From the NCBI GenBank assembly GCA_944367045.1, contig CALVWI010000003.1, positions 1 to 64,000 on the forward strand: DNA of 64,000 nt. Direction: 5' to 3'. Below, in pieces: positions 1 to 64,000 of the stretch. The notes under the pieces are model-generated. The model did not search any database, was not told the DNA's origin, and saw only the letters and a list, made by a program, of their open reading frames with translations. Source of the stretch: an uncultured Clostridia bacterium. Lineage in GTDB: Bacteria > Bacillota > Clostridia > Christensenellales > Borkfalkiaceae. Position 1 is the stretch's first letter; each line of letters begins with the position of its first letter. The translations under genes and the position numbers were made by a program.

Positions 1-45
1 ATATGCGTGTCAAAACAAAGAACAAGTTTTAAGGAGAATCAAGTT

Positions 46-924
46 ATGACGAAAGCTATGAAGAAAGTAACGTGCCTCGCATGCGTGGCGGTTATGGGTC
101 TGGGTGCAGCGATGTTCGCTGCCTGCGACGATCAGGGCGGCAACACCCCCGGCGGCGACACCAACAGAGAAGTCGAGGAGATCGTTATCTCCGGTTCCTC
201 TTCCGTCACCCCCCTCATGGAGAAGCTCGCAGAAGTTTACGAGTCCTTCAACCCCTATGTTGACATCACCGTCCAGATGAGCGACTCCGGTACGGGCGTC
301 GCTGATGCGATCCAGGGCAAGAACGATTTCGGTATGGCATCCCGTGCCCTCAAGGACAGCGAGACCGAGCAGGGCGTCGTCTCTCAGACCATCTGCCTCG
401 ACGGCGTCGCACTCGTCGTCAACCCCGCTTCCGACCTCGACAATGTGACGAGCGATCAGGTCTACCAGCTCTACGCAAACGGCACTGCGATCGGCAGCAT
501 CACCAACGCCTTCTCCCGTGAGGATGGTTCGGGTACGCGCGACGCATTCGACAGCCTCATCAAGAGCGCGGCAGGCGAAGAGCTCGGCGACCTTCTTTCC
601 TTCGCAAACTGCGTTGAGATCCAGAACAACACCGGCTCCGTGATGAGCGCGATCGCTTCCAACTCCAACGCCAACACCATCGGCTACATCTCCATGGGTT
701 CCGTCAACGACACCGTCAAGACCGTCAAGTTCGAGGACGTCGAGGCGACCGCAGACAACGTCAAGAACGGCAGCTACACCCTGTCGAGACCCTTCAACAT
801 CGTCTACAAGAGCGAAGAGGACCTCTCCGAAGCTGCGAAGCTCTTCATCGACTTCATCATGAGCGATGCCGGCCAGCTCATCGCAGAGAACGAGGGCTAT
901 ATCTCCCAGGAACTCGGCGAGTAA
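46..924 (+). CDS. pstS: Phosphate ABC transporter, substrate-binding lipoprotein PstS
   Basis: Binds inorganic phosphate outside the membrane and delivers it to the Pst permease. The 292-residue product starts with a lipoprotein signal peptide (KK, hydrophobic stretch, lipobox FAAC with Cys27), then a Gly/Asn/Thr linker and the PstS fold with SGSSSVTPLM and SREDGSGTRDAF, the phosphate-contact loops of this family. The ATG at 46 is chosen over an in-frame GTG at 7 because AAGGAG at 31-36 is correctly spaced from it. The fused permease and the ATPase follow directly, so this is the first gene of a pst operon whose promoter lies before the window. Confidence 0.95.
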   Translation: MTKAMKKVTCLACVAVMGLGAAMFAACDDQGGNTPGGDTNREVEEIVISGSSSVTPLMEKLAEVYESFNPYVDITVQMSDSGTGVADAIQGKNDFGMASRALKDSETEQGVVSQTICLDGVALVVNPASDLDNVTSDQVYQLYANGTAIGSITNAFSREDGSGTRDAFDSLIKSAAGEELGDLLSFANCVEIQNNTGSVMSAIASNSNANTIGYISMGSVNDTVKTVKFEDVEATADNVKNGSYTLSRPFNIVYKSEEDLSEAAKLFIDFIMSDAGQLIAENEGYISQELGE

Positions 925-942
925 CTTAACGCGAGGAACGCT

Positions 943-2742
943 ATGGCAAAAAGCGCTGCAACTGCATCGGAAAAGGCGTTCCGCAACGGCAATCTCGCTT
1001 CGGTGAGAGAAAATACCGCAAAGGGCGTGTTCATCGCCCTTGCGGCATTTTCCATTATTGCGGTCTTCGCCATCGTCATCTACCTGCTTTCGGCGAGCAT
1101 CCCCGCCTTCAAGGAGATCGGACTCATCAACTTCCTGACGGGCAGCATTTGGTCGGCATCGCACGAGATCTTCGGCATCCTCCCGATGATCGTCACGAGC
1201 CTTGTCCTCACGGTGCTCTCCGTGGTCATCGGCGGCATCCTTGCCGTGTTCACCGCCGTCTACATGGTCTACTATTGCCCCATCTGGATGAAGAAGATCT
1301 ATGAGCAGATCATCAACCTCCTCGCGGGCATCCCGTCCCTTATCTTCGGTTACTTCGGCCTCGTCGTCCTGAGACCCATCATGGAGGATATCTTCCATGT
1401 CGGTTCCGCCTCGGGCCTCCTGCTCTCGACCGTCGTCCTGAGCATCATGATCCTTCCCACGATCACCTCGCTCGTCAAGAACAGCCTTGAGAACGTGCCC
1501 ATGCACTACTATGAGGGCGCGCTCGCACTCGGCTGCACCAAGAACCAGGCGGTGTGGAAGGTCTGCCTCCCCGCAGCCAAGAACGGCCTCATCGCCGCCA
1601 TCATCCTCGGCGTCGGCAGAGCGGTGGGCGAGACGATGGCTGTCCAGCTCTTGCTCGGCAACCAGGTCAACTATCCCACCGATTGGTTCCTTCCCATCCG
1701 TTCGCTGACGAGCAACATCATGCTGGAGTTCGGCTATTCGACGGGCCTTCACCGCGAGGCACTCATCGCGACGGGCTTCGTGCTCCTCGTGTTCATCCTC
1801 ATCATCAACCTCTGTCTCTGGGCGGTCAAGAAGAACGACTCCATCGCGGGCAACAAGTTCTTCTCGCGTAAGTTCAAGCAGACCAACAGCACGATCGCAC
1901 AGCTCAACTACAAGAAGACGGGAAGTTTGCAGGATATCCTCTGGATCCTCTCGCACATCTTCGCCATTCTCGTGGCGCTCGTGCTCGCCTTCATCATCGT
2001 CTTCGTGTTCATCCGCGGCATTCCCAATCTCTCCCTTGACTTCCTGTTCGGCGAGAGCGGAAACGCCCACATGACGCTCGGTCCCGCATTTGCTTCCACG
2101 GGTATGCTCATCCTGATGTCGCTGCTCATCGCCCTGCCGCTCGGCATCGGCGCGGCCATCTTCCTCACCGAGTATGCAAAGCGCGGCAGCAAGCTCGTCA
2201 AGATCATCCGCCTCTTCATCGATACGCTCGCAGGTATTCCTTCCATCGTGTTCGGCCTCTTCGGCGCCATCTTCTTCGGCACCTACTGCGGCATGGGGTA
2301 CAGCCTGATAAACGGTTCCCTGACGCTCGCGCTCATCGTCCTGCCCACCGTCATCCGCAGCACCGAGCAGAGCCTCTCCGAGGTCCCCGACAGTATGAGA
2401 GAGGCAAGCTACGCACTCGGCGCGGGCAAGCTCAAGACCATCTTCGTGGTCGTGCTGCCTCAGGCCATCTCGGGTATCATCACCTCCATCATCCTCTCCA
2501 TCGGCCGTATCGTCGGTGAGAGCGCGGCGCTCATCTACACCGCAGGTTCAGTCGCCGGCATGCCCGAAGGGTACGGTTCCGCCGGCTCGAGCTTCGCCGT
2601 CATGATGTATAAGTTCATGAGCGAGGGCCTCGAGATCGACAAGTGCTATGCGACGGCGGCGGTCCTCATGATCCTCGTCATCATCCTCAACATCCTCGTC
2701 ACGCTCACACAGAAATTATTCAATCGGAGTAAAGCAAAATGA
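943..2742 (+). CDS. pstC-pstA: Phosphate ABC transporter permease, PstC-PstA fusion
   Basis: Membrane channel for phosphate import. The 599-residue protein contains two complete MetI-type permease units in one reading frame. The PstC-like half covers about residues 1-300 with an EAA loop near 187-228 ([16 protein letters not shown]). The PstA-like half covers about 330-599 with its EAA loop near 484-530 ([17 protein letters not shown]). PstC and PstA are usually separate proteins of about 300 residues each, so the length equals both joined. No stop or start separates the halves; the joint is a hydrophilic stretch near residues 290-325. It lies 18 bp after pstS and overlaps pstB by ATGA. Confidence 0.93.
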
Positions 2743-3593
2743 TCTTCAAATCCAAGAAAAAGGAAGAGACGGCCGCAGAGCCCTCCAAAGAGGTGGAAAG
2801 GGCAGAAAAGAAGAGAGGCCTCGCTCAGTTCGAGATGGGCGACATCGCCGTCTCCGTCCACAAAATGGATCTCTTCTACGGAAGCTTCCAGGCGCTCAAG
2901 AATATCAACATGGAGTTCCCGACCAAGAAGCTCACGGCACTCATCGGGCCTTCGGGCTGCGGTAAGTCGACGCTTCTGAAGTCGCTCAACCGCATGAACG
3001 ACCTCGTCGACGGCTGCAAGATCACCGGCGAGATCAAGGTGGGGGATACCGACATCTACCAGCGCGGCCTCGACCTTGCCCGCCTTCGCAAGAACGTCGG
3101 CATGGTGTTCCAGCGCCCCAACCCCCTTGCGATGAGCGTCTACGACAACATCGCATACGGCCCCCGTACCTTCGGCATCAAGAAGCGTGCCGACCTCGAC
3201 GCCATCGTCGAGAAGTCCCTCCGCGGCGCAGCCATGTGGGATGAGGTCAAGGACCGTCTCAACAAGTCCGCACTCGGCCTTTCGGGCGGCCAGCAGCAGC
3301 GTCTCTGCATCGCACGTGCGCTCGCCGTCGAGCCGCAGGTCCTTCTCATGGACGAACCCACGTCGGCACTCGACCCCATTTCGACGGGCAAGATCGAAGA
3401 GCTCTGCAAGGAGCTCAAGAACGACATCACCGTCATCATGGTCACGCACAACATGCAGCAGGCATTCCGTATCGCCGACTATACGGCATACTTCCTGCTC
3501 GGCGAGATGGTGGAGATGGGGGACACCCAGAAGATCTTCACGCATCCCGACGACAAGCGCACAGAGGACTACGTCAACGGCAGATTCGGTTGA
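2739..3593 (+). CDS. pstB: Phosphate ABC transporter ATP-binding protein PstB
   Basis: Cytoplasmic ATPase that powers phosphate import. Its 284 residues show Walker [10 protein letters not shown], the PstB-typical [14 protein letters not shown], signature LSGGQQQR, Walker [14 protein letters not shown] and the switch His in [10 protein letters not shown]. About 45 charged residues precede the ABC core, a longer N-terminus than usual. The start codon overlaps the permease stop by 4 nt, so translation is probably coupled. phoU, which commonly follows pstB, is absent; the next gene has its own promoter and is unrelated. Confidence 0.96.
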
Positions 3594-3650
3594 TACCCGA
3601 ATTCGGCCGCACGCCAACTCCGCTCATCCATCCTTCATCTTTTCCCCTTT

Positions 3651-3690
3651 GGCCCGGCGCATGCGTCGGGTCATCTATTTTATTTTCCGA
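3651..3690 (+). terminator. Rho-independent terminator of the pst operon
   Basis: A 9-bp GC-rich stem with two G-U pairs (GGCCCGGCG against CGTCGGGTC) closes a 4-nt loop at 3651-3672 and is followed by a T-rich stretch. It lies about 60 bp after pstB. Confidence 0.6.
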
Positions 3691-3748
3691 CGTTTTTTTG
3701 TGCGGAAGGGGACGCGCGGAAATTCTTGCAAAAGTCGTAAAAAGCCGA

Positions 3749-3777
3749 TTGACAAGCCCTTTATTTAGTGCTAAAAT
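3749..3777 (+). promoter_or_regulatory. Sigma-A promoter for the ABC exporter operon
   Basis: TTGACA at 3749-3754 and TAAAAT at 3772-3777 with a 17-bp spacer, 40 bp before the first exporter gene. Confidence 0.8.
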
Positions 3778-3816
3778 TGAAGCGTTTATGCTTTTATAAG
3801 CGGGAGAATACAAGAG

Positions 3817-5607
3817 ATGATCTTTGGGAAATACATCAACCGGTACTACTTGAAATACGGGTGGGTGCTGCTCATCGGGCTTGCGGCGCTCGTGCTCGTG
3901 GACTACTTCCAGCTCGAAGTGCCCGAGCTCTACCGCATGGTCATCAACGGCATCAATACGGGCTTTGTCGAAACGGACGCCGGCACCGTTCCCTTCGACA
4001 TCAACTTCCTGCTCGACGAGATCTGTCTCCCGCTCATCTTCATCATTCTCGTGATGGTGGTGGGGCGGTTCGTCTGGCGTATCTGCTTCTTCGGCACGGG
4101 CATCCGCGTGGAGACTTCCATCCGCAGCAGGATGTTTGACCACTGCAAGGACCTCTCCGCGCAGTACTATCAGGTCAATAAGGTGGGGAATCTGATGTCC
4201 CTCTTTACAAACGACCTCGACACCATTCAGGAGTGCTTCGGCTCGGGCATCATGATGATGTGCGACGCCGCCTTCCTCGGCATCCTCACCGTCGTCAAGA
4301 TGTGGCGGATGGACTATAAACTTACGCTCCTCGCGCTCATCCCGATGGCGCTGCTGCTTGCGAGCGGCATCATCGTGGGCAAGTACATGACCAAGAAGTG
4401 GGAGACGCGGCAGGCGGCCTTCTCCGACCTCTCCGACTTCTCTCAGGAGAGCTTTTCGGGCATCGCCGTCATCAAGGCGTTCGTCAAGGAGACGAAGGAG
4501 CTTTTAGCCTTCCGCCGCCTCAACAAGCGCAACGAGGAGGTCAACGTCTCCTATACCAAGGCGTCGACGCTTCTCAATATCACCGTGACGCTCTTCGTCG
4601 AGTCGGTCATCTGCATCATCTTGGGCTACGGCGGCTACCTCGTCTATCAGGGCGAGTTCAACGCAGGCCAGCTCGTCGAGTACATCGGCTACTTCAACGC
4701 GATGGTCTGGCCCGTGATGGCGGTCTCCCAGCTCATCGAAATGACCTCGCGCGGCAAGGCCTCTTTGAACCGCGTCAGCGAACTCCTTGAAGCCAAGCAG
4801 GACGTCGTCGACGCCCCCGGCGTGGTGGACGTCAAGGACATTCAGGGACGCATCGAGTTCCGCGGCCTCACCTTCCGCTATCCGGACGGCGAGTTCGACG
4901 TCTTGAAGAACGTCTCCTTCACCATCGAACCGGGCGAAAACGTCGGCCTCGTGGGGAAGACGGGTTCAGGCAAGACGACCATCGTCGATCTCATTCTGCG
5001 CACCTATAACGTGCCGGATGGGACCATCTTTTTGGACGGGCACGACGTCAACACCATTCCCATCCACGAGGTGCGCGCCGCGGCGGCGTACGTCCCGCAG
5101 GACAACTTCCTCTTCAGCGACACCATCGAGAACAACATCGCCTTTGCGTATGAGGGCGAGAAGGCGTCCGAGGCGGAGGCCGCAGAGGAGGCCGCCCGTC
5201 TCGCCGCCGTGCACGACAACATCGTCGACTTCAAGGACAAGTACATGACCGTTTTGGGCGAGCGCGGCGTCACCGTCTCGGGCGGGCAGAAGCAGCGCAT
5301 CTCCATCGCCCGCGCGCTCATGAAGCAGGCGAAGATCCTCATCTTGGACGACTCCGTCTCCGCCGTCGACACCAAGACGGAGCAGGAGATCCTCACCAAT
5401 CTCAAAAAGAACAGGTCGGGGCTCACGACCATCCTCATCGCGCACCGCATCTCGACGGTGGAAGACATGGACAAGATCATCTTCATCGACGACGGCAGCG
5501 TCGTCGACGTCGGTACGCACGACGAACTCATTGCGCGCTGTCCTGCCTACAAGAAGATGGTCGATTTGCAAAAGCTCGAGGAAGAAGGGGGGAACGGAAA
5601 TGCGTGA
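3817..5607 (+). CDS. ABC exporter half-transporter, degenerate-site subunit (pair 1)
   Basis: Type IV (exporter-fold) ABC protein of 596 residues: six membrane segments in about 1-320, then the nucleotide-binding domain. Walker A is VGKTGSGKTT and the signature VSGGQKQR. Walker B ends ILDDSVSAVD, so the catalytic Glu is replaced by Asp. In heterodimeric exporters such as TM287/TM288 one subunit carries this change, and the next gene has the canonical Glu, so the two are probably one transporter. Substrate unknown; multidrug or peptide export is a family-level guess. It heads a four-gene run of similar proteins. Confidence 0.93.
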   Translation: MIFGKYINRYYLKYGWVLLIGLAALVLVDYFQLEVPELYRMVINGINTGFVETDAGTVPFDINFLLDEICLPLIFIILVMVVGRFVWRICFFGTGIRVETSIRSRMFDHCKDLSAQYYQVNKVGNLMSLFTNDLDTIQECFGSGIMMMCDAAFLGILTVVKMWRMDYKLTLLALIPMALLLASGIIVGKYMTKKWETRQAAFSDLSDFSQESFSGIAVIKAFVKETKELLAFRRLNKRNEEVNVSYTKASTLLNITVTLFVESVICIILGYGGYLVYQGEFNAGQLVEYIGYFNAMVWPVMAVSQLIEMTSRGKASLNRVSELLEAKQDVVDAPGVVDVKDIQGRIEFRGLTFRYPDGEFDVLKNVSFTIEPGENVGLVGKTGSGKTTIVDLILRTYNVPDGTIFLDGHDVNTIPIHEVRAAAAYVPQDNFLFSDTIENNIAFAYEGEKASEAEAAEEAARLAAVHDNIVDFKDKYMTVLGERGVTVSGGQKQRISIARALMKQAKILILDDSVSAVDTKTEQEILTNLKKNRSGLTTILIAHRISTVEDMDKIIFIDDGSVVDVGTHDELIARCPAYKKMVDLQKLEEEGGNGNA

Positions 5608-7483
5608 GTACTATCCTCTCATCGTCGTCGGGGCCGTCATCGGGTTCTTCTCCATCGTCTTTTCGATCGCCTATGCCCTCATCAAGAACAAGAAGGAGGC
5701 CATCGGCTTCGACCGCAACATGAAGGACGGGGAGATCGTCCGCCGTCTGCTCGCCTATGCCAAGCCGCACTGGAAGAGCTTCGTCTTCGCGGGGCTGTGC
5801 ATGGCGTTCTCCATTGCCTACGACATCGCCTCGCCCCTCCTCATCGGCTACATCGAGGAGATCGTGAGCGGCGAGTTTGAGCTTGCGCAGCTCTTCATGC
5901 TCGTCGGCGTGTATGCGGCCATCCTCGTCGTCTCCCTCGTGAGCTCATATGTGCAGGCCATCACGCTGCAGAAGACGGGCCAGCGCATCCTCTCGACGCT
6001 GAGAGAGGACCTCTTCTCCCACATCGAGGGCCTCTCGCACGCCCAGCTCAACCTCATCCCCGTGGGCAAGCTCGTCACGCGCGTCACCAACGATACCAAC
6101 GCCATCTCCATGATGTTCACGAACATCCTCGTCAACCTCATCAAGAACGTGTTCGTGGTGCTCGGCGTGCTCGTCGCGATGTTCATCTTGAACCTCGAGC
6201 TCACCCTCATGGTGCTGTGCTTCGCGCCCTTCATCGTGCTGTTTACGCTCATCTTCCGCAAGTTCTCGCGGCGGGCATACCGCAAGGTGAAGGACGGCAC
6301 GACGGACATCAACACCTTCCTTTCGGAGAATCTCTCGGGCATGAAGATCACGCAGATCTTCAACCGCCAGCAGCGCAAGATGCAGGAGTTCGAAAAGAAG
6401 AATAAGACGCTCGCCTCGGCGAAGCACCAGCAGATCTTCGTGTTCGGTATCTTCCGACCGCTCGTCTATATGCTGTACATCGCCTCCGTGCTGTGCCTGC
6501 TCTTTTTGGGCGGCAAGGGGTACCTGGACGGCGCGTCCTTCCTCGGCAATGCCATTTCGAGCGCGACCATCGTCACGTTCTATATGTACCTCTCCAAGTT
6601 CTTCAACCCCATCCAGAGCCTTGCTGAGCAGTTCAACTGGCTGCAGTCGGCGTTTGCCTCGGCGGAGAAGATCTTCACCGTGTTCGACCTGCAGCCCGAA
6701 GTGGTCGACGAGCCGGACGCCATCGAACTTCCCGAAGTCAGGGGGGAGATCGAGTTCAAGGACGTGTGGTTCTCGTATATCCCGGGCGAGTGGGTCTTGA
6801 AGGGGGTCTCCTTCCACGTCAACGCGCGCGATACGGTGGCGTTCGTCGGCAGTACGGGCTCGGGCAAGACGACCATCCTCTCGCTCATCTGCCGCAACTA
6901 CGACATTCAGAAGGGCTCCATCCTCATCGACGGCATCGACATCAAACACATCAAAATTTCCTCCCTCCGCCGCAACTTCGGGCAGATGTTGCAGGACGTC
7001 TTTCTCTTCTCGGGGACCATCCGCAGCAACATCGTCCTCCGCGACGACATCCCCGACGACGAGATCATGCGCGTCTGCGACTATGTCAACGCGTCCTCCT
7101 TCATCAACAAGCTCGAAAAGGGCCTCGACGAAGAGGTGCGCGAGCGCGGCAACAACTTCTCGGCGGGGCAGAGGCAGCTTCTCTCCTTTGCGCGTACCAT
7201 CGTGCACAAGCCCTCCGTCATGATCCTCGACGAGGCGACCGCCAACATCGACACGGAGACGGAAGTCCTCATCCAGGATTCCCTCGAAAAGATGATGAAC
7301 ATCGGCACCATGCTCATCGTGGCGCACCGCCTTTCGACCATCCGCAATGCCGATAAGATCATCGTGCTCTCGCACGGAGAGATCATCGAGGAGGGCACGC
7401 ACCACGAACTTCTCGAGAAGAAGGGGAGATATTACCGCCTGTATACCCTGCAGGCGCACCGCGAGCAGCTCCAAAACGCATAA
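5600..7483 (+). CDS. ABC exporter half-transporter, canonical-site subunit (pair 1)
   Basis: Exporter-fold ABC protein of 627 residues. An additional N-terminal hydrophobic helix (YYPLIVVGAVIGFFSIVFSI) precedes the six-helix domain. The nucleotide-binding domain has Walker A VGSTGSGKTT, an altered signature FSAGQRQ, and Walker B MILDEATANID with the catalytic Glu. The ATG at 5600 overlaps the previous gene by 8 nt and has GGGGGGAA just before it; an in-frame ATG at 5531 lies deep in the previous gene and is unlikely. It complements the degenerate site of its neighbour. Confidence 0.93.
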   Translation: MREYYPLIVVGAVIGFFSIVFSIAYALIKNKKEAIGFDRNMKDGEIVRRLLAYAKPHWKSFVFAGLCMAFSIAYDIASPLLIGYIEEIVSGEFELAQLFMLVGVYAAILVVSLVSSYVQAITLQKTGQRILSTLREDLFSHIEGLSHAQLNLIPVGKLVTRVTNDTNAISMMFTNILVNLIKNVFVVLGVLVAMFILNLELTLMVLCFAPFIVLFTLIFRKFSRRAYRKVKDGTTDINTFLSENLSGMKITQIFNRQQRKMQEFEKKNKTLASAKHQQIFVFGIFRPLVYMLYIASVLCLLFLGGKGYLDGASFLGNAISSATIVTFYMYLSKFFNPIQSLAEQFNWLQSAFASAEKIFTVFDLQPEVVDEPDAIELPEVRGEIEFKDVWFSYIPGEWVLKGVSFHVNARDTVAFVGSTGSGKTTILSLICRNYDIQKGSILIDGIDIKHIKISSLRRNFGQMLQDVFLFSGTIRSNIVLRDDIPDDEIMRVCDYVNASSFINKLEKGLDEEVRERGNNFSAGQRQLLSFARTIVHKPSVMILDEATANIDTETEVLIQDSLEKMMNIGTMLIVAHRLSTIRNADKIIVLSHGEIIEEGTHHELLEKKGRYYRLYTLQAHREQLQNA

Positions 7484-7516
7484 CTTTCCTCGCTGCCCGC
7501 ATCGACAGGAGATCTT

Positions 7517-9343
7517 ATGAAGAATTCGGCACCCCGCTTTACCAAGGCGGGTATGCTCGCCTATTTTGCAAAGGGGAGCTTGGGGCTGTTCGCCCTGAGT
7601 ATCCTCTGCAACCTTGTTATGACGCTCCTCCTCGTGCTCATCCCGCAGCTCATCGGCTTTACGGTGGACTGCGTCATCGGCAGCGAGGAAGTTTCCTCTG
7701 CTTACGAGGTATTTGTCCGCATCTTCGGCGGGGTGGACGTCTTAAAGGAGAATATTTGGCTCATCGCCGTCATCGTCGTGGCGCTCTCGCTCGTCACGGC
7801 GCTCTTTCGTTACGGCAACAACTTTTTGAATTTGCACGCCAATCAGGTGATGCTCAAGCGCATTCGCGACACGCTCTTCCCGCATTTGCAGCGGCTGCCG
7901 TTGAAGTGGCATCATCTTCACAACACGGGCGACGTCATCCAGCGCTGCACCTCGGACGTGGACGCTATCTCCAACTTCGTCTCGGGGCAGCTCGTCACGC
8001 TCTTCCGCATCGTCATCATGATCGCGCTCTCCATGACGCTCATGTTTTTGACGGACGTGCGCCTCGCCGCCATTGCCGCGGTATTCCTCCCCGCCGTCGT
8101 CGCGTACTCCGCGGTGTTCTTTGCAAAACTTCTGCCCGAATACCGCAAGTGCGACGAGGAGGAGGGCGTGCTCTCCACCATCGCGCAGGAGAACTTCACG
8201 GGCGTGCGCGTCGTGCGCGCCTTCGGAAGGGAAAAAGAGGAGCGCGACAAGTTCGAAAAGCAGAACGCCCACTACACGGGGCAATGGGTGCGTGTCATGC
8301 GCCAGAGCGCCCTCTTCTGGACGACGAGCGACCTCCTCACCGGCCTGCAACTGCTCTTTATCATCGTGTTCGGCACCATCTTCTGCGTCAACGGGAGCTT
8401 GAGCGCGGGCGATCTCATCGTCTTCATCTCCTACAACACGCTGTTAGTCGGGCCGATGAACACGCTCGGGCGCATCATCTCCAACATGAGCCGCGCAGGC
8501 ATCGCGCTCGGGCGCATCTCGGAGATCATGAACAGCGAGGTGGAGGACTACGGGAGCGCGGAGCCCCTGCACGGGGACATCGTGTTCGACCATGTCACCT
8601 TCTGCTACGAAGAGGGCAAGCCCGTCCTTTCGGACGTGAGCTTCACCGTGAAGGAGGGGACGACGCTGGGCATCCTCGGCGGCACGGGGAGCGGCAAGTC
8701 GACCATTGCCTACCTTCTCGACGGGCTGTATCCGCTCACGTCGGGCAGCATCTCCATCGGCGGGAGGGACATCGCAACGCTCTCGCCCGCGACCATCCGA
8801 AGCGCCGTCGGGTTTGTGCTGCAGGAGGGCTTCCTCTATTCGCGCACGGTGGGGGAGAACATCAAAATTGCAGCCCCCGAGGCGAGCGACGAGGACATGA
8901 AGCGGGCGGCACACCTCGCGTGCGTGGACGAGCACATCGAGAGCTTCCCCGAAGGGTACAAAACCGAGGTGGGGGAGCGCGGCGTCACGCTCTCGGGCGG
9001 GCAGAAACAGCGCGTCTCTATCGCCCGCACCCTCATGCGGAGGACGCCCGTGCTCGTTTTTGACGATTCCCTCTCCGCCGTCGACAGCGAGACGGACTTT
9101 CGTATCCGCGCCCGCCTCAACGAGAATTTAAAGGATGTCACCAAACTCATCATCTCCCACCGCGTGACGACGCTCATGCAGTCCGAAAATATCATCGTGC
9201 TCGAAGAGGGGCGCATCATGGAACAGGGCACGCACGAGGAGCTCATGCAAAGAGGCGGCATCTACCGCACCATCTACGACATGCAGATGGCGCTTCCCGA
9301 CGAACTCAAGGAGGAACTTCGCGATGAAACGCACCGCAGCTGA
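7517..9343 (+). CDS. ABC exporter half-transporter, degenerate-site subunit (pair 2)
   Basis: 608-residue exporter-fold ABC protein with AGGAG before the ATG. Walker A is LGGTGSGKST, signature LSGGQKQR, and Walker B VFDDSLSAVD again has Asp for the catalytic Glu. It repeats the arrangement of the first pair, which suggests either an old duplication of the pair or two related transporters. The 33-bp gap from the preceding gene holds no terminator, so it is probably co-transcribed. Substrate unknown. Confidence 0.92.
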   Translation: MKNSAPRFTKAGMLAYFAKGSLGLFALSILCNLVMTLLLVLIPQLIGFTVDCVIGSEEVSSAYEVFVRIFGGVDVLKENIWLIAVIVVALSLVTALFRYGNNFLNLHANQVMLKRIRDTLFPHLQRLPLKWHHLHNTGDVIQRCTSDVDAISNFVSGQLVTLFRIVIMIALSMTLMFLTDVRLAAIAAVFLPAVVAYSAVFFAKLLPEYRKCDEEEGVLSTIAQENFTGVRVVRAFGREKEERDKFEKQNAHYTGQWVRVMRQSALFWTTSDLLTGLQLLFIIVFGTIFCVNGSLSAGDLIVFISYNTLLVGPMNTLGRIISNMSRAGIALGRISEIMNSEVEDYGSAEPLHGDIVFDHVTFCYEEGKPVLSDVSFTVKEGTTLGILGGTGSGKSTIAYLLDGLYPLTSGSISIGGRDIATLSPATIRSAVGFVLQEGFLYSRTVGENIKIAAPEASDEDMKRAAHLACVDEHIESFPEGYKTEVGERGVTLSGGQKQRVSIARTLMRRTPVLVFDDSLSAVDSETDFRIRARLNENLKDVTKLIISHRVTTLMQSENIIVLEEGRIMEQGTHEELMQRGGIYRTIYDMQMALPDELKEELRDETHRS

Positions 9344-11150
9344 TACCTCCCCCAAGCTCCGCTTCTTCGGGCTTCCCAAGATGAAGCCCTTCCTAAAACC
9401 GCACGCCCCGCTCTTCATCGTGATGGTCGTCTTCACGCTCATCGTGGGGAGCATGCAGGTCATTCTGCCTCTCTTCCAGCAGTACGCCATCGATCACTTC
9501 ATCGCCGAAAAGACGACGGAGGGCCTCCCGCTCTTCATCGCGGCGTATGTGGGCGTGCTCGTCTTGAGCGGCGTCTTCGACTTTATCGCCTGCTACAACT
9601 GCAGCAAGATCGAGCTGTATCTTTTGCAAGACATTCGCAGCGCGTGTTTTGACCATCTTCAGACGCTCTCCGTCTCCTACTTCAGCCAAAACAGCGTGGG
9701 GAGACTGCACGCGCGGGTGATGAGCGACCCCGCAAACATCGCCTCCGTCCTCTCGTGGGATACCTACTCGGGCGTTTGGAACGTCGTCTACGTGCTGGGT
9801 GCGGCCGTCGTCATGCTCGCGCTGCAGCCCGTCCTCGCGCTCCTTGTCATCGTCGTCATTCCGCTCGTCGCGCTCGCATCCGTCTACTTTCAGAAGAAGC
9901 TCACCGTCCTTCACCGCGAGGCGCGCGAACTCAACTCCGTCATCACGGGCGGGTTCAACGAGGGCATCACGGGCGTGGAGACGAGCAAGACGCTCTTCAT
10001 TGAGGGCGATCTCGACAGGCGGTTCTTCTCCGCGACCAAGGCGATGCAGCGGCGCTCCTCCAAGATCGGCCACTTCCGCGCCCTGTTTGTGACGGTCATC
10101 GCCTTCGCCTCGTCGGCGGCGCTCGCCCTCGTCCTATGGTACGGCGGTGCGCTCACCTCGGACGGGCTGTTGCTCGTCGGCACGCTCTCGGTATTCATGA
10201 CGTACGCGCAGGGCATCATGGAGCCCGTGCAGTGGTCGGTGGACTGCTTTTCCAACCTTATCTCGGTCAAGGTCAACATCGAGCGCATCACCGCGCTGCT
10301 TGCCGCCGAGAGCGACGTGAAGGACACCCCCGAAGTCGTCGCAAAGTACGGCGACAGCTTCGAGCCCAAGAAAGAGAACTTCGAGCCCCTCATCGGGCAC
10401 ATCGCCTTCGACGACGTCACCTTCCGCTATCCCGACGGGGGAGAGAACATCTTGGAGCACTTCTCCCTCGACGTCCCGCAGGGGACCAACGTCGCCATCG
10501 TGGGGGAGACGGGCGCGGGGAAGTCGACGCTCGTCAACCTCGTCTGCCGCTTCTACGAGCCGACGGAGGGGCGCGTCCTCATCGACGGAAAAGACGCCCG
10601 TGAGCGCTCCGTGCACTGGCTGCACAGCAACATCGGCTATGTCCTGCAGACGCCTCACCTCTTCTCGGGCACCGTGCGCGAAAACCTCTTATACGGCAGG
10701 GAGGACGCGACCGACGAGGAACTTTGGAAGGCCCTTCGCGCCGTCAAGGCGGACAGGGTGGTGGAGCGCCTCGAGCACGGCCTCGACACGCGCATCGGCG
10801 AGGGCGGCAACTCCCTCTCGACGGGCGAAAAGCAGCTTCTCTCCTTCGCGCGCGCCATTCTCGCCGACCCCGCCATCTTTATTCTCGATGAGGCGACGAG
10901 CTCCATCGATACGCTCACCGAAAAGCTCATTCAGGACGCCATCCAGAAGCTCATGGAGGGGCGGACGAGCTTCGTCATCGCCCACCGTCTCTCCACCATC
11001 ACCTCGGCGGACATCATCCTCGTCGTGGACGGGGGGAAGATCGTCGAGCGCGGCACCCACGAGGAGCTGCTCTCCCGCCGCGGGGCGTACTTCAAACTGT
11101 ATATGCGCCAGTTCCGCGAGGAGAACATCGAGCGGAGCGAACGCGTCTGA
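9324..11150 (+). CDS. ABC exporter half-transporter, canonical-site subunit (pair 2)
   Basis: 608-residue exporter-fold ABC protein overlapping the previous gene by 20 nt, with an internal AAGGAGG Shine-Dalgarno. Walker A VGETGAGKST, altered signature LSTGEKQ, Walker B FILDEATSSID with the catalytic Glu. An Asp-to-Glu-complete partner for the degenerate subunit upstream. A terminator follows at once, so this is the last gene of the four-gene exporter operon. Confidence 0.92.
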   Translation: MKRTAADTSPKLRFFGLPKMKPFLKPHAPLFIVMVVFTLIVGSMQVILPLFQQYAIDHFIAEKTTEGLPLFIAAYVGVLVLSGVFDFIACYNCSKIELYLLQDIRSACFDHLQTLSVSYFSQNSVGRLHARVMSDPANIASVLSWDTYSGVWNVVYVLGAAVVMLALQPVLALLVIVVIPLVALASVYFQKKLTVLHREARELNSVITGGFNEGITGVETSKTLFIEGDLDRRFFSATKAMQRRSSKIGHFRALFVTVIAFASSAALALVLWYGGALTSDGLLLVGTLSVFMTYAQGIMEPVQWSVDCFSNLISVKVNIERITALLAAESDVKDTPEVVAKYGDSFEPKKENFEPLIGHIAFDDVTFRYPDGGENILEHFSLDVPQGTNVAIVGETGAGKSTLVNLVCRFYEPTEGRVLIDGKDARERSVHWLHSNIGYVLQTPHLFSGTVRENLLYGREDATDEELWKALRAVKADRVVERLEHGLDTRIGEGGNSLSTGEKQLLSFARAILADPAIFILDEATSSIDTLTEKLIQDAIQKLMEGRTSFVIAHRLSTITSADIILVVDGGKIVERGTHEELLSRRGAYFKLYMRQFREENIERSERV

Positions 11151-11155
11151 GAGAA

Positions 11156-11190
11156 AATGTCATTCAAGCATCGCTTGATTGACATTTTTT
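11156..11190 (+). terminator. Terminator of the ABC exporter operon
   Basis: A 14-bp stem with a single mismatch (AATGTCATTCAAGC against GCTTGATTGACATT), a 3-nt loop and a run of six T. It starts 6 bp after the stop codon. Its 3' arm contains the -35 box of the next promoter. Confidence 0.85.
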
Positions 11191-11207
11191 GCGTTTTGTG
11201 ATAGGAT
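11179..11207 (+). promoter_or_regulatory. tldDE promoter nested in the upstream terminator
   Basis: TTGACA at 11179-11184 lies inside the 3' arm of the terminator; after 17 bp comes TAGGAT at 11202-11207. Spacing and position 57 bp before tldD fit a sigma-A promoter. Confidence 0.7.
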
Positions 11208-11230
11208 AGAGTCGGTATAAAAAAGAAAAA

Positions 11231-11260
11231 GGCACCGCGCATTTTGGTGCCGAAAGGAGG
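11231..11260 (+). promoter_or_regulatory. tldD leader hairpin and strong ribosome binding site
   Basis: GGCACC at 11231-11236 pairs perfectly with GGTGCC at 11246-11251, followed immediately by AAAGGAGG. The hairpin may help to keep the ribosome binding site open; this is inference. Confidence 0.45.
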
Positions 11261-11263
11261 AAT

Positions 11264-12601
11264 ATGCTGAAATTCCGCAAAGATCTCTATGCCGATGTGC
11301 GCGTCGAGGACCGCTTCACGACGAGCATCCGCTACCGCAACGGGATGCTTGAGGAGTGCAAGGAGACGCAGAAGAAGAAGGCGTTCCTGCGCGTCTTTGA
11401 CGGGAACATCTGGTACTATGCCTCTACCTACAAGGTAGACGATCTGCAGGGCGAGCTCGACCGCCTCTATGAGAGTGCGACGCCCAACCCCGCCATCGAC
11501 GAGAGCCCCGTCGTCAAGCGCTTTGAAGCGAATGTCGACGAGAAGATGCTCTTTGAGAAGAAGTGCGTGAAGAGGGTGCCCCTTTCCGAAAAGCAGAAGT
11601 TTTTGGAGGACCGCTTCCCCGCGTTTGCCGCGTCCGAATACGTGCGCATGAACGTCTCGTCCTATTCCGACCGCTACAGCGTCTTTGAGTTCTATTCCTC
11701 CAAGGGCGCCGCTTTAAAGTGGGACTATCAGATCCTGGGCGGCATCTTCGTCTATGCGCTCGCCAACGAGACGGACAACTTCTCGGATATGTACCAGCAG
11801 TCGGCGTTCTCCTTCGACGAGCTCTCCTGCCCCAAGGAGGAGATCGAGGCGGCAGTCAAGGAGGCAGAGAATTTCCTCCTTCACGCCAAGCCCGTGGAGG
11901 CGGGCGTCTATCCCGTCGTCCTCGCGCCCATAGTCGCGGGCGTGTTCGCGCACGAGTCCTTCGGCCACAAGTCGGAGGCGGATTTCATGCTCGGCGACGA
12001 GACGATGAAGAAGGAGTGGGCGCTCGGTACCAAGGTGGGGGCGGACATCCTCTCCATCTACGACAGCGGCATGGACTTCGGCTCGGGCTACACTCCCTAC
12101 GACGACGAGGGCACCAAGGCGACCAAGACCTATCTCATCAAGAACGGCGTGCTCACGGGAAGGCTGCACTCCGTTTCGACGGCGGCCGACCTCAATGAAC
12201 AGCCTACGGGCAACGCGCGCGCCATCAGCTGCGACTTCGAGCCCATCGTCCGCATGACGAACACCGTCATCGACGCGGGCGACAAGACCAAAGAGGAGCT
12301 GTTTGCGAACATCAAGCACGGCTACTTCATCAAGGACCTCAAGCACGGCTCGGGCATGAGCACGTTCACAATTGCGCCCTCGCTCGCCTACGAGATCGTG
12401 GACGGAAAATTGGGCGCCCCCGTGAAGATCGCCGTCATCACGGGCAACGTCTTTGAAACGCTGAATTTGATCGACGGCCTCTCGGACAGGACGGAGATCT
12501 TCTCCTTCGTCTCGGGCGGCTGCGGCAAGATGGAGCAGTACCCGCTCCCCGTCGGCTTCGGCGGGCCCTATGTGAGCGTCTCCAAGATGACGGTACAGTA
12601 A
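11264..12601 (+). CDS. tldD: TldD family metalloprotease
   Basis: Catalytic subunit of the TldD/TldE zinc protease, which cleaves unfolded peptides and in some bacteria matures or degrades small peptides (microcin B17, CcdA in E. coli). The 445-residue protein has the family HExxxH metal site, HESFGH, at residues 230-235, flanked by GVFA and KSEADF. The C-terminal part (FVSGGCGKMEQYPLPVGFGGP) is also typical. It starts at 11264 after AAAGGAGG. The partner tldE follows after 10 bp; the two form a heterodimer. Its peptide substrate is not evident from neighbours. Confidence 0.95.
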   Translation: MLKFRKDLYADVRVEDRFTTSIRYRNGMLEECKETQKKKAFLRVFDGNIWYYASTYKVDDLQGELDRLYESATPNPAIDESPVVKRFEANVDEKMLFEKKCVKRVPLSEKQKFLEDRFPAFAASEYVRMNVSSYSDRYSVFEFYSSKGAALKWDYQILGGIFVYALANETDNFSDMYQQSAFSFDELSCPKEEIEAAVKEAENFLLHAKPVEAGVYPVVLAPIVAGVFAHESFGHKSEADFMLGDETMKKEWALGTKVGADILSIYDSGMDFGSGYTPYDDEGTKATKTYLIKNGVLTGRLHSVSTAADLNEQPTGNARAISCDFEPIVRMTNTVIDAGDKTKEELFANIKHGYFIKDLKHGSGMSTFTIAPSLAYEIVDGKLGAPVKIAVITGNVFETLNLIDGLSDRTEIFSFVSGGCGKMEQYPLPVGFGGPYVSVSKMTVQ

Positions 12602-12611
12602 AGGAGGAAGT

Positions 12612-13832
12612 ATGGAACACGAACGCATCATCACCCGCTCGACGAGCTATAGCGCCAACATTGCAGCCAGCCGCGTGGAATCGCTGCGCATCAACGAGGA
12701 CATGGAGAAGGTCATGCGCGTCTATGAGGACGGCAAGATCGGCGTCGCCGCCTGCGTGGGCGACGAAAAGGACGAGATCCTTCTCTCCCGCGCCAAGGAG
12801 GCGTTGAAGCAGGGCATTCCTTATCCCTGTGACCTTTCGGACGCCGTCCGCCGCGAGGACGCCGCAAAGCCCATTCTCCCCGAAAAGGACTTTCTGAAGA
12901 CGGTCTCCCACCTTGCGGAGCGCCTGAAAGCGACCTATCCCGACTTCATCTTCTCCAACAAGGTCATGATGGGGGAGGAGACGACGGAATATACGAACAG
13001 CAAGGGGAGCGACCTTTCTTATAAGGGCAACTACTTTGTCGTCTCCCTTGTCATCAAGGCCAAGATCTCCGCGAACATCATGGATCTTAGTTACGGCGTC
13101 GTCCAGAACCGCTTCGATGAGGACGAGATCGTGGAGGACGTGGGCAAACTTCTCAACGTCTACTCCAACAAGCTGCCCCTTCCCGAGGAGGAACTGCCCG
13201 TCATCCTTTCGCTTGAGCCCGCTTCCTTCCTCCTGCGCGAAATGACGGCGGAGGGCTACATGAACGGCACCAGCCTTCTCAAGGGCAAGCTCGGCGAGAA
13301 GATCTTCAACGAGAAGTTCTCCATTTATTCCGACCGCACGCCCGGGAACACCCGCTGCGTGTCCTTCTTCGACAGCGAGGGCACGGTGAAGGAAGGGGAC
13401 AAGTTCTATTTCGTCAAGGACGGCGTCCTTGAAGGCCTTTCCACCTGCAAGCGCACCGCCGCGATGTTCTCGCTGCCTCTCTCGGGCACGGCGCAGTCGG
13501 GCTTCGACTCGGTGCCATCGGGCGGCTTCGGAAACGTCACCGTGGGCGCGACGCACGAGAAGCTCTCGGACATCGTCAAGGGCAAGGCCATCTACATTGC
13601 CGAGTCCTCGGGCGGCGACATGACCCCCGACGGAACGCTCGGCCTTCCCGTCATGCTCGCCTACCTCTACGAGGACGGCAAGCTCGTGGGCACGCTTCCC
13701 GAGTTCAGCCTCTCCGCAAACGCCTTCGATTTGTTCGGCAAGGACTATTTAGGCGCAGCGGAGAACGACATCTTCACCTTCGCAGGGAAGGAGAAGGTGC
13801 TCGTCTCCAAATGTACTTTGAACCGCGGTTAA
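12612..13832 (+). CDS. tldE: TldE/PmbA family protein, non-catalytic partner of TldD
   Basis: 406-residue member of the same U62 family but without the HExxxH metal motif, as expected for TldE/PmbA. It completes the TldD protease chamber. Conserved pieces include NTRCVSFFDSEGTVKEGDKF, the SGTAQSGFDSVPSGGFGN stretch and the C-terminal KCTLN. AAAGGAGG precedes the ATG. Co-transcribed with tldD and ended by a strong terminator. Confidence 0.93.
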   Translation: MEHERIITRSTSYSANIAASRVESLRINEDMEKVMRVYEDGKIGVAACVGDEKDEILLSRAKEALKQGIPYPCDLSDAVRREDAAKPILPEKDFLKTVSHLAERLKATYPDFIFSNKVMMGEETTEYTNSKGSDLSYKGNYFVVSLVIKAKISANIMDLSYGVVQNRFDEDEIVEDVGKLLNVYSNKLPLPEEELPVILSLEPASFLLREMTAEGYMNGTSLLKGKLGEKIFNEKFSIYSDRTPGNTRCVSFFDSEGTVKEGDKFYFVKDGVLEGLSTCKRTAAMFSLPLSGTAQSGFDSVPSGGFGNVTVGATHEKLSDIVKGKAIYIAESSGGDMTPDGTLGLPVMLAYLYEDGKLVGTLPEFSLSANAFDLFGKDYLGAAENDIFTFAGKEKVLVSKCTLNRG

Positions 13833-13846
13833 ACCATGATCTTTCG

Positions 13847-13887
13847 CCCGAGGGTGCGCCTTATGCGCCGCCCTCGGGTATTTTTTT
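13847..13887 (+). terminator. Terminator of tldDE
   Basis: CCCGAGGG at 13847-13854 pairs with CCCTCGGG at 13871-13878; an inner GCGC/GCGC pair extends the stem; seven T follow. Confidence 0.9.
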
Positions 13888-13920
13888 GTGAGAAAAATTC
13901 GCATTTGTTGCTTCACATAG

Positions 13921-13949
13921 TTGACAAAATGTCACAATTCAGCTATCAT
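13921..13949 (+). promoter_or_regulatory. Promoter of the giant repeat protein gene
   Basis: TTGACA at 13921-13926, 17-bp spacer, TATCAT at 13944-13949. The predicted transcript start falls inside the inverted repeat at 13952-13971. Confidence 0.75.
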
Positions 13950-13951
13950 AC

Positions 13952-13971
13952 TGTCATAAGAATTTATGACA
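13952..13971 (+). promoter_or_regulatory. Inverted repeat at the transcript start, candidate operator
   Basis: TGTCATAA at 13952-13959 and TTATGACA at 13964-13971 form a perfect 8-bp inverted repeat with a 4-bp spacer (GAAT). It starts 3 bp after the -10 box. No T-run follows, so it is more likely a repressor site or leader hairpin than a terminator. Confidence 0.55.
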
Positions 13972-13997
13972 TTCGCCTGCGGGCGTCATAGGGAATT

Positions 13998-16900
13998 ATG
14001 AAAGCAAAACAGAACGCGGCTGAGGCTGCAAGTCATACCAACGAAGGTTCAAATAAGAAATTTTGGCACCGTGTGATCGCCGTCGGGGCGGTCGTTGTGG
14101 CGCTCGGCGTGGGGGCGGGCATCTTCGTCCCCAAGTTCTTTGAGGAGGCGACTCCAAATGTCGTGGAAGAGGGCTTTGTGACGGTCTCTGAGCCTGCTCC
14201 CACGGACGGTTCCACGCCCGACATGCACACCCCGCTCGAAAACATCGCCTACATGAACTCCGTCTTTAAGGGGCAGACAAGCTGGTATTCCGAGATGCAC
14301 GGCACGACGGACGCCTCGCTCATGAAGCAGTCGGTGAGTACCTACAAGCAGTATTCGGAAGGGGTGCTCATCGTTGCGGACATCACCGAGAGTGCGATGG
14401 TCAAGGCGGCGCGCCAGTTCTGCTATGCGGGCGACGAGGTCCTCTGGCGGCTGGGCTCTTCCTACGATGCCTCCACCTACGACGAAATGATGAGCGCCGA
14501 GTGGGAGTCCGGCGAGCCGTACGCGCACATGTACCTCAAAGACTTTGTGGCGCAGAACGGCCTGCCCGCGACGGAGTTTTCCGTCTACATCATCAACGAG
14601 GAGACGCTGCTCTCCGCCGACGAAGTCGTCAAGAACGCCGACGGCAGCTATTCGCAAGTTTACTATCTCGACCCCGCGGCGGACAAGGCGCCCGCGCACT
14701 ACGCCAATCAGATGGTCTTTTCGGGCGGGCTCTCGGCGCTGCCCGAGTTCACGTCCATCAAAGTCACCTATACCTTCGATGAGAATTGGCAGGTACTCTC
14801 GAGCACCGTCGAAGAGGCCTACAAGGCGACGATGGGCATCTCCGTCAACTGTTCCTCCGTCTTTACGACGGAGTATGAATACGATACCGAGAAGTCCGAA
14901 AGCCCCGCCTATGAGGACTACTTCAAACAGTACCTGGGCGGCGAGGTGACGGGCCCCGTCGAGACCGTCCCGACGGCCGTCGGCTGCCTCGGCGAGGCGT
15001 TCGGGAGCGTCCTGCAGGGCCCGACGATCTTCGATGTCTCTCTTAACCTGAATGGCACGCCGCTCAAGGGGGCAGTCCTTCTCGATGTCGGCGACATGTC
15101 GCTTTCGGGCATCTCGTTGAGCGCCGACTTCGGCTCCTTCCAAATTTGGCTGGACGAAGGGGAACTCTATCTCCGCATGGGCGGCATCCGCGGCAAGCTT
15201 GCGCTCGAGGACATCTCGGGTGCGTTAAATGGCGGCACGGCGGTTGCGGAAGGAGACGAGAGCGGCCTCGACCTTGACGCGCTCCTTGCGCAGCTCGGGG
15301 AAGGGGAGTTTACCTACGACGAGACGAGCGCATCCCTCTCGGCGCAACTCACGCTGGGCGGACTGACGCTGCCCGTTGACTTTGCATTTGCGCTCGAGGA
15401 CGGACACGCAACGCTTGAAAATGTCTCCACGCACATCACGGCGGAGGGCATCGAGGCGGACGTCGTCCTTTCCTATGGCGATAAGGCTCCCGCCGAGCTC
15501 TCCGAGAGCGACAAGGCGGCCTATCCGAACCTCCTGCCGCATATCGAGACGCTCGCTTCCATTCTGACGAGCGAGGCGCTGCACGCGGACATTGAATACG
15601 CCGGTGAAGGGTTCGCGATTGCAGGCGGGCTGGACATTGCACTTTCGAATGGCACGCTTGCGGGCGAACTGACGCTCAACCTGAACGGCGTTGAGAAGGC
15701 GCTCTCCTTCGCCTATGCGGACGGGTATGTCCTGCTTGATGTGGACGGCATCAAGATCAAAGCCAACGCAGAGGAGACGCTCGCGTTCATTGGGCAGTTC
15801 ATAGAGCTTCCCGAAATGGAAGTTCCCGAACTGTCGCTCGATGTTGAACAGATTCTCAACAACATTCTCTCGGGCGATTTGGGTACGCTCATCTCCATGA
15901 CGGAGAGCGACAACGTTCTCTCCATCCTCGTGAAGGGCAATGAACTTCTCGAACTGCTCGGTCTCGACCTTGGTCTTGACCTTGGCGAAGTAAATCTCAC
16001 GGTCTCGGAAGGGCGCCTCACGGCGAGCGCCCTCGGCGCAAACATCGCCCTTACGCAGGGCAAAGTTCCCGTCATCAACGCCGACGACTACATCGACATC
16101 TTACCGTATGTCAACTCCCTACTTTCGCTCTTCAAGAGCGAGGCGCTGCACGCGGACATTGAATACGCGGGCGAAGGGTTTGCCGTTGCGGGCGGGCTGG
16201 ATATCTCGCTTTCGAATGGCACGCTGGCGGGCGATCTCACGCTCACTTTGAACGGCGTTGAAAAGTCGCTCTCCTTCGCCTATGCGGACGGGTATGTCCT
16301 TCTCGATGTGGACGGCATCAAGCTGAAAGCGAAAGCGGAGGAGACGCTCGCGTTCATTGGGCAGTACATCGACCTTCCCGAAATGGAAGTTCCCGAACTC
16401 TCGCTCGACGTTGAAACGCTTCTCAACAACATTCTCTCGGGCGATTTAGGCACGCTCATTTCCATGTCGGAGAGCGACAACGTTCTCTCCGTCCTCGTGA
16501 AGGGCAACGAGCTTCTTCAGCTGCTCGGCCTCGATCTCGGTCTCGATTTGGGCGAAGTAAATCTTTCCGTCTCGGAAGGGCGCCTCACGGCAAGTGCGCT
16601 CGGCGCAAACATCGCCCTCACGCAGGGAAAAGTTCCCGTCATCAACGCAGACGAATACATTGACATCTTACCGTATGCCAACTCCCTTCTTTCGCTCTTC
16701 AAGAGCGAGGCGCTGCACGCGGACATTGAATACGCGGGCGAAGGGTTTGCCGTTGCCGGCGGGCTGGATATTTCGCTCTCGAACGGGCAGCTGGCGGGCG
16801 ATCTCACGCTCACTTTGAACGGCGTTGAAAAGTCGATTTCCTTCGCCTATGCGGACGGGTATGTCCTTCTCGATGTGGACGGCATCAAGCTGAAAGCAAA

Positions 16901-19900
16901 AGCTGAGGAAGCAATTTCGTTTATCGGGCAGTTTATAGAGCTTCCCGAAGTGGAAGTTCCCGAACTGTCGCTCGATGTTGAAAAACTTCTCAACAACATT
17001 CTCTCGGGCGACCTTGGAACGCTTATCTCCATGACGGAGAGCGACAACGTTCTCTCCGTTCTTGTGAAGGGCAATGAACTTCTTGAGCTGCTCGGTCTCG
17101 ATCTCGGTCTCGATTTGGGCGAAGTAAATCTCACGGTCTCGGAAGGGCGCCTCACGGCGAGCGTCCTCGGCGCAAACATCGCCCTCACGGAAGGAAAAGT
17201 TCCCGTCATCAACGCGGACGAATACATCGACATCTTACCGTACGCTGAGACGATCGCCGATATCTTCTCGACGGGGTACTACCGTGCGGATATCGATCTC
17301 AGCATCGGCGGGTTTACCATTTACGGCAGTCTCCGCTTCGGGCTCGATCCCGTCGTTGTGCAGGCGACCTTCTATGTCATCCAAGGCGGCTTCCATAAGC
17401 TCGTTGAGCTGGAATATGAAGGAGAGGACGTCTTTGTCACCATCGACGGCGTCACGCTCCGCGCAAGCGCGGAAGAGCTCCTGCCTCTTCTCACCTCCTC
17501 CTTCGAGATCGAGCGGACGGAGGACGCCGAGAGCATCGATTATCTCAAGAACATCCTTTCGCTGGACTTTGCTACGGTCATCCGAGAGATCTCCGAGGAG
17601 GACGGCGCACTCTCGCTGCTCATCAACGGCAACACCATCCTGCGCGCGCTCGGCATCAAGTACCTCACGGGTTTCGTTGAGGTCGGAGTGGACGACGACT
17701 CGCTCTCGCTGTCCTGCAAGGCGCTCAATATCGCCCTCACGCTCAGGAAGGGCAGCTGCTTTACGATCGACCACGACCAAGAGTGCATCGATATCCAGCC
17801 CGTCATTGATAAATTTTTGACGATCGCTGAGGAACAGGCGCTCTCCTTCGACGGCGTGATCTCCCTCAAAGCAGGGGAACTCTCCCTGCCCCTCGAGATC
17901 CTGCGGGGCACGCTCTCCTGGGAGAACGGGCTCTCGCTGACTGCAGAGTGCGAACTCTCCCTGGGCGGCGCTTACTATCGCTTCTTCCTCTCGGCAGATA
18001 CCTCCTCGCTCCGCATTGCCTATGGCGGGCTGGGGCTCGTGCTGCCTTACAGCGATTTCCCCGAACTTGCCGGAATGCTCAATGAGGTATTCGCCAAGGT
18101 CAAGCCGCTGACCGAAAAATTCGGCATCACGCTTCCCGATCTCTCCTCGCTCTCGGGCATGCTCGAAGGCATGGACGGCTTGGGCGATCTTTCCTCCTTT
18201 GATCTCTTCTCCCTCGATCTCGGAGCGCTCCTTGAGGGGCTCACCGTCGAGGCAAACCCGGGGTATACCGTCGGGGTCAGGGGAGAGGCGTTCTGGCTGC
18301 AGCTTGCCAATGAACGCTTCGGCGGCGTGCGGGCTGACGGCGTATATGAGACGGACGGCTTCCGCCTCGGAGCATCCCTCTCTCTCACTCGGATGGGCGA
18401 TCGCATCGATATGCCCCGCATCACCTATCTCGATGTCGAAGACCTTAAAGACCTCGTGAGCTACCTCACGGCGGCGGAGAACACCATAAAGAGCAACAGC
18501 GTGACGCTCACGCTTTCGCCCATCAAGACGGAGGCGGGCAGCATTTCCGCGACGGCGCAGCTCTACCACGGCGAGAAATTCCCCATTCAGATCGATACGG
18601 AGAGCAAGACCATCACGGTGAGTGCGGATACCTATCTGCACCTCAACGTCACGGTGACGCCCGCAGAGGGGCAGCTTCCGCTCTACGTGGAGGCATGGGT
18701 CCTCGACGCAGACAAGAACGGCGAGCTCGACTTCTATGTGACGGCATCCCGCATGAAGGCGGGGGAGACGGGCTATCATCCCCTCATCGTAACGGCGACT
18801 GCGGGCGAGCTCATGCCGCTCATCGCCTCGGCGCTGCCCCTTCTCGGCATCGACGTCGGCTTTATCAACGACTATTTCATCTCGCACCTTCTGGACGAGG
18901 GGACGGCAGATCGTCTTGCCGTCATCGGCGACAGTCTCCTTGATACCCTCGACTTCTTCGGGGTGTTCGAACAGCTGTTCGGCGGCGCGGAAGGGGGCTC
19001 CAATGAGCTCATCGCAGGACTTGTGAAGGGGGAGGACTCCTTCTCCGTCACGCTGGGCGGCGGGGCGCTCGGGCTGGGGAGCGATCTCAAGCTCTATCTT
19101 GAAAAGATGACGGACGAGGAAGGCGATCCCTACCTTCAGGCGGTGTCTCTCGGCATCGGCGGCACGGACATTGCCTTTGAACTCGGTTATGATGTCATCA
19201 CGCCCGCCGTTCCCACGCTTCCCGCAGGGCAGAGCTACGCGCTCGATGGCATGGCGGAGCTGTTCACCGCGCTTGCCAATACCGCGACGCGCGCCCCGAC
19301 ACAGGAGGAGATCATCAGCGGGCAGCAGCAGGCGGACGACATCCTTCTCAACCGTACCTTCTTCATCGACGGCGGGGCAAAGGTGCATCTTTCCGTGCTC
19401 TCCCTGATCAATGTCGATTTTGCGGTCAACATCGAGGGCCTCTCCGTCTCCATTCATGAGGACGGCGACATCTCCCTCAACGTGCGCCTTTCCTATCACG
19501 CCTTGAAGGCGCTCAGCCTTGTCTCCGTCATTGAGGGCGGCTGCACCGTCGATCTCACCCTTCGCGGGGATATGATCTACATGCGCCGCGTACAGGAGAC
19601 GGACGAGGACGGCAAGGCATTGGCAGCCCCTGAGACCGTCTACCGCGCGATGCCGCTCTCGGTGTTCGGCGAAACGCTCGTGGAGCAGCTCGGTTTTGTG
19701 CTCAATTTCAGCAGCAGCATTCTGGACGAGTTTGCGGGGACGGAGCCCTCCGAAGAGGAGACCGTGCAGGAGGACCTCGGCACGCAGGCGTGGAATATTC
19801 TCAAGAGCTTTGCCTTTGCAGAGAATGAGGGCGGAGATACGTGGACGCTCGTCCTCAACGGCGCGGCGCTCACGGGGGATATCCTCGGCGACATCACCGT

Positions 19901-22900
19901 TACGCTCGGTTCGGATGAAAATGGCCGCATCAAGGCTCTCGGCGTTGAGGCGGGTATCGACGGCAGCGGTCTCTATTCCGTCGACCTTACGGCAGACCTC
20001 ACCCTCTGCAACCGCGGGGGCGAGTGGGACAAAAACGAGAACGGCGGTTTCAAGTCCGACATCACCGAGGACATGGAGGCCGTGCTCACCTCGCGCATGG
20101 AAGAGGCGCTTGCCGAAATGCAGGCGAACGGCTGGAAGGACGAGGCGGGGAATGCGGCATATCTCGAGGGCAAGAGCAGGACGCTCACCTACTACGCCGC
20201 GGGGAATGAGCTCAAGGAGCAGGAGATCATGGTGGATGCTTCGGGCGCTCCCATGGGCGAGGTCGAATATCCCGAACTCGACGAATCCCTTCAGCTCCCC
20301 GGCTACACCCTGCAATGGCCTGAAAGTATCCCCGAGGACGGGCAGATCTACGCGCAGTATGTGCCCAACGTCTACAAGCTCACCTTTGAGAGCGACCGCC
20401 CCGCCGAGGGCTGGACGGAGACGGACGGCAAGTGGCAGCTCGCGCTCGACTATACCTACAACGAAACCTTCTCTCTTCCCTTCGCCTCGGATGAGAGAAT
20501 GAAGCTCGTGGGCTTCACCGACGACGAGGGCAACTTCTACGCGGCATCGGAGGACCTTACCCGGGTGCTCTCCGACAGGACATTGACCGCCGTGTGGGAG
20601 GAGATCGACTACACCGTCACTTACATGGACGGCGAGAGGGTGCTCGGCACGCAGACCGCGCACTACGGCGACGAACTTCTCTATCCCGAAGCGGAGAAAG
20701 CGGGCTACCGCTTTGTAGGCTGGGAGCAGAGCGGCACGGTCACGGGCGATATGACGGTCAACGCCGTCTTTGAGGCGCTCACCTTCCGCGTGACGCTTGA
20801 AAGCGAGTTTCCGCTCGACGGCTTTGAAGAGATGGACGGCGTTTGGAAGAAGGTCATCGACTTCACCTACGACAGCACGGTCGCTCTCCCGAACGGCGTG
20901 CGCTATGAGGGCCGCATTTTGCGCGGTTTCAAGGCGGGCGATGTGACGGCGGCGGAGACGCTCCCCAACGTCCTCGAAGACACCGTCTTTACGGCAGTTT
21001 GGGAACTGCTCGGCTATGACGTCACCTTCATGGCGGACGGGGAAGTCGTCGCGGTGCGCAACCTGCACTACGGCGAGAGCATTTCGCCAGCAGACCTTCC
21101 CGTCATTCCCGAAAAGACCGGTTACACGGCAGTTTGGGCGGGTGCGGAGAACGGCTATACCCACCTGACGGAGGAGAATGCGGTCATCAACGCCGTCTAT
21201 ACCCCTGAGACCTATACCGTGACGCTCGTAAGTTCGCTCCCTTACGACGGCTTCGTTGAAAATGGCGGCCGCTATGAGCGCACCGTTCTCTACACCTACG
21301 GAACGACGCCCATTGCGCTCGAGGCGCTTGCCGATGTTCCCGGATATTGGTTCAAGGGCTTCTACACGGGCGAGAACGGCACGGGCGAACAGGTGACGGA
21401 GATCGATGTCATTGGCGATACCGCATACTATGTCTATTGGCAGGACAACACCGTCACCGTACGTCTCTATTCCGACCGCGCCTTTGCGGGCGCGCAAAAG
21501 GATGCCGAGGGGTACTATGTCGAGCGCTCCTTCAACGATACTTACACGCTTGAACAGCTCCCCGAACAGACGGGGTACAAGCAGCTCGGCTGGTGGGCAG
21601 AGACGGAGGGCGGCTATACGCCCGTCGACGATGTCCTCGCCTTCCACGGGCAGAACAACGTGCGCATCTGGGCGGTGTGGATGCAGGAGATCGAGATCGA
21701 GATCACGGAGTTCTCTGTGAATGTGACGGACGTGCTCGTCAATTACATCACCTACAATATTCTCGGCACTTCCTCGGGCGGCACCATCTTCGGAACGATG
21801 GGAAGGAACATCATTTCCGCCGCGTCGACAAAGGAAGTTCAGTATGTCGTCTATCGCGACGGAAAGCGTGATACCCTCTCGGGCGGCGATTCCGAGTTCA
21901 TCGAGGACGGAAAATTCGGGAAGCGCAGCATGATGTGCGGCAATTCGGGTTCGACTTGGAACACGGCGCCCTACGGCGGTGCGAGGGTCACGCACACCTT
22001 CACCTATACGGACGCAGACGGCGTGGAGCGCTCCATTTCGACGAGCGACGAGGCGACCATTTCGCTCGAGAGCTTTACCCTCGTCTTTTGCGATGAGGGA
22101 GGGAATGAGCTGGAGCGCATGACGGTGCGCGGCTCCTACGGTACCCCGCTGACGCTCGGCGACCTCTCTCTTCCCGTCGTGCCCGAAAAGCCCGGCTATT
22201 CGGGCATCTGGACCCTTGGCGAGAGCGATGTCATCGACTCGGGTAAGAGAGCAAACGCCTCGACTACCGACGACATTATTCCCGACCTCGTGCTTTCGCA
22301 CACCCTCGACGTAAAGCCCGTCTATACGCCGAAGAGCTTCCCTGTGACGCTCACGGCGCAGGACGATGTCAAGATCGACGGCTGGGTGGGGGAGACGTAC
22401 GAGACGGAGCTCATATTCGGTCAGACCATCGAATTTACGCTGAGCGGCAGCGTGTTGGAGACCTATACCGTCGGCCTTAAGAACAGCGTGACGCTTCCCA
22501 AACTTCCCGAAGGTGCGTACTGGAGCGACATCGAAGAGACGGGGAACGGCATCCGCATCGTTGCGGTGAAGAATCCCGACAAAGTGACGCTCTACGACGG
22601 CTTTGACGGCAATGTTCCTGTTGAATTCGACAGCGACTATACGCTTCCCGTGTATGAGCGGGAGGGATACACCTTCCTCGGCTGGTGGGGGAAGAGCGGC
22701 GAGAGCTGGCAGAAAGTTGAAGCGCTCTCCTACTCGGGCGACGGAACGGAGTATGAGCTCTACGCCCTCTGGGTGAAGGCAGACTTGAATCCAGGCCGTA
22801 AAAGTTACGTATTTTATTATGAATATAGTCCAAGCTGTACGATTGAAGTCATTTTTGCAGCTTGTGAAAATGGAGAACCGCAAGATTATACCATATCGGC

Positions 22901-23093
22901 CGAATTGACCTTTGATGTTGTGTTGGCTGGTGATTTATCGTCCAGCAAAGAGAATATTACTAATAAGGAAAAGTTTAGCTTCGATGAGATGGGAGGAGGA
23001 TATTCGGATTCTTATCGGTTGACTGTTGAGGTCGATTTAACGGTTCTTGGAAGCGTTCTTGAATTTACATACGAAAAAGAGGGCTCATTTTGA
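13998..23093 (+). CDS. Giant exported repeat protein with InlB-type repeats, function unknown
   Basis: 3031 residues. A basic N-terminus is followed by one hydrophobic segment (about 27-48, VIAVGAVVVALGVGAGIFV), a signal peptide or membrane anchor. About 50-330 is a unique domain with a Thr/Pro linker. Residues 525-1091 hold three near-identical 189-residue repeats, flanked by diverged copies up to about 1400. The middle is beta-rich. From about 2110 to 2930 come Listeria-Bacteroides (InlB B) type repeats with GY-x-F/A-x-GW and YT-V-T units (for example GYRFVGWEQS), a surface-protein hallmark. No LPXTG and no C-terminal membrane helix is seen; the last 100 codons are AT-rich and unlike the rest. 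It has its own promoter and terminator. Likely a cell-surface or adhesive protein (inference). Confidence 0.85.
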   Translation: MKAKQNAAEAASHTNEGSNKKFWHRVIAVGAVVVALGVGAGIFVPKFFEEATPNVVEEGFVTVSEPAPTDGSTPDMHTPLENIAYMNSVFKGQTSWYSEMHGTTDASLMKQSVSTYKQYSEGVLIVADITESAMVKAARQFCYAGDEVLWRLGSSYDASTYDEMMSAEWESGEPYAHMYLKDFVAQNGLPATEFSVYIINEETLLSADEVVKNADGSYSQVYYLDPAADKAPAHYANQMVFSGGLSALPEFTSIKVTYTFDENWQVLSSTVEEAYKATMGISVNCSSVFTTEYEYDTEKSESPAYEDYFKQYLGGEVTGPVETVPTAVGCLGEAFGSVLQGPTIFDVSLNLNGTPLKGAVLLDVGDMSLSGISLSADFGSFQIWLDEGELYLRMGGIRGKLALEDISGALNGGTAVAEGDESGLDLDALLAQLGEGEFTYDETSASLSAQLTLGGLTLPVDFAFALEDGHATLENVSTHITAEGIEADVVLSYGDKAPAELSESDKAAYPNLLPHIETLASILTSEALHADIEYAGEGFAIAGGLDIALSNGTLAGELTLNLNGVEKALSFAYADGYVLLDVDGIKIKANAEETLAFIGQFIELPEMEVPELSLDVEQILNNILSGDLGTLISMTESDNVLSILVKGNELLELLGLDLGLDLGEVNLTVSEGRLTASALGANIALTQGKVPVINADDYIDILPYVNSLLSLFKSEALHADIEYAGEGFAVAGGLDISLSNGTLAGDLTLTLNGVEKSLSFAYADGYVLLDVDGIKLKAKAEETLAFIGQYIDLPEMEVPELSLDVETLLNNILSGDLGTLISMSESDNVLSVLVKGNELLQLLGLDLGLDLGEVNLSVSEGRLTASALGANIALTQGKVPVINADEYIDILPYANSLLSLFKSEALHADIEYAGEGFAVAGGLDISLSNGQLAGDLTLTLNGVEKSISFAYADGYVLLDVDGIKLKAKAEEAISFIGQFIELPEVEVPELSLDVEKLLNNILSGDLGTLISMTESDNVLSVLVKGNELLELLGLDLGLDLGEVNLTVSEGRLTASVLGANIALTEGKVPVINADEYIDILPYAETIADIFSTGYYRADIDLSIGGFTIYGSLRFGLDPVVVQATFYVIQGGFHKLVELEYEGEDVFVTIDGVTLRASAEELLPLLTSSFEIERTEDAESIDYLKNILSLDFATVIREISEEDGALSLLINGNTILRALGIKYLTGFVEVGVDDDSLSLSCKALNIALTLRKGSCFTIDHDQECIDIQPVIDKFLTIAEEQALSFDGVISLKAGELSLPLEILRGTLSWENGLSLTAECELSLGGAYYRFFLSADTSSLRIAYGGLGLVLPYSDFPELAGMLNEVFAKVKPLTEKFGITLPDLSSLSGMLEGMDGLGDLSSFDLFSLDLGALLEGLTVEANPGYTVGVRGEAFWLQLANERFGGVRADGVYETDGFRLGASLSLTRMGDRIDMPRITYLDVEDLKDLVSYLTAAENTIKSNSVTLTLSPIKTEAGSISATAQLYHGEKFPIQIDTESKTITVSADTYLHLNVTVTPAEGQLPLYVEAWVLDADKNGELDFYVTASRMKAGETGYHPLIVTATAGELMPLIASALPLLGIDVGFINDYFISHLLDEGTADRLAVIGDSLLDTLDFFGVFEQLFGGAEGGSNELIAGLVKGEDSFSVTLGGGALGLGSDLKLYLEKMTDEEGDPYLQAVSLGIGGTDIAFELGYDVITPAVPTLPAGQSYALDGMAELFTALANTATRAPTQEEIISGQQQADDILLNRTFFIDGGAKVHLSVLSLINVDFAVNIEGLSVSIHEDGDISLNVRLSYHALKALSLVSVIEGGCTVDLTLRGDMIYMRRVQETDEDGKALAAPETVYRAMPLSVFGETLVEQLGFVLNFSSSILDEFAGTEPSEEETVQEDLGTQAWNILKSFAFAENEGGDTWTLVLNGAALTGDILGDITVTLGSDENGRIKALGVEAGIDGSGLYSVDLTADLTLCNRGGEWDKNENGGFKSDITEDMEAVLTSRMEEALAEMQANGWKDEAGNAAYLEGKSRTLTYYAAGNELKEQEIMVDASGAPMGEVEYPELDESLQLPGYTLQWPESIPEDGQIYAQYVPNVYKLTFESDRPAEGWTETDGKWQLALDYTYNETFSLPFASDERMKLVGFTDDEGNFYAASEDLTRVLSDRTLTAVWEEIDYTVTYMDGERVLGTQTAHYGDELLYPEAEKAGYRFVGWEQSGTVTGDMTVNAVFEALTFRVTLESEFPLDGFEEMDGVWKKVIDFTYDSTVALPNGVRYEGRILRGFKAGDVTAAETLPNVLEDTVFTAVWELLGYDVTFMADGEVVAVRNLHYGESISPADLPVIPEKTGYTAVWAGAENGYTHLTEENAVINAVYTPETYTVTLVSSLPYDGFVENGGRYERTVLYTYGTTPIALEALADVPGYWFKGFYTGENGTGEQVTEIDVIGDTAYYVYWQDNTVTVRLYSDRAFAGAQKDAEGYYVERSFNDTYTLEQLPEQTGYKQLGWWAETEGGYTPVDDVLAFHGQNNVRIWAVWMQEIEIEITEFSVNVTDVLVNYITYNILGTSSGGTIFGTMGRNIISAASTKEVQYVVYRDGKRDTLSGGDSEFIEDGKFGKRSMMCGNSGSTWNTAPYGGARVTHTFTYTDADGVERSISTSDEATISLESFTLVFCDEGGNELERMTVRGSYGTPLTLGDLSLPVVPEKPGYSGIWTLGESDVIDSGKRANASTTDDIIPDLVLSHTLDVKPVYTPKSFPVTLTAQDDVKIDGWVGETYETELIFGQTIEFTLSGSVLETYTVGLKNSVTLPKLPEGAYWSDIEETGNGIRIVAVKNPDKVTLYDGFDGNVPVEFDSDYTLPVYEREGYTFLGWWGKSGESWQKVEALSYSGDGTEYELYALWVKADLNPGRKSYVFYYEYSPSCTIEVIFAACENGEPQDYTISAELTFDVVLAGDLSSSKENITNKEKFSFDEMGGGYSDSYRLTVEVDLTVLGSVLEFTYEKEGSF
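15571..17271 (+). repeat. Three tandem 567-bp coding repeats
   Basis: Copies begin at 15571, 16138 and 16705, each 567 bp (189 codons), marked by the same opening GCGAGGCGCTGCACGCGGAC. They differ by few, largely silent or conservative changes. A diverged fourth copy begins at about 17272, and the segment before 15571 resembles the end of a unit. Unit features: SEALHADIEYAGEG, SFAYADGYVLLDVDGIK, LGLDLGLDLGEVNL. Confidence 0.95.
22790..23093 (+). other. AT-rich 3' end of the giant gene, possible foreign segment
   Basis: GC falls sharply near 22790: by hand count 113 of 300 bases in 22801-23100 are G or C, against 39 of 60 in 22681-22740. Codon choice changes as well (AAA, ATT, TTT, GAA). The reading frame stays open and ends at 23093. 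The encoded tail shows no repeat, anchor or known motif. Confidence 0.75.
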
Positions 23094-23200
23094 CGAAAAT
23101 CGAAATAAGAGGGCAATCTGACAGCGGCGCCGATTCGATATCGGTCGAAATAAGGCGTTCGTATGGCAGCCCTGCAAGTGGCAGAACGCAAAAAGAAGGG

Positions 23201-23240
23201 GGCGAGTGCAAGAAATTTGCGCTCGTCCTCTTGCTTTTTT
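23201..23240 (+). terminator. Terminator of the giant gene
   Basis: An 11-bp stem with two G-U pairs (GGCGAGTGCAA against TTGCGCTCGTC), a 5-nt loop, then CTCTTGCTTTTTT. Confidence 0.8.
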
Positions 23241-23258
23241 CGGGGAATATGATATAAT
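23231..23258 (+). promoter_or_regulatory. Promoter of the GH30 gene
   Basis: TTGCTT at 23231-23236, inside the T-tract of the upstream terminator, and TATAAT at 23253-23258 with a 16-bp spacer. This excludes translation starts upstream of about 23265. Confidence 0.65.
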
Positions 23259-23310
23259 AGCTGTTAGAATGGGCGAGAATCGGACGTTCTCGCGCAAGGA
23301 GCGTACAAAA

Positions 23311-24633
23311 GTGAGCAAAGTTCGGCTGTTGCGTCAAATCACATCGACGCGCGAGGGCGCCGCCATCGGGGTCCTCTCGAGCGACGATCTCAAGCCGAGC
23401 GAACTTTTTTTGCTCCCTGCGGAGCGGCCCGTCACATGGCAGGGGTTCGGCGTGTGCCTTAACGAGATGTGTTTGCGTGAGCTCGACCTTCTCCCCGAAG
23501 GCCTTGCAAGCGCCGTTCTCGACGAGCTCTTCCTGCCCGAGAAGATGGACCTCAATTTCCTCCGCCTTCCCGTCGGCGCAAACGACTTCGCCCTCGATTG
23601 GTATTCCTGTGACGAGACGGACGGCGACTTCGCGCTCAGGGACTTCTCCGTCGAACGCGATAAACAGTACGTCCTGCGCTTTGCCAAGGAGGCGCTCGCC
23701 CGCAACCCGAATGCGACCTTCTTCGCCTCCCCGTGGAGCCCGCCCTCGTGGATGAAGGAGCCGAAGTCCTACCACGGCGGCCGCATCCGCATGGAGAGGG
23801 AAGTGCTCACCGCCTACGCCGAATATCTCATCAGGTATCTCCGCGCGTACGAGGAGGAGGGCGTGCACATCTCCGTGCTCACCCCGCAGAACGAGTTCGC
23901 CTCCGACAACAACTACCCGACCTGCCTTTGGACGGGCGAGGACATGCGTGTCTTTATCCGTGACTATCTCGGCCCCGCGCTCGAGAGGAGCGGGCTTTCC
24001 ACCAAGCTGTACCTCGGCACCATCAACGGCTGCGGCACGCTGGGCGGCTTCGGCAGCAAGTATAACGACTACACGGCGGCCGTCCTCGACGACGAGGACG
24101 CGCTCCGATATATCAAGGGCGTCGCCTATCAGTGGGAGGGCAAGCTCTCCCTGAGACCCGCCGTCGAGAGCTATCCCGAGCTCGACTACATTCAGAGCGA
24201 GAGCGAGTGCGGCGACGGCAAGAACACATGGGAGTATGCATGCTATGTGTTCGAGCTCATGCGGCACTATATCACGGGCGGTGTGAGCGCCTACTGCTAT
24301 TGGAACCCCGTGCTGCCCCGCGGCGGGAAGAGCACTTGGGGGTGGACGCAGAACAGCCTCTTTACGACGGAGAACGGCACCGTGCGCAACGAATACGAAC
24401 ACGCCGTCCTCAGGCAGGCGTCCATGTTTATGAAGAAGGGCGCGAAGGTCTTACGCCTCGGCGGACACATGAGCGGCAACTGTTTCGGCATGGAAAATCC
24501 CGACGGCGCCCTCGCCCTCATGCTCAGGAATCCCTTCCCGTATTGTAAGAAGGTATCCTTCCTCGGCGAGGGTGCGGCGCTGGCGCCCGATTCTCTGACG
24601 ACGCTCGTCTTTGAACGGACGGACGACGGGTGA
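23311..24633 (+). CDS. Glycoside hydrolase family 30 (glucosylceramidase-like)
   Basis: Retaining beta-glycosidase of 440 residues, probably acting on beta-glucosides or related sugars. GH30 hallmarks: GFGVCLNEM near the N-terminus, FASPWSPPSWMK, acid/base Glu195 in TPQNEF, and nucleophile Glu297 in IQSESECG. The C-terminal residues form the small beta domain of the family. The GTG at 23311 is chosen because AAGGAG at 23296-23301 precedes it and a promoter lies at 23231-23258; the in-frame ATG at 23206 sits inside a terminator. No signal peptide, so it acts inside the cell on imported sugars. It stands alone between its own promoter and the ldh/mdh promoter. Confidence 0.88.
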   Translation: MSKVRLLRQITSTREGAAIGVLSSDDLKPSELFLLPAERPVTWQGFGVCLNEMCLRELDLLPEGLASAVLDELFLPEKMDLNFLRLPVGANDFALDWYSCDETDGDFALRDFSVERDKQYVLRFAKEALARNPNATFFASPWSPPSWMKEPKSYHGGRIRMEREVLTAYAEYLIRYLRAYEEEGVHISVLTPQNEFASDNNYPTCLWTGEDMRVFIRDYLGPALERSGLSTKLYLGTINGCGTLGGFGSKYNDYTAAVLDDEDALRYIKGVAYQWEGKLSLRPAVESYPELDYIQSESECGDGKNTWEYACYVFELMRHYITGGVSAYCYWNPVLPRGGKSTWGWTQNSLFTTENGTVRNEYEHAVLRQASMFMKKGAKVLRLGGHMSGNCFGMENPDGALALMLRNPFPYCKKVSFLGEGAALAPDSLTTLVFERTDDG

Positions 24634-24682
24634 GCGAAGGGGCTGTCTGTGCAGGAACCCCTGCGCGAGGCCCGCGATTTCC

Positions 24683-24711
24683 TTTACAAATTCGTCAAAA
24701 TGTGCTATCCT
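24683..24711 (+). promoter_or_regulatory. Promoter of the dehydrogenase-malic enzyme operon
   Basis: TTTACA at 24683-24688, 17-bp spacer, TATCCT at 24706-24711. The -10 box lies within the inverted repeat at 24702-24718. Confidence 0.5.
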
Positions 24712-24718
24712 ATAGCAC
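24702..24718 (+). promoter_or_regulatory. Palindrome over the -10 box, candidate operator
   Basis: GTGCTAT at 24702-24708 and ATAGCAC at 24712-24718, a perfect 7-bp inverted repeat with a 3-bp centre. No T-run follows it. Confidence 0.5.
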
Positions 24719-24761
24719 GATATATAGACAACAAACTACATTATAAGAGGTAACAGGTAAT

Positions 24762-25697
24762 ATGAGCAGACATTCCAAGATCAGCATCATCGGTGCCGGT
24801 ACTGTCGGCGCCACGGCGGCATTCTCCATTGCGACGCAGCGGCTCGTCTCCGAGCTCGCCATCATCGACGTCAACACCGCCAAGGCAGAGGGCGAGGCAA
24901 TGGACATCAGCCACGGCCTCATCACGATGGGGACGATGAACATCCACAGCGGCACCTATGCCGACATCAAGGACAGCGACATCATCGTCATTGCGGCGGG
25001 CCTCGGCAGAAAGCCCGGGGAGACGCGCCTCGATCTTGCGAGCAAGAACATCGGCATCGCGCGCGACATCGCCCAGAACATCATGAAGTACTACAACGGC
25101 GGCGTCATCGTCGTTGTCTCCAACCCCGTCGATATCCTTACCTATGTCATCCAGAAGGAGACCGGCCTTCCCGCAGGCAAGGTCATCGGTACGGGCACGA
25201 TGCTCGACAGCGCGCGCTTCCGCTATCTCTTGAGCTGCTCGCTCTCGGCGGATATCCGCAACATCCACGGCTTCATGGCGGGCGAGCACGGCGAGAGCCA
25301 GTTCGCCGTCTGGAGCTCGGTGCACATCTCGAGCATGGCGCTCGACGACTACTGCGCAAAGCGCGGTATCTCCCTCAACAAGGAGGAGCTCGTCACCAAC
25401 ATCATCGGCTCGGGCGCGCAGGTCATCAAGCGCAAGGGCGTCACCAACTTCGCCATCGCAGCCATCGTTGCCGAGCTCTGCGGCACCATCATGCGCGACA
25501 GGGGCAGCATCCTCACCGTTACGTCCTGCCTCGATAACTACTACGGCATCAGCGACGTCTGCATCAGCGTTCCCTGCATCATCGGCAAGGACGGCATTCA
25601 GGATCACCTCGCCTACAACTTCAACGAGGCCGAGATGGCAAGCCTTCACAAGTCCGCGGAGAGCATCCGTGCCTTCATGGACAGCCTCAACATCTGA
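24762..25697 (+). CDS. L-lactate/malate dehydrogenase family, possibly a malate dehydrogenase
   Basis: NAD-dependent 2-hydroxyacid dehydrogenase of 311 residues. It has the Rossmann motif GAGTVGA (11-17), catalytic His in GEHGES, the substrate Arg in LDSARFR and Arg89 in GETRLDL. The overall sequence is closest to bacterial L-LDH. However, the specificity position that is Gln in lactate dehydrogenases (Q in xQKPGETRLDL) is Arg83 here (GLGRKPGETRLDL), and Arg at that position is the classic malate dehydrogenase choice. The next gene, 23 bp on, is malic enzyme, which uses malate. An oxaloacetate-malate role is therefore plausible; lactate formation remains possible. Confidence 0.85.
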   Translation: MSRHSKISIIGAGTVGATAAFSIATQRLVSELAIIDVNTAKAEGEAMDISHGLITMGTMNIHSGTYADIKDSDIIVIAAGLGRKPGETRLDLASKNIGIARDIAQNIMKYYNGGVIVVVSNPVDILTYVIQKETGLPAGKVIGTGTMLDSARFRYLLSCSLSADIRNIHGFMAGEHGESQFAVWSSVHISSMALDDYCAKRGISLNKEELVTNIIGSGAQVIKRKGVTNFAIAAIVAELCGTIMRDRGSILTVTSCLDNYYGISDVCISVPCIIGKDGIQDHLAYNFNEAEMASLHKSAESIRAFMDSLNI

Positions 25698-25720
25698 ATA
25701 ACTTACAGGAGTTTGTATTT

Positions 25721-26893
25721 ATGGATAAGAAGCAATACGCACTTGACAAGCACCGTGAATGGGCGGGCAAGATCGAAGTCGTCACCCGCGCTCCCATCAC
25801 CAACCGCGATGAACTTGCTGTCGCATACACGCCCGGCGTCGCCGAGCCCTGCCTCGAGATCAGCAAGAACGTCGATCTTTCCTACGTCTACACCCGCCGC
25901 TCCAACCTCGTTGCGGTCATCACGGACGGCACCGCAGTCCTCGGCCTCGGCGACATCGGTCCCGAAGCGGGCATGCCCGTCATGGAGGGCAAGTGCGCTC
26001 TCTTCAAGACCTTCGGCGACGTGGACGCCTTCCCGCTCTGCATCCGTTCGAAAGACGTCGATGAGATCGTCAAGACGGTCTCCCTCATCGCAGGCAGCTT
26101 CGGCGGCATCAACCTGGAGGACATCTCCGCACCCCGCTGCTTCGAGATCGAGAAGCGCCTCAAGGAGATCTGCGACATTCCCGTCTTCCACGACGACCAA
26201 CACGGCACCGCCGTCGTCACAATGGCAGCCATGCTCAATGCACTCAAGCTCGCAGGCAAGAAGATCGAGGACATCTCCGTCGTCGTCAACGGTTCGGGTG
26301 CAGCCGGCATCGCCATCACCAAGCTCCTCATGAGCAGGGGCCTCAAGAAGGTCATCCTCTGCGACAGAAAGGGCGCCATCTACGAGGGCCGCGACGGCCT
26401 CAACCCCATCAAGGAGGAGATGGCAAAGATCTCTAACCTCGAGAAGAAGGCAGGCAGCCTCAAGGACGTCATCGTCGGCGCAGACGTGTTCATCGGCGTC
26501 TCCGCTCCCGGCAGCCTTACCGCGGACATGGTCCGCACGATGGCGAAGGATCCCATCATCTTCGCAATGGCAAACCCCGTGCCCGAGATCATGCCCGACG
26601 AGGCGATCGCCGCAGGTGCGAAGATCGTCGGCACCGGCCGCAGCGACTTCCCCAACCAGATCAACAACGTCCTCGCGTTCCCCGGCATCTTCCGCGGTGC
26701 GCTCGACGTGCGCGCAAGCGATATCAACGATGAGATGAAGATCGCGGCAGCAGAGGCCATCGCCTCCGTCATTCCCGAGAGCGAGCTTCGCCCCGACTAC
26801 ATCATTCCCGATTCCTTCAATCCCCACGTCAAGGACGCGGTCGCAACTGCCGTCATGGAAGCTGCAAGAAGAACGGGCGTCGCAAGAAAGTAA
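25721..26893 (+). CDS. NAD(P)-dependent malic enzyme
   Basis: Oxidative decarboxylation of malate to pyruvate, 390 residues, the short bacterial form without a phosphotransacetylase domain. Visible are VTRAPITNRDELAVAYTPGV, the catalytic Lys region (MPVMEGKCALF), the metal-binding DVFHDDQHGTA-type stretch (FHDDQHGTAVV), the NAD fold VVNGSGAAGIAI and ANPVPEI. AGGAG precedes the ATG. Paired with the upstream dehydrogenase, it could link oxaloacetate, malate and pyruvate and balance NADH. Confidence 0.95.
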   Translation: MDKKQYALDKHREWAGKIEVVTRAPITNRDELAVAYTPGVAEPCLEISKNVDLSYVYTRRSNLVAVITDGTAVLGLGDIGPEAGMPVMEGKCALFKTFGDVDAFPLCIRSKDVDEIVKTVSLIAGSFGGINLEDISAPRCFEIEKRLKEICDIPVFHDDQHGTAVVTMAAMLNALKLAGKKIEDISVVVNGSGAAGIAITKLLMSRGLKKVILCDRKGAIYEGRDGLNPIKEEMAKISNLEKKAGSLKDVIVGADVFIGVSAPGSLTADMVRTMAKDPIIFAMANPVPEIMPDEAIAAGAKIVGTGRSDFPNQINNVLAFPGIFRGALDVRASDINDEMKIAAAEAIASVIPESELRPDYIIPDSFNPHVKDAVATAVMEAARRTGVARK

Positions 26894-26909
26894 ACTTCCT
26901 TCAAAAGAG

Positions 26910-26937
26910 AGAGCCGAGCACATCGGCTCTTTTTTTG
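26910..26937 (+). terminator. Terminator after malic enzyme
   Basis: AGAGCCGA at 26910-26917 pairs with TCGGCTCT at 26923-26930 and is followed by a run of T. Confidence 0.9.
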
Positions 26938-26971
26938 TTCTTTTTTCGCAAAGCGGCGAATACTATCTGAG

Positions 26972-27484
26972 ATGAAGCGTTTGTGTTTCGCCCTCGCCGT
27001 CCTGATTTTTCTCATCGCCGCCGTGCTCGCCTTTCTTGCCGCCTTCCCGCGGCCGTATGAGGACATCGTGGATGGAAGCGGCTTGGCGCCATCGCTCGTC
27101 TATGCCGTCATGAAGGCGGAGAGCGGGTTTGACGAGCGGGCAATAAGTCCCGCGGGCGCGAAGGGGGTGATGCAGCTCCTGCCCTCGACGGCGGCGTTTG
27201 TCGCGGAGCTTAATAACATTCCCTTCGACGAGGCACGTCTTTTCGAGGGGGAGTACAACGTGCGGCTCGGGTGCGCGTATCTGCGCTATCTTTTGGAGCG
27301 GTTCGAAGAAGAGACGGCGCTCGCCGCCTACAACGCGGGGGAGGGGACGGTGCGCCTCTGGCTGAAGGATGGGCGGTATTCCTCGGACGGGCGCACGCTT
27401 GAGCAGATCCCGTATCCCGAGACGGCGCGCTATCTGAAAAAAATCTCCGTTTTCCGAAAAATTTATGGATTTTTCCCGCAATAA
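26972..27484 (+). CDS. Lytic transglycosylase, SLT domain
   Basis: Membrane-anchored muramidase of 170 residues. An N-terminal membrane helix (about 5-25) is followed by a soluble-lytic-transglycosylase domain: the catalytic Glu in KAESGF, ISPAGAKGVMQLLPSTA, the NVRLGCAYLRYLL helix and ALAAYNAGEGTV. It cleaves peptidoglycan glycan strands and leaves anhydro ends. The start has no clear Shine-Dalgarno site. Short compared with full-length Slt, and near the YjbJ-type small transglycosylases of Bacillota. Its own promoter is not obvious in the 78 bp upstream. Confidence 0.88.
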   Translation: MKRLCFALAVLIFLIAAVLAFLAAFPRPYEDIVDGSGLAPSLVYAVMKAESGFDERAISPAGAKGVMQLLPSTAAFVAELNNIPFDEARLFEGEYNVRLGCAYLRYLLERFEEETALAAYNAGEGTVRLWLKDGRYSSDGRTLEQIPYPETARYLKKISVFRKIYGFFPQ

Positions 27485-27487
27485 AAG

Positions 27488-27516
27488 TTGACTTTTGCTT
27501 TCGGATGTTGTAATAT
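27488..27516 (+). promoter_or_regulatory. Promoter of tRNA-Leu(AAG)
   Basis: TTGACT at 27488-27493, 17-bp spacer, TAATAT at 27511-27516, starting 3 bp after the transglycosylase stop codon. Confidence 0.7.
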
Positions 27517-27568
27517 ATAAAAGCTGTCAGCGAGGAACACCTCCGAGCGGACGGAGACAAACAAATAT

Positions 27569-27653
27569 GCGGTCGTGGCGGAACTGGCAGACGCGCAAGA
27601 CTAAGGATCTTGTGGGTAACACCATGCAGGTTCAATTCCTGTCGACCGCACCA
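27569..27653 (+). tRNA. tRNA-Leu, anticodon AAG
   Basis: Acceptor stem GCGGTCG/CGACCGC, D-arm GCG/CGC, anticodon stem CAAGA/TCTTG with loop CTAAGGA (anticodon AAG at 27603-27605), long variable arm typical of Leu, T-arm GCAGG/CCTGT, and an encoded CCA end. An A at wobble position 34 is unusual for bacterial Leu tRNA and would need deamination to inosine. Confidence 0.93.
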
Positions 27654-27663
27654 AACCGAGGAT

Positions 27664-27688
27664 AAGGGCGCATCTTGCGCCCTTTCTT
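27664..27688 (+). terminator. Terminator after tRNA-Leu(AAG)
   Basis: AAGGGCGCA at 27664-27672 pairs with TGCGCCCTT at 27676-27684; TTTCTT follows. Confidence 0.75.
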
Positions 27689-27707
27689 CATGTCTCACGC
27701 TCGGTCA

Positions 27708-27755
27708 CGTACGCCGAAAGTACGCTCCCTCGCGTTCGCACTCGAAAGAACGCGA
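27708..27755 (+). repeat. Two short hairpins between tRNA and mmcQ
   Basis: CGTAC/GTACG at 27708-27724 with loop GCCGAAA, and TCGCGTTC/GAACGCGA at 27730-27755 with loop GCACTCGAAA. The two loops share CGAAA. It may be a small interspersed palindromic element or a processed leader; no function recognised. Confidence 0.4.
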
Positions 27756-27812
27756 TCTGCAACCCTTCTTCTCGGCTTGGGGGCGGTGTTTTTATCTTCT
27801 GAAGGAGAAAAT

Positions 27813-28208
27813 ATGACGAACAAAAAAGAAACGGCGACGCGGGAGAGGGTACTTAGCTATGCCGCAGAGCAGTACGGAACACAGCCGGAATACCTTTGGA
27901 TGACCGCGCCCGAGCACGCCGTGCTGCGTCACCCGTGCGGCAAGTGGTACGGCATCATCATGAAGGTCAAAAGCGAGAGGCTCGGCCTTACGGGCGACTT
28001 TACGGACATCCTCGCCGCCAAGTGCGAGAGGGGACTTCAGTCGCTCCTTCTGACGCAAGAGGGCTTTCTGCCCGCTTATCACCTCAATAAGGAGCACTGG
28101 GTGAGCGCGCGGCTGGACGGCTCCGCCTCCATGCAGGACGTGCGCGCCCTCCTCGACATGAGCTATGAACTCGTCACGCCAGTTGCCCCGCGCCGCAGCC
28201 GCAATTGA
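27813..28208 (+). CDS. MmcQ/YjbR family protein
   Basis: 131 residues of the MmcQ/YjbR (CyaY-like fold) family, a small cytoplasmic DNA-binding-fold protein of unsettled role. Signs are the WMTAPEHAVLRHPCGKWYGIIMKV strand region (shown here in part as PEHAVLRHPCGKWYG), the hinge CERGLQSLLLTQEGFLPAYH and the invariant NKEHWVSARLDG ending. The ATG at 27813 follows GAAGGAG; longer in-frame starts at 27675 overlap the tRNA terminator and are unlikely. The radical SAM gene follows after 15 bp, probably in one transcript. Confidence 0.85.
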   Translation: MTNKKETATRERVLSYAAEQYGTQPEYLWMTAPEHAVLRHPCGKWYGIIMKVKSERLGLTGDFTDILAAKCERGLQSLLLTQEGFLPAYHLNKEHWVSARLDGSASMQDVRALLDMSYELVTPVAPRRSRN

Positions 28209-28223
28209 ACGAAGGAGAAAACT

Positions 28224-29114
28224 ATGCAGCCGACCGTTAAAATTATTCCCGTTAAAGATGTGATGACAAAGTCAAATCTGCCCGTGAGCGACTACTCCGT
28301 CAACCCGTATGTGGGGTGCGCGCACGCGTGCAGGTACTGCTATGCGAGCTTCATGAAACGGTTCACCAATCACCCCGAGGAGTGGGGGAGCTTTGTGGAC
28401 GTCAAGGACTGGGGCGAACTCAAGCACCCCGAGAAGTTCCGCGGCAAGGAGCTCTTCTTCGGCTCGGTCACCGACCCGTATCAGCCCTTAGAGGAGACCT
28501 TCCGCCGCACGCGCACGCTCCTCGAGCAGCTGCAGGGTTCGGGCGCGAAAATTTCCATTGCGACCAAGTCCGACCTCGTCCTGCGCGATTTAGACCTCAT
28601 CAAGTCCTTTCCCGAGGCGCGCGTCTCGTGGTCCATCAACACGCTCGACGAGAGCTTCAAGGACGACATGGACGATGCCGTGTCCATCGAGCGCCGCTTT
28701 GCCGCGATGAAGGCGTTCCACGACGCAGGCGTGCGCACGACCTGCTTCATCTCGCCCATCTTCCCGGGCATTACCGACTGCAAGGCCATTATTTTGCGTG
28801 CGAAGGAGCTGTGCAACCTCGTCTGGCTGGAGAACCTCAACCTCCGTGGCAGCTATAAGCCCGTCATTCTCAAGTATATCGCTGAGAAGCATCCTGACCT
28901 CGTGCCGCTCTACGACGACATATACCATAAGAACAGCCGCGTCTATTGGAGCGCGCTCAATGCGGAGCTGGCCGACTTCTGCAGAGAAGAGGGGCTCGAC
29001 TACGTCCGCGACGACGACAGCATGAAGCGCCCCTTCGACGCGCCGCCCGTTGTCGTCAATTACTTTTTCCACGAGGAGGTGAAGAAGTCGGCCAAGAAGG
29101 GGCAGGTTGGGTGA
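28224..29114 (+). CDS. Radical SAM protein, SplB/rSAM-mobile-pair-like
   Basis: 296-residue radical SAM enzyme. The [4Fe-4S] motif is C32-x3-C36-x2-C39 (CAHACRYCYA), preceded by SVNPYVGC, followed by FFGSVTDPYQP and a TIM-barrel of the SPL-like subgroup (ISIATKSDL, VSWSINTLDE). Proteins of this type are often named radical SAM mobile pair proteins or SplB-like photolyase relatives; the true substrate is unknown. AAGGAG precedes the ATG. Downstream lies the strongly regulated promoter of operon 1, so it probably ends its own transcript. Confidence 0.88.
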   Translation: MQPTVKIIPVKDVMTKSNLPVSDYSVNPYVGCAHACRYCYASFMKRFTNHPEEWGSFVDVKDWGELKHPEKFRGKELFFGSVTDPYQPLEETFRRTRTLLEQLQGSGAKISIATKSDLVLRDLDLIKSFPEARVSWSINTLDESFKDDMDDAVSIERRFAAMKAFHDAGVRTTCFISPIFPGITDCKAIILRAKELCNLVWLENLNLRGSYKPVILKYIAEKHPDLVPLYDDIYHKNSRVYWSALNAELADFCREEGLDYVRDDDSMKRPFDAPPVVVNYFFHEEVKKSAKKGQVG

Positions 29115-29160
29115 GCGAAAAGGCCTTCCGAAAAATTCCGAAAAAAGGTTCGTCAAACTG

Positions 29161-29189
29161 TTGACAGAATGAGATAACATTGTTATAAT
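29161..29189 (+). promoter_or_regulatory. Consensus promoter of operon 1 (ABC pair 3)
   Basis: TTGACA at 29161-29166, exactly 17 bp, TATAAT at 29184-29189. Such a perfect match implies strong expression when not repressed; the surrounding palindrome supports repression. Confidence 0.9.
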
Positions 29190-29201
29190 AACGATGTTAT
29201 C
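29173..29201 (+). promoter_or_regulatory. 29-bp operator palindrome over the -10 box
   Basis: Left arm GATAACATTGTTAT (29173-29186), one central base, right arm ATAACGATGTTATC (29188-29201), with one mismatch. It can also be read as two tandem 13-bp boxes of the form ATAACA-T-TGTTAT. That 6-1-6 layout recalls Fur/PerR family boxes, but the bases are not a textbook match. Confidence 0.75.
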
Positions 29202-29255
29202 ATGAATATGATAAGAAAAACAAGGGGCAGAAAGCCCCGTTTCTTCAGGCAGTAG

Positions 29256-29271
29256 GTTCGCATAAGCGAAC
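29256..29271 (+). promoter_or_regulatory. GTTCGC-N4-GCGAAC palindrome, operon 1 site 1
   Basis: GTTCGCATAAGCGAAC, exact arms. It lies downstream of the predicted transcript start, thus within the leader. A short GGGGC/GCCCC hairpin sits just upstream at 29224-29238. Confidence 0.85.
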
Positions 29272-29288
29272 TATTCTTTCGGCATACG

Positions 29289-29304
29289 GTTCGCAATTGC
29301 GAAC
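29289..29304 (+). promoter_or_regulatory. GTTCGC-N4-GCGAAC palindrome, operon 1 site 2
   Basis: GTTCGCAATTGCGAAC, a perfect 16-bp palindrome starting 33 bp after site 1 and ending 7 bp before the AGGAGG of the first ABC gene. Confidence 0.87.
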
Positions 29305-29322
29305 TTATAATAGGAGGTCTGT

Positions 29323-31110
29323 ATGCAAAAAGCAAAACAACAGAGCGCGCTCTCCGTCCTCATGGACTATGCGGGGCGGAGAAGGGTGCTCACCTACCTC
29401 TCGTGGGTGCTGTCGGCGGTGTCGGCGCTCATTGCGCTTGCGCCCTTCATCTTCGTCTGGCTCATCGTGCGGGAAGTGCTCTCGGCGGACGGCAACTTTG
29501 CCGCGGTGCAGGGGGAGCTCGCCCTCTACGGCTGGTGGGCGGTGGGGAGCGCTCTCATCTCCATGCTCATCTACTTTGCGGCACTCATGTGCTCGCACGT
29601 CGCGGCGTTCCGCGTGGCGTCCAATATGCGCAAGAGGACGATGCGCCATCTCGCGACGCTCCCCGTCGGTTTCATGTCGAGCTTAGGCAGCGGCAGGGTG
29701 CGCCGCATCGTCAACGAGTCGAGCGGGGCGACGGAGACCTACCTTGCCCATCAGCTGCCCGACATGGCGGGCGCCTTTGCAACGCCCGTCGGCATGCTCG
29801 TGCTCTTATTCGTCTTTGACTGGCGGTTGGGGCTTCTTAGCCTCATCCCGACGCTCCTCGGCTTTATCATCATGGCGAAGATGACGGGGAAGAGCATGGC
29901 GGAGAAGATGAAGGAGTACCAGAACTCTTTGGAGCGCATGAACAACGAGGCGGTGGAGTATGTCCGCGGCGTGCCCGTCGTCAAGACATTCGGTCAGACC
30001 GTGTTCTCCTTCAAGCGCTTCAAGGGCTCCATCGACGAGTACCATAAGTGGGTGGTGGCCTACACCAAGAGCCTCATGTGGCCGATGGTCGCCTTCACGA
30101 CTGCCGTCAACTGCGTGTTCGTGCCCCTCATCATCGCGGGGCTGTGCTTCACGGCGGGCGGCGTCGATTCGACCTTCCTTCTCAATCTCATCTTCTACAT
30201 CATCTTCACGCCCATCATCTCGGTGACGCTCATGCGCGTCATGTTCATGAGCGAGAACAACATGATCGTGAACGACGCGCTCTCCCGCATCGACTCGCTG
30301 CTCTCTATCAAGCCGCTCGAAGTGCCCGGTTCGCCCGCTTCCCCTCGGGATAATTCCGTCCGCTTTGAAAACGTCACATTCGCCTATGACGGCGCGGAAC
30401 GCAACGCCCTCGACGGCATCTCGATGGACATCGGCGCGGGGGAGACGGTGGCGCTCGTCGGCCCGTCGGGAGGCGGCAAGACGACCGCGGCGGGACTCAT
30501 CGCCCGCTTCTGGGATACCAAGTCGGGTGCAGTACAGCTCGGCGGAGTCAACGTGAAGGACATCGCCAAAGAGCAGCTCAACGATACCGTTGCCTATGTC
30601 TTTCAGGACAGTCACCTTCTCAAGACGTCCATCTTTGAGAACGTGCGCATGGGGCGGCCCTCGGCGACGAGGGCGGAGGTCATGGCGGCCCTTCACGATG
30701 CGCAGTGCGACGACATCCTCCAAAAATTCCCCGAGGGCGCGGACACCGTCATCGGGGCGAAGGGGGTGTACCTCTCGGGCGGCGAGCAGCAGCGCATCGC
30801 CATCGCGCGCGTCATGCTGAAGAACGCGTCCGTGCTCGTCCTTGACGAGGCGACCGCGTTCGCCGATCCCGAAAACGAGGCCGCCGTGCAGCGCGCATTT
30901 GAGCGGCTCAAGGCGGGGAGGACGGTCATCATGATCGCCCACCGCCTCACCACCGTGCAGAATGCCGACAAGATCTACGTTTTGAAGGACGGCAAAGTTG
31001 CCGAGCAGGGCACGCACGGCGAACTCATGCAAAAGAAGGGCCTCTACAATGAAATGTACGAGGAATACAGAACGTCTATCTCTTGGAAAGTCGGAGGTGC
31101 AGCATGCTGA
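29323..31110 (+). CDS. ABC transporter half-molecule, YbtP/IrtA-like (pair 3)
   Basis: 595-residue exporter-fold ABC protein, six membrane helices then the ATPase: Walker A VGPSGGGKTT, signature LSGGEQQR, Walker B LDEATAFADPENE with the catalytic Glu. The ATAFADPENE variant and the pairing with a second complete half-transporter recall YbtP/YbtQ and IrtA/IrtB, exporter-shaped proteins that import ferric siderophores. No siderophore-reductase domain is attached. AGGAGG precedes the ATG. The leader holds two GTTCGC palindromes, shared with the flavodoxin/ZIP and ECF operons. Metallophore import is inferred from that context; drug export cannot be excluded. Confidence 0.85.
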   Translation: MQKAKQQSALSVLMDYAGRRRVLTYLSWVLSAVSALIALAPFIFVWLIVREVLSADGNFAAVQGELALYGWWAVGSALISMLIYFAALMCSHVAAFRVASNMRKRTMRHLATLPVGFMSSLGSGRVRRIVNESSGATETYLAHQLPDMAGAFATPVGMLVLLFVFDWRLGLLSLIPTLLGFIIMAKMTGKSMAEKMKEYQNSLERMNNEAVEYVRGVPVVKTFGQTVFSFKRFKGSIDEYHKWVVAYTKSLMWPMVAFTTAVNCVFVPLIIAGLCFTAGGVDSTFLLNLIFYIIFTPIISVTLMRVMFMSENNMIVNDALSRIDSLLSIKPLEVPGSPASPRDNSVRFENVTFAYDGAERNALDGISMDIGAGETVALVGPSGGGKTTAAGLIARFWDTKSGAVQLGGVNVKDIAKEQLNDTVAYVFQDSHLLKTSIFENVRMGRPSATRAEVMAALHDAQCDDILQKFPEGADTVIGAKGVYLSGGEQQRIAIARVMLKNASVLVLDEATAFADPENEAAVQRAFERLKAGRTVIMIAHRLTTVQNADKIYVLKDGKVAEQGTHGELMQKKGLYNEMYEEYRTSISWKVGGAAC

Positions 31111-32834
31111 ACTATCTCATGAAACGCTATGCGCTCTCGCGGCAGGGGGCGAAGGATCTCGTCATTGCGACCATCTCCTGCGTCATTCACAACATCACGC
31201 TCATGCTGCCCGTGTCGCTCCTTTACTTGCTCGTGAGCGACCTTCTCTCGGGCGGCGTGCCGCAGAACCACCTCTGGATCTACATCGCCGGCATGATCGC
31301 CGCGACGCTGCTCATCCTCATCTCCTACCGCTGGGTCTACAGCGCGACGTACTACGCGACGTATAAGGAGAGTTCGGTGCGCCGCATCGCGCTCGCGGAG
31401 AAACTTCGGAAGCTCCCGCTCTCCTTCTTCGGCAAGCGCGACCTTTCCGACCTCACCACGACCATCATGGCGGACTGCACGAAGCTCGAGCAGGCCTTCT
31501 CGCACTGGATGCCCGAGTTCTTCGGCTCGATGATCTCCACCTGCATCATCGCCGTGTGTCTCTTCGTCTTCGACTGGCGCATGGCGCTCGCGGCGCTCTG
31601 GGTGCTGCCCGTGTCGCTGCTCATCGTCGCGCTCTCGGGGAGGGTGCAGAACTGGTTCACACGCCGTCAGACGGAGGCCAAACTCGCCGTTGCGGACGGC
31701 ATTCAGGAGTGCCTCGAGACTATGCGCGACTTAAAGGCCAACAATGCAGAGGGGAAGTATCTCGACGGCCTCGACAAGAAGATCGACGTGCAGGAGGGGC
31801 GCATGATCGCCTCCGAGCTGGGCGCGGCGCTCTTTGTGGTGCCCGCAGGAATGCTCTTGAAGCTCGGCATCGGCACGGTGGCGCTCGTCGGCGGCCTGCT
31901 GCTCGCGAACGGCACGCTCTCCGTGCTCACCTTCTTCATGTATCTTCTCGTCGTCTCGCGCCTCTATGACCCCTTGAGTTCGTCCCTTCAGAACCTCGCG
32001 GCCATCATCTCGACCAACATTCCCATCGAGCGCATGAACGAGATCGAGGAGTACCCCGTGCAGCCGGGCACGGACGAGCTCACCATGAACGGCAGCGACA
32101 TCGTGTTCGACAACGTGAGCTTTTCCTACAACACGGGCGAACAGGTGCTCAAAAACGTCTCCTTCACGGCCAAGCAGGGGCAGGTGACGGCGCTCATCGG
32201 GCCCTCGGGCGGCGGCAAGAGTACGGCAGCCAAGCTCGCGGCGCGCTTCTGGGATGCGGACAGCGGCACGATCACACTGGACGGCACGGACGTCACGACC
32301 GTCGACCCCGAAAAGCTGCTCTCGGCGTATTCCATCGTCTTCCAGGACGTCACGCTCTTCAACAACACCGTTATGGAGAATATCCGCATCGGCAGACAGG
32401 GCGCAACGGACGAGGAAGTGCTCCAAGCTGCCAGAGAGGCGCAGTGCGACGAGTTCGCCCTCAAACTCCCCGACGGCTATAATACGATGATCGGAGAGAA
32501 CGGCTCGGCGCTCTCAGGCGGGGAGCGGCAACGCATCTCCATCGCCCGCGCGCTCCTCAAAGATTCGCCCGTCATTCTTCTCGATGAGGCGACGGCCTCC
32601 CTCGACGCGGAGAACGAGACGCGCATCCAGGAGGCCATCTCCCGCCTCGTACGCGGCAAGACGGTGCTCATCATTGCCCACCGCATGCGCACGGTGGAGG
32701 GGGCGGATAAGCTCGTCCTTCTGAAAGACGGCAGAGTGGAGGAGATGGGAACTCCCAAGGAGCTCCTTGAAAAGGGCGGCCTCTACGCGAAGATGTGCGC
32801 GCTTCAGGAACAGTCCGGCGCGTGGAAGCTGTAA
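31104..32834 (+). CDS. ABC transporter half-molecule, YbtQ/IrtB-like (pair 3)
   Basis: 576-residue partner of the previous gene with Walker A GPSGGGKST, signature LSGGERQR and Walker B LLDEATASLDAENE; both sites of this pair look catalytically intact. The ATG at 31104 is preferred to 31083 because GGAGG at 31093-31097 is well placed; it overlaps the previous stop by 7 nt. Last gene of operon 1: the next promoter follows 20 bp after the stop, and no clear terminator is visible between. Confidence 0.85.
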   Translation: MLNYLMKRYALSRQGAKDLVIATISCVIHNITLMLPVSLLYLLVSDLLSGGVPQNHLWIYIAGMIAATLLILISYRWVYSATYYATYKESSVRRIALAEKLRKLPLSFFGKRDLSDLTTTIMADCTKLEQAFSHWMPEFFGSMISTCIIAVCLFVFDWRMALAALWVLPVSLLIVALSGRVQNWFTRRQTEAKLAVADGIQECLETMRDLKANNAEGKYLDGLDKKIDVQEGRMIASELGAALFVVPAGMLLKLGIGTVALVGGLLLANGTLSVLTFFMYLLVVSRLYDPLSSSLQNLAAIISTNIPIERMNEIEEYPVQPGTDELTMNGSDIVFDNVSFSYNTGEQVLKNVSFTAKQGQVTALIGPSGGGKSTAAKLAARFWDADSGTITLDGTDVTTVDPEKLLSAYSIVFQDVTLFNNTVMENIRIGRQGATDEEVLQAAREAQCDEFALKLPDGYNTMIGENGSALSGGERQRISIARALLKDSPVILLDEATASLDAENETRIQEAISRLVRGKTVLIIAHRMRTVEGADKLVLLKDGRVEEMGTPKELLEKGGLYAKMCALQEQSGAWKL

Positions 32835-32853
32835 AAAAATTGCCGCAAAAACG

Positions 32854-32882
32854 TTGACAAACGGCGGCGATATGTGTATAAT
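32854..32882 (+). promoter_or_regulatory. Consensus promoter of operon 2
   Basis: TTGACA at 32854-32859, 17-bp spacer, TATAAT at 32877-32882. GATAACA follows directly, the same half-site as in the operon 1 operator. Confidence 0.9.
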
Positions 32883-32890
32883 GATAACAG

Positions 32891-32906
32891 GTTCGCTTAG
32901 GCGAAC
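32891..32906 (+). promoter_or_regulatory. GTTCGC-N4-GCGAAC palindrome, operon 2 site 1
   Basis: GTTCGCTTAGGCGAAC; the symmetry extends outward (AACAG before, TTGTT after, one mismatch). It begins 9 bp after the -10 box, so it covers the transcript start. Confidence 0.87.
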
Positions 32907-32923
32907 TTGTTAAACGCCAGAAA

Positions 32924-32939
32924 GTTCGCATATGCGAAC
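32924..32939 (+). promoter_or_regulatory. GTTCGC-N4-GCGAAC palindrome, operon 2 site 2
   Basis: GTTCGCATATGCGAAC, a perfect 16-bp palindrome starting 33 bp after site 1 and ending 4-5 bp before AAAGGAGG. Confidence 0.88.
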
Positions 32940-32954
32940 TATAAAGGAGGACAC

Positions 32955-33491
32955 ATGAGCAGAACGGAATATGCGATCGGAAGGTACTGCGGCGTGACGT
33001 TCGCGGGGCTCAAGATCGCCAGCCTCGTCAATGTCGAGAAGGGGGAGGAGGACGTCCTCGAAGAGCTCTCCGCGCGCTTTGCGGGCCGTGGGTTCAGCTT
33101 CCGTCTCCTTCGCGAGGAGAGAGGCCGCCTGCTCGTGTACGTCTGTCACCGCGAGCGGCTGGAGGAATACCTCGCCCGCCCCGAGATCAAGGGTTTTTTG
33201 CAGCTGTTCGGCTACGAGTTTGCCTCGGCAGACGAGGCGCTCGATCAGCTCCAAGCGCGCATGACGGGGGAGTTCCCGCACGAGATCGGCATCTTCCTCG
33301 GCTATCCGCTGTGCGACGTGCGCGGGTTCCTCAACGATCCCGAGGGCTGCCTTCTCTGCGGCGCATGGAAGGTATATGAGAATGCGGACGAGGCCGCTCG
33401 CACCTTCGAGCGCTTCCGCCGCTGCTCGGCGTGCATCTGCCGCCATATGGACATGGGGCGGTCGCTCACGCAAATCTTTAATGTAGGATAA
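32955..33491 (+). CDS. DUF3793 family protein
   Basis: 178-residue cytoplasmic protein of the DUF3793 type, function unknown. Visible are a C-terminal Cys-rich end (RRCSACICRHMDMGRSL) and the central FPHEIGIFLGYPLCDVRGF with an internal LLCGAWKVY. Family members in Clostridia are often next to flavodoxin or iron-uptake genes, as here. The ATG at 32955 follows AAAGGAGG. It is the first gene of operon 2, controlled by two palindromes. A regulatory or redox role around metal status is only inference. Confidence 0.8.
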   Translation: MSRTEYAIGRYCGVTFAGLKIASLVNVEKGEEDVLEELSARFAGRGFSFRLLREERGRLLVYVCHRERLEEYLARPEIKGFLQLFGYEFASADEALDQLQARMTGEFPHEIGIFLGYPLCDVRGFLNDPEGCLLCGAWKVYENADEAARTFERFRRCSACICRHMDMGRSLTQIFNVG

Positions 33492-33519
33492 AAAATCGGA
33501 TATTTCCGGGAGGTATAGT

Positions 33520-33939
33520 ATGAAAGTTTCTATCGTCTATTGGTCGGGTACGGGCAATACGGAGATGATGGCGAACGCCGTCAAAGAGGGCGCCGAGAGC
33601 GCGGGCGCGGAGGTCGAACTTCTCTCCGTTGCGGAGGCGTCTGCCGATGTCTTAGACAGCGACGTCCTTCTCTTCGGCTGCCCCGCGATGGGCTCGGAGG
33701 AGCTCGAGGACAGCGAATTCGAACCCTTCTTCTCGTCCGTCGAGAGTTCGCTCAAGGGCAAGAAGGTGGGGCTGTTCGGCTCGTATGACTGGGGCGACGG
33801 CGAATGGATGCGCATCTGGCAGGAGCGCGTGGAAGCCGCGGGCGGCGTGATGGTCGCGGACGGCCTCATCTGCAACAATACGCCCGATGACGACGCTTTG
33901 GCCGAATGCCGCGAACTCGGCGAGAAGGCCGCGAAGTGA
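33520..33939 (+). CDS. Flavodoxin
   Basis: Small FMN electron carrier of 139 residues. The phosphate loop is WSGTGNTE (about 8-15), followed by the second FMN loop CPAMGSEELED and the third in GSYDWGDGEW. Length and motifs fit short-chain flavodoxins. Flavodoxins commonly replace ferredoxin when iron is short, which agrees with the suspected metal-response operon. GGGAGG precedes the ATG; the next gene starts 4 bp after the stop. Confidence 0.95.
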   Translation: MKVSIVYWSGTGNTEMMANAVKEGAESAGAEVELLSVAEASADVLDSDVLLFGCPAMGSEELEDSEFEPFFSSVESSLKGKKVGLFGSYDWGDGEWMRIWQERVEAAGGVMVADGLICNNTPDDDALAECRELGEKAAK

Positions 33940-33943
33940 CGGT

Positions 33944-34198
33944 ATGCAGAAGATCACGTTAGAGGTCGAGGGCATGCGCTGCGGCATGTGCGAGACGCAC
34001 GTCAACGACGTCGTCCGCCGCGTGGAGGGCGTCAAAAAGGTCAATTCCTCTCACATGAAGGGGAGGACGGAGGTCATCGCCGAGGACGGCACCGACGTTA
34101 CTGCCATCCGCGAGGCGATCGCCTCGCAGGGCTACGGCGTGGGGGAGGTCACGAGCGTTCCTTACGAAAAGCACGGCCTCTTCTCGCGCAAAAAATAG
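33944..34198 (+). CDS. Heavy-metal-associated (HMA) domain protein, CopZ-like
   Basis: 84 residues consisting of a single HMA ferredoxin-like domain: GMRCGMCETHV holds the metal-binding CxxC, and VNDVVRRVEGVKKVNSS follows. It could carry copper or another soft metal ion. The ATG at 33944, close behind the flavodoxin stop, is preferred over an in-frame ATG at 33887 within flavodoxin. Unlike most CopZ proteins it has no CopA ATPase neighbour here. Confidence 0.88.
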   Translation: MQKITLEVEGMRCGMCETHVNDVVRRVEGVKKVNSSHMKGRTEVIAEDGTDVTAIREAIASQGYGVGEVTSVPYEKHGLFSRKK

Positions 34199-34199
34199 C

Positions 34200-34817
34200 A
34201 TGTTTCTTTTGAGAAAGTACGAGGAGGGCGATCTCCCCGCCTGCGCGGTGTGCCTCTTCGAGAGCTTCTTCGACTGCCCCGTGACCGAGGAGGATATGGC
34301 GTTCCTCCGCGACTACGCCGAGGTGCTCATCGAGAAGTGCTCGTTTACATACGTCGCCGTCTGCGAGCGGAACGTCGTCGGCTTCATCAGCGGACATTTC
34401 AACAAGCCGTTCAGTAAGAAGCTCGCCGCCCGTCGCGAGGCAAAGCCGCACTACGGCGTCTGGATGCGCTGCTTTTTCAAGTTCGCGTTCGGGGGATACA
34501 AGCTCTCGCCCGCCTTCAAGGCGCAGTTCGACGTCTTTTACCGTCAGGTCAAGGAGGGCAAAGACGCCCCGCTTGCCTGCGATTGCGAACTCATGGCGCT
34601 CTGTTCGCGGAAGAGTTTTCGGAGGGGCCTCGGCACGGCGCTCTGGAATACCTTTTTCGAGCGTGTCAGGAGCGAGGGCGGCCGGTCGGTGCGGCTTATC
34701 ACCAACACCGACGCAAGCTATACCTTCTACGAAAAGCGTGGCTTTGCCCGCGTGTGGGAGAAGCCCTATTCGTACGGCGAAGAAGGGCGTTCGCTTGTCT
34801 ACGAGTACAAGCTGTAG
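34200..34817 (+). CDS. GNAT family N-acetyltransferase
   Basis: 205-residue acetyltransferase with the acetyl-CoA loop region RRGLGTALWNTFFERVR and the terminal SYTFYEKRGFARVWEKPY of GNAT enzymes. N-terminal MFLLRKYEEGDLPAC is typical of the family. Substrate unknown. It starts 1 bp after the HMA gene stop, so the genes are translated together. Its place between metal-related genes gives no specific function. Confidence 0.85.
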   Translation: MFLLRKYEEGDLPACAVCLFESFFDCPVTEEDMAFLRDYAEVLIEKCSFTYVAVCERNVVGFISGHFNKPFSKKLAARREAKPHYGVWMRCFFKFAFGGYKLSPAFKAQFDVFYRQVKEGKDAPLACDCELMALCSRKSFRRGLGTALWNTFFERVRSEGGRSVRLITNTDASYTFYEKRGFARVWEKPYSYGEEGRSLVYEYKL

Positions 34818-34835
34818 GGGGAAAAGGAGAAGCAT

Positions 34836-35621
34836 TTGACGGCGCTGACGGTCATCGGATTTACCATCATCTTTGTCGCCACGACGGCGGGTGCGGCGCT
34901 CGTGTTCGCCTTCCGCGGCGAGATGTCGGGCAAGCTGAATACGCTCTTTTTGGGGTTCGCCTCGGGCGTGATGGTTGCGGCGTCTGTCTGGTCGCTGCTC
35001 ATTCCGTCCCTCGACGGCGCAGCCGAGTGCTGGGGCGATTGGAGCTTTGTGCCCGCCGTCCTCGGGTTTCTGTCGGGCGGGGGATTCCTCGTGCTCATCG
35101 ATAAGCTCGTGCCGCACCTCCACAGGGGCACGAACGAGGAGGAGGGCCCCAAGAACCACCTCAAGAAGCCCGCAAAGCTCTTTCTCGCGGTGACCATCCA
35201 CAACATTCCCGAGGGGCTTGCCGTGGGGTTCGCGTTCGGCGCGGCGGCGGCAGCGGGGGAGTACGGCGCGTTCGTCTCGGCGCTCGGCCTTGCGATCGGC
35301 ATGGCCATTCAGAACTTTCCCGAGGGCGCGGCGGTGTCCCTCCCCATGAAGGCGGCGACGGGCAGCCGCACGAAGGCCTTTTTATACGGCATGGGCAGCG
35401 GGGCGGTCGAGCCGCTCTTTGCGGTCGTCGGGTACTTCCTCGCGGCAAATCTCACGGCCGCGCAGCCGTGGTTTCTCGCCTTTGCGGCGGGTGCGATGAT
35501 CTTTGTCGTCGTCGAGGACCTCATTCCCGACGCGCACCTTTCCGAGCACCCGCACTTCGGTACGTGGGGCGCGATGGTGGGCTTTGCCGTGATGATGGCG
35601 CTCGACGTCGCCCTCGGCTGA
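34836..35621 (+). CDS. ZIP family metal transporter
   Basis: 261-residue membrane protein that imports divalent metals (zinc, iron or manganese). Metal-site motifs are HNIPEGLAVGF in helix IV and QNFPEGAAVS in helix V, both ZIP hallmarks; about eight membrane segments; a His/Glu-containing loop (HLHRGTNEEEG) between helices III and IV. The start is TTG at 34836 with AAGGAG ten bases before. Last gene of operon 2, followed by a terminator. Under the shared palindromes it supports metal uptake as the theme of the regulon. Confidence 0.9.
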   Translation: MTALTVIGFTIIFVATTAGAALVFAFRGEMSGKLNTLFLGFASGVMVAASVWSLLIPSLDGAAECWGDWSFVPAVLGFLSGGGFLVLIDKLVPHLHRGTNEEEGPKNHLKKPAKLFLAVTIHNIPEGLAVGFAFGAAAAAGEYGAFVSALGLAIGMAIQNFPEGAAVSLPMKAATGSRTKAFLYGMGSGAVEPLFAVVGYFLAANLTAAQPWFLAFAAGAMIFVVVEDLIPDAHLSEHPHFGTWGAMVGFAVMMALDVALG

Positions 35622-35670
35622 GCTTTTTGGGGAAAGAGAATATCACAAGAGGAGTTTTTCGGAAAAGAAA

Positions 35671-35699
35671 GGGAACGCTTGTATGGCGCTCCCTTTTTT
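35671..35699 (+). terminator. Terminator of operon 2
   Basis: GGGAACGCT at 35671-35679 pairs with GGCGCTCCC at 35685-35693 (one mismatch, one G-U) and is followed by six T. Confidence 0.65.
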
Positions 35700-35751
35700 G
35701 CGCGACTGAAAGCGGGCGGCCGCGGCGCTCAAAAAGCGGGCATAATTTTTT

Positions 35752-35767
35752 GTTCGCGTGTGCGAAC
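35752..35767 (+). promoter_or_regulatory. GTTCGC palindrome A, upstream of the operon 3 promoter
   Basis: GTTCGCGTGTGCGAAC, exact arms. It lies before the -35 box, so it cannot be part of the transcript from that promoter. Confidence 0.85.
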
Positions 35768-35780
35768 GGGCGTTTTTTGT

Positions 35781-35809
35781 TTGACTTATTCCACGCGAAC
35801 GATTATACT
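35781..35809 (+). promoter_or_regulatory. Promoter of operon 3 with a half-site in its spacer
   Basis: TTGACT at 35781-35786, 17-bp spacer, TATACT at 35804-35809. The spacer contains GCGAAC (35795-35800), exactly where the right arm of a palindrome at 33-bp spacing would fall. Confidence 0.78.
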
Positions 35810-35817
35810 ATACGATG

Positions 35818-35944
35818 GTTCGCAATAGAGAACGCTCTATGGCGTTTTTTAAGGCTGTAAAGTTCGCTGTTGCGTACTAATTTTTACCCCGTCCGTTCGC
35901 ATCTGCGTACCTGTCGCTCTGCCCGTATGTTCGCAAATGCGTAC
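35818..35944 (+). promoter_or_regulatory. Four phased GTTCGC palindromes (B-E) in the operon 3 leader
   Basis: B 35818 GTTCGCAATAGAGAAC, C 35862 GTTCGCTGTTGCGTAC, D 35895 GTTCGCATCTGCGTAC, E 35929 GTTCGCAAATGCGTAC. Each has one changed base in the right arm; C, D and E share the same change (GCGTAC). Start-to-start steps from A through the half-site to E are 33, 33, 44, 33 and 34 bp. B begins 9 bp after the -10 box; E ends 4 bp before the AAGGAAG ribosome site. Together with A this explains the 339-bp stretch between the ZIP gene and the next coding region. Confidence 0.85.
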
Positions 35945-35960
35945 CCGAAGGAAGGAAGAA

Positions 35961-36338
35961 GTGAAGAAACAGGAAAAGACGCCCAAGGAGCTGAGAGCCT
36001 GGGAAAAGGAAAAACAGCTCATCCCCGTGATGATCCGAAAGTACTGTCACGGCAAGCACAAGACGAAGGGGGAGGAGTGTGAGGACTGCAAAGCGCTCAC
36101 CGAGTATGCCCTCTTTCGGCTCGAGAAGTGCCCGTTCAAGGTCAACAAGAAGTTCTGTTCGTTCTGCAAGATCCATTGCTATAAGCCGGATATGCGCGAG
36201 AAGATCAAGGACGTCATGCGCTGGGCGGGCCCGAGAATGCTGTTTACCCATCCCATCTTTGCCATCAAGCACGTTGTGCAGATGGTAAGCTACAAGCAAA
36301 AGCTCAAAAAGGACAAGAAGGCAAAGGCAAATGTTTGA
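35961..36338 (+). CDS. YgbA-like (nitrous oxide-stimulated promoter) family protein
   Basis: 125 residues with the Cys pattern C-x7-C-x2-C (CHGKHKTKGEECEDC) and C-x8-C-x2-C-x3-C (CPFKVNKKFCSFCKIHC), then YKPDMREKIKDVMRWAGPRM. This matches the YgbA/NO-stimulated family, induced by nitric oxide in enterobacteria and possibly an iron-sulfur or metal-binding protein. The GTG at 35961 with AAGGAAG is preferred to an ATG at 35937 that lies inside palindrome E. First gene of operon 3; it overlaps the next gene by 8 nt. Confidence 0.82.
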   Translation: MKKQEKTPKELRAWEKEKQLIPVMIRKYCHGKHKTKGEECEDCKALTEYALFRLEKCPFKVNKKFCSFCKIHCYKPDMREKIKDVMRWAGPRMLFTHPIFAIKHVVQMVSYKQKLKKDKKAKANV

Positions 36339-38079
36339 TAAAGACCTCATAAAACTCATCGGCGGAAACAAAAAGTACGTCGTCTACACCGTGCTTCTGA
36401 TGGTGCTCGGCATGCTCGCCAATATCGGCATCACGGCGAGCGTCTGTTGGGCGGTCTCCCTCCTCATCGAAGGCGCAGAGGCTCTCAACTACGTCTATCC
36501 CGCGGTGACGGCGGTCATCTCGCTTATCGTCCGCTACATCGCAAGCCGCGCGACGGGCAATCTCAAGGATATGCTCGGCCGCAAGGTCAAGAAGGACTTG
36601 AGAAAGCGCACTTACGATAAAATTCTGCGCCTCGGCGTGCGCTCGACGGACGGCATGAGCATGGCAGGGCTCACGCAGGTCTCCCTCGAGGGCATCGAGC
36701 AGCTCGATCTCTACTACTCGACCTATCTCCCGCAGTTCTTCTTTGCGATGATCGCGCCCATTTTGCTCTTCTGCATCTGTGTGGGCATCGATTGGCGCAC
36801 GTCGCTCGTGCTTTTGGCGTGCGTGCCGCTCATTCCCGTGTCCATCGTCGCGGTCTCCAAGTACGCGAAGAAGATCTTCGCGAAGTATTGGGGCAAGTAC
36901 ACCTCAATGGGCGACGCCTTCCTCGACAGCGTGCAGGGCCTCAAGGAGCTGAAGATCTTCAAGGCGGACGCGGCGCGCCACAAGAAGATGAATCAAAGCG
37001 CGGAGGAATTCCGCAAGATCACGATGAAGGTGCTCGTCATGCAGCTTGCGAGCACGACCATCATGGATCTCGTCGCCTACGGCGGTGCGGGCGCGGGCAT
37101 TGCGCTTGCCGTCGTCGGCCTCATGAACGGCTGGCTTGCTCCCGCTGCGGCGCTCTTTTTGGTACTCGTCGCGGTGGAGTTCTTCCTGCCGCTTCGCTCG
37201 TTGGGCTCGGCGTTCCACGTCGCGATGAACGGCGCGAGCGCGGGCAGAAAGATCATCTCCCTTTTGAATATGCCCGATCCCGTGTGGGGGAGCGAGGAAG
37301 TGCAGGGCACCGAGCTCAAACTTGAGAACGTCACCTTCTCCTACGACGGCAAGCGGGACGTTTTGAAGGACGTCTCCATGACCTTCCCCGAACGCGGCAT
37401 GACCGCCATCGTCGGCGAGAGCGGCTGCGGGAAGTCCACCGTCGTCAATATGCTCATCGGCGCGTACCGCCCCAAGGAGGGCAGCGTCACCGTCGGCGGG
37501 AAGTCCTTGGAGAGCGTCACGCGCGAGTCCTACTATTCGCACCTTGCGAGCGTCTCCTACAACACCTATCTCTTCAACGACAGCGTGCGCGCCAACTTCG
37601 AGCTCGCAAAAAAGAATGTGAGCGACGAGGAGATCTGGGCGGCGCTTGAGAAGGTCAACCTTGCGGAGTTCATCAGGGAGAACGGCGGGCTTGAAAAGGT
37701 CATCACCGAGGACGCAAACAACGTCTCGGGCGGACAGAAGCAGCGGCTGGCGCTCGCCGTCAACCTCGTCGCCGATAAAGATATCTACGTCTTTGACGAG
37801 GCGACGAGCAACATCGACATCGAGTCGGAGGCCATCATCATGCAAAACGTCAAGGCGATGAGCGAAAACAAGTCGGTCATCGTCATCTCGCACCGCCTCG
37901 CGAACGTCGTTCCCGCGGACAACATCTATTATATGGAGGAGGGCGAGCTCAGGGAGAGCGGCTCTCACGAGGCCCTCATGCAGGCGAAGGGCGGCTATCA
38001 GAAGCTTTATACAGCGCAGAAGCAGCTCGAAGAGGGGTATATGCAGGCGGCAGGGGTCGCCGCGGAGGTGAACGCATGA
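36331..38079 (+). CDS. ABC transporter half-molecule (pair 4, siderophore-import-like)
   Basis: 582-residue exporter-fold ABC protein: membrane domain about 15-310, Walker A GESGCGKST, signature VSGGQKQR, Walker B VFDEATSNIDIE. Resembles the half-transporters often labelled CydD-like or YbtP/Q-like in Bacillota. In this operon a second half-transporter and an ECF S-T-A set follow, the same kinds of genes as in the equibactin siderophore locus of Streptococcus equi (recalled from the literature). Ferric-siderophore or other metallophore uptake is inferred; no substrate-binding protein is present. Confidence 0.85.
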   Translation: MFDKDLIKLIGGNKKYVVYTVLLMVLGMLANIGITASVCWAVSLLIEGAEALNYVYPAVTAVISLIVRYIASRATGNLKDMLGRKVKKDLRKRTYDKILRLGVRSTDGMSMAGLTQVSLEGIEQLDLYYSTYLPQFFFAMIAPILLFCICVGIDWRTSLVLLACVPLIPVSIVAVSKYAKKIFAKYWGKYTSMGDAFLDSVQGLKELKIFKADAARHKKMNQSAEEFRKITMKVLVMQLASTTIMDLVAYGGAGAGIALAVVGLMNGWLAPAAALFLVLVAVEFFLPLRSLGSAFHVAMNGASAGRKIISLLNMPDPVWGSEEVQGTELKLENVTFSYDGKRDVLKDVSMTFPERGMTAIVGESGCGKSTVVNMLIGAYRPKEGSVTVGGKSLESVTRESYYSHLASVSYNTYLFNDSVRANFELAKKNVSDEEIWAALEKVNLAEFIRENGGLEKVITEDANNVSGGQKQRLALAVNLVADKDIYVFDEATSNIDIESEAIIMQNVKAMSENKSVIVISHRLANVVPADNIYYMEEGELRESGSHEALMQAKGGYQKLYTAQKQLEEGYMQAAGVAAEVNA

Positions 38080-39773
38080 AAGAGAAACTTCGCAGAAGCG
38101 GCATCAAGATCATGGCGAGCCTCATCGTGCTCTTGGGTTCGCTCTCGTATATCATGGTCCTCGCCGTGCTCAACGGCTCGTTGGGATTTGTCGCCGCGAT
38201 GGGCGTCACCGTGTTCGGCGCGACGGGCGTCGCCAAGGCATTGGGACTTCTCGGTTTATGCGCGGAAATTCCGCTCTCATGGGGGCTCATCATCGGCCTT
38301 GCGGTGGGCTGCGGCGTCGTGCGCGGGGGACTGAGATACCTCGAGCAGTATAGTAACCACTTCATCGCCTTCAAACTTCTCGCGGTGCTGCGCGATAAGA
38401 TCTTCGGTGCGCTCCGCATCCTCTGCCCCGCCAAGCTCGAGAGCAAGCAGAAGGGCAGCATCATTGCGATGATCACCTCGGACATCGAGACGCTCGAAGT
38501 GTTCTACGCGCACACCATTTCGCCCATCTGCATCGCAGTTCTCGTCTCGCTCGCGGTGTTCCTGTTCGTCGGGTTCGTGTCGTCGTGGTACTTAGCGCTC
38601 GTCGCGCTCCTCGGGTACCTCGTCATCGGCATTGTGGTGCCGCTGATCTCGTCAAAAGCGCTCAAGGAGTCGGGCGTCAACTACCGCAGGGAGTTCGCCT
38701 CCTTCAACGCCTACTTCCTCGACAGCATCAAGGGCATCAAGGACATCGTCTTGAACAATGCCGAAAGGGAGCGTGAGGGGGAGGTCGACCGCCGTTCGGA
38801 CATTCTCTTAAAGGAGACCAAGAAGATGAAGCGGGGCATCACGAAGGCCTCTTCGGCGACCGAACTTTTGGTCTCGCTCTTCATTGCGCTCTCGCTTGCG
38901 GTAGGCGTGCTGCTCGTGCACTTCGGCCTTCTCGACCTCGGAAAGATGCTCATCGGCGTCGTCGCCATCTTCGGGAGCTTTGGTCCGGTGCTCGCCGTCT
39001 CAGCGCTGCCCGGGAACCTGACGCAGACCTTCGCGAGCGGCGATCGCGTCCTCAATCTCCTCGAAGAGAAGCCCGCCGTCACCCCCGTGAAGAACGGCAA
39101 GACCTTCGAATACAGCGACCTCAAGGTGGACGAGCTCTCCTTCTCCTATGAGAAGGACGCGCCCGTCCTCAAAGACGTGTGCATGCACGCCGAGAAGGGC
39201 GAGATCATCGGCATCGTGGGTGAAAGCGGCTGCGGAAAATCGACCTTCTTAAAGCTCCTCCTTCGCTTTTGGGAGAAGGACAGGGGCAGCATCGACTACA
39301 ACGGCATCGACGTCGACAACATCGACTCCGATAACCTTCTCGACAACGTGACGATGGTCTCGCAGACCACATATCTCTTCGACGAGAGCATCGAGGATAA
39401 CCTCCGCATCGCAAAGCCCGACGCGACGCAGGAAGAGCTGGAAACCGCCTGCAAGATGGCGTCCGTGCACGACTTCATCATGACGCTCCCCGAGGGCTAC
39501 AAGACGCAGGTCGGCGCGATGGGGGACAACCTCTCGGCGGGAGAAAAGCAAAGGATCGGCCTCGCGCGGGCGTTCCTGAAGGGCAGTCAGCTCATCCTTC
39601 TCGACGAGCCGACGAGCAACGTCGATTCCATCAACGAGGGCATGATCTTGAAGTCGCTCTTGGAGCAAAAGAGCAAGAAGAGCATCATCTTGGTATCGCA
39701 CCGCGAGTCGACCATGGCGATCGCCGACCGTATCTACCATGTGGATGGCGGCATCATGCAAGAGGTGAAATAA
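38076..39773 (+). CDS. ABC transporter half-molecule, partner (pair 4)
   Basis: 565-residue exporter-fold ABC protein with Walker A GESGCGKST, signature LSAGEKQR and Walker B LLDEPTSNVDSIN. GGAGGTG precedes its ATG, which overlaps the previous stop by ATGA, so the two are made together and probably dimerise. Both ATP sites look intact. It is followed with no gap by the ECF substrate component, which ties pair 4 and the ECF transporter into one unit. Confidence 0.85.
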   Translation: MKEKLRRSGIKIMASLIVLLGSLSYIMVLAVLNGSLGFVAAMGVTVFGATGVAKALGLLGLCAEIPLSWGLIIGLAVGCGVVRGGLRYLEQYSNHFIAFKLLAVLRDKIFGALRILCPAKLESKQKGSIIAMITSDIETLEVFYAHTISPICIAVLVSLAVFLFVGFVSSWYLALVALLGYLVIGIVVPLISSKALKESGVNYRREFASFNAYFLDSIKGIKDIVLNNAEREREGEVDRRSDILLKETKKMKRGITKASSATELLVSLFIALSLAVGVLLVHFGLLDLGKMLIGVVAIFGSFGPVLAVSALPGNLTQTFASGDRVLNLLEEKPAVTPVKNGKTFEYSDLKVDELSFSYEKDAPVLKDVCMHAEKGEIIGIVGESGCGKSTFLKLLLRFWEKDRGSIDYNGIDVDNIDSDNLLDNVTMVSQTTYLFDESIEDNLRIAKPDATQEELETACKMASVHDFIMTLPEGYKTQVGAMGDNLSAGEKQRIGLARAFLKGSQLILLDEPTSNVDSINEGMILKSLLEQKSKKSIILVSHRESTMAIADRIYHVDGGIMQEVK

Positions 39774-40478
39774 GTGAGTTACGAACAGCAAAGCGCCGAC
39801 GTTGCGGCGCTCATCGAAAACACGAGGGAGATCGAGATGGAGCTCGCTCCCAAGCGGGCGGCACTTCAGGAGAAGCTCAAAAAGCGGGAGGCGCGCGAGA
39901 AGGACGAGAGCAAGATGTTCCGCCGCTTCAAGATCAAGGACATCGTGTTCCTCGCCATCATCACGGCGTGCACGCTCCTGACGAGCGCCATCATGCCGCT
40001 CTTAATTCACGTTCCCGTGTTCGGCATCATTCAGCTCGGTCTCGGGCTGCAGTTCTCCATTTTCCCCGTCATCGGCCTCATGAAGGTCAGAAAGGCTGGC
40101 TCCATGACCATCATGGGCGTCTTTATCGCGCTCTTCCTCGTCATGATGTTCCCGCCGATGGCGCTCATCGCCGTCTGTGCCGTGGTGGTGGAGCTTCTCG
40201 TCTTCCTCTTCTTCCGCAGCTACAAGAATGACTGGGCATGCGTGATGGCGGGGACGCTGTATATGCCCCTTACCGTGCCCCTTCTTTATCTCTATTATAA
40301 CGTCAATTACACCGTGACGGGCGCGGAGAACGAGGCCGTGTCGATGTTTCTCGGGGGCACCGATCCGTGGGTGATCGTCGGCATGACGGTTGCCATTTTA
40401 GCGCTGTGCTTTGTGGGGTCCGTTGTGGGCATGCTGATTTCCAGAGAACTTAAAAAGGCGGGAGTACTCAAGAAATGA
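39774..40478 (+). CDS. ECF transporter S component, MptD/Trep_Strep type
   Basis: 234-residue membrane protein with a charged 45-residue N-terminus (EIEMELAPKRAALQEKLKKR, coiled-coil-like) and five to six membrane helices. Pattern FKIKDIVFLAIITACTLLTS and PVFGIIQLGLGLQFSIFPV fit the MptD/Trep_Strep family of putative ECF substrate-binding subunits; substrate unknown. The start is GTG at 39774, one base after the previous stop. T and A components follow by 4-nt overlaps, which supports the ECF assignment. Confidence 0.82.
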   Translation: MSYEQQSADVAALIENTREIEMELAPKRAALQEKLKKREAREKDESKMFRRFKIKDIVFLAIITACTLLTSAIMPLLIHVPVFGIIQLGLGLQFSIFPVIGLMKVRKAGSMTIMGVFIALFLVMMFPPMALIAVCAVVVELLVFLFFRSYKNDWACVMAGTLYMPLTVPLLYLYYNVNYTVTGAENEAVSMFLGGTDPWVIVGMTVAILALCFVGSVVGMLISRELKKAGVLKK

Positions 40479-41152
40479 GCTTTTTCAAATTCAAGTCAAA
40501 ACTCTATCCGCTCGTCGCCATCTTCGGCTCACTCTTTCTCATCATCTTCGGGCTCGTCCTGGCGAGGAACGAAAACCTCCCGTGGTATCTTTTAGGGGCG
40601 TTCGTGTGGCTGTGTCTCTTCGGCTGCGCGAAGGGCTGCCTGAAGGTCCTCATTCCCTTCATCATCTTCGGCGGGGCGTTTGCGGGCATCGCTTATGCCT
40701 CCGCGGGCGGGGATACGGCCGCCGCCGTCTCCATGCTCAACCGCTTCGGCGCGCTCTTCTTGGGAGCGGCGCTTTCGATGTCCGTCGCCGCCGTCCGCAT
40801 GACAAGAAGCCTCTCTGAGGTACATATGCCGCGGGCAATTACCCTCGGCATGCTCATCTCGATGTCCTTCGTGCCCATGCTGAAGGGGGAGGTCGGGCGC
40901 GTGCGCGAGGCGATGAGGACGCGCGGTGCGGGGAGCGTCCTCAACCCCAAAATTCTCTACCGCGCCTTCCTCGTGCCCTTCGTCATGCGGCTCGTCAATA
41001 TTTCGGATACGCTCGCGCTCTCCGTCGAGACGCGCGGGTTTACCCTCGGCCCTTCCCTCTATACCATCTACAAAAAGGAATATCCCGCGCTTTCGGACGT
41101 GCTGTTCTTGCTCGGTCTTCTTGCAGGCGCGGTGCTGGTGATCGTCTTATGA
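40475..41152 (+). CDS. ECF transporter T component (EcfT-like)
   Basis: 225-residue transmembrane coupling protein. About five helices and the Ala-Arg-Gly signature region of EcfT: REAMRTRGAGS and the second ETRGFT, which contact the ATPases. It bridges the S component and the ATPase subunit. Overlaps both neighbours by 4 nt. Confidence 0.88.
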   Translation: MSFFKFKSKLYPLVAIFGSLFLIIFGLVLARNENLPWYLLGAFVWLCLFGCAKGCLKVLIPFIIFGGAFAGIAYASAGGDTAAAVSMLNRFGALFLGAALSMSVAAVRMTRSLSEVHMPRAITLGMLISMSFVPMLKGEVGRVREAMRTRGAGSVLNPKILYRAFLVPFVMRLVNISDTLALSVETRGFTLGPSLYTIYKKEYPALSDVLFLLGLLAGAVLVIVL

Positions 41153-42564
41153 GTGCAATCGAGTTGAAAGACGTGAGTTTTTCCTACGACGGAAAGACGA
41201 ACATCCTGGAAAATACGAACTTTACCGCCGAATACGGCGAGGTGACGCTGCTTTCGGGCCATTCGGGCGAGGGGAAGAGTACGCTCATGTACATCATCTC
41301 GGGCATCATTCCCAACGTCAACGACGGCAAGCTCGCGGGCGACGTTCTCATCGCGGGCGAGGACATTAAGGGGAAGAAGCTCGGCTACATCTGCCGCAAG
41401 GTGGGCGTCGTGCTGCAGAACGCCGACGAGCAGATCATTCAGAAGATCGTCGAGGACGAAGTCGCCTTTGCGTGCGAGAACCTCGCCTTTCCGCCCGACA
41501 AAATGCAGGAGCAGATCGACATCGTCTGCCGCCTCATGAAATTGGAGAAGCATTGGAAGTGCCGCACGCTCTCGGGCGGGCAGAAACAGCGGCTCATCAC
41601 GGCCTCGACGCTTGCGATGGGGCAGAAGATCATCATTTTGGACGAGCCGCTCGCCAACCTCGACAAGGACGGCGCCGCCATGCTGATGGGCACGCTGCGC
41701 TCCCTCGCGCAGGCGGGATACGCCGTGCTCGTCATCGAGCACCGCCTCGACATGGTGCTGCCCTTCGTCGATACCGTTTGGCACATCGGCGACAAGACGG
41801 TGAGAAAGGTGGAGGACAGGGCGGCGTACCTCAAGGCGCAGACCGCGAAAATTGCGGACAGCTGCCCCGAATTCAAGGGCGGGGAGCCGCTCTTCAAGCT
41901 CCAAAACGTCGCCTTCTCTGTCAAAAAGGAGCGGGATATCTTGAGGGACGTCACCCTCGACATTCCCAAGGGCGGGAGGACGGTGTTCCTCGGCGAGAAC
42001 GGCTGCGGCAAGACGACGCTCCTGCGCCTCATCGCCCGCCTCTACAAGCCGACGGGCGGCAGCATCGAACAGACGCTCGACGAAAAGCTCGGGCAAAAGC
42101 CAAGGGGGAGCAGGGCGTGGTACAAGAAGGTGGGGGTCGTCTATCAGAACCCCGACTACCAGCTCTTCATGCCGACGGTGAAGAAGGAGCTTGAGTTCGG
42201 CGCGGTCTCGCCCGAGTATGCCATGCACATCGCGGAGCTCTTCGGCATCGAGCATCTCCTTGCGCGGCACCCGCAGTCGCTCTCGGAGGGGCAGAAGCGG
42301 CGGGTGTCCATCGCGGCAGTCGTCGCGTGCAGGCCTCAAGTGCTCCTTCTTGACGAGCCGACGGTGGGGCAGGACTACGAGGGCCTCTGCCGCATGGTGG
42401 AGATCCTCAATGAGCTGCACGAAGAGACGGGCAACACGATGATCACCATCACGCACGATGTGCGCTGCGCCGAGGCGCTGTGCGACAGGGCGTATCTCCT
42501 CGCGGACGGCACGCTGCAAAGGAGCGGCGGCAAGGAGCTCGTGCGCGAATACTTTTCGGCATAA
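41149..42564 (+). CDS. ECF transporter ATPase, two fused ABC domains
   Basis: 471 residues with two complete ATPase domains, equivalent to EcfA1 and EcfA2 in one chain. First: Walker A GHSGEGKST, QNADEQI, signature LSGGQKQR, Walker B ILDEPLANLD. Second: Walker A GENGCGKTT, QNPDYQLF, signature LSEGQKRR, Walker B LLDEPTVGQD. The Q-N-x-D-x-Q loops are typical of ECF ATPases. Last gene of operon 3; a terminator follows at once. Fused forms are known, though separate genes are commoner. Confidence 0.92.
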   Translation: MSAIELKDVSFSYDGKTNILENTNFTAEYGEVTLLSGHSGEGKSTLMYIISGIIPNVNDGKLAGDVLIAGEDIKGKKLGYICRKVGVVLQNADEQIIQKIVEDEVAFACENLAFPPDKMQEQIDIVCRLMKLEKHWKCRTLSGGQKQRLITASTLAMGQKIIILDEPLANLDKDGAAMLMGTLRSLAQAGYAVLVIEHRLDMVLPFVDTVWHIGDKTVRKVEDRAAYLKAQTAKIADSCPEFKGGEPLFKLQNVAFSVKKERDILRDVTLDIPKGGRTVFLGENGCGKTTLLRLIARLYKPTGGSIEQTLDEKLGQKPRGSRAWYKKVGVVYQNPDYQLFMPTVKKELEFGAVSPEYAMHIAELFGIEHLLARHPQSLSEGQKRRVSIAAVVACRPQVLLLDEPTVGQDYEGLCRMVEILNELHEETGNTMITITHDVRCAEALCDRAYLLADGTLQRSGGKELVREYFSA

Positions 42565-42569
42565 GAAAA

Positions 42570-42598
42570 GGCAGGCCTTGAAGGGTCTGCCGTTTTTT
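42570..42598 (+). terminator. Terminator of operon 3, between convergent genes
   Basis: GGCAGGCC at 42570-42577 pairs with GGTCTGCC at 42584-42591 (one G-U), then six T. Read on the minus strand it is followed by TTTT, so it may also serve coaE weakly. Confidence 0.82.
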
Positions 42599-43187
42599 AT
42601 ATCAAATGTTGCTCTTGGAGCGTTTTCAAAAGCCCGTCGACGGCGTGCCCCAGCGCTTCTTCGTCGCCGTCGTTGCGGACGACATAGCACCCCTTGGGAA
42701 GGGGTCCGTCATAGTCGAACTGGTCCTTGATGCGCGCCTCCGCCTCCTCGCGCGTGAGAGAGTCCCGCGCAATGACCGCATTGATGCGCGCCTCTTTCTC
42801 TCGGAGGACGACGATCGCGCCGTCGAAGATGTCCTTCTTCCCGCTCTCGAAGAGAAGGGGAACTTCGGCAAAGCAGGCCGTTTTTGCGCGCTCCATCTCC
42901 GCTTTGAGGCGGTCGTAGATGCGCGGATGGGCATAGCCGTTGAGCTTCTCGAGCGCGTCCTTGTCCGAAAAGACGAGGGAAGCGAGCGCCGCCTTGTCGA
43001 GCACGCCCTCCCGAAAACAGGCGGGGAAGAGGACTGCAAGGCCCTTCAAATACTCCTCGTCCTGCAAAAGGGCGCGGTTGATCTCGTCGCAGGAAAAGAC
43101 GGGGTAGCCGTGCTCATAGAGAAGGCGGCACACCGCGCTCTTGCCGCTGCCGATGCCGCCCGTCACGGCGAATTTACTTGGTGTCAT
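42597..43187 (-). CDS. coaE: Dephospho-CoA kinase
   Basis: Last step of coenzyme A synthesis, phosphorylating dephospho-CoA. 196 residues with P-loop GGIGSGKSAV (about 8-17), the CDEINR and AEVPLLFESG stretches of the family, and an LTREEAEARI lid. The ATG at 43187 gives the usual N-terminus (MTPSKFAVTGG) and overlaps the polA stop by 14 nt, so the genes are coupled. Confidence 0.95.
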   Translation of the reverse strand: MTPSKFAVTGGIGSGKSAVCRLLYEHGYPVFSCDEINRALLQDEEYLKGLAVLFPACFREGVLDKAALASLVFSDKDALEKLNGYAHPRIYDRLKAEMERAKTACFAEVPLLFESGKKDIFDGAIVVLREKEARINAVIARDSLTREEAEARIKDQFDYDGPLPKGCYVVRNDGDEEALGHAVDGLLKTLQEQHLI

Positions 43188-45702
43188 ACCAGCTCCTTCC
43201 CACCGAGACGTCGGCAATGAGCGGCACGGTGAGTTTGACGGCCTTCTCCATCTCCTCCTTGAGGACGGCGGCGGTCACATCGGCTTCCTCCGAGGGGGTA
43301 TCGAGGATGAGTTCATCGTGCACCTGAAGGACGAGTTTGGCATGGAGGCCCTCCCTTTCGAGGCGGCGGCGAACGCCCAGCATGGCGAGCTTGATGATGT
43401 CCGCCGAGCTTCCCTGAAGGGGCATATTCATGGCGGCGCGTTCGCCGAAGGAGCGCGTCATGCGGTTGGAAGATTTTAATTCGGGCATATACCGCTTGCG
43501 GCCGAGGATGGTCGTCACATACCCGTCCTCACGGGCCTTTCTGACGTTCTCGTCCATGTACTCCCTGACTTCGGGGTAGGTCTGAAAATACCCGTCGATG
43601 TAGCCCTGCGCCTCGGCGGTGGTGCAGCCGACGTCCTTCGCAAGCCCGTAGGCGGAGATGCCGTAGATGATGCCGAAGTTGACCGCCTTGGCCCTTCTCC
43701 TCAGTTCGGGCGTGACCTTTTCGGGCGGCGTCTTGAAGATGAGGGAGGCCGTTGCCGCGTGGATGTCCTTGCCCTGCATATAGGCCTCGCGCAGGAGCTT
43801 TGCGCCGCTGAAGTGGGCGAGAAGGCGCAGTTCGATCTGCGAGTAGTCGGCGTCGATGAGCAAGTTCCCTTCACGGGCGATGAACAGCTTTCTCAGTTCC
43901 CTTCCTTCCTCGCGGCGGACGGGGATGTTCTGCAGGTTGGGGTTGGCGCTCGAGAGCCGCCCCGTCGTCGTCATGGTTTGGTTGTAAGTCGTGTGGACGA
44001 TGCCGTTTTTGATGAGCGGGCGGATGCCGTCGATATAGGTGGAACGCAGCTTCTGGATCTCGCGGTAGCGCAGAATGAGGCGGGCGATCTCGTGCTCTCC
44101 CGCGAGCTGTTCCAAAACTTCCGCATTGGTGGAGTAGTCGCCGCGCGCCGTCTTTTTGACGCCCTTCTTGCTGTAGCCGAGGCGGTCGAAGAGCACCTCG
44201 GAGAGCTTCTGCGAGGAGTTGAGGTTGAACTCGCAGCCCGCAAGCTCATAGATGCGCTTCGTGAGCGTGTCCATCTCGGCGGCATAGCGTTGGGAGAGCT
44301 CCGGGAACTTCTCCTCGTCCACACGCACGCCCGTGCATTCCATCTCGTAGAGCACGCGCGAGAGGGGAAGTTCGAGTTCGCGGTAGAGCCGCTTGCAGTC
44401 CTCGTCCGCGGTGCGCTCGGCATCCCTATAGCCGCGCATGAGCGCATAGGCGCAGTTGTCGGGCGGGAGGGCGTATTCGCGCGCAAAGTCCTGCGCCGTC
44501 GCCGCTTTTCTACCCGAATTGAGAAGGTATGTGAGAAGCCCCGCGTCCTCGACCGGGCAGGAGGTCTCGGGAAAGCGGTGTAAAAGCGCCTTGTAGTCGG
44601 AGACCACCGCCCGCGTCTTTCCCTGAAAGAGCGGCGCGAACAGGCGGGTGAGCTCCTCGGGGTAATAGCCGCTGTCGAGCAGCGTCTTCTTGCAGGGGAA
44701 GATGTATTCCTTGTCCTTGATGCAGATGTGCGCGCCGCCGTCCTCGTCATCGGCAAAGGCGAAGAGGTCGGCCTCCCCGAGCGCTGCCGAAAAGACTTCC
44801 TCGCTTGGCATGACGATGCGCTCTGCGTCCGCCTGCTCGTACTCATCGAAGAGCGAGGAGTGGACGAGCGTGCGGAATTCCAGTTTGTCGAGCGCCGCCC
44901 GTGCCTCGGCGGGGAAGGGGATGTGCACGGCAAATTCCTCCACGGGAATGGAGAGGGGAACGTGCGTGTCGATGGTCGCAAGCGTGTGAGAAAGTTTCGC
45001 GCTCTCTTCGCCCGCGATGAGGCGGTTTTTCACGCCCGCCGCGAGTTCGTCGAGATGACGGTAGACGTTCTCCGCCGTGCCATACTTTTGAAGAAGGGAG
45101 AGCGCCGTCTTGGGGCCGATGCCCTGAACGCCCGGGATGTTGTCCGAGCTGTCGCCCATGAGCGCCTTCTCCTCGATGATCTGTGCGGGAGTGAGCCCGA
45201 CTTTCTCGAAGAAATTTTCGTTCGTCAGGCGGTCGGTGTCGCTCACGCCGTGCTTTGTGAAGCAAACCGTGACGTTCTCGTTCACGAGCTGGTAGGAGTC
45301 GCGGTCGCCCGTGTAGATGACGGTCTGAACGCCCTCATAGGCGCGCGAGAGGGTGCCGATGAGGTCGTCCGCCTCATAGCCCTCCTTCTCCACATAGCGG
45401 ATGCGCATGGCGGTGAGCACCTCCTTGAGCGCGGGGAACTGCACGGCGAGTTCCTGCGGCGTCGGCGTGCGGGTGCCCTTGTAGTCCTTGAACATCTTGT
45501 GGCGGAAGGTGGGGGCATGAAGATCGAACGCGACGCCGAGATAGTCGGGATGTTCCTCTTCGAAGATCTTAAAGAGGAACTTGACAAAGCCGAAGATGGC
45601 GTTGGTGGGGAAGCCGTCCTTGGTCGTGAAGCCGTTGATGGCGTAGAAGGCGCGGTTCATGAGACTGTTCCCGTCGATGAGAACGAAAGTTTTCTTATCC
45701 AT
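43174..45702 (-). CDS. polA: DNA polymerase I
   Basis: 842 residues. About 1-290 is the 5'-3' exonuclease (IDGNSLMNRAFYA, GYEADDLIG, GDSSDNIPGVQGIGPKTA). About 300-460 is the 3'-5' exonuclease fold without the usual acidic active residues, as in many Bacillota. About 470-842 is the polymerase with motif A DYSQIELRLLAHFSG, O-helix RRRAKAVNFGIIYGI and motif C VHDEL. The start MDKKTFVLIDGNS at 45702 is the family start; the frame is open far upstream but crosses the tRNA gene. No Shine-Dalgarno site is seen and the predicted transcript start coincides with the ATG. coaE follows in the same operon. Confidence 0.95.
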   Translation of the reverse strand: MDKKTFVLIDGNSLMNRAFYAINGFTTKDGFPTNAIFGFVKFLFKIFEEEHPDYLGVAFDLHAPTFRHKMFKDYKGTRTPTPQELAVQFPALKEVLTAMRIRYVEKEGYEADDLIGTLSRAYEGVQTVIYTGDRDSYQLVNENVTVCFTKHGVSDTDRLTNENFFEKVGLTPAQIIEEKALMGDSSDNIPGVQGIGPKTALSLLQKYGTAENVYRHLDELAAGVKNRLIAGEESAKLSHTLATIDTHVPLSIPVEEFAVHIPFPAEARAALDKLEFRTLVHSSLFDEYEQADAERIVMPSEEVFSAALGEADLFAFADDEDGGAHICIKDKEYIFPCKKTLLDSGYYPEELTRLFAPLFQGKTRAVVSDYKALLHRFPETSCPVEDAGLLTYLLNSGRKAATAQDFAREYALPPDNCAYALMRGYRDAERTADEDCKRLYRELELPLSRVLYEMECTGVRVDEEKFPELSQRYAAEMDTLTKRIYELAGCEFNLNSSQKLSEVLFDRLGYSKKGVKKTARGDYSTNAEVLEQLAGEHEIARLILRYREIQKLRSTYIDGIRPLIKNGIVHTTYNQTMTTTGRLSSANPNLQNIPVRREEGRELRKLFIAREGNLLIDADYSQIELRLLAHFSGAKLLREAYMQGKDIHAATASLIFKTPPEKVTPELRRRAKAVNFGIIYGISAYGLAKDVGCTTAEAQGYIDGYFQTYPEVREYMDENVRKAREDGYVTTILGRKRYMPELKSSNRMTRSFGERAAMNMPLQGSSADIIKLAMLGVRRRLEREGLHAKLVLQVHDELILDTPSEEADVTAAVLKEEMEKAVKLTVPLIADVSVGRSWYDTK

Positions 45703-45708
45703 ATCTTT

Positions 45709-45737
45709 ATTGTAACACGGACGGGGAAATTTTGCAA
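45709..45737 (-). promoter_or_regulatory. polA promoter, predicted leaderless
   Basis: On the minus strand TTGCAA (45737-45732), 17-bp spacer, TACAAT (45714-45709). A start 7 bp after the -10 box would be the A of the polA ATG. Confidence 0.6.
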
Positions 45738-45755
45738 GAAAAAGCCGGAAATCGC

Positions 45756-45784
45756 TTGATTTTTGAGGGCGGTCACGATATAAT
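45756..45784 (+). promoter_or_regulatory. Promoter of tRNA-Leu(CAA)
   Basis: TTGATT at 45756-45761, 17-bp spacer, TATAAT at 45779-45784, divergent from the polA promoter. Confidence 0.75.
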
Positions 45785-45797
45785 GAGAAAGCATCAC

Positions 45798-45884
45798 GCC
45801 GCTGTGGTGGAATTGGCAGACGCGTCGGACTCAAAATCCGATGGTAGCGATACCGTATCGGTTCGACCCCGATCAGCGGCACCA
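45798..45884 (+). tRNA. tRNA-Leu, anticodon CAA
   Basis: Acceptor GCCGCTG/CAGCGGC, anticodon stem TCGGA/TCCGA with loop CTCAAAA (CAA at 45832-45834), long variable arm, T-arm ATCGG/CCGAT with TTCGACC loop, encoded CCA. Confidence 0.96.
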
Positions 45885-45906
45885 TACGAGCCCTTTGCGG
45901 CAGAGG

Positions 45907-45937
45907 GAGACGGGCAAGGCGCCCGTCTCTTATTTTG
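45907..45937 (+). terminator. Terminator after tRNA-Leu(CAA)
   Basis: GAGACGGG at 45907-45914 pairs with CCCGTCTC at 45922-45929; TTATTTTGT follows. Confidence 0.8.
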
Positions 45938-46101
45938 TGTCTGAGGGCGGCGTCGCGGCCGAAGATTCGCAGGTCTATACAAATATGTTTGAAATGTTCA
46001 TTCTGAGGGTGCATTCCGTTCATCTCTTGAACTTTCCACGAGAATGTCATGCAACGGTCACAAAAGTGTAAAAACTTCCTTCAAGAATGGCGCTCAAAGG
46101 T

Positions 46102-46130
46102 TTGACTTCCAAATGGACGGCGTGTATAAT
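46102..46130 (+). promoter_or_regulatory. Promoter of the exopolysaccharide locus
   Basis: TTGACT at 46102-46107, 17-bp spacer, TATAAT at 46125-46130. Between the tRNA terminator and this promoter (45938-46101) I see no gene or motif. Confidence 0.82.
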
Positions 46131-46136
46131 TGAGTA

Positions 46137-46252
46137 TGAACTGAGTAAGAAATTGTTGTTGTTCCGCTGCCTTGGGCGGCTGCCCGGGGAACGAAAGCGG
46201 AATGTGCGGCGTTTTGGGTTTGCGCCGCGAGGGATTCGGACATCATATCACT
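46137..46252 (+). promoter_or_regulatory. Structured leader before the sugar transferase gene
   Basis: About 115 nt between the predicted transcript start and the chosen ATG. TTCCGCT (46162-46168) pairs with AGCGGAA (46196-46202), enclosing GGGC/GCCC; a second stem is GCGGCG (46206-46211) with CGCCGC (46223-46228). I could not match it to a known riboswitch class. Part of it could instead be coding if translation starts at 46172 or 46202. Confidence 0.4.
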
Positions 46253-46918
46253 ATGAGCGATCTTACCAAAGAATGTACGGCCGGAGGAAAGACCGGCCCC
46301 AAAAAAAGTTATCTCTTCTTCAAGCGCACCTTTGACATTCTCTCGTCCGGGCTTGCGCTCCTGCTCCTTTCATGGCTCTTCCTCATCCTGGCGCTGTGCG
46401 TCAAGCTGAGCGACGGCGGCACCGTCTTCTATCGCCACCCGCGCGTCGGCAAGGGCGGGAAGGACATCTTCATCCCCAAGTTCCGCAGCATGAAGCGCAA
46501 TGCGGACAAGCTCGAGGATATGCTCACGCCCGAGCAGCTGGAGCAGTACCGCCGCGAGTACAAGATCGACCACGATCCCCGCATCACCAAGGTGGGGCAT
46601 TTTTTGCGCAAGACGAGCCTCGACGAGCTCCCGCAGCTGTGGTCCATCTTCAAGGGCGACCTCTCCGTCGTCGGCCCGCGCCCCCTGATGCGCGAGGAAC
46701 TGGAAACCAAGTACGGTGCGGATGCCGAAAAGCTCGTCTCCGTCAAGCCCGGCCTCATCGGTTGGTGGGCGGCGAACGGCAGAAGCAACTGCACCTATGA
46801 GAGCGGCGAGCGGCAGAAGCTTGAGCTCTATTACGTCGACCACTGTTCCTTAGGATTTGACATCAAGATCGTATTCAAGACCATCGGCAGCGTCCTCCGC
46901 GGTGACGGTGCTCAGTGA
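46253..46918 (+). CDS. Undecaprenyl-phosphate sugar-1-phosphate transferase
   Basis: Initiating transferase that loads the first sugar phosphate on the lipid carrier for exopolysaccharide assembly. 221 residues: one membrane helix (about 25-47), then the bacterial sugar transferase domain with the KFRSM, DPRITKVGHFLRKTSLDELPQL, GDLSVVGPRP and VKPGLIGWWAANGRS motifs. The short form has only the catalytic part, as in WbaP C-terminal or EpsL-like enzymes. The ATG at 46253 has no good Shine-Dalgarno site; 46202 or 46172 are alternative in-frame starts. First gene of the polysaccharide locus. Confidence 0.9.
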   Translation: MSDLTKECTAGGKTGPKKSYLFFKRTFDILSSGLALLLLSWLFLILALCVKLSDGGTVFYRHPRVGKGGKDIFIPKFRSMKRNADKLEDMLTPEQLEQYRREYKIDHDPRITKVGHFLRKTSLDELPQLWSIFKGDLSVVGPRPLMREELETKYGADAEKLVSVKPGLIGWWAANGRSNCTYESGERQKLELYYVDHCSLGFDIKIVFKTIGSVLRGDGAQ

Positions 46919-46933
46919 GCGGAGGCGTTTCTT

Positions 46934-48067
46934 ATGAAGGTCCTGCATATCAGCAACTACTACTATCCGCACATCGGCGGCATCGAACAGGTCGCGCGTG
47001 ACTGCGTCTCTTCCATCGGGGAGGACGCCGAGCAGCGCGTATTTTGCTTTCACTCCGAGAGGGGAGACGCAAGGGACGAAGTGGACGGCATTCCCGTCAT
47101 CCGCGCGGGCAGCTTTATAAAAGTCGCCTCGCAGTCGCTCTCGCTCTCGTACGGGAAACTTCTGAAGAGAGAGATGAAGGACTTTGCGCCGGACGTCGTC
47201 ATCTTCCACTTTCCCAACCCCTTCGGCGCGCACTATCTTTTGAAGTGCCTGAAAAAGAGCAAAGCGCAGCTCATCGTGTGGTGGCATCTCGACATCACCA
47301 AGCAAAAGCTCCTGAAGAAGTTCTTCCGCGGGCAGACGCTGCGCCTTCTGAAACGGGCGGACAAGGTCGTCGCGACCAGCCCCAACTACATCGAAGGCAG
47401 CGAATTTTTGCCCTCCTTCCGTGAGAAGTGCACCGTCATCCCCAACTGCGCCGCGGACAGCCGCGTGACGCTCTCCGATGCGGAGAAAGCGCGTGCGGAG
47501 GAGCTTAAAATGCAATACAGGGACAAGTGCCTGCTGTTTGCGGTGGGCCGCCATGTGCCTTACAAGGGCATGGAGTACCTCGTCCGCGCGAGCAAGCTCT
47601 TAGACGACGACTACGCCGTCTGCATCGGCGGAGAGGGGGAACTGACTCCCTCTCTCAAGGAACTTGCCCAGGGAGATGAGAAAGTGCATTTCCTCGGCCG
47701 CCTTTCGGACAGTGAGCTCAAGGCGTATCTTGCGGCGGCGGACATCTTCTGTTTTCCCTCCATCACCAAGAACGAGGCGTTCGGCATCGCCCTTGCGGAG
47801 GCCATGTCCTTTGCAAAGCCTTCCGTCACCTTTACCATTGAAGGTTCGGGCGTCAACTACGTCTCCTTGAACGGTGTGACGGGCATCGAAGTTCCAAACG
47901 GCGACGTTGAGGCGTACGCGAAGGCCATTGAGACGCTCAAGGCGGACAAGCTCCTCCGCGAGAAGTACGGAAAGGCCGCCCGTGCACGGGAACAGCTCCT
48001 TTTCACGGAGGCTGCCTTCAAGGACAACGTGAGGAAACTCCTCGGGCTGAAGGAGGTGCGCGCATGA
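46934..48067 (+). CDS. Glycosyltransferase family 4
   Basis: 377-residue GT-B glycosyltransferase. The N-terminal domain starts with HISNYYYPHIGGIEQV, a GT4 acceptor-loop pattern; the C-terminal domain has LLFAVGRHVPYKGMEYLVRA, VHFLGRLSDSELKAYLAAAD and the E-x7-E type SITKNEAFGIALAEAM. Probably a mannosyltransferase given the GDP-mannose genes next to it, but the sugar is not proven. GGAGG lies before the ATG; overlaps manC by 4 nt. Confidence 0.92.
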   Translation: MKVLHISNYYYPHIGGIEQVARDCVSSIGEDAEQRVFCFHSERGDARDEVDGIPVIRAGSFIKVASQSLSLSYGKLLKREMKDFAPDVVIFHFPNPFGAHYLLKCLKKSKAQLIVWWHLDITKQKLLKKFFRGQTLRLLKRADKVVATSPNYIEGSEFLPSFREKCTVIPNCAADSRVTLSDAEKARAEELKMQYRDKCLLFAVGRHVPYKGMEYLVRASKLLDDDYAVCIGGEGELTPSLKELAQGDEKVHFLGRLSDSELKAYLAAADIFCFPSITKNEAFGIALAEAMSFAKPSVTFTIEGSGVNYVSLNGVTGIEVPNGDVEAYAKAIETLKADKLLREKYGKAARAREQLLFTEAAFKDNVRKLLGLKEVRA

Positions 48068-49125
48068 AGGTGTACGGCGTCGTCATGGCGGGCGGCAGCG
48101 GCACGCGCTTCTGGCCGCTCTCGAGGCAGTTCCGCCCCAAACAGCTTTTGAACCTCACGGGCAAGGACGCGATGATCAACGAGGCCGTCGCACGCCTCAA
48201 GCCCGTCGCAAAGGACGGCATCTTCATCGTTTCAAGTAAGAGCCAGCGCGAGGGGCTGCTTGCAGTCCTCGATGAGAGCATCCCGAAGGAGAACGTCCTT
48301 TTGGAGCCCGTGGCGCGCAACACGGCGGCGTGCATCGGCTATGCCGCCATCAAGATCTTAAAGACGTGCGGGGACGGCGTGCTCATCGTCACCCCGTCGG
48401 ACAGCTACATCAAGAACACCGAGGCGTTCACTTCGGCGCTTTCGCTCGCTGCCAAAACGGCGGAGGAGAAGGACGCCATCGTCACCATCGGCATTAAGCC
48501 CACCTTCCCCGCGACGGGGTACGGCTATATCCGCTATGAAAAAAGCGAAGAGCCCGTCAAGCGCGTGCTGCAATTCGTGGAGAAGCCCGACCTTCCGCAC
48601 GCGAAGGAGTACCTTTCGAGCGGGCAGTTCGTCTGGAACAGCGGCATGTTCATCTGGAAGGCCTCGCTCATCTTAAAGAAGATCGAGCTCTACCTTCCCG
48701 ACCTCTACAAGGAGCTCGTGCGCCTCGGCGACGCCGTCGGAACGGCTGAAGAGGGGAACGTCCTTGAAACCGTCTATCCCGAAATGCCCTCCATCTCCGT
48801 CGACTACGGCGTGCTCGAGAAGTCGGACGGCATCTATGTCGTGCCTGCCGATCTCGGCTGGAGCGACGTGGGGAGCCTGGATATGATCGAGGCCGTGCGT
48901 CCTTCGGACAGCGACGGCAACATCACCGTGGGGGAGACGTACCCCCTCGATACCCATCATTCTATCATTTATACGGGCGGGAAGCCCATCTGCACGGTCG
49001 GCGTCGACGATCTCATCATCGTCGATATGCCCGACGTCCTTTTGGTGTGCTCCAAGGAGCATGCGCAGGACGTCAAGAAGATCGTCGAGGAACTCCGCGC
49101 CAAGGGAAAAGAGGAATTGCTTTGA
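48064..49125 (+). CDS. manC: Mannose-1-phosphate guanylyltransferase
   Basis: Makes GDP-mannose from mannose-1-phosphate and GTP. 353 residues with the pyrophosphorylase signature GGSGTRFWPLSR-x-FRPKQ, the LLEPVARNTAA loop, TPSDSYI and FVEKPD. The chain ends after the nucleotidyltransferase and short beta-helix part, without the isomerase domain of bifunctional ManC; the isomerase is a separate gene at 50905. The start overlaps the previous stop by ATGA. Confidence 0.94.
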   Translation: MKVYGVVMAGGSGTRFWPLSRQFRPKQLLNLTGKDAMINEAVARLKPVAKDGIFIVSSKSQREGLLAVLDESIPKENVLLEPVARNTAACIGYAAIKILKTCGDGVLIVTPSDSYIKNTEAFTSALSLAAKTAEEKDAIVTIGIKPTFPATGYGYIRYEKSEEPVKRVLQFVEKPDLPHAKEYLSSGQFVWNSGMFIWKASLILKKIELYLPDLYKELVRLGDAVGTAEEGNVLETVYPEMPSISVDYGVLEKSDGIYVVPADLGWSDVGSLDMIEAVRPSDSDGNITVGETYPLDTHHSIIYTGGKPICTVGVDDLIIVDMPDVLLVCSKEHAQDVKKIVEELRAKGKEELL

Positions 49126-50885
49126 AGCATTACCGTGAAGAATACGAGCGGTGGCTCTCGTCCGCCGCATTTGATGAAGATACCAAGCGCGAGCTTTCAT
49201 CGCTCACCGACGAAAAGGACATCGAGGACCGCTTTTACTGCGACCTCGCCTTCGGAACGGGCGGGCTGCGCGGCGTTCTCGGGGCGGGCAGCAACCGCAT
49301 GAACCGCTATACCGTCGGGAAAGCCTCGCAGGGCCTTGCCGATTTCCTGCGTGCGGAAGAGCGGGAAGGGGGCGTCGTCATCGCCTACGACAGCCGCCGG
49401 TGCTCCGAGGAATTCGCGCACGACACCGCCTGCATCATTGCGGCGAACGGCGTGAAGGCGTACCTCTTCGAGAGCCTGCGCCCTACGCCCGTGCTCTCCT
49501 TTGCCGTCAGATACCTGAAGGCCGCGGCGGGCGTCGTCATCACGGCGAGCCACAACCCGCCTCAATACAACGGCTATAAGGTCTACTTCTCGGACGGCTG
49601 CCAGATCGTGCCGCCCTACGACAAGCGCATCATCTCCCGCGTCAACGCCGTCTCCTATGAGGACGTCAAACGTCTTTCCGAGGAGGAAGCAAAGAGGAGC
49701 GGTCTCCTCGAGATCATCGGCAAAGAGGTGGACGACGCCTACCTTGCGGCGGTCAAGTCGCTCGTCTTGAGCCCCGACGCGCTCGCAAAAGAGGCGAAGA
49801 ACCTTAAGATCGTCTATACGCCCCTCAACGGCACGGGCAACGTGCTCGTGAGAAGGGCACTCAAGGAGCTGGGTTTTGCGCAGGTGACCGTCGTTCCTGA
49901 GCAGGAACTGCCCGACGGCGACTTCCCGACCCTCAGGACGCCCAACCCCGAGGACCCCGCCGCCTTCACGCTTGCTTTGAAACTTGCAAAGGAGCAGGAC
50001 GCCGATTTGGTGCTCGCCACCGACCCGGATGCAGACCGCCTCGGCGTGTATGCGAAGGACAGGGAGGGCAACTACCGCGCCTTCACGGGCAATATGAGCG
50101 GCATCCTCATCGCGGAGTATCTCCTTCGCAGAAAGAGGGAGCTCGGCCTTCTGCCCGCAAACGCCAAAGACGGCGTGCTCGTCACGACCATCGTCTCGAC
50201 GGACATGGCGAAGGCGCTCGCGAACGACTACAACATCACCGAATTGGAGACCCTGACGGGATTTAAGTACATCGGTGAGAGCATCCGCCGCTTTGAAGAG
50301 GCGAAGGCCGCAAACGGCGGCAAAACGGACGGCACAAAGGGGGCATACGAGTATCTCTTCGGCTTCGAAGAGAGCTACGGGTGCCTCACGGGGACGTACG
50401 CCCGCGACAAGGACGCCGTCTCGGCTGCCTGCGCTCTTGCAGAGGCCGCGTGCTACTATAAGACGAAGGGTTTGACGCTTCCCGAGGCGATGGACGAGCT
50501 CTATCGGCGTCTCGGGTGGTTCGAAGAGGGGCAGAAGAGCCTCTCCTTTACGGGTGCAGACGGTGCGGAGCGCATGAAGGCCCGCATGCAGCAGCTTCGG
50601 GAGAATGCACCCGAACTGCTCGGCAGTGTGCGCGTCGTTGCCGTGCGCGACTATCAGACGAGCGCCCGCAGGGACCTTTTGACGGGGGAGGAGCAGCCGC
50701 TCACGCTCCCCAAGAGCAACGTGCTCTATTTTGAACTGGAGGGCGGCGGCTGGTGTTGCATCCGTCCCTCGGGCACGGAACCCAAGATGAAACTTTACTT
50801 CGGCGCGAAGGGAAACTCTCCCGAGGCCGCAAAAAATCATACAGAAGAGATCATGCGCGGCGCATCTGCCCTGTTGCAGGCGTGA
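49122..50885 (+). CDS. Phosphoglucomutase/phosphomannomutase
   Basis: Interconverts hexose 6- and 1-phosphates; in this context most likely mannose. 587 residues: FGTGGLRGVLGAGSNRMN substrate region, phosphoserine loop TASHNPPQYNGYK, metal loop DPDADRLG, sugar loop GFEESYG and phosphate loop RPSGTEPK. The length matches the PgcA/phosphopentomutase-like group. The start is TTG at 49122 with AAGAGGA upstream, overlapping the manC stop; the in-frame ATG at 49047 lies in manC. Confidence 0.93.
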   Translation: MKHYREEYERWLSSAAFDEDTKRELSSLTDEKDIEDRFYCDLAFGTGGLRGVLGAGSNRMNRYTVGKASQGLADFLRAEEREGGVVIAYDSRRCSEEFAHDTACIIAANGVKAYLFESLRPTPVLSFAVRYLKAAAGVVITASHNPPQYNGYKVYFSDGCQIVPPYDKRIISRVNAVSYEDVKRLSEEEAKRSGLLEIIGKEVDDAYLAAVKSLVLSPDALAKEAKNLKIVYTPLNGTGNVLVRRALKELGFAQVTVVPEQELPDGDFPTLRTPNPEDPAAFTLALKLAKEQDADLVLATDPDADRLGVYAKDREGNYRAFTGNMSGILIAEYLLRRKRELGLLPANAKDGVLVTTIVSTDMAKALANDYNITELETLTGFKYIGESIRRFEEAKAANGGKTDGTKGAYEYLFGFEESYGCLTGTYARDKDAVSAACALAEAACYYKTKGLTLPEAMDELYRRLGWFEEGQKSLSFTGADGAERMKARMQQLRENAPELLGSVRVVAVRDYQTSARRDLLTGEEQPLTLPKSNVLYFELEGGGWCCIRPSGTEPKMKLYFGAKGNSPEAAKNHTEEIMRGASALLQA

Positions 50886-50904
50886 GCGCAGAGAGGATAA
50901 CATT

Positions 50905-51858
50905 GTGATCAAGTTACGATCTGTCTATCAGCAATACATTTGGGGCGGAACCAAGATCCGCGATGAACTGCATAAGGATACGGGGGATCTTTCCCGTATC
51001 GCCGAGAGTTGGGAAGTCTCTACCCACCCCGCGGGAAGGAGCATCGTTGCAAGCGGCGCCTTTCAGGGGCTCACCCTCAACGAGTACTTCGATAAAGTGG
51101 GCTGGATCACGGCGGGAAGTTACGCCAACAAGAACCATCAGCTGCCCATTCTTATCAAATATATCGACGCTAAGGAGAATCTCTCCATCCAGGTGCATCC
51201 CAACGACAAGTACGCACGCAAGCACGAGGGCGACAACGGCAAGAACGAGATGTGGTTCGTGCTCGGTGCCGATGAGGGGGCGTTCATCTATCTCGGGTTC
51301 AAGCGCGACGTCACCAAAGAGGAAGTCAAAGAGCGCATCGCGAACAACACGCTCGAAGAAGTGCTCAACCGCGTGGACGTCAAGCCCAACGAGGCATATT
51401 ACATCCCTGCAGGTACGGTGCACGCCATCGGCGCGGGGTGCCTCATCTGCGAGGTCCAGCAGACCTCCAACGTCACCTACCGCATCTATGACTACGGCCG
51501 TGTGGACGCCAACGGGAAGGGCCGCGAACTGCACGTCAAGAAGGCGCTCGACGTTCTCAACTATCATAGGACTCAGATCGCCGACCTCAAGCGCCGCGAT
51601 ACGATGACCATGGAGCAGTACATCGGCGGGATGTTCGGCCGCAACGGAAAGTGCACGCTCTTAAAATACGAGGCGGAGGGCGATCTCACCATCCTGCTTC
51701 CCGTCTCACACCTCACCTTTGCACTCGTGCTCGACGGCAGCGGCACGCTGTATTCGGCGGACGGGGAGGAAAAGTTCCAAAAGGGTGAGACCTGGATGAT
51801 CCACGGGCGTGCGACACGCGTCTCGGGGAAATGTAAAGTTCTCTTTGTCGCCATCTGA
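50905..51858 (+). CDS. manA: Mannose-6-phosphate isomerase, class I
   Basis: Zinc enzyme that converts fructose-6-phosphate to mannose-6-phosphate, feeding GDP-mannose synthesis. 317 residues of the short cupin type: IWGGTKIRDEL, the metal-binding IQVHPND and NEMWFVLGADEGA region, VKPNEAYYIPAGTVHAIGAG and the C-terminal WMIHG. The start is GTG with AGAGAGGA before it. Together with the mutase and ManC it completes the route from fructose-6-phosphate to GDP-mannose. Confidence 0.93.
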   Translation: MIKLRSVYQQYIWGGTKIRDELHKDTGDLSRIAESWEVSTHPAGRSIVASGAFQGLTLNEYFDKVGWITAGSYANKNHQLPILIKYIDAKENLSIQVHPNDKYARKHEGDNGKNEMWFVLGADEGAFIYLGFKRDVTKEEVKERIANNTLEEVLNRVDVKPNEAYYIPAGTVHAIGAGCLICEVQQTSNVTYRIYDYGRVDANGKGRELHVKKALDVLNYHRTQIADLKRRDTMTMEQYIGGMFGRNGKCTLLKYEAEGDLTILLPVSHLTFALVLDGSGTLYSADGEEKFQKGETWMIHGRATRVSGKCKVLFVAI

Positions 51859-51870
51859 AGGAGGGACACT

Positions 51871-52896
51871 ATGAAGATCGCCATCGATTGCAGATACCTC
51901 GGAAAGTCGGGGATCGGGCGCGTGACCGAGGGCATTCTTGAAAATCTGGACTTTTCCGCCGATGAGTTCTATCTCATCGGAAAGAGAGAGAGCCTTGCAA
52001 AGTACGAGGGGGCGCACATCGTCGAAGATGACAGCGACCCTTACTCGGTGCGCGGGCTCTTTTGTTTTCCGAGGAAACTCAACCGCGTTGTGGACGCCGT
52101 CTTTTTGCCCAATTTCCTCGTTCCGTTCTTTATCCGCCGCCCCGTGTATGCCATCATGCACGATTTAGCCTTCCTCGACGTCAAGGAGACCACCAAGGGC
52201 TTTAAGGACGCGCTCATCAAGAAGGTGCTTTTAAAGCGCTGCATGAGAAGGGCAAAGAGAGTGTTCTGCGTCTCCGCCTTCACCCGTGGCCGCTGCGAGC
52301 ATTACTACGGGAAACTCGCGAAGAAGTGCATCGTCAACTACAACGGGCTCTCGGAGAGCGTCATCTCCTATGCCCGCACACACGCGCCCGCGGAAAAGCG
52401 TGATGAGATCGTCTATGTCGGCAATGTCAAGCCGCACAAGGGTTTAAAGACGCTGCTTGAAGCCTTCTCCGGGCTCGAAGGGGAGACCAAACTTCGCATC
52501 ATCGGCGAGAAGGAGCACTTCCTGACCGGCCTTGCGCTCGACGAGGGCGCCTACAAAAACGTGGAGTTCACGGGGAGACTCTCCGACGAGGAGCTGCTGC
52601 CCGCCATCGCACGGGCGAAGTATCTCGTGCTGCCTTCCGTGTATGAGGGGTTCGGCCTGCCGCCCCTTGAGGCGCTCGTCCTCGGTACGCAGCCCATCGT
52701 TTCGGACATCCCCGTCTTCCGCGAGGTGTATGAAGGCCTGCCCGTCGTGTATTTTCAGGGCGTAGAGGGGCTGAAGGAGGCGCTTGAGCGTCCAGTCGAG
52801 ACCATTGACTGCCGCGAGGAAGTCTTATCCCGCTATTCCTACGCGCGCTGTGCAAAGACCATTCTGGAGCAAATCAAAGATGACGGGCGGAAGTAA
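51871..52896 (+). CDS. Glycosyltransferase family 1/4
   Basis: 341-residue GT-B glycosyltransferase: IDCRYLGKSGIGRVTEGIL at the N-terminus, the conserved VGNVKPHKGLKTLLEAF, VEFTGRLSDEELLPAIARAK and PSVYEGFGLPPLEAL with the retaining-enzyme Glu pair. Probably transfers mannose or another nucleotide sugar during repeat-unit assembly. GAAGGAGGG precedes the ATG. The next gene starts inside its last 17 bases. Confidence 0.92.
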   Translation: MKIAIDCRYLGKSGIGRVTEGILENLDFSADEFYLIGKRESLAKYEGAHIVEDDSDPYSVRGLFCFPRKLNRVVDAVFLPNFLVPFFIRRPVYAIMHDLAFLDVKETTKGFKDALIKKVLLKRCMRRAKRVFCVSAFTRGRCEHYYGKLAKKCIVNYNGLSESVISYARTHAPAEKRDEIVYVGNVKPHKGLKTLLEAFSGLEGETKLRIIGEKEHFLTGLALDEGAYKNVEFTGRLSDEELLPAIARAKYLVLPSVYEGFGLPPLEALVLGTQPIVSDIPVFREVYEGLPVVYFQGVEGLKEALERPVETIDCREEVLSRYSYARCAKTILEQIKDDGRK

Positions 52897-54139
52897 GACG
52901 ATGGGGCGGCGCTCGCTTGCCGATACGCGCCTCGATTTGGATTTCTTCATTCATCTCTTCTGCTTCATCTCTCTGCTGCTCATCGGGGCGGATACCTGGG
53001 GCGTGGAGCTGCTCGGCGTCAATTTCCGTATCGACCAGATCTTTCTGTGCATCTTTGCGCTCCTGCTCGTGTTCAAAGGAGCGTATCGGTTCACCTTTTA
53101 CGGCTGGATCGCGGCGTTTCTGATCTTTTCGCTGCTCTCGACATTGTTTGCCGTGAGCTTGTTTCGCGGCATCCTTTTCTTCTGTTCCATCATCTACAAC
53201 GTCCTGTTCCTCTTCTACGCGCTCGCCTCGTATGTGAAGTCCTACGGCTTTGAGACCTTCCTCCGCATCTTCCGCATGACGATGAAGGTGCAGTTCTTCA
53301 TCCTGCTCTTTCAGTTCTTTCTGAAGCTTCTGACGGGTTACGAACTTCCCTTTCTTCCATCGTACGGGGAGTACATGGGCATCTACCGCTTCCAGCTGTG
53401 GTTCTACGAGCCGAGTTACCTTGCGACCTATCTCGTACTTTGGTTCACATTTTCGCTCGCTCAGCTCATCCTCAGAGGCAAGCGGGAGTACATTACCGAT
53501 GTCGTGATGTGTCTTTTGATGTTCCTTATCTCCACTTCGACTTCGGGTTTTATCGGCATCGCACTGGCTGTCGCCGTCGTCTATTGCATGTGGCTCGCGC
53601 GGGGCATCACGCTTAGAAAGCTGCTCTTTCCCATTCTGCTCCTCGTCATCTTTCTCGTGTGCGCCATTGCATTTTCGTCGGTGTTCGAGGTGTTCTTGGG
53701 GCGTCTCTTCGATTCCTCCCTCAACGAGGCCTCGGGCGGCAGGATCGCAGGCTGGAAGGAGACGTGGCAGGTCTTCCTCGAAAATCCCTTCTTCGGCGTG
53801 GGCCCCGGCAATTACGGGATCTATCTCGGGAAGGAGGAGGGCTATATGCCCACCAATGTCAGCCTTGAACTTCTTGCAACGCTCGGGATCGGCGGGTTTA
53901 TCGCCTTCTACGGCATGACTCTCTCCCTCGTGGTGCGTGCAGTCAAGTGTTGGCAGAGAGCGCATACGGAGAGCTCCTTCCTCATCATGGCGTTTGCCGT
54001 TGCACTCGTGGTCTTCACCATCATTTTGCAGATCAACCAGGGATATCTGAGACTGTATCACTGGATGTGCTTCGGTGTCCTCTATGGGGCTTTGGCGCGT
54101 GAACGCATGGCCGGAAAACTCTCTCTCCGCGTCGCCTGA
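52880..54139 (+). CDS. O-antigen ligase/polymerase family (Wzy-like)
   Basis: 419-residue membrane protein with about ten helices and a large loop, with the Wzy_C-type stretch GGRIAGWKETWQVFLENPFFGVGPGNYG near residues 290-317 (here given in part: FLENPFFGVGPGNYG). It would polymerise or ligate the lipid-linked repeat unit outside the membrane. The ATG at 52880 has GGAG about ten bases upstream; ATG 52901 is the alternative. Last gene of the locus. No flippase (Wzx) or chain-length regulator is encoded in the window. Confidence 0.85.
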   Translation: MTGGSKTMGRRSLADTRLDLDFFIHLFCFISLLLIGADTWGVELLGVNFRIDQIFLCIFALLLVFKGAYRFTFYGWIAAFLIFSLLSTLFAVSLFRGILFFCSIIYNVLFLFYALASYVKSYGFETFLRIFRMTMKVQFFILLFQFFLKLLTGYELPFLPSYGEYMGIYRFQLWFYEPSYLATYLVLWFTFSLAQLILRGKREYITDVVMCLLMFLISTSTSGFIGIALAVAVVYCMWLARGITLRKLLFPILLLVIFLVCAIAFSSVFEVFLGRLFDSSLNEASGGRIAGWKETWQVFLENPFFGVGPGNYGIYLGKEEGYMPTNVSLELLATLGIGGFIAFYGMTLSLVVRAVKCWQRAHTESSFLIMAFAVALVVFTIILQINQGYLRLYHWMCFGVLYGALARERMAGKLSLRVA

Positions 54140-54176
54140 ACGTGGCATTCTGCCGCAAAAGGAAGAAGTCCGTTCC

Positions 54177-54216
54177 GCCTCTCCTGCCCGTCGCGGGCAA
54201 AAAGGGGAGGCTTTTT
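54177..54216 (+). terminator. Terminator of the exopolysaccharide locus
   Basis: GCCTCTCC (54177-54184) pairs with GGGGAGGC (54204-54211), and inside it TGCCCG/CGGGCA forms a second stem; five T follow. Confidence 0.85.
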
Positions 54217-54308
54217 GCTGCTATTTATTCAACATCTTAGCATATTCTTTGTAAAAATTTTTTCACAAATTTTTCTTTTAAAAAGAGGTAAAATGTTTCA
54301 TCAAAACG

Positions 54309-54337
54309 TTGACGAAACTTATTTTGCCTGTTATAAT
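54309..54337 (+). promoter_or_regulatory. Promoter of the GH51 gene
   Basis: TTGACG at 54309-54314, 17-bp spacer, TATAAT at 54332-54337. The stretch between the terminator and this promoter (54217-54308) is AT-rich with no feature recognised. Confidence 0.82.
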
Positions 54338-54408
54338 AGGTGGCGCAAATCGGGCGGCGGACCCGTGCGCGTACAGCGCGAAATACGCAAGGAGTTTTTT
54401 GATTTTTT

Positions 54409-57012
54409 ATGATCAAGTACACTTTGGATGCGAACAAGAAGGGCGTTGATGTTTCCAAGCACCTTTACGGCCTGTTCTTCGAGGACATCAACCAGTCGGC
54501 GGACGGCGGCATGAATGCCGAGATGGTGATCAACAACTCGTTCGAGTTTGAGTACTTCACCTACGACGACTTCAACGCGGAGAGCCCCGTCGAGGCTCGC
54601 AAGCAGAGCTACTACGCGTGGGATATCTACGGCGCAGGCCCCAAGAAGATCCTGACGACGGGCGGCATGAACGCGAACAACCCCAGCTACCTCTTTTTGA
54701 GCGTTGGCGGTATCTATCACCTTGAAAATCCCGGCTACTACACGGTGGGCGGCTATGATATGTACGGTATGCCCGTTGAAAACGGCGAGACGTACAACTT
54801 CTCCATGTTTGTAAAGCGCCTCGGCTTCCAGGGCAAGGTCAAGGTGTTCATCAAGGGCGCGCACGGCAGACACACCACGATCGGCGAGATCGCCATCCCC
54901 GAGGGCAGCGAGGGCGACTGGATCAAGGTCTCGACGTCCGTCGTCGCCGAGAAGGACACGATGGGCCGCCTGTGCATCATCTTCGAGGGCAACGGCAAGA
55001 TCGGCGTCGACTACGTCTCCCTGCTCCCCGCAAAGACGTGGGGCGATCCCGATAAGTACCGCAACGGCAAGTTCTCGCCCCGCTTCGTCGAGGTCTTAAA
55101 GGACTGCCATCCCTCCTTCCTCCGCTTCCCCGGCGGCTGCGTCGTCGAGGGCGACGTCGCCTTCCAGTACCAGTATAAGTGGAGAAACACGGTGGGGCCT
55201 TTGGAGCAGAGAAAGCAGATCCCCAGCGTGTGGCGCTATATGCAGTCGTACGGCATCGGCTTCTATGAGTACTTCTGCCTGTGCGAGGACCTCAAGATGG
55301 CGCCTCTTCCCGTGCTTCACTGCGGGCTTCTCTGCCAGATCCGTATGGGCGAGCAGCGCAAGACGGGCTATCAGCGCATCCTTCCCGGCACGCATGAATT
55401 CCAGACCGAAGTCATCGACAACGTCGCCGACCTCATCTACTTCGCGAAGGGCGACATCTCCTCGTCCGACCCCAACGAGTCCTACTGGGCAAAGGTGCGT
55501 TCGGATATGGGTCACCCCGAGCCCTTCGAGCTCGATTACATCGGCATCGGCAACGAGAACTGGGGCTTCGAGTACTTCGACAACTTCCAGGCCTGCCTCA
55601 TCGGCGTGCGCCAGTATATGTACAAGGGCCGTCAGACCGACCTTCTCGAGAAGTTCGGGATCACCGTCGTCACGACGGCGGGCGTTGACATCCGTCCCTC
55701 CGACTCCAACGACTCGTGGAAGATCATCAACGAAAAGTACCGCGACATGATCGTCGACGAGCACGTCTACAACTCCTACCAGTGGTTCATCGACAACACC
55801 AAGCGCTATGACTGCTACGACAGAGACGGCGCGAAGGTGTTCATGGGCGAGTACGCGATGCACACGATGGCAGACGGCAGAGGCCGCCTCAACGGCGACA
55901 ACAACCTCCGCTCGGCGCTCTCCGAGGCTGCCTTCCTCACGGGCTGCGAGCGCAACTCTGACGTCGTTAAGATGACCTGCTACGCGCCTCTGTTTGCGTC
56001 CACCTACAACTACCGCTGGACACCCAACATGATCTGGTTCAACGCGCGTGACATCATGCTTACCCCCAACTACTACGTGCAGCAGATGTTCGCGGGCAAC
56101 ACGGGCAGCTACACGCTCACCGACGTCGCTCCCGTCAACGACGACAACGCGGGCGGCCTGCTCATCGGCGGCCACAGAACGGCGAGCGCCGTCACCTCCG
56201 TCAAGGTCAAGGACATCAAGACGGGCGACGTCATCTACTTCCACGACTTCAAGGACGGCATGGGCGGCTGGAAGGTCTACCCCAACTGCCGCGGCGGCCA
56301 CATCGAGGACGGCAAGCTCATCATCGAGGAGAGCGACGCCTTCAACGGCTTCTACTACGATGAGCAGAACTTCTCCGACTGCGAAGTGGAGATCGATTTC
56401 CGCCGTCTCTCGGGCGAGCAGAGCTTCATCGCGGGTGTGGGCGTCATGGACGTGCGCGACGCGGGCACGATGGACAGCGCAGGCTTCTCCATCTGTTGCC
56501 AGTACGGCAAGAACCACAAGGGCTACGACGTCTCCTTCGACAAGCGTGTGGACTTCATCCGCACCGTCTGCGAGATGATGGGCAAGGATAAGTTCATCGG
56601 CTACAGCCCCGAAGGCAACAAGATGAAGCTCATCTACACGCAGAAGACCTTCAATGCCTACCTTCAGAAGGACGGCCATTGGCACGAGATCCTCTTCAAG
56701 AACATCTGGAAGGTCAACGAGCGCGTCTTCAACAGCGTTACGGTCGGCGACGACGGCAAGATCTATTTGAAAGTCGTCAACGTCTCCGGTCAGGACGAGG
56801 AGATGGAGGCAGATCTCGTTCACTTCGGGCCCAAGAGCAAGGTCACCGAGACGACGCTCTGGCATGAGGATCCCACCGTCATCAACGAGATCAAGATGAA
56901 GGCGGGCAAGACGCACAACATTGAGCCCACCGTCACCGAGTTCGCGCTCGAGGGCAACGTCTTAAAGCGCACCATCAAGAATAACAGCGTCAACGTCTTC
57001 GTCATTGAATGA
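54409..57012 (+). CDS. Alpha-L-arabinofuranosidase, GH51, with extra domains
   Basis: Releases L-arabinose from arabinan or arabinoxylan fragments. 867 residues, against about 500 for the common intracellular GH51. N-terminal LYGLFFEDINQSADGGMNAE is family-typical; residues about 75-215 look like a carbohydrate-binding (CBM4-like) insertion. The catalytic barrel holds FLRFPGGCVVEG, acid/base Glu383 in GNENWG and nucleophile Glu481 in FMGEYAMHT. Residues about 608-785 form an extra beta-sandwich-like domain inside the C-terminal region. No signal peptide, so it acts in the cytoplasm. AAGGAG lies 14 nt before the ATG, farther than usual. Confidence 0.9.
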   Translation: MIKYTLDANKKGVDVSKHLYGLFFEDINQSADGGMNAEMVINNSFEFEYFTYDDFNAESPVEARKQSYYAWDIYGAGPKKILTTGGMNANNPSYLFLSVGGIYHLENPGYYTVGGYDMYGMPVENGETYNFSMFVKRLGFQGKVKVFIKGAHGRHTTIGEIAIPEGSEGDWIKVSTSVVAEKDTMGRLCIIFEGNGKIGVDYVSLLPAKTWGDPDKYRNGKFSPRFVEVLKDCHPSFLRFPGGCVVEGDVAFQYQYKWRNTVGPLEQRKQIPSVWRYMQSYGIGFYEYFCLCEDLKMAPLPVLHCGLLCQIRMGEQRKTGYQRILPGTHEFQTEVIDNVADLIYFAKGDISSSDPNESYWAKVRSDMGHPEPFELDYIGIGNENWGFEYFDNFQACLIGVRQYMYKGRQTDLLEKFGITVVTTAGVDIRPSDSNDSWKIINEKYRDMIVDEHVYNSYQWFIDNTKRYDCYDRDGAKVFMGEYAMHTMADGRGRLNGDNNLRSALSEAAFLTGCERNSDVVKMTCYAPLFASTYNYRWTPNMIWFNARDIMLTPNYYVQQMFAGNTGSYTLTDVAPVNDDNAGGLLIGGHRTASAVTSVKVKDIKTGDVIYFHDFKDGMGGWKVYPNCRGGHIEDGKLIIEESDAFNGFYYDEQNFSDCEVEIDFRRLSGEQSFIAGVGVMDVRDAGTMDSAGFSICCQYGKNHKGYDVSFDKRVDFIRTVCEMMGKDKFIGYSPEGNKMKLIYTQKTFNAYLQKDGHWHEILFKNIWKVNERVFNSVTVGDDGKIYLKVVNVSGQDEEMEADLVHFGPKSKVTETTLWHEDPTVINEIKMKAGKTHNIEPTVTEFALEGNVLKRTIKNNSVNVFVIE

Positions 57013-57027
57013 CGTCTTTCGGAAAGG

Positions 57028-57058
57028 CTCCCCGCAGCAATGCGGGGAGTTTATTTTC
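57028..57058 (+). terminator. Terminator of the GH51 gene
   Basis: CTCCCCGC (57028-57035) pairs perfectly with GCGGGGAG (57042-57049), then TTTATTTT. Confidence 0.9.
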
Positions 57059-57073
57059 GACAAAACACGGCAT

Positions 57074-57103
57074 GGGCCGCACCCTTCGGGGCGCGGTCCT
57101 TTT
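57074..57103 (+). terminator. Second hairpin after GH51, tandem terminator
   Basis: GGGCCGC (57074-57080) pairs with GCGGTCC (57093-57099) with one G-U, an inner CCC/GGG extends it, and TTTT follows. Confidence 0.55.
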
Positions 57104-57131
57104 CATATCGAAAAGTTGCCGCCCATACAAT
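57103..57131 (+). promoter_or_regulatory. Sigma-E-type promoter of the spoIIIA operon
   Basis: TCATATC at 57103-57109 and CATACAAT at 57124-57131 with a 14-bp spacer match the mother-cell sigma-E consensus (about ATATT, 13-15 bp, CATACANT), as known for spoIIIA in Bacillus. The predicted start is at about the spoIIIAA ATG. Confidence 0.7.
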
Positions 57132-57137
57132 AGAGCG

Positions 57138-57977
57138 ATGTTGGAATTTCTCTCGCCGCGGCTCAAGGAGGCCGTGTCGCACGTCGATCAGGGCAAGCTC
57201 TTCGAGCTCCGCGTGCGCACGGGAAGGCCGCTTCTTGCAAACTATCGGGGGGCCTTCGTGCCTTTGGGACGGTGCGGGCCCGTCAAGACGCCGCAGAACG
57301 CCCTGCATCCCACGGCGGAGGAGGTCGAGGAGACCTTTCTCGCGGCGTGCGGCTATTCCGTCCACGCCGTGGAGAACGAGCTTCGGGAGGGCTTCGTCAC
57401 GGCGGCATCGGGCGAGCGCGTCGGCATTGCTGGCACCTATGTCTACGAGGGCGGCGGCGTTCTCGCAGTGCATACCGTCACCTCGCTCTGTATCCGCGTG
57501 CCGCATGCGGTCAAGGGGTGCGCCGAGGCCATCTACGACCGCTGTTTGAAGGACGGCCTTTGCTCGCTGCTCCTTCTCTCGCCGCCGGGGTGGGGGAAGA
57601 CGACGCTCCTGCGCGATCTTGTGCGCCTCGTCTCCGAGCGGACGGGGGTGAACATCCTCGTGAGCGACGAGCGCGGCGAACTCTCGGCGGGCGGCTTGGG
57701 GGAGACGGCGGACATCATCCGCTTTGCAGGAAAGATGACGGCCTTCACGGCGGGTATCCGCGCGATGCGGCCCGACCTCATCGTGACGGACGAGCTCCTC
57801 CCTGAGGACTACGCGGCCGTCCGTCGGGCGGTGCAGGGAGGCGTCAAGGTGTTCGCCTCCGCCCATCTCACCCGCTATGAGGACGTGCCCGAAAAGCTCT
57901 TCTCGCGCTACTTTCTCTTAAAGGGCGTGGGGGAGGTGGGTGCGGTGCTCGACGAGGACGGCCATGCTCTGGCTTAA
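57138..57977 (+). CDS. spoIIIAA: Stage III sporulation protein AA, ATPase
   Basis: Mother-cell ATPase of the SpoIIIA-SpoIIQ channel, related to type II/IV secretion ATPases. 279 residues: an N-terminal domain (MLEFLSPRLKEAV, ELRVRTGRPL), Walker A SPPGWGKTTLLRDL, Asp-rich VSDERGELSAGG and the PDLIVTDEL Walker B. The ATG at 57138 gives the normal N-terminus. No clear Shine-Dalgarno; the start may be leaderless. First of eight spoIIIA genes in the usual order. Confidence 0.94.
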   Translation: MLEFLSPRLKEAVSHVDQGKLFELRVRTGRPLLANYRGAFVPLGRCGPVKTPQNALHPTAEEVEETFLAACGYSVHAVENELREGFVTAASGERVGIAGTYVYEGGGVLAVHTVTSLCIRVPHAVKGCAEAIYDRCLKDGLCSLLLLSPPGWGKTTLLRDLVRLVSERTGVNILVSDERGELSAGGLGETADIIRFAGKMTAFTAGIRAMRPDLIVTDELLPEDYAAVRRAVQGGVKVFASAHLTRYEDVPEKLFSRYFLLKGVGEVGAVLDEDGHALA

Positions 57978-58434
57978 ACTGCTGCTTGCCGCGGCGACGG
58001 TCGCCTTTTCGACGGCGCTCGGGTACTTCCTGGCGGGCAAATACCGCGCGAGAAAGCTGTTCTTCGCAGAGTTTGCGCGCTTCAACGAGCGCTACCTTGC
58101 AGAACTTTCGTATGAGCGCCGTCCGCTCGGCAGCTTCCTTGCGGAGTGCTCCTTCGAGGGGGAGTTCGGAAAGACAGTCGAGGCGTTCCGCGAGCGTCGG
58201 GAGATTTCTTTCCCGTATTCTTTTCTCATTAAAGAGGAAAAGACGGACGGCGAGAACTACTTTTCCTCGCTCGGGCGAGGTGATGCACATACGCAGACAG
58301 CGTACTTCTCGGCGCAGGCGGGACGGCTCAAAGCGCTCAAAGAGGGGAGCGAGCGGGAGGCGAAGGCGCGGGGGGAACTCTACCTCAAACTGGGGCTTTT
58401 GGCGGGATTGGCGCTCGTCGTGCTCATCATCTGA
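57964..58434 (+). CDS. spoIIIAB: Stage III sporulation protein AB
   Basis: 156 residues: one N-terminal helix (about 3-25), a soluble helical domain resembling the type II secretion platform GspF (RPLGSFLAECSFEG), and a C-terminal helix (LLAGLALVVLII). Overlaps spoIIIAA by 14 nt. Product is a platform component of the mother cell-forespore channel. Confidence 0.88.
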   Translation: MLWLKLLLAAATVAFSTALGYFLAGKYRARKLFFAEFARFNERYLAELSYERRPLGSFLAECSFEGEFGKTVEAFRERREISFPYSFLIKEEKTDGENYFSSLGRGDAHTQTAYFSAQAGRLKALKEGSEREAKARGELYLKLGLLAGLALVVLII

Positions 58435-58443
58435 AGGGGACTT

Positions 58444-58644
58444 ATGGCAGACATTTCCGTGATCTTCAAACTGGCCGCGATCGGCATCGTCATCACCGTC
58501 GTGTGTCAGGTACTCAAAAAGTCCGACCGGGACGACATCGCGACGGTCGTCTCCATCGTGGGGCTCGTCATCGTGCTCACCGTTGCCGTGACGATGATCG
58601 GCGACCTCTTTGCCGTCATCAAAGACATCTTCGGGGTGAGCTGA
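58444..58644 (+). CDS. spoIIIAC: Stage III sporulation protein AC
   Basis: 66 residues, two membrane helices, with the family sequence IFKLAAIGIVITVVCQVLKK and KSDRDDIATVVSIVGLVIVL. AGGGGA precedes the ATG. Its stop overlaps the spoIIIAD start by one base (TGATG). Confidence 0.93.
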   Translation: MADISVIFKLAAIGIVITVVCQVLKKSDRDDIATVVSIVGLVIVLTVAVTMIGDLFAVIKDIFGVS

Positions 58645-59036
58645 TGCCCATCTTTCAGCTCATCGGCATCGCCTTTGTGACGGCGGTCACCGCGCTTCTT
58701 TTGAAGTCCACGCGCCCCGAGCTCGCCTTTGCGGTCACCGTCGCGGGGTGCATCATCCTCCTTCTCGTCATCCTCGACCTCGTGAAGGACAGCTTCTCAG
58801 TCCTCGGCGACATCGCGGAGGGCACGGACATCGACGCCTCCCTCATCAAGACGCTCTTAAAGATGATCGGCATCGGGTATTTGGTGGAATTCAGCGCGGG
58901 ACTTTTGAATGACTTCGGACAAAATTCGCTTGCGGACAAGCTCATATTCGCGGGAAAGCTCGTCGTCCTCGTGCTTGCCGTGCCCATTCTGGAGAGCGTG
59001 CTTACGCTCATCTCCTCGCTCATCAAACTCATATGA
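58644..59036 (+). CDS. spoIIIAD: Stage III sporulation protein AD
   Basis: 130 residues, about four membrane helices, with KTLLKMIGIGYLVEFSAGL and the RPELAFAVTVAGCIILLL pattern of the family. Translationally coupled to spoIIIAC by TGATG; an in-frame ATG at 58503 within spoIIIAC is rejected. Confidence 0.92.
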   Translation: MPIFQLIGIAFVTAVTALLLKSTRPELAFAVTVAGCIILLLVILDLVKDSFSVLGDIAEGTDIDASLIKTLLKMIGIGYLVEFSAGLLNDFGQNSLADKLIFAGKLVVLVLAVPILESVLTLISSLIKLI

Positions 59037-60220
59037 CCATGAAAAAATGCCTCATCCTGCTGCTTCTGTTGTTTCTCTTCCTTCCCGTATTTAGGGGAGA
59101 GGGGAGGGTGGCCTCTGCCGCCGAGAGCGATGATGCTGAACAGACCGCCGAGGAAGAACTTCAGGAAAATATATCCGAACTTTTGAATGAGCTTGACCTT
59201 ACGGAGTTACAGGAATACCTTGATACGCTCACGGAGTTTCATGGAATTTCTTTAAAGGACAAGCTCAAGGGGCTCATCGACGGCGATCTCTCCCTTGATT
59301 ATGGCTCTTTGGGAGAAGCCGTTCTCTCCACTTTCTTGGATGAGATTTCCGTACTTTTGCCTGCATTTGCCATCATTTTGGCGGCGAGCCTGCTCTGCGG
59401 CGTCCTGAACTCTGCGAAAAGCGGCTTTTTGCATAGTACTATGTCAGACATAATCGGCTTTGTTGCCTATCTTTCGGTGGGTGCGGTCGTGCTGTCCTGT
59501 CTCATCACGGTGCTTTCGTCCTGCTTTACGGCCATCGAGGCATTGGGTACGCAGATGGAGCTCGTCTATCCCATTCTCCTGACGCTCATGGCGGCGAGCG
59601 GGGGAAGCGTCTCTGCGGCCATCTTCCGCCCTGCCGTTACTTTTTTGAGCGGTGGTATCTTGAAATTGTTCACCGTCGTCGTTCTGCCCGTTTCGGTCGC
59701 CGTCCTTGTCCTCGGGTTCGTCGGAAACCTCTCGGGGGAGGTGAGAACGGAGAAACTTGGCGACTTCTTCAAGAGCATCTGTCGCTGGCTCATCGGGCTC
59801 TCGCTGGGGCTCTTCGGGCTCTTCCTCACCGTGCAGGGCATCGCCGCCGCCCAGTACGACGGCATCTCGCTCCGCACCGTCAAGTACGTCATCTCGGGCT
59901 CTGTGCCCGTCGTCGGTGGGTTTCTATCGGGAAGCGTCGATCTCGTCCTTGCGGGGAGTGCCCTCATCAAGAACGCGCTCGGCTCCTTCTCCGTGCTGCT
60001 GCTCGCGGCGGTCGTCTTGAAACCCTTACTTCTGCTCGCGGCGATGCAGCTCTTTCTTCGCATTTCGGCGGCTGCGACCGAGCCTGTCGGCGGCAAGATC
60101 CCTGCACTTCTTTCCCGCCTCGCGGGGGACATGGGGTACTTCACCGCCTCGCTGCTCTCCGTCGCGTTCCTCTACTTTTTGACGCTGCTCTTGCTCGTAT
60201 GCAGTTCGGGGGTGCTCTGA
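59033..60220 (+). CDS. spoIIIAE: Stage III sporulation protein AE
   Basis: 395 residues: a signal peptide (MTMKKCLILLLLLFLFLPVF, cleaved near ASA-AES), a short acidic domain and about seven membrane helices. Family marks are LTLMAASGGSVSAAIFRPAV, GISLRTVKYVISGSVPVVGG and SVDLVLAGSALIKNALG. It is the largest membrane part of the SpoIIIA channel. ATGA overlap with spoIIIAD. Confidence 0.93.
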   Translation: MTMKKCLILLLLLFLFLPVFRGEGRVASAAESDDAEQTAEEELQENISELLNELDLTELQEYLDTLTEFHGISLKDKLKGLIDGDLSLDYGSLGEAVLSTFLDEISVLLPAFAIILAASLLCGVLNSAKSGFLHSTMSDIIGFVAYLSVGAVVLSCLITVLSSCFTAIEALGTQMELVYPILLTLMAASGGSVSAAIFRPAVTFLSGGILKLFTVVVLPVSVAVLVLGFVGNLSGEVRTEKLGDFFKSICRWLIGLSLGLFGLFLTVQGIAAAQYDGISLRTVKYVISGSVPVVGGFLSGSVDLVLAGSALIKNALGSFSVLLLAAVVLKPLLLLAAMQLFLRISAAATEPVGGKIPALLSRLAGDMGYFTASLLSVAFLYFLTLLLLVCSSGVL

Positions 60221-60693
60221 TGCAGGCCTACATTCTTTCCGTAGCAGGCGCGGTGCTGCTCTCCGCCGTCGTCTCCATCCTCGTGCCGGACGGCAAGCTC
60301 GGCCCGCTCATTCGCGGCATGACCAAGCTCATCACGCTCATTTTGCTCGTCTCGCCCGTTATCTCGCTCTTCCGCGGCGGCGATTTCACTTTCGACGAGA
60401 CCGCTTTTCGGGAGGATACTGCCTATCTCGCGGCCTCGGCGGAACGGGCGGAGGAGAGCGATGAGCGCGCCGTCGAAACTTGGCTTGAAAGCGAGTACGG
60501 CATCCTCGCCGAGGCGGACGTCGACCTTGCGGAGGACGGCAGCTATTCGGCAAAAAGCGTCACGGTGCGTGTCTCGGACTTCGGAATATACGACGGAGAA
60601 AAGCATATAGATATATCGTTGCAAATCGAGGAGATGCTCGAAAAGCGCTTCGGCTGCGGAGCGGAAGTGCTTGCCGCGGAAGAGGACGAATGA
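60220..60693 (+). CDS. spoIIIAF: Stage III sporulation protein AF
   Basis: 157 residues: two N-terminal helices (AYILSVAGAVLLSAVVSILV, then LITLILLVSPVISLF) and a soluble alpha/beta domain. The ATG at 60220 overlaps the spoIIIAE stop (TGATG) and gives the normal N-terminus; 60199 is an upstream in-frame ATG and less likely. Confidence 0.88.
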   Translation: MQAYILSVAGAVLLSAVVSILVPDGKLGPLIRGMTKLITLILLVSPVISLFRGGDFTFDETAFREDTAYLAASAERAEESDERAVETWLESEYGILAEADVDLAEDGSYSAKSVTVRVSDFGIYDGEKHIDISLQIEEMLEKRFGCGAEVLAAEEDE

Positions 60694-60702
60694 GGAGGCC
60701 GC

Positions 60703-61050
60703 ATGAAAAGTCTCAGAAAGCTCTTTGAAAACAGGACGGCCCGCATCATCCTCGTCTGCGTCCTGGCGCTCGTCCTGCTCATCGCCATCTATGAGGTCTT
60801 CTTTGCCTCGGAGAGCACCGCGTCCTCTTACGACGAAACGGAGGCGGAGGCGCGCATCTCGACCATGCTCGAGCGGGTGGAGGGCATCGATGAGGCCTCG
60901 GTGATGATTGTCGAGGAGGAAGGGGTGACGGTCTCCTGCATCGTCGTCTACCGCGGGGAGGACAGTATCCTCTCACGCATGCGCATTCTCGACATCACGT
61001 CCTCGGCGCTCTCTATCCCTAAGGAAAAAGTGCAGGTGTACCTCTCATAA
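60703..61050 (+). CDS. spoIIIAG: Stage III sporulation protein AG, short form
   Basis: 115 residues: one membrane helix (ARIILVCVLALVLLIAIYEV) and a ring-building domain (EAEARISTMLERVEGID, VTVSCIVVYRG, ILDITSSALSIPKEKVQVYL). In Bacillus SpoIIIAG is about 230 residues and forms a large ring in the intermembrane space; this one keeps the core domain only and lacks the linker and beta-triangle insertion. GGAGG precedes the ATG. Confidence 0.85.
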   Translation: MKSLRKLFENRTARIILVCVLALVLLIAIYEVFFASESTASSYDETEAEARISTMLERVEGIDEASVMIVEEEGVTVSCIVVYRGEDSILSRMRILDITSSALSIPKEKVQVYLS

Positions 61051-61077
61051 CGGAAATCATTTTGAAGGAGATAGAAA

Positions 61078-61563
61078 ATGTCAAACACCAAAAAGATCGC
61101 CATCATGTCGACCCTTGTCCTGCTGCTTGCCGTGACGGCCGTGTTCAACTTCGTGCTTGCGGGCACGCCTGCGGATGCGGCGGCAGACGGCACGGCGCAG
61201 GAGGACTACTTCACGAGCTTCCGAGAGGAGCGCGTCGCGACGCGCAACGAGGAATTTTTACAGCTCGACAGCGTCATCGCGGCCTATGCTGCGGATTCCG
61301 CCGAATACACCGAGGCCGTCGAGCAAAAACAGCGTATGGTGGAGGTGATGGAGACCGAGCTCGTCGTCGAGACGATGGTAAAGACTTTGGGCTTTACGGA
61401 TGCCGTCGTTGCCATCGGGGCGGAGTCGGACAATATCAATATCTTTGTCAATTCGAGCGAACTGACGACGGAGAACGTGACGCAGATCTTCTCTATCATC
61501 GAGGATGAACTGGGTATCCGCAACGGAAATATCGTCATCATGCCCATTTATGCGGAAAGCTGA
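61078..61563 (+). CDS. spoIIIAH: Stage III sporulation protein AH
   Basis: 161 residues: one N-terminal membrane helix (STLVLLLAVTAVFNFVLAG), a flexible Ala-rich linker and the ring-forming domain with VVETMVKTLGFTDAVVAIG and NINIFVNSSELT. It binds forespore SpoIIQ across the intermembrane space. GAAGGAG precedes the ATG. Last gene of the operon. Confidence 0.92.
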   Translation: MSNTKKIAIMSTLVLLLAVTAVFNFVLAGTPADAAADGTAQEDYFTSFREERVATRNEEFLQLDSVIAAYAADSAEYTEAVEQKQRMVEVMETELVVETMVKTLGFTDAVVAIGAESDNINIFVNSSELTTENVTQIFSIIEDELGIRNGNIVIMPIYAES

Positions 61564-61614
61564 AAAAAATCGCCGTAAAAATACGGAAAGATAGTGGTAA
61601 AATGCGAAAAGATG

Positions 61615-61623
61615 TGCTATAAT
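61615..61623 (+). promoter_or_regulatory. Extended -10 promoter before asp23
   Basis: TGCTATAAT at 61615-61623 (TG-n-TATAAT). No good -35 box at the normal distance, which an extended -10 can offset. Confidence 0.6.
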
Positions 61624-61661
61624 ACAGGAAAAGAGTATGGAACCTCCAAGGAGGACGTATT

Positions 61662-62039
61662 ATGGCAAGCATCAGATATAATCCCAACGGGCAGAAGGGC
61701 CGTATCTCGTATAATTCGGATATCGTGAGCGGCATCATCGCGCTCAGCCTGCAGGAGACGGAGGGCATCGAGCTCGTCCCCTCCAAGAGCAAGGGCATCA
61801 AGGTCAACTTCGAAAAGGAGGGCATCTTTGCGGACATCTCCGTCATCGCGCACTACGGGTACAGCGTGCCCGAGCTCGCGTTCGCCATCCAGCAGACCGT
61901 CAAGCAGATGGTCGAATCCATGACGAAGTACCGCATCGCCAAGGTGGATGTCCACATCCAGAGCGTCGTCTTCCCCGAGCCGACGCCGCCCGCTCCGCCC
62001 GTCGTTGAGAACCCCGAGCAAGAAAATCACAAAGCATAA
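61662..62039 (+). CDS. Asp23/Gls24 family envelope stress protein
   Basis: 125 residues, single Asp23 domain: YNSDIVSGIIALSLQETEGI, KGIKVNFEKEGIFADISVIAHYG (part) and a C-terminal helix ending in a Pro-rich tail. Role in envelope homeostasis; often next to nusB in Clostridia, as here. CAAGGAGG precedes the ATG. Confidence 0.9.
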   Translation: MASIRYNPNGQKGRISYNSDIVSGIIALSLQETEGIELVPSKSKGIKVNFEKEGIFADISVIAHYGYSVPELAFAIQQTVKQMVESMTKYRIAKVDVHIQSVVFPEPTPPAPPVVENPEQENHKA

Positions 62040-62045
62040 AGGGCC

Positions 62046-62070
62046 GCCCCGTCTGCACTGCGGACGGGGC
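62046..62070 (+). other. Hairpin between asp23 and nusB
   Basis: GCCCCGTC (62046-62053) pairs perfectly with GACGGGGC (62063-62070). No T-run follows, so it may be an attenuator, a processing site or a transcript-stabilising stem. Confidence 0.4.
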
Positions 62071-62090
62071 TGTTCCGCAAGAGGAGATAC

Positions 62091-62483
62091 ATGAGAAGCC
62101 AAGCGAGAGAGGCGGCATTCAAGCTCGTCTTTGCCGATGAATTCGGCAGCGACACGGACGCACGGTTTGAAGCGCAGATCTATCACAAAGAGGGCCTCAA
62201 CGAGGAGGACCGCGCGTTCGCCCACAAGTTGGTGGGGCTCGTGAAGGAACATAAGGAAGAACTTTTACATGTGCTCGACGAAAAGGTCGAGCGCTTTGCG
62301 CAGTACCGCATCTATACCGCAGACAGGGCAATCCTCCTTCTTGCGCTCGCGGAGATCAAGTATGTGGACGACGTCCCGCCCGTGGTCTCAGTGAGTGAAG
62401 CCGCCGGCCTTGCGCGCAAGTATTCCACGGAGAATTCGGCAAGCTTTGTCAACGGCGTGCTGGGAGGGGTCATCAACCAATGA
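62091..62483 (+). CDS. nusB: Transcription antitermination factor NusB
   Basis: 130 residues, all-helical RNA-binding protein of the rRNA antitermination complex. RSQAREAAFKLVFADEF at the N-terminus, RAILLLALAEIKYVDDVPPV and SAASFVNGVLGG-type end (SASFVNGVLGGVI). AAGAGGAGA precedes the ATG. Overlaps folD by ATGA. Confidence 0.95.
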   Translation: MRSQAREAAFKLVFADEFGSDTDARFEAQIYHKEGLNEEDRAFAHKLVGLVKEHKEELLHVLDEKVERFAQYRIYTADRAILLLALAEIKYVDDVPPVVSVSEAAGLARKYSTENSASFVNGVLGGVINQ

Positions 62484-63328
62484 AACTCATCGACGGAAAG
62501 GCGATCGCCGCCGATATCCGCGCGGAGCTCAAAGCCCGCACGGCGGCGTTTGAAGAAAAATACCGCAAAAAGATCGGGCTTGCGGTCGTGCTCATCGGCA
62601 ATGATCCGGCCTCGCAGGTGTACGTCCGCAATAAGGTGAAGGCGTGCGAGGAGGCGGGCATCCGTTCCTTCCGCCACGACCTTCCCGAGGAGACCACCCA
62701 AAAGCAGGCGGAGGAGCTCGTCCTCGCGCTTGCGGAGGATGAGAATGTTCACGGCATCCTCGTGCAGCTGCCTTTGCCGAAGGGCCTCGATGAAAAGCGG
62801 CTCCTTGCGCTCATTCCTCCCGAAAAGGACGTGGACGGCTTCCTTGCAGAGAACATCGGCCGCCTCGCTCTCAAAGAGGAGGGAACGGTCGCCTGCACGC
62901 CCCTCGGCGTGATGGAGATGCTGAAGCGCTGCGGCATCGAGACGGCTGGAAAAAACGCTGTCGTCGTCGGGCGCAGCAACATCGTAGGCCGTCCCATGGT
63001 GCTCTTGCTGCTCAACGCCGATGCGACCGTTACCGTCTGCCACAGCAAGACGAAAAACCTGAAAGAGGAGTGCCTTCGCGCCGATATCTTGGTCGCCGCC
63101 ATCGGGAAGCCCAAGTTCATCACGGCGGACATGGTCAAGGAAGGCGCCGTCGTCATCGACGTGGGCATGGACCGCGACGAGAACGGCAAGCTCTGCGGCG
63201 ATGTGGACTTTGAAAACGTCAAGGAGAAGGCGTCCTACATCACCCCCGTCCCGGGCGGCGTAGGGCCGATGACCATCGCCATGCTCCTGAAAAATACCTG
63301 CGATGCGGCGGAGCGGGCGCAGAAATGA
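62480..63328 (+). CDS. folD: Methylenetetrahydrofolate dehydrogenase/cyclohydrolase FolD
   Basis: Bifunctional folate C1 enzyme, 282 residues. Motifs: VLIGNDPASQVYVRNKVKAC with the catalytic Lys, VQLPLPKGLDEK, PEKDVDGF, VVGRSNIVGRPM nucleotide-binding loop and TPVPGGVGPMT. Usual length and no oddities. Overlaps both nusB and ispA by 4 nt. Confidence 0.97.
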   Translation: MKLIDGKAIAADIRAELKARTAAFEEKYRKKIGLAVVLIGNDPASQVYVRNKVKACEEAGIRSFRHDLPEETTQKQAEELVLALAEDENVHGILVQLPLPKGLDEKRLLALIPPEKDVDGFLAENIGRLALKEEGTVACTPLGVMEMLKRCGIETAGKNAVVVGRSNIVGRPMVLLLLNADATVTVCHSKTKNLKEECLRADILVAAIGKPKFITADMVKEGAVVIDVGMDRDENGKLCGDVDFENVKEKASYITPVPGGVGPMTIAMLLKNTCDAAERAQK

Positions 63329-64000
63329 GCGCGCTCCCTACGAACTATCAGATCTATCTCGACGCCTTCGAGCGCATCCTGCACGACTACTGCGCGGGGC
63401 TGAACGCTCCCGAGGGGCTTGCGGAGGGCATGCGCTATTCGCTGCTTGCGGGCGGTAAGCGGCTGCGGCCCGTCCTCTTCTTCGCGGCGCTCGATGCGTT
63501 CGGCGTCGATTGGAAAAAGGAGAGGGAACTCGCCTTGGCGCTCGAGTGCATCCACACCTATTCGCTCATTCACGACGATCTGCCTGCGATGGACAACGAC
63601 GATCTTCGCCGCGGAAAGCCCTCCAACCATAAGAAATTCGGCGAGGGCAATGCCATTTTGGCGGGGGATGCACTTTTGAGTGAGGCCTTCACGCTGGCGA
63701 TTTTTGCCGCAAAGGACGAACCTCACCGCCGCGCGGGTGAAATCCTGGCGCGTGCCGCGGGTGCGGAAGGCATGGTCGCGGGGCAGTATGCGGACCTCGC
63801 CGCTGAGAGTGATGAACTGGCGGGCGAGAAGGAACTTGCCTTTATCTATGAAAACAAGACGGCGCAGCTCATCCGTGCGCCCCTCATGATGGCAGCGGCC
63901 ATCGCAGGGAAGGATGAGACGCCGATGAAGGGGTTCGGCACCGCGCTCGGCATCCTCTTTCAGATGACGGACGACATTCTCGACGTCAAGGGGGAGAGCA
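63325..64000 (+). CDS. ispA: Polyprenyl (farnesyl/geranyl) diphosphate synthase, partial
   Basis: The first 225 residues of an isoprenyl diphosphate synthase; the frame runs off the window end. GGKRLRP, first aspartate-rich motif DDLPAMDND with the four-residue insert typical of bacterial short-chain synthases, GDALLSEAF, KTAQLI and second motif QMTDDILD. Makes farnesyl or geranyl diphosphate for undecaprenyl and quinone precursors. Overlaps folD by ATGA. The xseA-xseB genes that often precede ispA are not here. Confidence 0.95.
   Translation, partial: MSALPTNYQIYLDAFERILHDYCAGLNAPEGLAEGMRYSLLAGGKRLRPVLFFAALDAFGVDWKKERELALALECIHTYSLIHDDLPAMDNDDLRRGKPSNHKKFGEGNAILAGDALLSEAFTLAIFAAKDEPHRRAGEILARAAGAEGMVAGQYADLAAESDELAGEKELAFIYENKTAQLIRAPLMMAAAIAGKDETPMKGFGTALGILFQMTDDILDVKGES

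Follow-up and report, generated by a model that had tools for sequence, protein, structure and literature searches.

Rows of spaced palindromes at iron-uptake promoters of uncultured gut Clostridia, with a DtxR-family protein as candidate regulator

In an uncultured Clostridia bacterium of the family Borkfalkiaceae, an operon is preceded by a row of similar palindromes at strikingly regular steps. What binds such a row, and what sets the distance between its members? We followed the row through the stretch of DNA that holds it (the window; 64,000 nucleotides), the 1.89-Mb draft genome (G000) to which it belongs, and related and unrelated bacteria. Our reading is that the palindromes are likely to be operators of a DtxR-family repressor, most likely activated by Fe(II), for which a 124-aa protein encoded outside the window is the candidate.

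The array and its counterparts in the genome

The array in front of the ygbA-ABC-ECF operon (Table 1) has one exact GTTCGC-N4-GCGAAC palindrome at 35752 (GTTCGCGTGTGCGAAC) and four sites with one changed base, at 35818 (GTTCGCAATAGAGAAC), 35862 (GTTCGCTGTTGCGTAC), 35895 (GTTCGCATCTGCGTAC) and 35929 (GTTCGCAAATGCGTAC), all seen both by direct reading and in a motif scan. By reading, a sixth position at 35785 (CTTATTCCACGCGAAC) has the right half of the palindrome only and lies inside the 17-bp promoter spacer between TTGACT and TATACT. The steps between the six positions are 33, 33, 44, 33 and 34 bp. By reading, GTG at 35961, preceded by GGAAGGAAG, is the likely start of the first gene, so the last site finishes just 5' of the ribosome binding site.

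Nine sites with at most one mismatch occur in the window, against a mean of 0.45 and a maximum of 2 in 40 Markov shuffles, and a local segment of 261 bp holds five against a maximum of 1 in 3000 shuffles. Enrichment is mild at looser settings, both in the window at three mismatches (77 versus 62.7) and in the whole genome at up to two (210 copies versus 137 of the reversed pattern), so the signal resides in the near-exact copies. All six exact copies in the genome sit at four promoters, those of two ABC-exporter operons, a DUF3793-flavodoxin-ZIP operon and feoA-feoA-feoB. Two of these promoters carry exact pairs in the window with a 33-bp step each, 29256/29289 and 32891/32924; the latter is followed by genes for DUF3793, flavodoxin, an HMA protein, a GNAT-like frame (by reading only) and ZIP. 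The fourth cluster, on contig 4 (locus L005), has sites at 7340, 7415, 7456, 7497 and 7531 with 0, 1, 1, 1 and 2 mismatches, and precedes feoA-feoA-feoB (first FeoA by family scan, FeoB by reading). Seven single sites with one mismatch, whose centres are GC-rich, lie elsewhere in the genome. The predicted operators precede iron-uptake genes and overlap promoters, the pattern of an iron-responsive repressor regulon. The first-pass annotation, made from the window's letters, had given all six array positions, their steps and the half-site in the spacer correctly, but it had missed the two exact pairs and the feoAB array; the genome count it proposed returns exact copies that are far from randomly placed.

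Several neighbouring features were observed along the way. YgbA, a CydDC-like ABC pair and an apparently complete ECF set form one gene run 3' of the array (35937-42564), which suggests iron or haem chelate uptake. The near-palindrome over the -10 element of P1 (GATAACATTGTTATAATAACGATGTTATC) has one copy in the genome at up to three mismatches of its degenerate form, and the relatives L065 and L090 have a GTTCGC site in its place; it looks like the operator of a second, perhaps Fur-like, regulator. In the leader between P1 and its operator pair, GGGGC-AGAAA-GCCCC followed by TTTCTT (29224-29245) forms a possible attenuator-like hairpin. A 3031-aa open reading frame with long near-identical internal repeats (13998-23093) probably encodes, by reading only, a surface protein.

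Table 1. Features of the palindrome-bearing promoters and operons, and the candidate regulator. Positions are in the window unless a genome and contig are named.
Feature	Position	Strand	Basis or remark
Promoter P1, TTGACA-17-TATAAT	29161..29189	+	promoter search
Different near-palindrome, 29 bp, over P1 -10	29173..29201	.	single copy in genome
Exact site, leader of ABC pair 1	29256..29271	.	scan
Exact site, 33 bp further	29289..29304	.	scan
ABC exporter half 1	29323..31110	+	family scan
ABC exporter half 2	31104..32834	+	family scan; inferred start, listed ORF from 31083
Promoter P2, TTGACA-17-TATAAT	32854..32882	+	promoter search
Exact site at predicted P2 start	32891..32906	.	scan
Exact site, 33 bp further; ends 15 bp before DUF3793 start	32924..32939	.	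scan
DUF3793 protein	32955..33491	+	family scan
Flavodoxin	33520..33939	+	family scan
HMA metal-binding protein	33944..34198	+	family scan; inferred start, listed ORF from 33887
ZIP-family metal transporter	34836..35621	+	family scan
Operator site (predicted), exact, about 64 bp 5' of predicted start	35752..35767	.	scan; not in orthologous promoters
-35 element TTGACT	35781..35786	+	reading, promoter search
Right half-site only, promoter spacer	35785..35800	.	reading; not conserved, possibly chance
-10 element TATACT	35804..35809	+	reading, promoter search
Core operator site (predicted) at predicted transcription start, one mismatch	35818..35833	.	same base imperfect in four relatives
Operator site (predicted), right half GCGTAC	35862..35877	.	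same deviation in five relatives
Operator site (predicted), one mismatch	35895..35910	.	scan
Operator site (predicted) just 5' of ribosome binding site	35929..35944	.	reading and scan
YgbA_NO (PF11756), small Cys-rich protein	35961..36338	+	family scan; inferred start (scanned from 35937)
ABC exporter half, CydD-like	36331..38079	+	family match below cut-off
ABC exporter half, CydC-like	38076..39773	+	family match below cut-off
ECF S component, Trep_Strep/MptD-like	39774..40478	+	family scan; NCBIfam below cut-off
Putative ECF T component	40475..41152	+	reading and position
Putative double ECF ATPase	41149..42564	+	reading
DtxR-family protein, 124 aa, outside window	G000:C10:50985-51356	minus	profile search

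Spacing and placement of the sites in other genomes

A collection with one genome per species (84,980 species) was scanned for pairs of exact sites with a 24-54 bp step, and the 113 stretches obtained, some of which share one genome (L055 and L085 come from the same bin) so that array counts are not all independent, were divided by hand, from record names, into Clostridia-type and other taxa. Because the DNA is GC-rich, neighbouring genes were called by homology search. The Clostridia-type relatives include uncultured Clostridia, Christensenellaceae and Candidatus Gallimonas. Downstream of their arrays with a 32-36 bp step, an iron-regulon gene homologue is found in 50 of 56 cases (FeoB 24, FeoA 2, DUF3793 20, ABC1 2, ABC3 1, YgbA 1); the others are L049, L058, L071, L084, L118 and L130, and the arrays of L058, L071 and L084 lie less than 800 bases from the end of the locus. 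Clostridia arrays with other steps precede these gene types in 9 of 18 cases. The homology search placed the same types behind none of the 41 arrays in other taxa, and arrays of Treponema, Chloroflexi, Inquilinus and others had no reference-gene homologue in it. Uncultured gut Clostridia very probably use rows of such sites, usually 33 or 34 bases apart and beginning at the transcription start, to repress iron-uptake genes.

Two further sets of arrays were noticed in the collection. In other Clostridia, pairs or short arrays of the same palindrome at steps of 34-36 and 44 (L118:3616-3667, L130:5758-5878 and L114:1911-1970) adjoin genes whose products start MxYITVxxAAxKWGV; judged by eye, these would be an unrelated DNA-binding family and a second user of the palindrome. 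In Inquilinus genomes (for example L044, L045, L062, L081) exact pairs with a step of about 46 bp turn up at many positions, perhaps a dispersed repeat.

Exact pairs in Clostridia show one dominant interval. Within the 24-54 bp range, 57 of 83 pairs are spaced 33 or 34 bp, compared with 1 of 44 in other taxa, so the spacing peak that the first-pass annotation had asked for in relatives exists. That annotation had also held that all steps approximate multiples of 11 bp and place the sites on nearly the same face of the helix, and this rule fails: a 44-bp interval occurs once, and intervals off phase recur at feo promoters, where the upstream site mostly precedes its neighbour by 79-83 bp, or 7.5-7.9 turns of 10.5 bp (the distance is 75 bp in our own genome), and where, at four loci, a site at -54/-55 precedes the next by 57-58 bp. 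Whole helical turns do not describe all intervals, and since 33/34 bp alone is preferred across the 113 collection loci, we have set helical phase aside as a rule.

The same distribution bears on a weaker form of the idea, in which the regulator is the same and 33 bp reflects helical phasing or duplication of a repeat, with no required geometry. We think this unlikely, if worth keeping in mind. Intervals of 33, 44 and 54 bp each exceed a whole number of 10.5-bp turns by 1.5-2 bp, and within the scanned range 54 bp is second in frequency to 33/34 bp (7 of the 83; 47 bp has 2). However, 33/34 bp dwarfs the single 44-bp interval, and a 22-bp interval is absent among the 13 pairs of a family scan that allowed 21-51 bp. 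The spacers, compared by eye, are not conserved, which argues against recent duplication.

The sites are also tied to promoters. We examined 63 regions (59 collection loci with a target gene and 4 of our own genome) and found a sigma-70-type promoter in 61, with 48 scoring 12-13 of 13 points. With the transcription start placed, by convention, 12 bases downstream of the first -10 base, a site begins 0-5 bp after the predicted start in 56 of 61 promoters, where random anchors averaged 3.5 and never exceeded 10. The promoters without this core site are those of L061, L111 and L120, P1 of the window, and L005, whose site is at -4. Another site lies at +31 to +40 in 50 of 61. That every collection region has two sites is by construction, because regions were chosen for two exact sites; where the sites stand relative to the promoter is independent of that choice.

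Among 148 exact sites, A precedes 100 and T follows 88, which extends the palindrome to an 18-bp word, A-GTTCGC-N4-GCGAAC-T, and leaves 15 bp between words in 33-bp arrays. The change tolerated most often is at position 5 (C to A, or G to T on the other side), in 8 of 18 one-mismatch sites. Imperfection can itself be inherited. Five loci orthologous to the ygbA operon have a recognisable promoter (L057, L075, L063, L095, L139), and none was found in the orthologue loci L107 and L161. The +2 site departs from the motif at one shared base in four of these promoters (GGGAAC; GAGAAC in the window), L063 having only the left half there, and the second site reads GCGTAC in all five; because these deviations recur, the imperfect sites of this promoter are themselves conserved. 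The spacer half-site, which the first reading had counted as part of the array, and an upstream site like that at 35752 are absent from all five promoters, so the half-site may be chance.

A DtxR-family candidate

The genome encodes one DtxR-family protein above cut-off, the 124-aa candidate, which matches Fe_dep_repress with 36.5 bits (cut-off 26) and Fe_dep_repr_C with 46.9 bits (cut-off 27). A second PF01325 match, on contig C31, is below cut-off and its frame reads like a MarR protein; an Rrf2 regulator was considered and rejected, its only match being sub-threshold and in that same frame. Among solved relatives, E. coli MntR matches the candidate best (E 3.7e-10); DtxR, B. subtilis MntR and IdeR come next. 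The NCBIfam MntR models stay under their cut-offs, with 70 bits against 153 and 52 against 138. MntR is a short form without the third domain, and the candidate is alike: it ends at 124 aa, and the domain scan found the third, SH3-like domain missing. Its M12, C104, E107 and H108 align with M10, C102, E105 and H106 of DtxR, the iron set. In MntR the metal ligands are D8, E99, E102 and H103 (PMC4805248), and the alignment puts Met and Cys of the candidate where MntR has Asp8 and Glu99. Both Fe and Mn are bound by a member of the family that has Asp and Cys (PMC4805248); judged from the residues, Fe is most likely the metal here, and not Mn or both.

Genomes that have the regulator tend to have the motif. 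In a sample of 201 genomes of the family, at an orthologue cut-off of E<=1e-35, the exact motif occurs in 46 of 62 genomes with an orthologue and 23 of 139 without (Fisher 4e-15, a value that, like those below, overstates independence because the genomes share ancestry), while for the reversed control pattern the counts are 18 of 62 and 32 of 139 (p 0.38). Moving the cut-off to 1e-30 or 1e-40 gave p 5e-9 or 1e-8, respectively, and outside the candidate's own genus the association persists at 1e-35 (22/35 versus 21/137, p 7e-8). Two or more motif copies, again outside the genus, were found in 16 of 56 versus 3 of 116 genomes (p 1e-6); two or more copies of the reversed control were weakly associated too (7/56 versus 4/116, p 0.04), which hints at an effect of base composition.

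Exceptions fall on both sides. Sixteen of the 62 orthologue genomes are without the exact motif, among them G010, G109, G146, G150, G175 and G099, although G010 has degenerate arrays (L139). Conversely, 23 genomes have the motif and no close orthologue. Arrays without any DtxR-family match were seen in G135 (95% complete), G117 has arrays and only a C-terminal piece of a DtxR-family protein, G173, G178 and G070 have one or two exact motifs and no DtxR match, and G177 has one motif and a DtxR fragment; these six are draft genomes.

Gene neighbourhood adds to the association. Orthologues 77-80% identical to the candidate lie inside operons of L057, L075, L063 and L043 that carry the motif as their predicted control, and a 48% identical relative adjoins feoB in L061. 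Within 1.5 kb of the orthologue, ten of 30 loci centred on one (L138-L167) show a motif array or a homologue of an iron-regulon gene (L139, L140, L141, L142, L144, L160, L161, L164, L165 and L167, with L144 having a 38% ABC match only). The other 20, own genome copy included, have no such link. In our genome the regulator gene is on its own, and no site with up to two mismatches lies nearby.

The recognition helix is nearly invariant in this group: 34 of 35 aligned orthologous-group proteins (L061 included) have KSSVSR and L161 has KSSTSR, and the Met ligand position is likewise kept in 34 of 35, L061 having Asn. In 12 distant homologues (L168, L169, L178-L185, L187 and L188, several from genomes that also hold an orthologue) the helices read PAVTKA, AAVNKA, PAVQKA or VSVCHA, and Asp occupies the Met position in 11, with Met in L188. 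By our own alignment, R45 of the candidate presumably sits where B. subtilis MntR has Lys41, and E. coli MntR also has Lys at this position. Lys41 of MntR is described as touching half-site base pair 4 or 5. In the tolerated position-5 change, a keto group stays where it was.

It is improbable that a Fur-family protein, and not a DtxR-family protein, binds the sites. Fur regulons of Clostridia have the same kind of targets (feo, flavodoxin), genes that are typical for Fur; G000 encodes two Fur-family proteins, and P1 has its separate AT-rich palindrome. Yet both proteins score best, below cut-offs, against PerR models, and one of their genes adjoins a gene that reads like a rubredoxin-domain protein. 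The operator of those regulons is unlike GTTCGC-N4-GCGAAC, a GC-containing site that does not resemble a Fur box, and Fur belongs to a different protein family from DtxR.

A proposed mode of iron control

Operator arrays of metalloregulators are a known kind. B. subtilis MntR, as described in PMC11275975, is a DtxR-family protein whose dimer binds an 18-bp inverted repeat and uses several weak promoter sites; at mneP and mneS it forms an array of four dimers, and the structure on mneP shows them cooperating on weak 18-bp sites. Those sites are 1 bp apart (PMC11275975), a 19-bp step against 33-34 bp here, and MntR there binds Mn through Asp/Glu ligands and activates efflux, whereas our candidate has Met/Cys, the targets here are for iron uptake, and repression is expected from the site at +1. 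Wider spacing exists in the family, since the two MntR sites of E. coli mntP are more than 20 bp apart (PMC11275975). SloR of Streptococcus mutans, also of the DtxR family, represses cooperatively from three adjacent sites (as cited in PMC11275975), but it is Mn-responsive and its sites adjoin, unlike the spaced iron array here. DtxR and IdeR of Actinobacteria share the Met-Cys-Glu-His primary metal site and an iron regulon; they differ in length (226-233 aa in full-length solved forms versus 124 aa) and in their 19-bp box, on whose opposite faces two IdeR dimers sit (PMC8464063). The 15-bp gap between 18-bp words matches neither system, and the proposed complex at 33-34 bp would differ both from the contiguous 19-bp MntR array and from opposite-face DtxR/IdeR dimers.

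No earlier description of this operator and spacing was found. A search of titles and opening lines, outside subscription papers and operator databases, returned no literature on the motif or on a DtxR regulon in these bacteria, and Christensenellales with DtxR gave no match; PMC3672683, on a streptococcal iron-acquisition element, contains the term DtxR-like, and the sole match of a full-text search for DUF3793 concerns a fungus. The first-pass annotation did not recognise the motif as a named operator, and as to prior description this stands; a DtxR-family iron repressor can now be named as its candidate binder. The dimeric regulator that it proposed still fits the palindromes, and its hint of metal control agrees with the iron-gene targets and with a candidate that has iron ligands.

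We propose that when iron is plentiful, a repressor dimer carrying metal would occupy a site of about 18 bp where transcription from consensus promoters begins, with further dimers on sites 33-34 bp downstream and sometimes also upstream, and that RNA polymerase would be blocked at initiation and by a downstream roadblock. Iron shortage would clear the sites and allow expression of feoAB, the flavodoxin/DUF3793/ZIP operon and both ABC-exporter operons. The ygbA-ABC-ECF operon would be repressed only at higher iron, because the sites of its array are consistently imperfect. Repression is the most likely mechanism, given strong consensus promoters with a site on their first transcribed bases. 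More tentatively, and as a possibility we would not yet favour, the short DtxR-family iron sensor may form a higher-order complex with a fixed 33-34 bp repeat, nucleated at the transcription start and extended along the leader, with iron thresholds graded by the number and quality of sites. The 15-bp gap could be filled by a further dimer, bridged by coupling through DNA, or set in register by the polymerase.

Most sites fall in the predicted leader, the first often at its 5' end, and the last site lies 14-22 bp before the DUF3793 start in all 20 arrays of the DUF3793 class. They could thus work as hairpins in the mRNA, in 5'-end stability, translation control or binding of a protein to RNA, and each could fold as a 6-bp stem with a 4-base loop. 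Compensating changes keep the pairing in four of five two-mismatch sites, as a DNA dyad would too. This is very improbable, however: 25 of 61 promoters, 24 of them among the 35 feo promoters, have a site 50-85 bp upstream of the start, where it would be untranscribed from that promoter, and for this reason we rank an mRNA mechanism low. In addition, a stem pair is lost in the 18 one-mismatch sites, or becomes G-U in two of them, and the stem is conserved in sequence, beyond pairing alone, with a varying loop.

Runs of A and T flank the upstream feo site of L005 (7332-7365; AAAAAATAGTTCGC...GCGAACTATTTTT), an arrangement shared by many relatives; such palindromes may also act as terminators in either direction. 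A purely non-regulatory origin of the sites as dispersed REP-like repeats or terminator hairpins, for which these bidirectional-terminator-like flanks and the widely scattered Inquilinus pairs could be cited, is scarcely credible, as exact copies in G000 occur only at iron promoters and the promoter anchoring of the Clostridia arrays contradicts a random distribution.

DNA operators of a DtxR-family iron repressor thus remain the probable reading. It would supply an operator code for iron control across a large, mostly uncultured group of gut Clostridia, together with a list of targets and a candidate regulator, and it would link the recognition helix KSSVSR to a DNA word, which may be useful for predicting DtxR-family specificity. 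The uncharacterised DUF3793 family gains an iron context, and the arrays pose a structural question: why 33 bp.
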